From: a virus | Virus record (IMG/VR): IMGVR_UViG_3300020439_000073 | Location: 1-25,512 of that record | Length of the DNA: 25,512 bases | Direction: 5' to 3' (one strand) | In this document: positions 1 to 25,512 of the stretch, piece by piece | Layout: each line of letters opens with the position of its first letter | Numbering within the stretch: position 1 is the stretch's first letter | Made by a program: the position numbers and the translations under genes | The notes under the pieces: model-generated | Database searches by the model: none | Told to the model about the DNA's origin: nothing | The model's input: the letters and a program-made list of their open reading frames with translations, nothing else

Positions 1-9
1 ATATAAACG

Positions 10-34
10 AAGGGGTGCTAAAATCACCCCTTTT
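10..34 (+). terminator. Rho-independent terminator of an upstream gene
   Basis: An eight-base stem (AAGGGGTG at 10-17 pairing with CACCCCTT at 25-32) encloses a seven-base loop and runs into a short T run. This is a standard intrinsic terminator shape. It most likely ends a + strand gene that lies just outside the window. The T run is short (TTTT then C), so some readthrough is possible. Confidence 0.75.
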
Positions 35-393
35 CTGTACTCATATATACAAGATTGTGCTTTTTTTATATTAAAAAAGGTTTAATTAATGTATATGGGT
101 TGTTTGTATCGTTATTAACACTTTTGTAAATGGAGTTACTTAGTGGTGTATCTGGGGTGTCTTCGGAGTTACTTTGCAGTGGTTTTATTGGTTGATTAAA
201 TGTGTCTGAGAGTAGTGATCTTGGGCAGCAGTCTAACACGAACTACCGAGAAATGTCAAGACCCCCAGTATAAATTTTTGTAGGGATTGACACCGTGTTT
301 TTATCAGTACTGCTTATAAATATGCAGTGGAAGATTGACAATATTTCTCAGGCATTCTATACTAGGTAAGTATCACCCAACGGAGTCAGTCTC
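35..393. other. Gene-poor stretch between terminator and small late gene
   Basis: I see no convincing coding frame here on either strand. The first part (about 60-100) is strongly AT-rich. The rest is more balanced and contains a ten-base direct repeat, GGAGTTACTT, at 132-141 and 165-174. A near match to the late promoter (TATAAATT at 269-276) and a TTGACA box at 287-292 precede the better late promoter at 315-322. The TTGACA box has no good -10 at 16-18 bases, so I do not call it a promoter. No tRNA cloverleaf could be folded by eye. Confidence 0.5.
315..322 (+). promoter_or_regulatory. T4-type late promoter (TATAAATA)
   Basis: The octamer is an exact match to the T4 late promoter consensus read by the gp55 sigma factor with the gp45 clamp. 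It lies 71 bases before the ATG of the small gene at 394, giving a leader of about 65 bases. No consensus -35 is needed for this promoter class. Confidence 0.7.
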
Positions 394-570
394 ATGTCAG
401 TTCTTTACAGTCAGGCACAGAAGCAACGTTACAGAATCACCCTAGATTTAGAGGTGATGGAAGACTTTGACCCGCATCAGATTAACTGGGAAGATCTTTT
501 TGAACTCGAAGGATCTGAGAGGGTTATTGACAGTTACGTGGAGGACCTGAGTAAACCTGTCCGTTGGTAA
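394..570 (+). CDS. Small conserved-type hypothetical protein (58 aa)
   Basis: This ORF encodes 58 residues from ATG 394 to TAA at 568-570. It begins MSVLYSQAQKQRYRITLDLE and is acidic in its second half, with a WEDLFELEGSERV segment and the ending SKPVRW. A GGAG element at 382-385 sits at a workable distance from the ATG, and the late promoter at 315-322 lies upstream. No signal peptide or membrane segment is visible. The mix of short beta-like and helical stretches suggests a small soluble folded protein. I have an impression that similar small proteins recur in T4-like cyanophage genomes, but I cannot assign a function. The codon pattern, ribosome binding site and promoter support a real gene. 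Confidence 0.7.
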   Translation: MSVLYSQAQKQRYRITLDLEVMEDFDPHQINWEDLFELEGSERVIDSYVEDLSKPVRW

Positions 571-854
571 TCTGTGGGGGGTTGCTGACAGTTACTCTCC
601 GTATCAGTTAGTGTTACATAGCAGTCTTATTGCGGGGCAGTTGACATCAGTGACCCTCCCGTGATATGATGGCAGTAAGCAACACCGTGAACGACAGTGT
701 TTGTGCCGGTTTGTGTTATGGTGCGGTGCGGCGTTGCCCCCCGTATATAAAAAACCCTAACTACCCTAACCTACAGAGGTGACAAATCGAGAGCGATATA
801 TAATGCGAAGATCGTTTTCGTGTTTGGAAAAAAAATTTCCCGCAAAAAAAATTT
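571..854. other. Intergenic leader region with early-type promoter
   Basis: No convincing gene is seen in these 284 bases. A 38-codon frame opens at 666 but its ATG overlaps the -10 box of the promoter at 641-670, so it is unlikely to be translated from that start. The stretch is richer in G and C than its surroundings up to about 745. It then changes to a CCCTAAC-type repeat (754-771) and an A-rich tract just before the ATG at 855, where AAAAAAATTT occurs twice. A late-promoter-like TATAAAAA (746-753) and a TATAAT (799-804) with only a poor -35 are also present. The stretch could hold a long leader or a small RNA. Confidence 0.45.
641..670 (+). promoter_or_regulatory. Sigma70-type early promoter (TTGACA-N18-TATGAT)
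   Basis: A perfect -35 box TTGACA (641-646) is followed after 18 bases by TATGAT (665-670), a good -10 box. This is the form used by host RNA polymerase for early phage genes. Transcription would start near 677 and run through about 178 bases before the ATG at 855. The long untranslated stretch is unusual for this compact genome. Confidence 0.6.
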
Positions 855-1070
855 ATGGAAAAGGTTTATCACATTTACGCAAAAGAAGAGTGTTTATATA
901 ACAATCTTAATGAGGAACAATTTAATAGTACATGGGAAACCCTCAAGGGAATGGTTGGTCTAATGAAGACTGATTATGAACTTGAGGATTTATCATTTGA
1001 GGAATGTATTCGCACCCATGGATATCATTCGGAAAACCGAAATGAACCAGAGGGTGCAGATTCATACTGA
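855..1070 (+). CDS. Small acidic hypothetical protein (71 aa)
   Basis: The 71-residue product begins MEKVYHIYAKEECLYNNLNE and is acidic, with no membrane segment or signal peptide. The pattern of a short beta strand (VYHIYAK) followed by amphipathic helices (FNSTWETLKGMVGLMK) suggests a small alpha/beta domain. The frame is followed by TGA and, directly behind it, an in-frame TAA. No Shine-Dalgarno is visible: the 30 bases before the ATG are A-rich and T-rich. Translation may therefore rely on an unstructured leader. Upstream lies the sigma70-type promoter at 641-670, so the gene may be expressed early. I have an impression of relatives in other cyanophages but know no function. Confidence 0.7.
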   Translation: MEKVYHIYAKEECLYNNLNEEQFNSTWETLKGMVGLMKTDYELEDLSFEECIRTHGYHSENRNEPEGADSY

Positions 1071-1078
1071 TAAGTAGA

Positions 1079-1098
1079 GAAAACCGATCAAGGTTTTC
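1079..1098 (+). terminator. Hairpin after the 71-aa gene, possible weak terminator
   Basis: GAAAACC (1079-1085) pairs perfectly with GGTTTTC (1092-1098) around a six-base loop, nine bases after the stop codon of the preceding gene. No clear T run follows, so termination may be weak. It separates the preceding gene from the promoter of the glycosyltransferase-like gene. Confidence 0.4.
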
Positions 1099-1102
1099 GA
1101 TA

Positions 1103-1131
1103 TTGACACACTACATATAACCTGATAGAAT
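1103..1131 (+). promoter_or_regulatory. Sigma70-type promoter (TTGACA-N17-TAGAAT)
   Basis: TTGACA (1103-1108) and TAGAAT (1126-1131) are separated by exactly 17 bases. The predicted start near 1138 lies about 16 bases before the ATG at 1154. This points to expression of the glycosyltransferase-like gene by host polymerase early in infection, independent of the late genes around it. Confidence 0.6.
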
Positions 1132-1153
1132 TGAACTGAAGTTTTTAAGACTT

Positions 1154-1927
1154 ATGGCAAAAGGATTTACTGTAAAAGCAAATGCCCCTAAGAAGGCACC
1201 AAAGAAGGAAGATTGGGACATTGCTGCGATTAAGGAAAGGATGAAAGGTAAGACGATTGTGTTTTGCCTTCCAGGACGAGGATGTTCTTTTACATTTTTG
1301 AAGAACTTTGTACAACTGTGCTTTGATATGGTACAGAACGGAATGAGTATTCAGATTAGTCAGGATTACTCTTCTATGGTTAACTTTGCACGTTGTAAGT
1401 GTTTAGGTGCAAATGTACTGCGAGGACCGAATCAGATTCCATGGGATGGTAAATTGGAATATGATTATCAGTTATGGATTGACTCGGATATTGTCTTTGA
1501 TTCTAACAAGTTCTGGCAGTTATGTGATCTAGCAATTTCTGAAGATGGCACAGAACGTGAAATTACTGCAGGGTGGTATTGTACAGAGGATGGACACACA
1601 ACTTCTGTCGCACACTGGTTGGAAGAAGATGATTTCCGCAGTAATGGTGGAGTCATGAATCATGAGACCTTAGATTCTATTGGTAAGCGTCGTAAACCCT
1701 TTACAGTTGACTACACTGGTTTTGGATGGGTACTGATTAAGAAGGGTGTGTTTGAAAATCTTGAGTATCCATGGTTTGCTCCTAAGATGCAAGTCTTTGA
1801 GTCTGGTAGTGTACAGGACATGTGTGGTGAGGATGTCTCATTCTGTCTTGATGCCAAGGAGAAAGGTTTTGAGATTTGGTGTGATCCTCGGATTCGTGTT
1901 GGTCACGAAAAGACTCGGGTTATCTGA
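1154..1927 (+). CDS. GT-A-fold glycosyltransferase-like protein
   Basis: The 257-residue protein has the hallmarks of a GT-A glycosyltransferase, an enzyme that moves a sugar from a nucleotide sugar to an acceptor. After a lysine-rich N-terminus (residues 1-35) comes a strand KTIVFCLPGRGCS. A DSD triplet at residues 110-112, in the context LWIDSDIVF, matches the metal-binding DXD motif. Near the end, GEDVSF (225-230) and VGH (249-251) match the acidic base and C-terminal His positions common in such enzymes. There is no signal peptide or membrane segment, so it acts in the host cytoplasm. The donor and the acceptor (phage DNA, a virion protein or host glycan) cannot be told. A sigma70-type promoter lies just upstream, suggesting early expression. 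Family assignment rests on motifs only. Confidence 0.7.
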   Translation: MAKGFTVKANAPKKAPKKEDWDIAAIKERMKGKTIVFCLPGRGCSFTFLKNFVQLCFDMVQNGMSIQISQDYSSMVNFARCKCLGANVLRGPNQIPWDGKLEYDYQLWIDSDIVFDSNKFWQLCDLAISEDGTEREITAGWYCTEDGHTTSVAHWLEEDDFRSNGGVMNHETLDSIGKRRKPFTVDYTGFGWVLIKKGVFENLEYPWFAPKMQVFESGSVQDMCGEDVSFCLDAKEKGFEIWCDPRIRVGHEKTRVI

Positions 1928-1941
1928 TATAATTGATTACA

Positions 1942-1962
1942 GGAGAGGTTAGAGTCCTCTCC
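1942..1962 (+). terminator. Stable GC-rich hairpin after the glycosyltransferase gene
   Basis: GGAGAGG (1942-1948) pairs with CCTCTCC (1956-1962) around a seven-base loop, 14 bases after the stop codon. No T run follows, so it may act as a weak terminator, an RNA processing or stabilising element, or an attenuator before the 44-aa gene. An isolated TATAAT at 1928-1933 has no matching -35. Confidence 0.45.
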
Positions 1963-1996
1963 ACCTCGTATCTCGTATTAAAGGAGTTTTTAAGTT

Positions 1997-2131
1997 ATGG
2001 CAATGCTGAAAGGTGGTAACTATGTACCTAGTGCCCCGAAAAAGACTCGTCAAGGAAAGTCACAAAATACATTGCTTTCTGCGACCTCTCGTAATAAGAA
2101 GAAGAAACGGTATCGTGGACAGGGTCGGTGA
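1997..2131 (+). CDS. Very basic 44-aa small protein
   Basis: A 44-residue frame runs from ATG 1997 to TGA at 2129-2131, behind a strong AAGGAG at 1981-1986. The product begins MAMLKGGNYVPSAPKKTRQG and ends with the cluster NKKKKRYRGQGR. It is rich in Lys, Arg, Gly, Ser and Asn with almost no acidic residues, so it is probably disordered and may bind nucleic acid. I recall similar small basic proteins in cyanophage genomes, annotated as hypothetical. The ending RYRGQGR resembles tails of RNA-binding proteins, but no domain can be named. It starts 69 bases after the glycosyltransferase gene and may share its transcript if the hairpin at 1942-1962 is read through. Confidence 0.7.
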   Translation: MAMLKGGNYVPSAPKKTRQGKSQNTLLSATSRNKKKKRYRGQGR

Positions 2132-2160
2132 TTAAATAAGTGCAGTTACATTAATACATA

Positions 2161-2874
2161 ATGGCTGCATTAATCTGTAATTTACCTTCAGTTGAAGTAT
2201 GGGTAAGAAAAGAATATCTCACTGATCATCAATCTGGTCATGGTGAATTTGTAAAAGGCGTTTGGGTATCGTGTAAGTCGATACCTGGACGCACTTTTTA
2301 TTTTGAGACTTATTTACCGGAATATGCTGCAATGTATGATAAACTACCTATCAGTGCATTTGTGTCTGCTCCAGAGGTTCCTAGCCCCGATATGGACCTT
2401 CCTAACCTACAGTTCTGGAACTGTATGGATTATGGTGTAGTAGCAGTTACCAAGCAATTTATTGGTAGTATGGACTATGAATTATATACAAGAGATTATG
2501 GTATCCAGAAAGGTACTTATATCTGTACAATAGACAATTACCATCAGGATCCAGAGGTAGTTGATTATGCTACTAGTGAAAACCCTGCAGAACATAAGTC
2601 ACATAACCTAATTGAGTTAGAGAATGGGCAATATGCACTGTATCCTAATAATAGAATGCGTATCTATGATAATAGTTTGACACCTGTTGAACCAAAACAA
2701 CCAGATTTTAAGGTTTCAACTCAATATTATCAGGTAGAAAATGGATTTGAACGTCTTGGAATGGGTCGTGAGGACGAATATTTCTGGAAAACATCAAAAG
2801 AACGTGCAAAAGAGCAAGAATCAATAGAAGATATGTACAAATCACAGGATGGTCGTCCACTAGACACACAATAA
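2161..2874 (+). CDS. Conserved-type hypothetical protein (237 aa)
   Basis: The 237-residue product begins MAALICNLPSVEVWVRKEYL. Residues 1-160 are rich in aromatic residues and probably beta-rich. They include a GHGEFVKGVWVSCKSIPGR stretch and several Cys residues. The last 60 residues are hydrophilic, charged and probably helical or disordered (KTSKERAKEQESIEDMYKSQ). No signal peptide or membrane segment is present. Its place just before the baseplate genes, and a composition unlike an enzyme, suggest a structural or assembly role, but this is a guess. I compared it from memory with T4 gp53, a wedge protein of similar length, and saw no likeness. The 29 bases between the preceding stop and this ATG contain no clear Shine-Dalgarno. 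Confidence 0.75.
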   Translation: MAALICNLPSVEVWVRKEYLTDHQSGHGEFVKGVWVSCKSIPGRTFYFETYLPEYAAMYDKLPISAFVSAPEVPSPDMDLPNLQFWNCMDYGVVAVTKQFIGSMDYELYTRDYGIQKGTYICTIDNYHQDPEVVDYATSENPAEHKSHNLIELENGQYALYPNNRMRIYDNSLTPVEPKQPDFKVSTQYYQVENGFERLGMGREDEYFWKTSKERAKEQESIEDMYKSQDGRPLDTQ

Positions 2875-2877
2875 ATA
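2870..2877 (+). promoter_or_regulatory. T4-type late promoter (AATAAATA)
   Basis: The octamer matches the NATAAATA form of late promoter in seven of eight positions of the T4 consensus. It overlaps the TAA stop codon (2872-2874) of the preceding gene. The leader to the ATG at 2936 would be about 50 bases and would include the hairpin at 2908-2928. Confidence 0.55.
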
Positions 2878-2907
2878 CAAAAAAGGGATAGCAACCCCTC
2901 TAAAAGT

Positions 2908-2928
2908 TCTGATTTCACGCAAATCAGA
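2908..2928 (+). promoter_or_regulatory. Hairpin overlapping the ribosome binding site of the 84-aa gene
   Basis: TCTGATTT (2908-2915) pairs perfectly with AAATCAGA (2921-2928) around the five-base loop CACGC. The only plausible Shine-Dalgarno, AGAGG at 2926-2930, lies largely in the 3' arm of the stem. The gene starts at 2936. The structure would therefore tend to hide the ribosome binding site. Confidence 0.5.
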
Positions 2929-2935
2929 GGCTAAA

Positions 2936-3190
2936 ATGGGAAATTCACCCGTTGATAGAGACAAAAAATACATGAAACAGATGTGGGGGACCACAAGATT
3001 AGCAACAGATTACATTGTAGAGGAAAAAATGGCAACTCAGAATGATTTTTTGGACAATTTAGCAAATCATCAGCATCAAAAAATGCTTCGTGAGATCTCA
3101 AATGATGATTTGACACCTAAAAAGAGAGATACTGTTCAAGAAACAGAGATTTTTGAAGTAGAGAGTAATCCAGAGACTCTTTTTGAGTGA
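2936..3190 (+). CDS. Hypothetical protein (84 aa) upstream of gp25
   Basis: The 84-residue product begins MGNSPVDRDKKYMKQMWGTT. It is charged and hydrophilic, with a probable helix around KMATQNDFLDNLANHQHQKMLREI and an acidic C-terminus (ETEIFEVESNPETLFE). No membrane segment, signal peptide or known motif is seen. It sits between a late promoter and the gp25 late promoter, in the place where T4-like phages often keep small baseplate or chaperone genes, so a late assembly role is possible but unproven. The start is chosen for the AGAGG six to ten bases upstream. Confidence 0.65.
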   Translation: MGNSPVDRDKKYMKQMWGTTRLATDYIVEEKMATQNDFLDNLANHQHQKMLREISNDDLTPKKRDTVQETEIFEVESNPETLFE

Positions 3191-3209
3191 AAAAATAGTA
3201 AAATTGTGT

Positions 3210-3217
3210 GATAAATA
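3210..3217 (+). promoter_or_regulatory. T4-type late promoter (GATAAATA) of the baseplate block
   Basis: GATAAATA matches the NATAAATA late promoter form. Initiation about six bases downstream would give a leader of about 16 bases to the GTG start of gp25 at 3239. It is the natural promoter for gp25, gp6 and the giant gene behind them, which are closely spaced. Confidence 0.65.
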
Positions 3218-3238
3218 AGATATAATCGCAGAATTCTT

Positions 3239-3640
3239 GTGCCTTTAGAACGGGTAAGTCGTGGTTTTAAAGATGTCAGTATGACTTTTCAGAGGAATCC
3301 TCTGAATGGTGATATTCTTGGGCTAAAAAATGAAAATGCAATTGCTCGATCTATAAGAAATATTGTTTTTACGATTCCTGGAGAGAAATTTTTTAATCAA
3401 TCTTTTGGTTCTGATATAAATCAGTCTCTCTTCATGAATATTGATGAAATATCTGCAGTTATTATAAAAGATCAGATATCATCATCTATATCCAAGTTTG
3501 AACCAAGAGTAAATTTAGTCGAAGTTGTTATAAATCCAAATTTTGACAATAATAGTTTTGATGCAACTGTCATTTATGAAATAATAGGTGCAGATATCCC
3601 TCCACAAGAATTACAATTCGTTTTGCAGCAAACCAGGTAA
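3239..3640 (+). CDS. 25: Baseplate wedge protein gp25
   Basis: The 133-residue product matches T4 gp25 (132 residues) in length and in key segments. FFNQSFGSDINQSLF corresponds to the T4 stretch around FDPEFGCDLSDQLF, and KFEPRVNLVEVVI to NYEPRIDKLAVNV. It belongs to the GPW/gp25 family, with a lysozyme-like fold, and forms part of the baseplate wedge, where it joins gp6 and gp53 and contacts the sheath. The start is a GTG at 3239: an in-frame TAA lies at 3212-3214, no ATG lies between, and the residues after GTG fit the family N-terminus. It is the first gene of the baseplate block and ends three bases before gp6, so the two are probably translationally coupled. Confidence 0.92.
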   Translation: MPLERVSRGFKDVSMTFQRNPLNGDILGLKNENAIARSIRNIVFTIPGEKFFNQSFGSDINQSLFMNIDEISAVIIKDQISSSISKFEPRVNLVEVVINPNFDNNSFDATVIYEIIGADIPPQELQFVLQQTR

Positions 3641-3643
3641 AAA

Positions 3644-5686
3644 ATGCCATTATCTAATTTCTCTAACCTGGATTTCGACCAGGTTAAAACCACACTTAGA
3701 GAATATCTAAAGGAAAACTCTAATTTTACTGATTATGATTTTGAAGGGTCCAACCTTTCATCAATATTAGATGTTCTGGCTTATAATACCTACATCACCT
3801 CATATAACGCAAACATGGTTGCGAATGAGGTATTCATTGATAGTGCCACATTAAGAGAAAATGTGGTTTCATTAGCAAGAAATATTGGATATCTTCCTAG
3901 ATCAAGAAAAGCAGCAAGAGCAACTATATCATTCTTTATTGATACTTCAAATATTACCCCAGCACCAAGTACAATCACCTTAAAGAAAGGTATTGTTGCT
4001 ACAAGTCAAGGTTCTTTTGGTAATCAATCATTTACATTCTGTATTTTAGATGATATCACGGTTCCTGTTTATGATGGTATAGCATCTTTTGATGATGTAA
4101 GCATTTACGAAGGAACATTCCTTACATCCAATTTTACATATAATTCAAGAACACCGAATCAAAAGTTTATTCTTAATAATGTCGGCATTGATACTGAGTT
4201 ATTATCAGTTACAGTAAGACCAAATCAAAATTCAACTAGATCTGTTAAGTATAGTCTACAAGATAGTCTTTTCCAGATTAAATCAGACTCAAAAGTTTAC
4301 TATTTACAAGAATCTGTAGACGAAAGATATGAATTATTGTTTGGTGATGGTATTTTTGGTAAAAAGTTAGAAAATAACAATTTCATCACCGCAAATTACA
4401 TTACATCGAGTGGAGATTCTGCAAATGGAGTAGATCAATTCTCATTTGCAGGTCAATTAACTTATACAAGAAATGCAATCGAGTATACTATTACTTCGGG
4501 TATTTCATTGGTAACTACTGGTCTTCCTGCTTCTGGTGGAGAAGCAATTGAAGGTGTAGAATCAATTAAAAAGTTTGCACCAAGAATTTATGCTTCTCAA
4601 AATAGGGCATTGACGGCAAATGATTATGAAACACTGATTCCAGCAAAAATTTATCCCGAAACAGAATCAATTTCGGTATTTGGTGGAGAAGAGTTGGTTC
4701 CACCGCAGTATGGTAAGGTATTCATCAGTATTAAACCAAGATTTGGTGATTTCTTGCCAAATTTGATCAAACAAAATATTAAGACAAAACTCAAGCAATA
4801 TGCAGTCGCTGGAATTGTTCCAGAAATCCTTGATTTGAAATATCTGTACTTAGAAGTCAATACAAAGATCTACTACAATTCAAATCTAGCACCTTCTTCG
4901 GCATTTGTTTCAAGTATTGCTCAAAATAATGCTAATAGTTATGCAGAATCTACTGAATTGAATAAGTATGGTGCTAGATTTAAGTATAGTAAGTTTTTGA
5001 AGATAGTTGATGATAGTCATGAGTCTATCACGTCAAATATTACTACAGTTTCTATGAGAAGAGACCTGAGGGTAGTTACAAATAGTTTTGCGGAGTATCA
5101 GATTGGTTTTGGCAATTCATTCCATATTAAGAGTATGAATGGATATAATATTAAAACATCCGCATTCAGAATAGCAGGTATTCAACAAAATGTATATCTT
5201 TCAGATATACCAAATAGTGATGCTATTACTGGAAGTTTGTTCTTATTCACACTTCCTTCTGTTGGATCTCAAGACCCAACAATTGTAAGAAGAAATGTTG
5301 GAACTATTAACTATGCTTCTGGAGTTATTACAATAAATCCAATAAATGTCCTTGATGGTAAGTTAAAGGATGGTCGTCCTATTATTGAAATCGAAGCATC
5401 ACCAAGTTCTAATGATGTTGTCGGATTACAGGACCTTTATTTGCAACTAGATACTAGTAGTAGTTATTTTGACACGGTTGTGGATGAAATTGCATCTGGA
5501 CTTGATCCATCTGCATCTAATTACATTGTTTCGTCTAGTTATCCAAATGGCAATTTAGTTCGTGCAGGAGGACCTACAACTGCAGCGATAACTAATACAG
5601 CAGGAACTACTACATCAGCAAATACAGCAGCAACAACAACAGTTTCCACTTCAGGTGGAGCATCAACCGGTTCAAGTTCATACTAA
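3644..5686 (+). CDS. 6: Baseplate wedge protein gp6 (baseplate J-like)
   Basis: The 680-residue protein is close in length to T4 gp6 (660 residues) and directly follows gp25, as in T4-like phages generally. The segment at about residues 298-332, GGEAIEGVESIKKFAPRIYA followed by ALTANDYETLI, is the typical baseplate J-like core signature. The N-terminus (MPLSNFSNLDFDQVKTTLRE, then a helical region with YNTYITSYNANMVANEVFI) fits the helical start of this family. gp6 dimers form the inner ring that links baseplate wedges. The final 45 residues are low complexity, rich in Thr, Ala and Ser, and are probably a flexible tail not needed for the fold. There is no strong Shine-Dalgarno: the ATG follows the gp25 stop by three bases. 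Confidence 0.92.
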   Translation: MPLSNFSNLDFDQVKTTLREYLKENSNFTDYDFEGSNLSSILDVLAYNTYITSYNANMVANEVFIDSATLRENVVSLARNIGYLPRSRKAARATISFFIDTSNITPAPSTITLKKGIVATSQGSFGNQSFTFCILDDITVPVYDGIASFDDVSIYEGTFLTSNFTYNSRTPNQKFILNNVGIDTELLSVTVRPNQNSTRSVKYSLQDSLFQIKSDSKVYYLQESVDERYELLFGDGIFGKKLENNNFITANYITSSGDSANGVDQFSFAGQLTYTRNAIEYTITSGISLVTTGLPASGGEAIEGVESIKKFAPRIYASQNRALTANDYETLIPAKIYPETESISVFGGEELVPPQYGKVFISIKPRFGDFLPNLIKQNIKTKLKQYAVAGIVPEILDLKYLYLEVNTKIYYNSNLAPSSAFVSSIAQNNANSYAESTELNKYGARFKYSKFLKIVDDSHESITSNITTVSMRRDLRVVTNSFAEYQIGFGNSFHIKSMNGYNIKTSAFRIAGIQQNVYLSDIPNSDAITGSLFLFTLPSVGSQDPTIVRRNVGTINYASGVITINPINVLDGKLKDGRPIIEIEASPSSNDVVGLQDLYLQLDTSSSYFDTVVDEIASGLDPSASNYIVSSSYPNGNLVRAGGPTTAAITNTAGTTTSANTAATTTVSTSGGASTGSSSY

Positions 5687-5703
5687 GACGATAAATTCAT
5701 AAA

Positions 5704-8700
5704 ATGTCAGAAACCAGAGTCCAGTTTAATACTATCGTATCTAATCAACTTCCTCTTTATGTGAGGGAGGACTTTCCGTTAATATCTGATTTTTTAAAGC
5801 AGTATTATCTTGGACAAGAGTATCAAGGTGGACCTGTTGATCTGATTCAAAATATTGACAAGTATATTAAAATTGATAATACGACTGGATTATCAGAATC
5901 GGTAGTATTATCTGGAAACTTAGATTTTGATTCCACAGTAATTAATATTGATGTTGATAAATCTCCCACTGGAACTTTGGGATTTCCGGATTCTTATGGT
6001 TTACTTCAGATTGGTGATGAAATTATAACCTATACTGGAAAGACACAATTTTCCTTTACTGGATGTGTTAGAGGGTTTGTTGGAATTACTTCTTATAGAA
6101 GTGATACTAATAGAGAAGAGGTAGTATTTAAAGAGTCACTTGCCGAAGATCATCTGAGTGGTTCTGATATTAAAAACTTAAGTTGCTTATTTTTAAAAGA
6201 ATTTTTACTCAAAACTAAACATCAAATCTTACCTGGATTTGAAGATAGAGAATTATCAAGTAACTTAGACCAAAATCTGTTTCTTAAGCAATCAAAAGAT
6301 TTTTATTTAAGCAAAGGTACTGATAGATCTTTTGAAATCTTATTTAAAGCTTTATATGACGAAAACGTTCAAATCATCAGACCAGCAGAACGTTTAGTAT
6401 CTCCATCAAGTGCTCAATACTTAGTTACTAATGATCTTGTCGTAGAACCAATTTCGGGTGATCCTTCTGAGTTGGATCATTCTACATTATATCAAGATGC
6501 ATATAAATTTGATAACAATATTCAAAAATCTTATGCACCAATTACCAGCGTTGAAAAAGTAAACGCTGGGTATGGTGTAACTTTTTATAGATTAAAGCTT
6601 GATTCTGGATACAATAGAGATATTGAGGAAGAAGGTGCAATATACGGCAATTTTAAAGTACAACCATCCACAAAAATTATTGGAAATGTTTCTGCAGGAT
6701 CTACAATTGTTGATGTCGAATCAACGGTAGGTTTTGCTCATAGTGGAGAGTTATTTGTAAATTATTCTGATAGAACTACTGGGGTGGTATCATACACTTC
6801 AAAATCTCCAACTCAGTTTTTTGGCATAACTGACTTAGATAGCAATATTTCAGATACTGCTGTTGTTGGTATTAATACTTTTGCGTATGGACAATCTGCG
6901 ATAGATGGTAGTTTAATTGAAGTTAGAATTAACTCTGTTTTAAATTCAATTGAAATTCCAGAAGTATCTGACGAATTAGAAAAAGGTACTACTGCAAATA
7001 TTACAAGTTATGGATTTACAGAAGTAAGTCCTAAAACTCGCAATTGGTTCTATAATGTTGCTCCAATTTATAAAGTCTCTACTGTTGAATTAGTAGATAT
7101 TTCTGATAATACATATAAAATTACTCTAAATGTGCCAAATCAATTTAGATCTGGTGATAAATGCGTAATTATTGGATCGGATTCTTCAAGAAAAGAGGCA
7201 AATATTTCCACAATAATTGGAGAAAAATCCTTTACTATAAAAGGTCAGGGAGTTCTTGACACCAATTTAACATATAAATTGCAAAGAACTATTCTTAAAG
7301 GATTATCCTCAGTACTTCCATCAGTAGAATCATTCTCTACTGATGTTGATAGGGTTTACAAAAATACTTCTAATGATTACTTAGTATCTTCACCATCTAT
7401 TCCAAATTATGGATCACAGTCTTTAAATTCAACACTTAGAGAGAAAACTTTTTCGGGAACATTTTTGGGCGATGAATTTGAAATTACTGATCATGGATTT
7501 TACACTGGAGAATCTATTTACTATAAGGCAAACTCAGTTTCTCAATCCGCAACGGATTCTTTCGGAAATACAATTACTGAAACAGTTCGTGGACAAGGAC
7601 TTTTTAGTGATGGTTTATATTTTATCAAACGAATAAATGAAAGTAAAGTAAAATTTGCTAAAAGTAAGGAAGATATTTACAATTCCAAATTTATTTCTTT
7701 AGATACTGAGGTAACAGTTACTGGTAGTAGCATAAAACCATTTTCTTTCAATGATAAAACGGTAAAACCGCAAAATATTTTAAGAAAAATTTCTACACCA
7801 ATAAGTGATGGAACTAGGTCAGAAACCAGACCAGGTGGTACTGGAATATTTGTTAATGGTGTAGAACTTTTAAACTACAAATCTAGTGATTCTATTAAAT
7901 ATGGAAAAATTGAAAGTATTGATGTTTTATCTAGAGGTGTAAATGTTGATGTTATAAATCCACCAGATTTTGTTATTAAAGATGCTGTTGGGTATGGAGC
8001 ATCTGCACATCTTGCAGTTTCCGGTCAATTTACCGACATTAAAATTGTAAATCCTGGTTTTGATTATGTAGAAACTCCTACCCTAAAAATAGAAGGTGGT
8101 AATGGTCAAGGAGCTACTGGTTCTGTCAATATGAAATCTATTGACCATGCAGTAGAATTCTATGCAGATAGAGAATCTAATCAAGTCAATATAACTCAAT
8201 CTACAATTGGATTTTCAACATACCATAAATTTAGAAATGCAGAAAAAGTAATTTATAGAACAAAATCACAAGATGCAGTTTCTGGAATAGTAACTGATTC
8301 ATCTTACTATGTAAATGTTGTAGATGAATTTACCGTAAAACTTCATGAAACTGAAAGTCAAGCATTAACTGGGATCAATACGGTATCATTAACTTCTTAT
8401 GGTGTAGGAAAGCACTCTTTACAATCTTTTAGTAAAAAGTTAGTTGTACAATCAATAAACGTTACAGATGGTGGTTCTGGTTATGAAAATAAAAAAAGAA
8501 CTGCTCAGTCAGTATCTGGAGTCAGTACATCTTCAAATTCCTTTAGTATTAGAAACCATGACTATAATTCAGGAGAAAGAGTAAAGTATACATGTACAGA
8601 TACTCCTGCCTCTGGAATTTCTGTAGGGTCAGAGTATATTCTGACTAAGATTGATAATGATTCTTTTAAGTTATCTGATGTTGGTCCATCTAATGATATC

Positions 8701-11700
8701 AATTTTTACTATAGAAATAAGCAATATGTAGATATCACATCTGTTGGAGTAGGAACTCATATATTCAACTATCCCGATATTACAGCAACTTTAATTGGAA
8801 AAGTTGGAATATCTTCAGTTGGCACAGAAACATTTAAAGCATCAATACTTCCTGTTGTAAGAGGAACAGTTCAGTCTGTTCATATAGAAAATTCTGGTTC
8901 TAATTATGGATCTGAAGAGATTTTAAATTTTGATAGACAACCACAAATTTTATTAAATTCTGGATCAAATGCACAGGTAAAAGCAATTGTTAGTGGTGGA
9001 TCAATTCAAGAAGTTATTGTTCTGAATAGTGGTTCTGGTTATCATTCTACTCCGGATTTGATTATAAATGGTGATGGTTTTGGGGCAGTGTTAACTCCTA
9101 TCATCGAGAATGGTTCATTAGTTTCTGTTACTGTAATTGAAAAGGGAATTGGATTTGATGAAGATAGTACGACAATTGACATTATTCCTTCGGGATCTAC
9201 TACTAATGTTCCAAAGTTTAAATGCAATATCCAAAACTGGACTGTAAATTTGTTTGAAAAATATGAAAATGTATTTACGGATGATGATGGATTTTTAACA
9301 GAAGGTCTTCATAAAAATGAAATTCAATACACTCACATCTATACTCCAAGAAAATTAAGAGAGAAGGTTTACAGTGTAAATCAAGTTGGTGAGATTTTAT
9401 ATGGAAAACAAGATTTAAGAATAATTAATAACGAGGAATCTGATTCAAATTATCACTCTCCAATATTAGGGTTTGCATATGATGGAAACCCAATTTATGG
9501 ACCTTATGCATATTCGTCCAAGACTGGTGGATTTATAACTCAGATGTTGTCAGGATATTCTTTATTGGATAATCAGATTAATAGACCATCCACTTCAATT
9601 TATCCAGAAGGATTCTTTGTTGAAGATTATGAATATAAAAAGTCTTCTAGTGATTCTGTTCTTGATGAAAATAATGGAAGATTTTGTGTAACACCAGATT
9701 ATCCAAATGGAACTTATGCATATTTCACAGCAATAGAGAGAAGATCTCCAGAAACTTCTGGAAGATTTAAAAATTATAAAAAACCAGCTTTCCCATATGT
9801 CATCGGACATAATTATCATTCAATTCCAAATAACTTTAACTTTGTCAATAGTTCAAACTCTGATAATTATGATTTGGAAGCAAATGGTTGGAGAAGAAAT
9901 ACAAGTCCAATCAATTTAATAGAAGATGAATCTCAGTATCCATATTTGAATATTCCGAATAAATTAAATCAAACTGCTGAGATTATTGGAACAAATCCAG
10001 GTGTTGTTGGTGGTGTTGGTATTATTACTGGAGGAACTGGATATAAAGTTGGAGAATCTATAACTTTTGACAATAATAACACTGGAGGAACAGGAGCACA
10101 GGCTAAAATTAGTAGAGTTAAAGGCAAGACAGTAAGTTCTATAAGTGTTAACTCAATCATCTTGGAAAATATTGAGTTCTATCCTGGACAAAAGGATGGT
10201 GAGTATTTTGCCTTTGCAAATTCCCCACATGGAATAGAGAATTTAGATATAATTTCTATTTCAGGTTTATCTACATCATCTTCTTTCCTTGAAAGATCTT
10301 ATGTTGCTGGAATATCTACTAATAAATTAACTTTAGCTGGTGTTGGAACTACAGCAGTCGCAATCGGAACAGATGGATCTACTGGATTAACAACATACCT
10401 CAGTGTTACTGGAAATCTTGGATATCCTCATATTAGAGAGAATGACATTCTCCAGTCTGGAACTGAGAAGTTTAAAGTTCTGAATATTGATGTTGAGTCT
10501 TCAAGAATAAGAGTTTTAAGAAAAGTAAGTGGGTCAATTGGAACCACATTATCGGTAGGAGATCATTTCTACGAAATACCAAGAAAACTGAAGATTTCTT
10601 CTGGATTCAAAACAGATTCTAACTTAAAATTTAATAAACAAATATACTTTAATCCAGCAGAATCTATTGGTGTCGGAATAGGTTCAACATTAAATATCTC
10701 CAATCCTGGATTTGGGGCTACTCAATTGTTTGTACCAACCAAATCAATCTTTGTAAAAAATCATAACTTAGAGACGGGTGATCAATTAACTTATTCTGCT
10801 GGAGATGGTGGAAGTGGAATCATAGTTCAAGATGAGACTAACGTTGGGGTTGGAACAACCCTAGTAGATGGACAAAAGTTATTCGTTGCCAAAATTGATA
10901 ATAATTTAATTGGACTCTCTACAGTAAGAGTTGGACTCGGAACTACTGGAACATTTGTTGGAATTGCTGAGACTTGTAGAAATTCTACAACGTTACTCTT
11001 CACAAATGTTGGTGCTGGAGACACTCATAGTTTTGTAACCAACTATTCTGCAATAACTGGAGAAATTCAACGAAATGTGGTTACGGTTTCAACTGCACAA
11101 TCCCATGGATTAAGTCCAGATCATAATGTAACGGTTTCTATAAGTCCAAAAAATACTAAAAATGTAGTATTGGCATATAATGACACTCATAGAAGAATAA
11201 TTGCAAATCCTATATCATTTGTCTCTGCGGGAGTTAACACCACAGCAAATTCAATTACTCTCAATTCGCATGGACTGGAAACCGGAGATAAAATTATCTT
11301 TACTTCAGATGCTCCTTCTGAAGGACTGAATAGTGAAAAGATCTATTATGTAGTAAAAGTTAACAGGAATAAAATCAAACTTTCAAATACTCTTACTGAC
11401 TCTAAGAAAATTAATCCAGTAATTGTTAATATTAATAGTGCTTCTCATGGTACTATTAATCCTATTAATCCAAAAATTGATCTCTACAAAAACTCTACAG
11501 TAGTATTTGATCTATCAAGTGACTCTTTGTCTTATGTAAAACAAGGTTCTACATATTCTGCATTTGAATTTAACTTATATGAAGATGTGAACTTTACTTC
11601 TATATGGAATACTTCAGGATCTACCGAAGTATTTGAATTATCAAAATCGGGCAAAGTCGGAACTTCCGGAGCATCTGCAACTTTATTAGTAAATGATAAG

Positions 11701-14700
11701 ATTCCAGAGAATTTATACTATCGTTTAGATCCTATCTATGAAGGAGATATTCCTGCAATAAAATCTGAGATTATCTCTGATGATGAGGTTGTTTCTGGAA
11801 GTAAATTACTAATCAGAAACAGTAAGTATAATGGAACTCATGATATAACAGTCAATTCCACTAATAGTTTTACATATACTCTTACTGATGTTCCTGAAGA
11901 AGTTTCTTATGGATCTACATCAAATATTTCTTACATAACTGATTGTACTCATACAACAGGAGAGATTGCTCGGATTGATATCATAAATCCAGGTAGAAAT
12001 TATTATTCAACACCAGGAATTACTACTATTAATACTTCAAGTGGTGAAGGAGCAATTCTTAAAGTTACTCCTAAGAATATTGGTGGACTGAAGAAATTAA
12101 ATTTCAAAGACATTGGGTTTAATTATCCTTCAGATAAAACTTTGAATCCAAGAGTTTTATTCCCACAAACAATTAGAATTGATTCTCTTGCTTCAGTAGA
12201 ATCTATTGGAATAACTTCTTTTGGAAGAGGATTTAATATTCCACCAAAATTAATTGTTGTTGATGGCAAAACAAATAAAGTAGTAGAAGATTTAGCATTC
12301 AAGGTAACTCTTGGTAATAGAGACGTTGAAATTCTACAAAATACTAATGGTATCAGTAATGTAACTCCACTGATTATACCAACTGAAAGTGGTGCTGGTG
12401 TAGGAATTAAAACAATAACATATAACTCTTCGGGAATTGCTACAGCAACTCTTTCTGTAGGATTTAGTACTATTAACTCATTCCCATTTGCAGTTGGAGA
12501 CAAAGTTTTAATTGAAAGTACGAGTGTTAGTGTTGGATCTACTGGAAAAGGATTTAACTCTGCAAATTATGATTATAAATTATTCACCTTAACTGGAGTA
12601 ACTGAAAATCTTGGCGGAATTGGTGATGTTACCTTTGATATGTCGGATTTCTTGAAGGAATCAGAAATTCCTGGAGAATATGACACTATTAATTCTACAG
12701 GAAAAATTCTTGCACAAAAACACTTCCCAATTTTTGATGTAAATCTTGTTACTAGAGATTATTCTATTGGTGAAGTTGTAAAATCAGAAAACGCAACTGG
12801 TGTTGTAGAAGGATGGGATTCAAAGACATCATCTCTTAGAGTTTCTTCAGATGATAATTTTACTGTCGGTAATTTAATTGAAGGAACTTCTTCAAAAGTT
12901 ATTGGTGTAGCAAATTCAATCAAGGCATATGAGTCATATGCTAATTTTGAAGCAATGTCTAAAACGACTCTTGGGTGGTTAGATAATACAGGATCTTTGA
13001 ATTCGGATCTTCAGAGAATTCAGGATAGTTACTACTATCAAAATTTTGCATATTCAATTAAATCAAAAGTTCCATATGACACTTGGAACGAAACTGTATC
13101 TACATTAAATCACACTTTAGGATTTAAAAAGTTTGCAGATCTCCAAATGGAGTCTTCTAATGATAATAATGGATCTGTTAAGTCAAATTCATCTTCATTT
13201 GATCAAGTAACGAATCTTGATGGATTTGCAAGCTTGCATTGTGTTCATGATTTTGACTTAGTTACGGAAACTAATAGAACTCAAACTTCTGGACTTATTT
13301 CAAATGAGATTGTTTTCTCTAATAGAATTCTTATAGATTTCTTTGAATCTGTTGGTAATAGAGTTCTTTCTATTGATAATTTCCAATCTCAGTTTAATAG
13401 TAATCCTAGACCAACTGAATTTTCAATTATTGATACATTTAGCTCGTCTGAAATAAGAACAAGAAAGTTTATTACTTATGTAAGAGACAAGAGATTTACT
13501 GCACAAAGACAGATGATGTTGGTAAATGTCATGCATGATGACATTTTTGGATATATTAACCAATATGCTAGGGTTGAAACTGCATATGATCAAGGATCTT
13601 TTGATCTTTCATTCTCTTCAGGAACTGTAGATGCAAATCTTCAATTCTATCCAACTAAGTTTACTGTAAATGATTATAATGTCAGTGTTCTTTCTTATGA
13701 CTTTAAGGACACACTTCTTGGAACAGGAACAACAAGTTTAGGTGGTGTAGCAATTATTGATACTACAAGTGTTGATGTAAACGCTGGTGTAAAAACTACT
13801 ATAGTATCAATTGCAAATACATATACTTCCGCAAAAGTTTTAGTAAGTATCACTGCAGATACTTCTATTACTTCTGGATTAGATAATAATTTTGAATATC
13901 AAGAACTGAATATTCTACATAATGGTTCTGACATTAATATGCTAGAAATTGCAAGAATGTCAACTGAGATATCAAATTCTTCTCCTGGTCTTGGAACTTA
14001 TCATCCTTATTTTGAAGGAGATAATTTAAATATTGATTTTTATCCAGCAACTGGAATCGGAACTACCGGAGTTATTAATACAATTTTTGTTGGACTTGCT
14101 ACAGAAACTTCTAGTGGAATTGGAACTATTGAATTAAGTAGAGCAAAGGTTGAAGCAAAAACTACTACTATCGCAACAACACCTTCTCCCGGACCAGTTT
14201 CTGTCGCTCAGTATTCTAATGATTATGACGGAGCATACTTTATTGCTCAAGTTGTTGATACTATGAATAATGAACGTCAGTTATCTGAAATTGTTGTCGT
14301 TGACGATTATGTAGAGTCCACAACAACTGCAGATACTTGTTATGTTGAATATGGAAATATTGAAACTTCTAGTGGATTGGGAACTTTTGGAGCAGTAGTT
14401 TCTAGTGAAGGAGTTGTTTCACTGGTATTTACTCCAATCGCAAATACTGATATTGAAGTTAATGTTTATACAAACGCAATTGGTCTAATTGAAGATACTA
14501 CTGTCCCATCTGGTGTAGATTTTACTAACACATCAATTAATTCTATAGTTGGAGAGTATGAAGGAACTGAACGTGATGTGAAGAGAAAATTCTATCTTGA
14601 ACATGAAAATCTTGGAATTTTTGAAAGATACTTTGAAGGAGATAATCCAAGTGTTGTTAACACTCTTCAAAATTTAATTTCTATTCCAAATCATTATTTT

Positions 14701-17700
14701 GTTACTGGTGAAAAAATTAGATATGCTCATGTTGGAGCTGCAAATTCATCAATCGTTATCGCACCCACAACTTTTGTTGGTGCATCTAATACAACATTCT
14801 TACCTGCAGAAAATCTTTATGTAGTTAAGTATGATGAAAACAATATTCAAATTGCGACCAGTGCAGAAAATGCACTTAAAGCAATACCTGAAGTTGTAGA
14901 TATTACTTCAGTTGGAATTGGAACTTCCCACAGATTTATATCAACTAATCAGAACGCAAAAGTTCTTGTTTCTATTGATAACATTATACAATCCCCAGTA
15001 GTATCAACAGCAGTAACAACTACTCTTTCAAAAGAACTCACTGTTTTGGATGATTTAATTGCTTTCAGTGGAATTACTTCTTTCTTTGGAACAGATTTGA
15101 TTAAGATAAATGATGAAATAATGAAGATTGAAGGTGTTGGTATTGGTAGTACCAATGTAATGAGAGTACGTAGAGGTTGGTTAGGAACAAATCTTGGAGT
15201 TGGTGTTACTGGCGACTTAGTCACTAAAGTTGTTGGAAACTATAACATTGTTGATAACGATATTATTTTCTCAGAAGCTCCTTTTGGAAATGTTCCATTG
15301 GGATTAGAAACAAATGAACCTGATGAAAGAGATTGGTCTGGAATATCAACCTCTTCAAGCTTCCATGGAAGAAGTTTCATGAGATCTGGCATCCTACAAG
15401 GATCTAATGAGACTTATTATAAGAATTATCTTTTTGATGATATTTCTCAAGAATTTAATGCATTAAATAATGAGTTTACATTAAAGTCTGATGGATCGGA
15501 TGTTTCAGGAATAGAAAATGAAAATGCAATCATTCTTGTAAATGATGTTTTCCAGGCACCAGGAATTTCTGATCAATATGTACTTGAAGAAACTGCTGGA
15601 ATTACTTCAGTAAGATTCCAAGGAACTGAAACAACACCATTAGGACCTGATGTTGGAATTTCTGCTTTCCCTAGAGGTGGAGTTATTGTTTCAGTTGCAT
15701 CTACTGAAGGACTTGGATTCCAACCATTAGTTGCTGCAGGAGGAACTGCTGTTGTTTCTGGACTTGGAACTATTCAATCAATCAGTATCGGAAATAGTGG
15801 TTCTGGATATAGAGCAGGTATTCAAACAGTTGTAAATGTTGGTGTTGGAACTTCTAGCACTGGAACTCCAAATATTGAGTTTATTGGAACAGCTGCTATT
15901 AGTGGTGGACACATTGTTAGTGTTGCAATCACAAATCCAGGATCTGGATACACTTCTACAAATCAACCATATGTTGTATTTGATCCACCACTTAGTTACT
16001 CTAATTTACCACTGAAGTATAGTTCGGATTCAGCATCTGGTTTAGGTACTGAGGCAACTATTGATGTAGTTGTTGGTCAAGGATCTAGTGTTATTGACTT
16101 TGAAATTAAAAATACGGGATATGCGTATGGCAATGGTGAAATTCTCACAGTTGAAGTTGGCGGATCTACTGGAATCCCAACCACTTCATCATCATATAAA
16201 GAATTCCAAATAACTATTGACGAAGTTGCTACTGATAAGTTTAGTGGTTGGTCTTTAGGAACTCTAGAAGTTCTTGATAATGTTGACAAATATATTGATG
16301 GTCAACGTAAGGATTTCCCATTATTCCTTAATACTGAAAGAATATCTATTGTTGCAAGGAAAGGATCAAGAATTAGAGTTCAGGATGTTCTTTTAGTATT
16401 CGTTAATGACATTCTTCAAGTTCCTGGAGAATCTTATATATTTGAGGGTGGAAGTGTAATTACATTTACTGAACCAATTGCTGTTGGAAATAATATCAAT
16501 ATTTTGTTCTATAAAGGAACAGGAGATAGTGATGTTATTCTTAGAAATGTTGTCAATACAGTTAAAAAAGGTGATACTCTGCAAATAGTTCATAATAAAT
16601 CAATAGGTCAGCAAAAGTATTTGACTGAAGAAATAAGAGATGTTCAAGATATTCTTTCTACTGATCTTGTTGAGACAAATACTTATGATGGTCCAGGAGT
16701 TACGAATGATGTAACATTAGAAAGACCAGTTGTATGGTGCAGACAAACTGAAGATAAATTTATCAATCAAATTGCTGTTGGTAAAGATAGAGAACTTTAT
16801 GAACCAACTATTAATCCAATTTCTTATATAATCAAACCAGTTGCAATTGGATCAACAACGATTTATGTTGATAGTTTAAGACCTTTATTTGATGGTAGAA
16901 ATGAAAGTGATACTGATTTGTCTTTCCAAAATAAAGTCAAATTTATATCACAAAAAGTTAGAACTGGAGTAGCTGCAACTGCAGTTGTTTCTGGTCTTGG
17001 TACGATTTCATCAATTTCAATTTCTGATGGTGGATCTGGTTATTCTTCAGTACCAAATGTAACGATTGGTAATGTAGTTGGATCGGGTGCAGTAGCAACG
17101 GCAGTTCTTACTAATGGTTCGGTGACTTCTATAACATTGACAAATGCTGGAACAGGATATACAAATACAAAGCCACCACAAGTTCTTATTGCTCCACCTT
17201 CACATTCTGAAGAAGAAGTTACTGTTGATTCTTACTCAGGAGATAATGGAGTTATTGTTGGATTTGGAACTACAACTATAGATAATGTTGATGAAATGAT
17301 TGTTGATTTACATATTCCTTATGATTCTTCCCTTAGAGACACTTCTTTAGTTGGAACAGCAGTTACTTTGAGTTCTATATCAGTCAATGATTATTTCACA
17401 ATCTTTAATTCTAATGTAAGTGTTGGAAATTCTCCATTATATACATACAGCACTGATAGTGCTACTACAGTTGGATTAGCAACACATTTTATTGACACAG
17501 TATATCAGGCAAAAAGAGTTGAAGTTATTTCTAGAGAAGTTGCTGGAGTTTCTACAAATGTATTGAGAGTTAATTCCGTTCTAACTGGTATTGGAACAAT
17601 CAACTTTAGTAGTAGTAATGTTACATTAGATAATACTTCAGTTACTTTTGATACAACTGCAGATGCTGTGGGGTATGCTGGTGGAATATCAACTTCAAAT

Positions 17701-17856
17701 TATTTTGGAGAATTCTCTTGGGGTAAAATTAATCTTGTAGGAAGATCCAAGCAGGTCTCTTACAATGCAGAAGTTCTTAATGGATATGCTGGTATTTCAA
17801 CATCAGTTATTGTGACAAGAAAAGATTCACTCAGATCCAAGAGATACCTAGTATAA
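5704..17856 (+). CDS. Giant 4050-aa baseplate/tail protein, probable gp7 counterpart
   Basis: This single uninterrupted frame encodes 4050 residues, about four times the length of T4 gp7 (1032). It directly follows gp6, where gp7 stands in T4. The N-terminal 230 residues are helical (DFPLISDFLKQYYLGQ, LKEFLLKTKHQILPGFEDRE). They include residues 199-218, DFYLSKGTDRSFEILFKALY, which I align with T4 gp7 DFYSTKGIEASYKFLFKVLY. Residues 2442-2461, SYYYQNFAYSIKSKVPYDTW, align with gp7 SYYVMKIKSNLPSSRW. A preceding SH3-like stretch (about 2345-2400) also fits gp7. Both matches come from remembered T4 sequence. Between them lie beta-rich modules in at least two repeat families and a YHYH-type region (about 1230-1380, with FAYDGNPIYGPYAY and NGRFCVTPDYPNGTYAYF). 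The C-terminal 1550 residues hold more modules. No signal peptide or membrane segment is visible. Function: baseplate wedge and possibly peripheral fibre-like extensions. Gene existence and virion role are near certain; gp7 identity is likely. Confidence 0.8.
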   Translation: MSETRVQFNTIVSNQLPLYVREDFPLISDFLKQYYLGQEYQGGPVDLIQNIDKYIKIDNTTGLSESVVLSGNLDFDSTVINIDVDKSPTGTLGFPDSYGLLQIGDEIITYTGKTQFSFTGCVRGFVGITSYRSDTNREEVVFKESLAEDHLSGSDIKNLSCLFLKEFLLKTKHQILPGFEDRELSSNLDQNLFLKQSKDFYLSKGTDRSFEILFKALYDENVQIIRPAERLVSPSSAQYLVTNDLVVEPISGDPSELDHSTLYQDAYKFDNNIQKSYAPITSVEKVNAGYGVTFYRLKLDSGYNRDIEEEGAIYGNFKVQPSTKIIGNVSAGSTIVDVESTVGFAHSGELFVNYSDRTTGVVSYTSKSPTQFFGITDLDSNISDTAVVGINTFAYGQSAIDGSLIEVRINSVLNSIEIPEVSDELEKGTTANITSYGFTEVSPKTRNWFYNVAPIYKVSTVELVDISDNTYKITLNVPNQFRSGDKCVIIGSDSSRKEANISTIIGEKSFTIKGQGVLDTNLTYKLQRTILKGLSSVLPSVESFSTDVDRVYKNTSNDYLVSSPSIPNYGSQSLNSTLREKTFSGTFLGDEFEITDHGFYTGESIYYKANSVSQSATDSFGNTITETVRGQGLFSDGLYFIKRINESKVKFAKSKEDIYNSKFISLDTEVTVTGSSIKPFSFNDKTVKPQNILRKISTPISDGTRSETRPGGTGIFVNGVELLNYKSSDSIKYGKIESIDVLSRGVNVDVINPPDFVIKDAVGYGASAHLAVSGQFTDIKIVNPGFDYVETPTLKIEGGNGQGATGSVNMKSIDHAVEFYADRESNQVNITQSTIGFSTYHKFRNAEKVIYRTKSQDAVSGIVTDSSYYVNVVDEFTVKLHETESQALTGINTVSLTSYGVGKHSLQSFSKKLVVQSINVTDGGSGYENKKRTAQSVSGVSTSSNSFSIRNHDYNSGERVKYTCTDTPASGISVGSEYILTKIDNDSFKLSDVGPSNDINFYYRNKQYVDITSVGVGTHIFNYPDITATLIGKVGISSVGTETFKASILPVVRGTVQSVHIENSGSNYGSEEILNFDRQPQILLNSGSNAQVKAIVSGGSIQEVIVLNSGSGYHSTPDLIINGDGFGAVLTPIIENGSLVSVTVIEKGIGFDEDSTTIDIIPSGSTTNVPKFKCNIQNWTVNLFEKYENVFTDDDGFLTEGLHKNEIQYTHIYTPRKLREKVYSVNQVGEILYGKQDLRIINNEESDSNYHSPILGFAYDGNPIYGPYAYSSKTGGFITQMLSGYSLLDNQINRPSTSIYPEGFFVEDYEYKKSSSDSVLDENNGRFCVTPDYPNGTYAYFTAIERRSPETSGRFKNYKKPAFPYVIGHNYHSIPNNFNFVNSSNSDNYDLEANGWRRNTSPINLIEDESQYPYLNIPNKLNQTAEIIGTNPGVVGGVGIITGGTGYKVGESITFDNNNTGGTGAQAKISRVKGKTVSSISVNSIILENIEFYPGQKDGEYFAFANSPHGIENLDIISISGLSTSSSFLERSYVAGISTNKLTLAGVGTTAVAIGTDGSTGLTTYLSVTGNLGYPHIRENDILQSGTEKFKVLNIDVESSRIRVLRKVSGSIGTTLSVGDHFYEIPRKLKISSGFKTDSNLKFNKQIYFNPAESIGVGIGSTLNISNPGFGATQLFVPTKSIFVKNHNLETGDQLTYSAGDGGSGIIVQDETNVGVGTTLVDGQKLFVAKIDNNLIGLSTVRVGLGTTGTFVGIAETCRNSTTLLFTNVGAGDTHSFVTNYSAITGEIQRNVVTVSTAQSHGLSPDHNVTVSISPKNTKNVVLAYNDTHRRIIANPISFVSAGVNTTANSITLNSHGLETGDKIIFTSDAPSEGLNSEKIYYVVKVNRNKIKLSNTLTDSKKINPVIVNINSASHGTINPINPKIDLYKNSTVVFDLSSDSLSYVKQGSTYSAFEFNLYEDVNFTSIWNTSGSTEVFELSKSGKVGTSGASATLLVNDKIPENLYYRLDPIYEGDIPAIKSEIISDDEVVSGSKLLIRNSKYNGTHDITVNSTNSFTYTLTDVPEEVSYGSTSNISYITDCTHTTGEIARIDIINPGRNYYSTPGITTINTSSGEGAILKVTPKNIGGLKKLNFKDIGFNYPSDKTLNPRVLFPQTIRIDSLASVESIGITSFGRGFNIPPKLIVVDGKTNKVVEDLAFKVTLGNRDVEILQNTNGISNVTPLIIPTESGAGVGIKTITYNSSGIATATLSVGFSTINSFPFAVGDKVLIESTSVSVGSTGKGFNSANYDYKLFTLTGVTENLGGIGDVTFDMSDFLKESEIPGEYDTINSTGKILAQKHFPIFDVNLVTRDYSIGEVVKSENATGVVEGWDSKTSSLRVSSDDNFTVGNLIEGTSSKVIGVANSIKAYESYANFEAMSKTTLGWLDNTGSLNSDLQRIQDSYYYQNFAYSIKSKVPYDTWNETVSTLNHTLGFKKFADLQMESSNDNNGSVKSNSSSFDQVTNLDGFASLHCVHDFDLVTETNRTQTSGLISNEIVFSNRILIDFFESVGNRVLSIDNFQSQFNSNPRPTEFSIIDTFSSSEIRTRKFITYVRDKRFTAQRQMMLVNVMHDDIFGYINQYARVETAYDQGSFDLSFSSGTVDANLQFYPTKFTVNDYNVSVLSYDFKDTLLGTGTTSLGGVAIIDTTSVDVNAGVKTTIVSIANTYTSAKVLVSITADTSITSGLDNNFEYQELNILHNGSDINMLEIARMSTEISNSSPGLGTYHPYFEGDNLNIDFYPATGIGTTGVINTIFVGLATETSSGIGTIELSRAKVEAKTTTIATTPSPGPVSVAQYSNDYDGAYFIAQVVDTMNNERQLSEIVVVDDYVESTTTADTCYVEYGNIETSSGLGTFGAVVSSEGVVSLVFTPIANTDIEVNVYTNAIGLIEDTTVPSGVDFTNTSINSIVGEYEGTERDVKRKFYLEHENLGIFERYFEGDNPSVVNTLQNLISIPNHYFVTGEKIRYAHVGAANSSIVIAPTTFVGASNTTFLPAENLYVVKYDENNIQIATSAENALKAIPEVVDITSVGIGTSHRFISTNQNAKVLVSIDNIIQSPVVSTAVTTTLSKELTVLDDLIAFSGITSFFGTDLIKINDEIMKIEGVGIGSTNVMRVRRGWLGTNLGVGVTGDLVTKVVGNYNIVDNDIIFSEAPFGNVPLGLETNEPDERDWSGISTSSSFHGRSFMRSGILQGSNETYYKNYLFDDISQEFNALNNEFTLKSDGSDVSGIENENAIILVNDVFQAPGISDQYVLEETAGITSVRFQGTETTPLGPDVGISAFPRGGVIVSVASTEGLGFQPLVAAGGTAVVSGLGTIQSISIGNSGSGYRAGIQTVVNVGVGTSSTGTPNIEFIGTAAISGGHIVSVAITNPGSGYTSTNQPYVVFDPPLSYSNLPLKYSSDSASGLGTEATIDVVVGQGSSVIDFEIKNTGYAYGNGEILTVEVGGSTGIPTTSSSYKEFQITIDEVATDKFSGWSLGTLEVLDNVDKYIDGQRKDFPLFLNTERISIVARKGSRIRVQDVLLVFVNDILQVPGESYIFEGGSVITFTEPIAVGNNINILFYKGTGDSDVILRNVVNTVKKGDTLQIVHNKSIGQQKYLTEEIRDVQDILSTDLVETNTYDGPGVTNDVTLERPVVWCRQTEDKFINQIAVGKDRELYEPTINPISYIIKPVAIGSTTIYVDSLRPLFDGRNESDTDLSFQNKVKFISQKVRTGVAATAVVSGLGTISSISISDGGSGYSSVPNVTIGNVVGSGAVATAVLTNGSVTSITLTNAGTGYTNTKPPQVLIAPPSHSEEEVTVDSYSGDNGVIVGFGTTTIDNVDEMIVDLHIPYDSSLRDTSLVGTAVTLSSISVNDYFTIFNSNVSVGNSPLYTYSTDSATTVGLATHFIDTVYQAKRVEVISREVAGVSTNVLRVNSVLTGIGTINFSSSNVTLDNTSVTFDTTADAVGYAGGISTSNYFGEFSWGKINLVGRSKQVSYNAEVLNGYAGISTSVIVTRKDSLRSKRYLV
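7480..14945 (+). repeat. Diverged protein-level repeats: HG-x-TG-x-YY modules in the giant gene
   Basis: At least six copies of a beta-rich module of about 70-95 residues can be recognised in the translation. They lie near 7480-7746, 8212-8440, 8545-8775, 10753-11040, 11260-11460 and 14685-14945. The shared pattern is an H-G/N/D-aromatic start, a GE or GD pair, an aromatic or Tyr strand, a middle YYV or YFI strand, a D-x-x-x-x-KL turn, and in most copies a closing SVGVGTH-F. DNA identity between copies is low, so they are old duplications. Confidence 0.6.
7900..17190 (+). repeat. Diverged protein-level repeats: GSGY-x-x-P-x-V-x-I strands
   Basis: A second repeat family of about 30-40 residues has the form I-x-I-x-N-x-G-S-G-Y-x-x-x-P-x-V-x-I followed by a G-x-GA-x-A turn. 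Clusters occur near 7900-8130, 8860-9170, 10000-10120, 11955-12280, 15740-15975 and 16985-17190. Examples are ISISDGGSGYSSVPNVTI and VAITNPGSGYTSTNQPYVVF. The regular Gly-Tyr turns suggest a stacked beta structure such as a beta-prism or beta-helix. Confidence 0.6.
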
Positions 17857-17859
17857 ATA
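17852..17859 (+). promoter_or_regulatory. T4-type late promoter (TATAAATA) of the fibre block
   Basis: This is an exact late promoter octamer that contains the TAA stop codon (17854-17856) of the giant gene. It lies 19 bases before the ATG at 17879, leaving a leader of about 14 bases. It would start a new late transcript for the fibre gene and possibly the two proteases behind it. Confidence 0.7.
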
Positions 17860-17878
17860 TTTTTAAACTCATACGATA

Positions 17879-20539
17879 ATGGCATATCAGGGTATAGGGA
17901 CAGGTACATTACCAAATGATAACACTGGTGATAACCTAAGAGATGCTGGTATAAAAATTAACGATAATTTTTCTGAGTTATATAGCCATTTCGGAGATGG
18001 AACTAATCTGACAGCAATTGTCGGGACTGGTATAGCAACTGAAAGTGGAGTAGTAGGAACTGGTGTCACTCTTATTGATTTTAGAGGATCTGCGGTTGGT
18101 GAAGTTGTAGTTGGATCTGGAATTGCTACTATTACTGTTAGTGATTTCCAAGAAAGTTTATATGGAAATACTGATGTTGATACTCACTTAAATCGTTCAT
18201 CTGCTGGATCCAATGAAGTTTTAAGTTGGAATGGTAGTGATTATGAATGGGTAAGTAATGCTGGATATACAAACTCTAATGTAGATACTCATCTCAACCA
18301 ATCTACAGCAACTGATGGTCAAGTTTTAAGTTGGAACACCACTTCTGGTGATTATGACTGGGTAGATCAGTCTACTGGTGGTGGAGGTGGTGCAACTGAC
18401 CTTAATGGTTTAACCGATGTAACCATCACTAATGCATCTTCTGGACAAGTCCTTAAGTATGATGGTTCTAATTGGGTCAATGATACTGATGCTACTGGAG
18501 GTAGTGGAGGAATTTCTGGTGTTGTAGTTCAAGAAGAAGGATCTTCTGTAGGGACTGCAACGACTATTAACTTTGTTGGAACTGGAGTAACTGCAACATT
18601 TGATAGTGGTATTGCTACAGTTTCTATTATAGGAATTCCAACAGATACTGGTGACCTTACTAATAATGCTGGATTTACAACTACAGGTGCATTAGTAGGA
18701 CTAGCTACTACTGGAGATGTGTTCTCTGGCGATTATACCGATTTAACCAATAAACCTACAATTCCAACAGATACTGGTGACCTTACTAATAATGCTGGAT
18801 TTGCAACTACAGGTGCATTAGTAGGATTAGCAACTACTGGAGCACTTGTAGGATTTATTACTTCTGGTGATTCTGGAGCAGGATTAACTGCATTAACAGG
18901 AGCTGATGAAGGAACATGGGGAAATTCAACTAATTCCGCTCAAATAACTGTAGATGCCAACGGCAGAATTACAGGTATTACTAATGTTGCAATCTCTGGA
19001 GGTGGTGGAGGTGGTGGCATTTCTGGAATTAATGTTTTTAATAATGATACTTCTCTCGGAATATCAACTATTATCAATTTTGGCGATAACCTAAATGCTA
19101 CTGCCATAGGAAGTTCCATTAGTGTTAGTGTGACTGGTGTTGTTACATCTGTAGTAGGATTAGCAACAACAGGTGCATTAGTAGGACTAGCTACTACTGG
19201 AGCATTAGTAGGATTAGCAACCACAGGTGCATTAGTAGGATTAGCAACCACAGGAGCACTTGTAGGATTAGCGACTATTGGAGACGTGTTCTCTGGTAAT
19301 TACAATGATCTGACTAATAAACCTACAATTCCTGCCAGTCAAGATCTTGATAATGTTTTGGGAGTAGGTAATACTTCTTCTACTGGAATGAGTGTTGGTC
19401 TTGTTACTGCAACAGCAGTTACTGGATTTAGTTATCTTCAAGCACCTCATGGTAGCACAGTTTCATTCACTGTTACTGTTGCAAGTAAGGATTCTTCTCA
19501 CAGATATAATGGAACAGGTAGTGGTAGTGGATATTTGATCAATGGGGTTCAGGCACCATTCTTAACACTAACACCTGGAAGAACTTATAGATTTACAAAT
19601 GACAATACGGGAAGTCATCCTCTCAAGTTCTATCTTGAAGCAGATAAAACCACAGAATATACTTCAGGTGTAAATTTCCAGAATACCTATACTGAGATTG
19701 CAGTAGATGATCAGACTCCAACTGTCCTTCATTATCAATGTACTGCTCATGGATATATGGGTAATGCAGTACAAACTAATTCCAATAAAGTAAATTCACC
19801 TTATGGTATAGTTGGTGCTGGTTTTTCAACTGCTAGTGGAACATCATCGCAATTCTTAAAGGCAGATGGTTCTGTTGATAGTAATACTTATCTGACATCA
19901 GAGACAAGTCACAGTGATGTTCTTGTTGATGGTGACTTTACCAGTAATGGTTTCATGAAACGCACTGGTGCTGGAACATATTCTATTGACAGTAATACAT
20001 ATCTTACTTCTTATACGGAAAATGATCCAGTAGTTGCTGCCATAAATGGAATCGTCAAGTCTAATGGAACAACCATTTCTGCAGCAACAGCAGGAACTGA
20101 TTACTTAACCCCATCAGGTGATGGTTCTGGTTTAACTGGTATTATAACATCAATTAGTGCTGGAACCAATATTACTTTAACTGGTGGTCCTACAGGCATA
20201 GTTACTATTAATAGTGGGACAGCAACCACTACTGGAACATTTACTGCTACTGCAGGTGTTGCATATACTGCAAACACCTATACATCTTCAGACTTTGTAA
20301 CTACAGAATATACATTATTCTTCCAGCACTCGTCAGGAATTCAATCTCAAAAAGTTCTGGTTATGGATGATGAAACTACTGCATACTCTCAAGAATATGC
20401 AATTATGTCTAGCAATAGTCCTTTAGTTTCTGTTGGTGCAACAATTAAGAGTAATAATGTAGAACTTTGGTTTACACCAGAATCTGGAGTAAGTGGAATC
20501 ATTACTTACAAATTTACTAGAGACTCAATATCTCAATAA
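17879..20539 (+). CDS. Tail-fibre-like structural protein with cupredoxin-like domain
   Basis: The 886-residue product opens with a module common in marine myovirus structural proteins: GTGTLPNDNTGDNLRDAG followed by KINDNFSELY. Then come Gly/Ser/Thr-rich fibre repeats (ADGSVDSNTYL-type, LTNNAGFTTTGALVGLATTG, DLTNKPTIP), a poly-Gly linker near residue 375, and four tandem VGLATTGAL units at 426-461. Residues about 520-635 look like a cupredoxin: TYRFTND, then HPLKFY (His580), then HYQCTAHGYMG with Cys621, His624 and Met627. The C-terminal 130 residues are beta-rich and may be the tip. There is no signal peptide. The protein is probably a trimeric fibre or baseplate-attached spike contacting the host. 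Late expression is expected from the promoter overlapping the preceding stop. Whether copper is bound is unknown. Confidence 0.75.
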   Translation: MAYQGIGTGTLPNDNTGDNLRDAGIKINDNFSELYSHFGDGTNLTAIVGTGIATESGVVGTGVTLIDFRGSAVGEVVVGSGIATITVSDFQESLYGNTDVDTHLNRSSAGSNEVLSWNGSDYEWVSNAGYTNSNVDTHLNQSTATDGQVLSWNTTSGDYDWVDQSTGGGGGATDLNGLTDVTITNASSGQVLKYDGSNWVNDTDATGGSGGISGVVVQEEGSSVGTATTINFVGTGVTATFDSGIATVSIIGIPTDTGDLTNNAGFTTTGALVGLATTGDVFSGDYTDLTNKPTIPTDTGDLTNNAGFATTGALVGLATTGALVGFITSGDSGAGLTALTGADEGTWGNSTNSAQITVDANGRITGITNVAISGGGGGGGISGINVFNNDTSLGISTIINFGDNLNATAIGSSISVSVTGVVTSVVGLATTGALVGLATTGALVGLATTGALVGLATTGALVGLATIGDVFSGNYNDLTNKPTIPASQDLDNVLGVGNTSSTGMSVGLVTATAVTGFSYLQAPHGSTVSFTVTVASKDSSHRYNGTGSGSGYLINGVQAPFLTLTPGRTYRFTNDNTGSHPLKFYLEADKTTEYTSGVNFQNTYTEIAVDDQTPTVLHYQCTAHGYMGNAVQTNSNKVNSPYGIVGAGFSTASGTSSQFLKADGSVDSNTYLTSETSHSDVLVDGDFTSNGFMKRTGAGTYSIDSNTYLTSYTENDPVVAAINGIVKSNGTTISAATAGTDYLTPSGDGSGLTGIITSISAGTNITLTGGPTGIVTINSGTATTTGTFTATAGVAYTANTYTSSDFVTTEYTLFFQHSSGIQSQKVLVMDDETTAYSQEYAIMSSNSPLVSVGATIKSNNVELWFTPESGVSGIITYKFTRDSISQ
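18635..18834 (+). repeat. Direct repeat of about 74 bases, period 126, in the fibre gene
   Basis: The block encoding IPTDTGDLTNNAGF followed by TTGALVGLA occurs at 18635-18708 and again at 18761-18834, nearly identical at the DNA level. The second copy starts 126 bases after the first, so the reading frame is kept. The high DNA identity, in contrast to the old repeats of the giant gene, suggests recent duplication. Confidence 0.75.
19154..19282 (+). repeat. 27-base tandem repeat array (VGLATTGAL) in the fibre gene
   Basis: Four complete 27-base units (19154-19180, 19181-19207, 19208-19234, 19235-19261) encode VGLATTGAL. A partial fifth (19262-19282) ends as VGLATIG. Units differ mainly at third codon positions. 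Further single units occur at the 126-base repeat upstream. Being a multiple of three, copy number can change without breaking the frame. Confidence 0.85.
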
Positions 20540-20569
20540 CTTAATTAATTTTAGAGGGGAAATTATCCA

Positions 20570-22897
20570 ATGATACGTACTGATACCGATAGTCTTGATC
20601 AACAAGCACTAGAAGAATTTAATGCGTATAAAGAAACACTATCAAAAGAACCAGAAGGTGATGTAAAAAAACAATATTATGTTGGATGTCATACTTCTGT
20701 TGATTGGCAGTATATTGACTCAATGCTCCACCAAGAAGGAACCTCAGAAGTTCATGTCCCCGTCTGTTCATGTGAGTGTGTTGATAAGTGTAAGCATACT
20801 GAAAATATTGGTATCTACTATCTAACAGACACCGAAGCTAATGAATTAGAAAATCACCCAAAAGTAAAATTTGTTAATATCAATCAGGATGCATACCAAG
20901 GTACATATAAAATTCATCCTAGAGACCTTATAACAACATCAAAATTTGAGAGATATACAAATAATGAAAGGTGTTATCGTGATATTCAAACATCTTTGCC
21001 TTATACTCCAAATGCTAATGAAATAAATCGTAGTGGATATCAGTTGAGAAGATGTATGCAACACTCTGATCCATGGTGGGGGGAGAGTGGAACATATCAA
21101 ACTAAAGATGATGTTGTTCTTAATAGTAAGATTGAGCAATATGGTGATGGTAAAGATGTTGATGTAATTGTTACTGATACTGGAGCATGGTACGGTCATC
21201 CTGATTTTAATAACAGCACTGGAGATGGCCCACAAAGATACGTAGGAGGTAATGTCCTTCCTGGAAATGGAACATGTGACGTTTTATCCGTAGTATTGGA
21301 CGCACCTTATTATATTGATCCTGATTTCTTTAATGCTGATGCCGCGAATAGGTTAATGACTAGATGGGATGGTACTATTGTTCCTGTTGAGAGTTATGCT
21401 CGATCTTGGTGGGGTACAGAAAGTACTAGTACAAGATCCGCTAAATTTGTTAGTACTGATTTGGGTGGAACGGCTACCATAGGTAGTAATGAAGATTTTG
21501 GAACAATTAGTGTCCCGTCTACTTATACGAGAGCAAATAATCAAGGAGATAATGCAAATCGTAATTATAGTCCTGAGTATACTACCTATAGTACCGATTT
21601 TCATGCAACTCCATGCATGAGTGTTTGTTATGGAAAATCTTATGGATGGGCATTTAATGCTAATAAATGGCACATTAATAATATTGGTGGTTATGATCTC
21701 GGCATACAAAATAGTTTTACTATGGTGAAAGTATTTCATCAATTGAAACCAAATAATCCTGCATATGGAACAAAAGATCCTACAATAACTAGTAATAGTT
21801 GGGGATATCGTTCTACTGATCATAGGAATGCCACTACTTCTACACCATTTTATTATTTCTTTAGAGAAGGTACGGGAACAGTTAATAGTAGTGGATCATA
21901 TACGGGCACTACTTCTACTTCTGGTATGCCAGAGTTTTTGAGAATGGTGGGATACTATGGTGATAATTATAGAATGAAGGGGGAGATGAAACCAAATTCT
22001 TTGGTTACTGCCGGTGAATCTATGATTGATGCTGGTGTTATATTTGTTGGTGCAGCTGGTAATAGCAATCAAAAACAAGTAAAACCAGGACATGCGGATT
22101 GGGATAATTTCTGGAGTACTAATAGTACTGATAGTTTGACTAATACGACTCATTATGAATTTGGATATGAATGTTATAATACAACAAATAGACCCGGATT
22201 TCCTCAACAACTGGGAAGGCATACTGACGGTCAAGGAAATTTGATTGTGAATAAAATAATTAATGTGGGTGCCTTGGACTATGCATATCAATCTACTGGC
22301 CATGAAAGAATGGTAAGATATAGTGACAGAGGTGAAGCTATAGATTGTTGGACTCCTGCGGATGATGCTTTGGCTGCAGCGAGCGGATCGACTGGAATAG
22401 AAGGAACATATCCTGAAACCTATAGTGGTTTATCAATTACTGCATATGATAATGATTTTGGTGGAACAAGTTCAGCATGTCCTGTAGCTGCCGGAATTAT
22501 TGCAACAAAATTGCAGTATAATAGATCGTGGGCATGGAGTGATGTAAAGACTTGGATAAGTGGATTAACAGCAGCAAATTCATCAGAGTTTTATTATGGT
22601 ACGGAGAACACTACTGCTAATGGTACTGGATGGACTGGTGATCTCTACACTCTTGATGGTGGTAATGGGATTGTAATGTATGATGCACCTACTGGAAATG
22701 AACCAAATATAGTTCCACAGACAATCCAAGTATCTGATACAAATCCTTCAGAAGGAGATTCGATAACAATAACTGTTGATTTGGCTGCATCTGCATCAGG
22801 ACCATTATATTACACAATAGAAGCAGTTCCTGGATCTTCTATTGATGCATCGGATTTTGATTCCGGTTCTTTATCAGGTAATGTTTCACTTACATAA
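20570..22897 (+). CDS. Subtilisin-like (S8) serine protease, first of a tandem pair
   Basis: The 775-residue protein has the S8 catalytic triad in order: Asp203 in VDVIVTDTGAWYGH, His345 in FHATPCMS and Ser634 in GGTSSACP. The oxyanion Asn498 lies in AAGNS. The His motif is HAT rather than the usual HGT. Residues about 35-110 resemble an I9-type pro-domain (ending YYLTDTEANELENHPKVKFV) with an unusual Cys cluster: Cys40, Cys68, Cys70, Cys74, His76. An insertion of about 100 residues between Asp and His (LPGNGTCDVL, DAPYYIDPDFFNAD) is shared with the next gene. The C-terminus (715-775) looks like the first half of a Calx-beta domain and then stops. No signal peptide is seen, so export would have to be on the virion. 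AGAGGGGA at 20553-20560 serves as Shine-Dalgarno. Likely role: virion-attached protease acting on fibres or the host surface; inferred. Confidence 0.85.
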   Translation: MIRTDTDSLDQQALEEFNAYKETLSKEPEGDVKKQYYVGCHTSVDWQYIDSMLHQEGTSEVHVPVCSCECVDKCKHTENIGIYYLTDTEANELENHPKVKFVNINQDAYQGTYKIHPRDLITTSKFERYTNNERCYRDIQTSLPYTPNANEINRSGYQLRRCMQHSDPWWGESGTYQTKDDVVLNSKIEQYGDGKDVDVIVTDTGAWYGHPDFNNSTGDGPQRYVGGNVLPGNGTCDVLSVVLDAPYYIDPDFFNADAANRLMTRWDGTIVPVESYARSWWGTESTSTRSAKFVSTDLGGTATIGSNEDFGTISVPSTYTRANNQGDNANRNYSPEYTTYSTDFHATPCMSVCYGKSYGWAFNANKWHINNIGGYDLGIQNSFTMVKVFHQLKPNNPAYGTKDPTITSNSWGYRSTDHRNATTSTPFYYFFREGTGTVNSSGSYTGTTSTSGMPEFLRMVGYYGDNYRMKGEMKPNSLVTAGESMIDAGVIFVGAAGNSNQKQVKPGHADWDNFWSTNSTDSLTNTTHYEFGYECYNTTNRPGFPQQLGRHTDGQGNLIVNKIINVGALDYAYQSTGHERMVRYSDRGEAIDCWTPADDALAAASGSTGIEGTYPETYSGLSITAYDNDFGGTSSACPVAAGIIATKLQYNRSWAWSDVKTWISGLTAANSSEFYYGTENTTANGTGWTGDLYTLDGGNGIVMYDAPTGNEPNIVPQTIQVSDTNPSEGDSITITVDLAASASGPLYYTIEAVPGSSIDASDFDSGSLSGNVSLT

Positions 22898-22904
22898 GGA
22901 GGTG
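22896..22904 (+). promoter_or_regulatory. Strong Shine-Dalgarno for the second protease
   Basis: AAGGAGGTG overlaps the TAA stop codon (22895-22897) of the first protease and lies six bases before ATG 22911. It is the best anti-16S match in the window, while most neighbours have weak sites. It supports efficient, coupled translation of the second protease. Confidence 0.7.
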
Positions 22905-22910
22905 CTTTAA

Positions 22911-25277
22911 ATGTCAGATCAAGATTTTTCTAGTTTTGAAGAGTATAAAGAAACTCTTCCTAAAGAACCGACGGATTCAAATGCTGAGAAAGAATATATT
23001 GTTGGATGTGCAAATCCTTCAGATTGGCAGCATATTCATGAAGTATTAATTCAAGATGGGTCGTCAGAAAATAATATTCCAGATCACTGTTGTGAATGTG
23101 TGGATAATTGTCCACATAGTGCCGTTAGGGGTACATATATATTAACTTCTTCTGAAGCGCAACAATTGATGCAGCATAATAAAGTTCTTTATGTTCATAT
23201 TAATTATAAAAAGTATTCAGGAACATATGCATCTTCTGGTATTGAGGATATTTGTTCATCACCAACAGAACCAACAACTAGATCTCAAAGATATTCTTCT
23301 ACCATTGAAAGTCAAAGGCATCTTTTTGGGCATGGATCAAGTATTTTGGATGATCCTCCAACATCTTCAAATCTTTATAGAGATGGATTTCATCTAACTA
23401 GACATATGCAAAAAGATGATCCTTGGTTTGGATCTTCAAATACTACGGTTATTAATAGAACAGTTGAACAATATGGTACTGGTTCTGATGTTGATGTTAT
23501 TGTAGCTGACACGGATTCATGGTTTGGACATACAGAGTTTCAAAATAATTTGGGATTAAACCCTGCTAATTATGTTGGTGGCAATGTCCTTCCTGGAAAT
23601 GGAACTTGTGATGTTTTGGATTTAGTTCTTGATGCTCCTTATTATATTGATCCAGATTTTTTCAATGCTGATTCTGCAAACAGACTGATGACCAGATGGG
23701 ATGGTACAACTGTTCCTGTAGAATCTTGGGCTATAAGTTGGTGGAATAATAACAGTACTTCCTATAGATCATCTAAATTTGTAAGCACTTCTAATGGAGG
23801 TACTGCGACGGGAAATAATGATTTTGGTGTTCTTTCTGGTATTACTAGTAATTATACTAGAGCAAGAAATAATGGATCTTATGATGCTAGAAATACTGGT
23901 TCTGGATCTCATGGAACCCCGTGTATGTCCCAAACATATGGCAGAACTTTGGGTTGGGCATATAATGCAAATAAATGGTTTGTTGCAATAATGGGTACTT
24001 ATTCACTTGATTATGAAACTTATTTTGATTTATTGAAGATATATCACCAAATAAAACCAATCAATTCGACATATAATACACAAGATCCAACAATATCTAG
24101 TAATAGTTGGGGCAAATCACATTCTACAACTACAGCAGTAAGTGGAAGTGGATATTATTATTTCCATGCCGGAACTACGGGATCTGGATCGGTTAGTTAT
24201 TCTAGTAGTACTAAACCAGAATTTATTAAATATCAATATCTTCAACCAGAGTATCTAGAATCACATGCTACTGTTACAGCAGCAAATGAAATGGCAAACA
24301 GTGGTGTAATTTTTTGTGCATCGGCTGGAAATTCTTATATGAAGCAGGTTCAAAGTAACCATGATGATTATGATAATTATATTGATACTGGTTCAAGTTC
24401 TAGTCTTTCAAATTCTACAACAACTAATAATCAGTATAATACTGTACCTAACGCAACTTGGTATAATACTACAAATAGGAGAGGATTTCCTCAACAATCA
24501 GGTGTAGATAGGACTACAACTCCATATACATATCCCGTAATTAGTGTTGGATGTTTAGATCATGAGTATGATAGTAGTGGAAAAGAAAGAAAAGTTAATT
24601 ATAGTAACATGGGCAATGCTGTCGATGTTTTTACTGCAGGTGATGACAGTTTGGGAGCTGCTTACAACTCTTCATCTTCTAATACTAAAAGATATGATGC
24701 TTTTTATGATCTTTCAGGAAATACTAGTAATAGTAGTATTACTGGTGGATCACTTGAGAGTCAAGATTTACGTTTTAATGGAACAAGTTCTGCATGTCCT
24801 ATTTTTGCCGGATTACTTGCCACAAAAGTTCAGTATAATAGGTCATGGAATTATGCTAATGCTAGAACTTGGATTCAAAGCCTAGGTCAAGTTGATTCAT
24901 CAGAATTTTATTATGGTTCTGAAGGAACTACTGCAAATGCAAGTGAATGGAGTGATACAAACAGTCTTCATGGAGCTCCTGGATATGTTGCATGGGATAA
25001 GGCATCAGTAACTGGTGGTACTCAAGGTGTTATAACTTTAAATATTTCTACAGATGCTTTAACCGAGGGTAATGAAACATTTAGGGTTAGGATTAGGGAA
25101 GGAAGCATTACTGGTCCTATAGTTGGAACTTCTGAAGATATAACTATCTCCGATTCTACATCTGGTGGTGGAGGAGGTAGTGGTGGTAACAATTTTGCCG
25201 ATTCTATTAAGTTTGCAAGTGGTGATGGTCTTATATTTAATGGTGCAGGCATGAAAATATACCTTTCGCCTTCCTAA
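22911..25277 (+). CDS. Subtilisin-like (S8) serine protease, second of a tandem pair
   Basis: This 788-residue paralogue follows the first protease by 13 bases. Its triad is Asp200 (VDVIVADTDSWFGH), His334 in canonical SHGTPCMS, and Ser626 (NGTSSACP), with oxyanion Asn474 (ASAGNS). The GTSSACP-x-x-AG segment and the HGTxC form recall kexin/furin-type subtilases, though that subfamily is not assured. The N-terminus (about 28-105) is an I9-like pro-domain with Cys33, Cys61, Cys63, Cys67 and His69 conserved from the first protease. The insertion between Asp and His is strongly conserved. After the protease core, residues about 704-750 (ITLNISTDALTEGNETFRVR, ending EDITISD) look like the second half of a Calx-beta domain. 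A Gly-rich linker and a terminal segment (FADSIKFASGDGLIFNGAGM) follow. No signal peptide is seen. All catalytic residues are present, so an active enzyme is expected. Confidence 0.87.
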   Translation: MSDQDFSSFEEYKETLPKEPTDSNAEKEYIVGCANPSDWQHIHEVLIQDGSSENNIPDHCCECVDNCPHSAVRGTYILTSSEAQQLMQHNKVLYVHINYKKYSGTYASSGIEDICSSPTEPTTRSQRYSSTIESQRHLFGHGSSILDDPPTSSNLYRDGFHLTRHMQKDDPWFGSSNTTVINRTVEQYGTGSDVDVIVADTDSWFGHTEFQNNLGLNPANYVGGNVLPGNGTCDVLDLVLDAPYYIDPDFFNADSANRLMTRWDGTTVPVESWAISWWNNNSTSYRSSKFVSTSNGGTATGNNDFGVLSGITSNYTRARNNGSYDARNTGSGSHGTPCMSQTYGRTLGWAYNANKWFVAIMGTYSLDYETYFDLLKIYHQIKPINSTYNTQDPTISSNSWGKSHSTTTAVSGSGYYYFHAGTTGSGSVSYSSSTKPEFIKYQYLQPEYLESHATVTAANEMANSGVIFCASAGNSYMKQVQSNHDDYDNYIDTGSSSSLSNSTTTNNQYNTVPNATWYNTTNRRGFPQQSGVDRTTTPYTYPVISVGCLDHEYDSSGKERKVNYSNMGNAVDVFTAGDDSLGAAYNSSSSNTKRYDAFYDLSGNTSNSSITGGSLESQDLRFNGTSSACPIFAGLLATKVQYNRSWNYANARTWIQSLGQVDSSEFYYGSEGTTANASEWSDTNSLHGAPGYVAWDKASVTGGTQGVITLNISTDALTEGNETFRVRIREGSITGPIVGTSEDITISDSTSGGGGGSGGNNFADSIKFASGDGLIFNGAGMKIYLSPS

Positions 25278-25281
25278 GGGA

Positions 25282-25289
25282 TATAAATA
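25282..25289 (+). promoter_or_regulatory. T4-type late promoter (TATAAATA)
   Basis: This is an exact late promoter octamer, four bases after the stop codon of the second protease. It lies 16 bases before ATG 25305, giving a leader of about ten bases for the fibre-like gene that runs off the window. Confidence 0.65.
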
Positions 25290-25304
25290 AATGAAAAACC
25301 TGAA

Positions 25305-25512
25305 ATGGCAAATAAAAGATTTGGTGTAAAGGAAATAAATTTAGTTGGTGCAGCTGGCACACCAACTATTGAGAGTCCCGATAATCTTAATATCAATGCA
25401 GTTAATGTTGCCATTAGCACAAATTTGTCCGTTGGTGGAACCGTAACTGCTGCTGGATTCTCAACTACTACTGGAACTTCATCACAGTTCTTAAAAGCAG
25501 ATGGTTCCGTTG
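25305..25512 (+). CDS. Fibre-like structural protein, partial (5' end only)
   Basis: From ATG 25305 a frame stays open to the window end (69 codons plus one base). It begins MANKRFGVKEINLVGAAGTP and then reads SPDNLNINAVNVAIST. The segment FSTTTGTSSQFLKADGSV is almost the same as FSTASGTSSQFLKADGSV in the fibre gene at 17879, so this is another fibre-type protein made of the same modules. An alternative ATG at 25291 opens a frame of only 12 codons in another phase and is discarded. No clear Shine-Dalgarno is seen. The length and the rest of the protein are unknown. Confidence 0.75.
   Translation, partial: MANKRFGVKEINLVGAAGTPTIESPDNLNINAVNVAISTNLSVGGTVTAAGFSTTTGTSSQFLKADGSV

Follow-up and report, generated by a model that had tools for sequence, protein, structure and literature searches.

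Results

The giant gene and its neighbourhood

The window, by which we mean the whole 25,512-base virus record analysed here, contains a giant open reading frame (ORF) at positions 5704-17856, which on translation is intact and encodes 4,050 amino acids with no internal stop. As the sequence-only reading had stated, it lies directly after two baseplate wedge genes on the plus strand, namely those for gp25, the sheath initiator (3239-3640; PF04965, 1e-12; phrog_261, 5e-48), and gp6 (3644-5686; PF21379, 5e-16; phrog_219, 5e-190), and the order is thus gp25, gp6, giant ORF; in T4, gp7 likewise stands directly after gp6. The giant protein matches phrog_2885, a "baseplate wedge subunit" family, across residues 1-3387, and its relatives, found in 473 phage records, come overwhelmingly from cyanophages. 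The next gene, also on the plus strand (17879-20539), encodes a gp9-like protein of 886 residues (phrog_677), whose N-terminal 50 residues resemble T4 gp9 (direct pairwise comparison: 45.7% identity over 46 residues, E=2.5e-6) and whose remainder is tail-fibre-like. No gp8 gene lies between the two in the window, and the same holds for P-SSM4. Farther downstream, positions 20570-22897 and 22911-25277 encode adjacent proteins of 775 and 788 residues that are 44% identical and belong to phrog_9158; the first matches the subtilase family PF00082 (3e-14), both retain the GTSSACP serine motif, and such a tandem subtilisin-like pair is unexpected downstream of cyanophage baseplate genes. Upstream, the product of 2161-2874 matches phrog_3704, named ferredoxin (4e-115), and has no Pfam match, the name being doubtful.

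Anatomy of the 4,050-residue protein

Judged by its sequence, the protein consists of a gp7 core in three pieces that follow each other in the right order (residues 1-58, 156-240 and 2352-2490), inserts of about 95 and about 2,100 residues, and a 1,560-residue extension, all of the parts described below being on the plus strand. The first part of the core (residues 1-58, positions 5704-5877) corresponds to the N-terminal helices of the (gp6)2-gp7 bundle: profile A6, described below, aligns to T4 gp7 from residue 647, and AF2 predicts helices at residues 2-15, 18-23 and 25-41. Insertion site 1 (residues 60-155, positions 5881-6168) interrupts the helical core behind residue 58, appears as a gap in the A1 and A6 alignments and holds a beta module, M1 (AF2 pLDDT approximately 74-91 over residues 61-120). 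M1 is absent from this site in the gp7 of T4, Ochrobactrum phage OC, Ps15, phiM7 and the Desulfovibrio phage; further copies lie at residues 324-376 (weak) and 3106-3161 of the window protein. The insertion at site 1 is about 95 residues long here and about 600 in P-SSM4 and S-RIM2, and HTVC008M and Melnitz-3 carry a module of another type, M4, at nearly the same place. The KGT helical domain (residues 156-240, positions 6169-6423), which holds DFYLSKGTDRSFEILFKALY, is the second part of the core, recognised in the PDB searches with A3 (9e-5) and A6 (2e-7) and, below cutoff, by PF23786.

Insertion site 2 (approximately residues 250-2351, positions 6451-12756) is delimited by module models and by the spacing from the KGT motif to the C core, which is 2,220 residues here and 129 in T4. 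Its insert of about 2,100 residues is rich in G, S, T, N, V and I, and contains M2 copies (residues 592-1917), GGSGY repeats (M3) and a YHYH domain (PF14240, Pfam E=1e-25; residues 1168-1344, positions 9205-9735). There follows the small beta module M4 (residues 2352-2410, positions 12757-12933), which scores approximately 50 bits with the M4 model and is predicted by AF2 at pLDDT 84-89 over its first 50 residues; it directly precedes the C core, as in short gp7s, and the two are contiguous in HTVC008M and Melnitz-3 as well. The C half of the core (residues 2419-2490, positions 12958-13173), matched by profile A7, holds SYYYQNFAYSIKSKVPYDTW and a following H-x2-G, in other words the pattern SYY...IKS...W...H-x2-G downstream of the helical core. 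Everything beyond (residues 2491-4050, positions 13174-17856) is a C-terminal extension with more M1, M2 and M3 copies.

The sequence-only reading had proposed a gp7 with about 2,100 residues inserted into its conserved C-terminal region and a further extension. The split core, the size of the insertion and the extension all stand, whereas the location needs correction. Namely, since residues 2352-2410 are the module that stands before the C half in short gp7s, the large insertion precedes this module and lies at the junction of two whole domains, the KGT helical domain and the small beta module, with no domain broken; the smaller insertion at residues 60-155 had been missed. In total, the protein has about 3,700 residues beyond its small core, mostly beta-rich. 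G, S, T, N, V and I make up 54-56% of the inserts as against 28-36% of the helical core parts. Over the whole protein we count six copies of M2, nine of M3 and two to three of M1, with the proviso that single-seed self-comparison found the M3 repeats only and that M1 and M2 were defined from hand-picked seeds, which makes the copy numbers somewhat subjective.

Relationship to T4 gp7

Two segments had been singled out from the sequence alone as resembling T4 gp7, and both are where they had been placed: DFYLSKGTDRSFEILFKALY at residues 199-218 (positions 6298-6357) and SYYYQNFAYSIKSKVPYDTW at residues 2442-2461 (positions 13027-13086), with T4 counterparts DFYSTKGIEASYKFLFKVLY at 733-752 and SYYVMKIKSNLPSSRW at 860-875. 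The gap between the two motifs is 2,223 residues here and 107 in T4, a net difference of about 2,116 that bears out the proposed insertion, and the second motif is followed by 1,589 residues here and 157 in T4. In pairwise comparison with T4 gp7, the first segment gives an ungapped BLOSUM62 score of 63, where the best of 1,000 shuffles reached 37, and a blastp match of 48% identity over 33 residues (E=1e-6). The second segment is at chance level in the same ungapped comparison (score 24; shuffles with a mean of 20 and a maximum of 40) and at E=0.03 in blastp, and for this reason profiles free of T4 were built. Two further strings had been thought to fit gp7, ENATGVVEGWDS (residues 2362-2373) and VGNLIEGTSSKVIG (2388-2401); they do lie in the beta module common to short gp7s according to the M4 model, but no match of this module to the T4 gp7 sequence was found. 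Likewise, the N-terminal 640 residues of T4 gp7 have no significant counterpart in the window protein outside the core. As they are also missing from short gp7s, they do not define the wider family.

An initial profile, A1, included T4 gp7 itself, which made its match (1e-33) circular, and it was replaced by A3 (25 cyanophage-type sequences), A6 (12 diverse gp7s, none of T4 type) and A7 (14 sequences of the C half, T4-free), each searched against 177,635 PDB sequences. With the N segment in A3, the gp7s of T4 and KP1 are the top two matches (9e-5 and 1e-4; the next at 0.22), the match on T4 gp7 covering residues 725-758. With the N half in A6, the gp7 matches are at 2e-7 and 1.5e-6 and cover T4 647-758, and the next, unrelated, match is at E=0.019. 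For the C half, a cyanophage-only profile, A4, found no gp7 in the PDB, but the broader A7 does: its sole PDB matches up to E=10 are the two gp7s, at E=0.012 and 0.032 (T4 858-902). Searched separately, then, each segment leads to gp7 independently, as the sequence-only reading would have it.

What is more, no rival gp7 gene was found in the complete genomes searched. In six-frame searches of 10 complete relatives and T4, each profile picks one ORF per genome and both halves pick the same one, with no other ORF carrying either half in any of the 10 relatives; in T4 the ORF found is gp7 (E=5e-10 for the N half; 5e-5 for the C half, its single match). P-SSM4 and S-RIM2 give two N matches each within the same ORF, because insertion 1 splits the N core. 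A natural bridge is provided by the gp7 of phage OC (631 residues), which resembles Straboviridae gp7 nearly end to end (95% of a 284-residue query aligned with AbTZA1, 4e-5) and also aligns with the two separated cyanophage halves as distinct pieces. The OC gene upstream of it (5881-7764) is also annotated "T4-like gp7" and by position should be gp6. Finally, the Pfam family PF23786 (Baseplate_wedge) holds the two gp7 halves adjacent to each other, at approximately 182-221 and 233-281 of the profile. In P-HM1 and in the window (residues 186-231; 17.1 bits, under the gathering score of 27) it is the N half that this family recognises, in S-PM2 and OC the C half. Several of these matches are below the cutoff, which is reached by HTVC008M, Melnitz-3, OC, Ps15 and phiM7. 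Taken together, the 4,050-residue protein is almost certainly gp7, with its core opened at two places.

The structure prediction for the N-terminal segment points in the same direction, although the AF2 models are weak. With a mean pLDDT of 59, the model of residues 1-330 is a low-confidence one, but its helices follow one another as expected and its beta module at 61-125 is predicted well. In a Foldseek search of 350,542 chains, its best match (E=2.7e-4, probability 0.94, 313 columns, TM-score 0.22) is 9f4a_A0, which has 1,031 residues and comes from the KP1 baseplate. We take this chain to be gp7, since the gp7 chains of entry 9f4a have 1,032 residues; given the low TM-score, this supports the assignment and does not prove it. 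The model of the C segment (A4, 24 sequences) has a pLDDT of 45, only its first 54 residues folding confidently, and its top PDB match, again 9f4a_A0, is not significant (E=0.72, TM-score approximately 0.2). The second match of the 1-330 model (positions 5704-6693) is 8jov_1 (probability 1.00, E=4e-3), a chain of 116 residues from the portal-tail complex of podophage GP4, and this similarity may reflect module M1 or the helical part.

Size, spacing and the YHYH domain across phages

In our sample, gp7 ranges in length from 503 to 7,312 residues. The spacing from the KGT motif to the C core is small in OC (123), T4 (129), the Desulfovibrio phage (132) and Ps15 (285), intermediate in Melnitz-3 (414), HTVC008M (549) and phiM7 (830), and giant in S-PM2 (1,611), the window (2,220), Bellamy (2,254), P-SSM2 (2,255), P-HM1 (2,372), S-RIM2 (2,742) and P-SSM4 (2,833). 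The C-terminal extension varies from 15 residues (S-CREM2) to 3,709 (P-SSM4). Cyanophage gp7 is enlarged at three places, namely in the helical core, at the domain junction and at the C-terminus, and the split-core plan is common to all cyanophages tested. Among 80 marine viral contigs fetched for comparison, the spacing is approximately that of the window wherever both gp7 halves are reached. In a tree of the core, the position of cyanophage groups relative to short forms is weakly supported (39-75%), and the branches leading to OLIVR5 and T4 are very long; we therefore draw no order of events from it. At the upper end of the range, P-SSM4 (gp7 at 2145-24083 of the fetched sequence; 7,312 residues) and S-TIM4 (ORF_101, 60439-80250 of the record, from 988 in the fetched sequence; it would be approximately 6,600 residues) spend 11-12% of their genomes on one wedge protein.

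The YHYH domain is present in every giant cyanophage gp7 tested: Pfam recognises it in the window, S-PM2, P-HM1, S-MbCM7, P-SSM4 and S-RIM2, and the motif identifies it in Bellamy, P-SSM2, S-CREM1 and S-CREM2. It is missing from all seven other gp7s in which it was looked for (HTVC008M, Melnitz-3, OLIVR5, phiM7, OC, Ps15 and the Desulfovibrio phage). In the window it scores 90.9 bits against a cutoff of 25, and its motif reads YAYF, the histidines that gave the domain its name being replaced. An enzymatic function was set aside in view of this loss, which also makes a binding role a guess.

Discussion

How might such a protein be built into a baseplate? In simple contractile phages, the counterpart of gp7 forms a bundle with two gp6-like chains, and a flexible loop and a C-terminal tail hold spikes or fibres (PMC10457771, PMC10966104); in particular, the holding regions are residues 80-106 and 201-242 of XM1 gp17 (PMC10457771) and 129-151 of A-1(L) gp32 (PMC10966104). 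We envisage that, as in T4 and related phages, each of the six wedges would form from the gp7 core described here and two copies of gp6 paired with it, and that the inserts, leaving the core domains whole, would project as six beta-rich arms. We thus infer large beta-rich arms on each wedge, as the sequence-only reading had done. Fibre docking and contact with the cell surface would most likely be the task of the repeats and the YHYH domain, and the arms could take over the work of T4 gp7's N-terminal domains and of separate peripheral proteins. That the arms are peripheral and face the host is a view toward which we lean somewhat. In S-CREM2, ORF122 (1,937 residues), named intermediate wedge protein, was detected in virions with 91 unique peptides (PMC10665884), and in it the N core occupies residues 16-237 and the C half residues 1860-1922. 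The exceptionally large hypothetical protein S-PM2d081, which mutated early and again later in a 500-day coculture (PMC9910659), is gp7 by our core profile test. Both observations are consistent with an exposed structural role.

A different explanation is already in print. Namely, gp7 has been described as absent in cyano- and pelagimyophages, with VrlC as its substitute (PMC7029224, 2020), in which case the giant protein would be an unrelated structural one and its motifs due to chance. Another study placed gp7 among non-cyanophage core genes and noted that proteins such as gp7 diverge so far that they are distributed over as many as nine clusters (PMC3037559). The weak pairwise match of the second motif to T4 would agree with chance resemblance. 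However, in HTVC008M, the SAR11 phage that serves as reference pelagimyophage in PMC7029224, it is a 1,016-residue "putative structural protein" between gp6 and gp8 (33435-36485 of the fetched sequence) that contains the two gp7 halves, neither of which is present in its VrlC. The whole-genome six-frame searches lead to one gp7 ORF per genome. Four proteins that are of VrlC type or lie next to one, three of these sequences being incomplete, showed no gp7 core. Moreover, in S-MbCM7 (KF156338) the labels VrlC and gp7 appear to have been exchanged between two giant genes (9598-20199 and 22173-30195): the gene labelled VrlC bears the gp7 core, which is absent from the gene labelled gp7 (2,674 residues tested). 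We therefore regard a replacement by VrlC as scarcely credible, and the data indicate that cyanophages have gp7, contrary to print. The sequence-only reading had remarked that many annotations treat gp7 as missing, which is true in part: the records of S-PM2, S-RIM2 and HTVC008M call the protein hypothetical or structural and PMC7029224 declares it absent, but those of P-SSM2, P-SSM4, S-SM2, P-HM1 and Bellamy name it gp7 or wedge initiator. In other words, the gp7 identity already stands in several annotations, was contested in print and is settled here at the level of sequence. For the split core itself we found no description in the open-licence literature, which does not by itself prove novelty.

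Even if the protein is gp7, its inserts could act otherwise than as host-facing arms. One can imagine that they mainly stiffen the baseplate as a structural ring or collar and make no contact with the host, as suggested by a plan retained across many hosts, by insert parts conserved between distant cyanophages and by the lost YHYH histidines; yet the size and content of the inserts vary strongly between phages, unlike those of a fixed scaffold, and the repeated alteration of S-PM2d081 in coculture (PMC9910659) also speaks against it, so that we consider a ring or collar rather unlikely. Alternatively, gp7 and a tail fibre could be united in one chain, with a fibre or adhesin fused on as the C-terminal extension and the insert acting as a spacer. 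This would fit the GGSGY repeats of the extension, which are common to other phage structural proteins, and the fact that the extension is separable, being nearly absent in S-CREM2. Nevertheless, a separate fibre-like gene comes next, the extension has no receptor-binding tip that Pfam would recognise, and one gp7 chain per wedge is expected, against the trimer of a classical fibre, all of which makes such a fusion improbable. As a whole, a gp7 wedge initiator with a split core and projecting inserts is, in our opinion, with high probability the best explanation.

These results correct the published absence of gp7 from two main groups of marine myophages. They assign a role to proteins that have 3,000-6,400 residues and are still called hypothetical in S-PM2 and S-RIM2, expose the exchanged labels in S-MbCM7 and name S-PM2d081, changed repeatedly during host-phage coculture, as the wedge initiator. 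The question of what the largest cyanophage particle proteins do thereby becomes a sharper one, namely what the inserts are, now that their sites in a known protein are defined, and whether they contact the cell. Tentatively, and as a possibility that we would not yet favour, gp7 might be a general insertion platform, that is, a small wedge core with two internal sites and two ends that accepts up to thousands of residues. Marine phages would in this way build the host-facing periphery of the baseplate into the wedge protein, in place of separate T4-type peripheral proteins, and the YHYH-bearing insert would mark the forms infecting cyanobacteria.

Comparison with known systems

The split architecture represents a variation on a known type of protein. 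T4 gp7 (1,032 residues; PDB 5hx2, 5iv5) resembles the window protein in its residues 647-758 and 862-902, which correspond to window residues 1-240 and 2419-2490, and differs in the lengths around these parts: in T4, 640 residues precede the core, 107 separate the motifs and 157 follow, as compared with 0, 2,223 and 1,589 in the window protein. Stenotrophomonas phage Ps15 (503 residues), Desulfovibrio phage 7757 (a 587-residue frame) and OC have the core from the N-terminus and then the C half, accompanied in OC and the Desulfovibrio phage by the beta module as in the window; in contrast to the window protein, all three are without insertion 1 and without YHYH, and have 123-285 residues from the KGT motif to the C half. 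The gp7s of phiM7 (1,006 residues), HTVC008M and Melnitz-3 (896) have a site 2 insertion of intermediate size and no YHYH. The gp7s of Bellamy (4,067 residues), P-SSM2 (5,195), P-HM1 (4,446), S-PM2 (3,048), S-RIM2 (6,378), P-SSM4 and S-CREM2 have the same split core, the YHYH domain and common module families, and differ from the window in the sizes of insert and extension; Bellamy gp7 is 52% identical to the window protein end to end. Finally, according to the literature, P2 gpI, Mu Mup48, XM1 gp17, A-1(L) gp32 and TssG occupy the same place in a 2:1 wedge heterotrimer (PMC6300606, PMC10457771, PMC10966104), and these counterparts from simple baseplates and the T6SS are much smaller than the window protein, XM1 gp17 having 242 residues.

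Follow-up and report, generated by a model that had tools for sequence, protein, structure and literature searches.

How did two adjacent phage protease genes come to carry, one each, the complementary halves of a single Calx-beta-like domain, and might those halves still work together? The question is raised by the window, the whole 25,512-nucleotide stretch analyzed here, which is an IMG/VR virus record of an uncultured marine-phage contig. In it a T4-like baseplate block lies upstream of a pair of S8-type proteases, which are followed by the beginning of another connector-like gene:

3239-3640: gp25-like gene
3644-5686: gp6-like gene
5704-17856: baseplate wedge protein of 4050 residues (phrog_2885)
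17879-20539, plus strand: tail-fiber/connector-like gene upstream of gene 1 (phrog_30742, tail fiber; phrog_677, baseplate wedge tail fiber connector)
20570-22897, plus strand: gene 1 (P0001), S8-family protease "A" of 775 residues, whose C-terminal end is the N-half of the Calx-like domain
22895-22913, plus strand: gene 1 stop codon, Shine-Dalgarno-like GGAGG and gene 2 ATG (TAAGGAGGTGCTTTAAATG), read directly from the sequence
22911-25277, plus strand: gene 2 (P0002), S8-family protease "B" of 788 residues, carrying the domain's C-half and the short tail usual in the family

The gene at 17879-20539 is, by synteny, a conserved neighbor in many marine relatives. The locus is best explained as the tail/baseplate locus of a cyanomyovirus-like phage, and the baseplate and fiber gene neighbors suggest that P0001 and P0002 may be virion-associated proteases. 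Among the papers searched, none was found on these phage proteases or on a phage Calx-beta domain.

P0001 and P0002 are 44% identical. P0001 scores 53.5 bits against PF00082 (curated cut-off 21.8), a cut-off also passed by the relatives L003, L043 and L044; P0002 itself has no match to this profile and belongs to the same PHROG as P0001, phrog_9158 (E 1.3e-94 for P0001, 1.1e-69 for P0002). The catalytic residues of P0001 are D203, H345, N498 and S634, and the catalytic D, H and S together with the oxyanion N are invariant in 76/76 family members compared, both window proteins included. P0001 residues 225-254 (window 21242-21331) show 93% amino-acid identity to P0002 with ordinary codon divergence; the ordinary synonymous divergence marks this block as strongly constrained by selection, and rules out recent gene conversion between the two genes. 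Because a strong Shine-Dalgarno-like site stands right behind the gene 1 stop, joint synthesis of the two proteases is likely: both would probably come from one mRNA, gene 2 being translated from its own Shine-Dalgarno site. Gene 1 lacks the short C-terminal tail that, by a crude pattern count, ends most relatives.

The split was delimited with a domain profile of 104 model positions, built from 42 intact phage domains of related loci with the window sequence excluded. P0001 residues 720-774 (22727-22891) match profile positions 2-54 only (E=1.4e-10), and the C-terminus of P0002 (about 25026-25160) matches positions about 54-103 only (E=8e-13). The parts concerned are these:

22727-22894, plus strand: N-half of the Calx-beta-like domain, strands A-D, profile positions 2-54, followed at once by TAA
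25026-25160, plus strand: C-half of the domain, strands E-G, profile positions about 54-103
25161-25274, plus strand: Gly-rich linker with the tail FASGDGLIFNG..., both also seen in B-type relatives

Excised, the halves score 40.6 bits (N-half) and 43.8 bits (C-half), and joined they score 87.6 bits; on the closest related proteases the range is 70-94 bits for intact domains, 41-51 for an N-half and 29-44 for a C-half taken separately, although these relatives contributed to the training of the profile and the window did not. Neither half is decaying, since the joined score is on a par with that of intact domains on related proteases. The preliminary description had proposed just this pair of half domains, one ending gene 1 before its stop and the other ending gene 2, and had called them complementary; both halves were confirmed, and the case for complementarity is now stronger than first claimed. 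The halves may overlap by a few residues if the SVTGG of P0002 just ahead of its C-half is a strand-D remnant; it could also be P0002's own linker.

The name of the domain needs some care. The halves are complementary on the profile of phage domains; in the alignment to Calx-beta proposed earlier, the joined 113 residues reach only 13.2 bits on Pfam Calx-beta (PF03160), below the cut-off of 27. Neither half alone was recognized in the Pfam search, and intact phage domains of relatives score at most 10.7 bits, likewise short of the cut-off. A Foldseek search with the model of the intact domain gave as top PDB match the integrin beta-4 Calx-beta domain 3h6a (E 4.1e-4), the only PDB match under 0.001; its TM-score is 0.37-0.47, and many generic Ig folds follow close behind with TM-scores under 0.55. 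The label Calx-beta-like is thus fair, and formal membership in Calx-beta is not. The domain profile also matched PDB 9ncf chain S, an "Immunoglobulin-like domain protein" (E 8.8e-6).

The break falls at a structural boundary. An AF2 model of the intact gene 2 domain of the relative L044 is all-beta (pLDDT about 86-93), with nine predicted strand segments, where an Ig-like Calx-beta sandwich has seven strands, at 14-18, 21-23, 27-33, 39-47, 69-75, 78-85, 96-104, 111-114 and 118-121. The window break maps to the D-E turn, after strand D (69-75) and before strand E (78-85). The model of the whole P0001, whose alignment left out four rows taken from annotated phage records, gives the protease core a pLDDT near 90, and the half domain (residues 711-775), which is covered by few alignment rows, has about 35-69 and only two strands; on its own, the P0001 half domain is given no confident fold by the model.

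Is such a split found elsewhere in the family? Scans of IMG/VR gave 185 protease ORFs, 152 of them unique. Outside the window the domain sits on 13 unique proteases and is full-length in 13/13 (an 11-bit match on L158, a different insertion, was disregarded in this count); halves were found only in the window. L003 and L043 are B-type single proteases with an intact domain after the core (two copies in L043) and no A-type partner, so that single-protease relatives with an intact domain do exist, as had been anticipated. L045 and L046 are B-type genes free of the domain, and the isolate genomes S-SSM7, S-SCSM2R and Sf-FS3 each have one protease, also without it. Copy number can be far higher: L031:5998-12441 and L035:5998-12426 belong to the protease family and have the Calx-like domain nine times in tandem behind the core. 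In L063, L073, L081, L082, L084 and L086 a fiber-like gene lies between two paralogous proteases.

The nearest relatives of gene 1 are themselves in tandems. P0001 forms a clade with gene 1 of L044, L049 and L050 (support 100/100), and its orthologue was found in five contigs, each with a B-type gene 35 bases downstream (5/5). Three of the five have a full domain and tail of their own on both genes, and in the other two the contig ends inside gene 2. Among these contigs none has A alone. The search for relatives of the gene 1 C-terminus found none. Exact DNA patterns for the window's junctions matched ten contigs, none with a family protease, and a further junction pattern search matched one unrelated contig that is not a family member.

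With one metagenome-derived contig to go by, and pattern matches to its junctions falling only outside the family, a metagenome assembly artefact has to be considered, in which strains were joined or sequence was dropped at both copies of the domain. We regard this as improbable: it would take two separate misjoins, the junction has a clean stop, Shine-Dalgarno site and start with both frames open, and there is no long shared repeat at the junctions that an assembler could collapse.

The descent of the parts of gene 2 bears on the other origins. Within the L044 group A and B have drifted equally (80.3% identity for A, 80.2% for B), whereas between the window and L044 identity is 61.4% for A-A and 48.1% for B-B; the A-A minus B-B difference is 13.4 points (95% interval 8.6-18.1) as against 0.2 within the L044 group. 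P0002 grouped with L044 gene 2 in 0/1000 bootstraps, although a tree with the two as sisters was not rejected by the AU test (p 0.199). By these comparisons the P0002 core is probably not a co-inherited orthologue of the tandem B genes; given the B-B gap and the bootstraps, it was probably brought in or exchanged once the A lineages had separated. The end of the protein has another affinity. The C-half with tail is 51% identical to L044 gene 2 (score 186), and scores 104-116 to L003 and L043 and 84-94 to A-type proteins; by sequence it is B-type, as if gene 2's own. The C-half alone is also closest to L044 gene 2, although without the tail local alignment parts A from B only weakly (97 vs 106). 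The tail itself matches L043 best, and the Gly linker is common to P0002 and L044 gene 2. The N-half of P0001 is not clearly A-type (30-36% identity), its best match being L043 (41%).

Since in related phages both proteases have a full domain, reshuffling of this modular tail locus looks likely. The account that we tentatively put first, at somewhat less than an even chance, is that a tandem protease locus recombined and that a start-plus-protease cassette thereby ended up within Calx-like sequence, at the D-E turn; this weight, like those of the other readings, is a matter of judgement and not of computation. Like the five contigs that have the gene 1 orthologue, the ancestor would have had A and B in tandem, each with its domain. 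Recombination would then have cut out or exchanged what lay between the two domains, leaving the P0002 core, a cassette of other descent, within Calx-like sequence, with the N-half before it and the B-type C-half and tail after it as one composite domain. Gene 1 would have lost the family tail and gene 2 kept it. Such an event fits the complementary profile ranges, the good preservation of both halves and the position of the break, as well as the firm grouping of gene 1 with genes that always have a B gene directly downstream, the apparently separate descent of the P0002 core and the B-type character of the C-half and tail. Against it are the lack of a second member with the same arrangement, the AU test, which leaves P0002 as a candidate sister of L044 gene 2, the uncertain type of the N-half and of the C-half without its tail, and the number of events needed, no fewer than two if simple or one if complex.

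If instead an A-B tandem was trimmed twice, A losing its C-half and tail and B independently losing its N-half, the complementarity would be coincidental or favored by function. The starting point would be the state actually seen in gene 1 relatives, the C-half and tail do look like gene 2's own, and a strand-D remnant in SVTGG would mean overlapping halves. Two unrelated events would however have to end within about 3/104 positions of each other, which happens by chance in ~7% of cases and so speaks for a common recombination event, and the P0002 core should then be the orthologue of L044 gene 2, from which it is too distant. We judge double trimming unlikely.

The preliminary description took as the simplest history the insertion of a start-plus-protease unit into the domain of a single ancestral gene. 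In its strict form this is one step into the intact domain of a single protease A, whose own C-half and tail now end gene 2. Exact complementarity at one structural turn, without degradation of either half, would follow from a single event; L003 and L043 show that a single protease gene can have the domain intact, L045 and L046 are B-type genes free of the domain that could have been inserted, and the P0002 core was apparently not co-inherited with A in relatives. The gene 2 protease cassette is flanked by the 8-base direct repeat CTTTAAAT (22905-22912 and 25036-25043), although a chance match of this kind is not rare in AT-rich DNA. There is also a precedent, since mitochondrial cox2 of scoliid wasps was divided by insertional gene fission into complementary genes, cox2a and cox2b (PMC5374615). 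Of the proposal, the complementary and undegraded halves, their split at one turn and the existence of single-protease relatives are borne out. Its single-gene ancestor fares worse: A alone is found in no contig and the tandem in 5/5, the C-half and tail fit B-type far better than A-type (186 vs 84-94), and the three complete tandems have both genes with full separate domains, an arrangement that the description itself had named as evidence to the contrary. We consider one-step insertion into a lone A gene unlikely, about as much so as double trimming.

As a separate observation, joining the sequence at the CTTTAAAT repeat keeps the frame of the domain, the TAA excepted. Programmed frameshift, readthrough or bypass was rejected as a means of rejoining the halves, as the ~2.1 kb that separates them encodes an entire protease, equipped with a Shine-Dalgarno site and start of its own.

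By itself neither half is expected to form a stable sandwich; the two therefore either dock to each other or persist as recent remnants. Docking in trans would rebuild one sandwich, hold the two proteases together and lend gene 1 the tail of gene 2; it is compatible with any of the histories above. Both halves are as well preserved as intact domains, the cut falls in a beta-turn, the N-half has no confident fold alone in the P0001 model, gene 1 is without the tail found in most relatives, and joint expression is likely. Preservation is equally expected from a recent split, however, and pairing is unneeded in L044-type relatives, where both proteases have a domain to themselves. Docking is plausible, but on balance doubtful. 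The corresponding model, held with the same reserve, is that the naturally split Ig-like domain works as a clasp for a heterodimer, strands A-D of gene 1 and E-G of gene 2 pairing two different proteases, with gene 1 reaching the virion via the gene 2 tail. Pairing, if true, would repair both losses at once, the broken domain and the missing tail of gene 1. The two enzymes would be made to pair one to one by a naturally split beta-sandwich, in effect a ready-made heterodimer clasp, and the locus would offer a view of how phage tail modules get fused and broken. If the halves do not pair, the locus still shows clearly how a domain is broken up where phage tail genes recombine fast, and intact relatives can be set beside it.

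In L138:2513-8022 a further Calx-like domain lies across a pair of neighboring ORFs, in phage adhesin-like genes with no protease. ORF 2513-4978 has profile positions 1-41 close to its start, with other repeats behind them, and ORF 4999-8022 opens directly with positions 37-103. As L138 is a second phage case across adjacent ORFs, interruption of this domain may not be unique to the window.

Among known systems, the closest are the complete S8 tandems of contigs 3300033273_000311, 3300020362_000206 and 3300020371_000004 (L044, L047, L052). They share with the window the position after a tail-fiber gene and before a connector-like gene, the gene order, and a gene 1 orthologous to P0001 at about 56-61% identity; they differ in the complete domain and tail on each protease and in a gene 2 that is not a close orthologue of P0002. 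The single S8 proteases L003 and L043 are of the same family with the domain at the same place after the core, but theirs is intact (and double in L043) and no A-type partner lies upstream. Calx-beta proper (PF03160; 3h6a) is the best PDB fold match to the intact phage domain model, but the TM-scores are low and the phage domains miss the Pfam cut-off even when intact. The split cox2 (PMC5374615) is alike in that complementary polypeptides derive from one protein, with inserted sequence between the halves; there, however, one protein was split and a heterodimer has been inferred, whereas in the phage the cut lies in an accessory domain on two separate enzymes.
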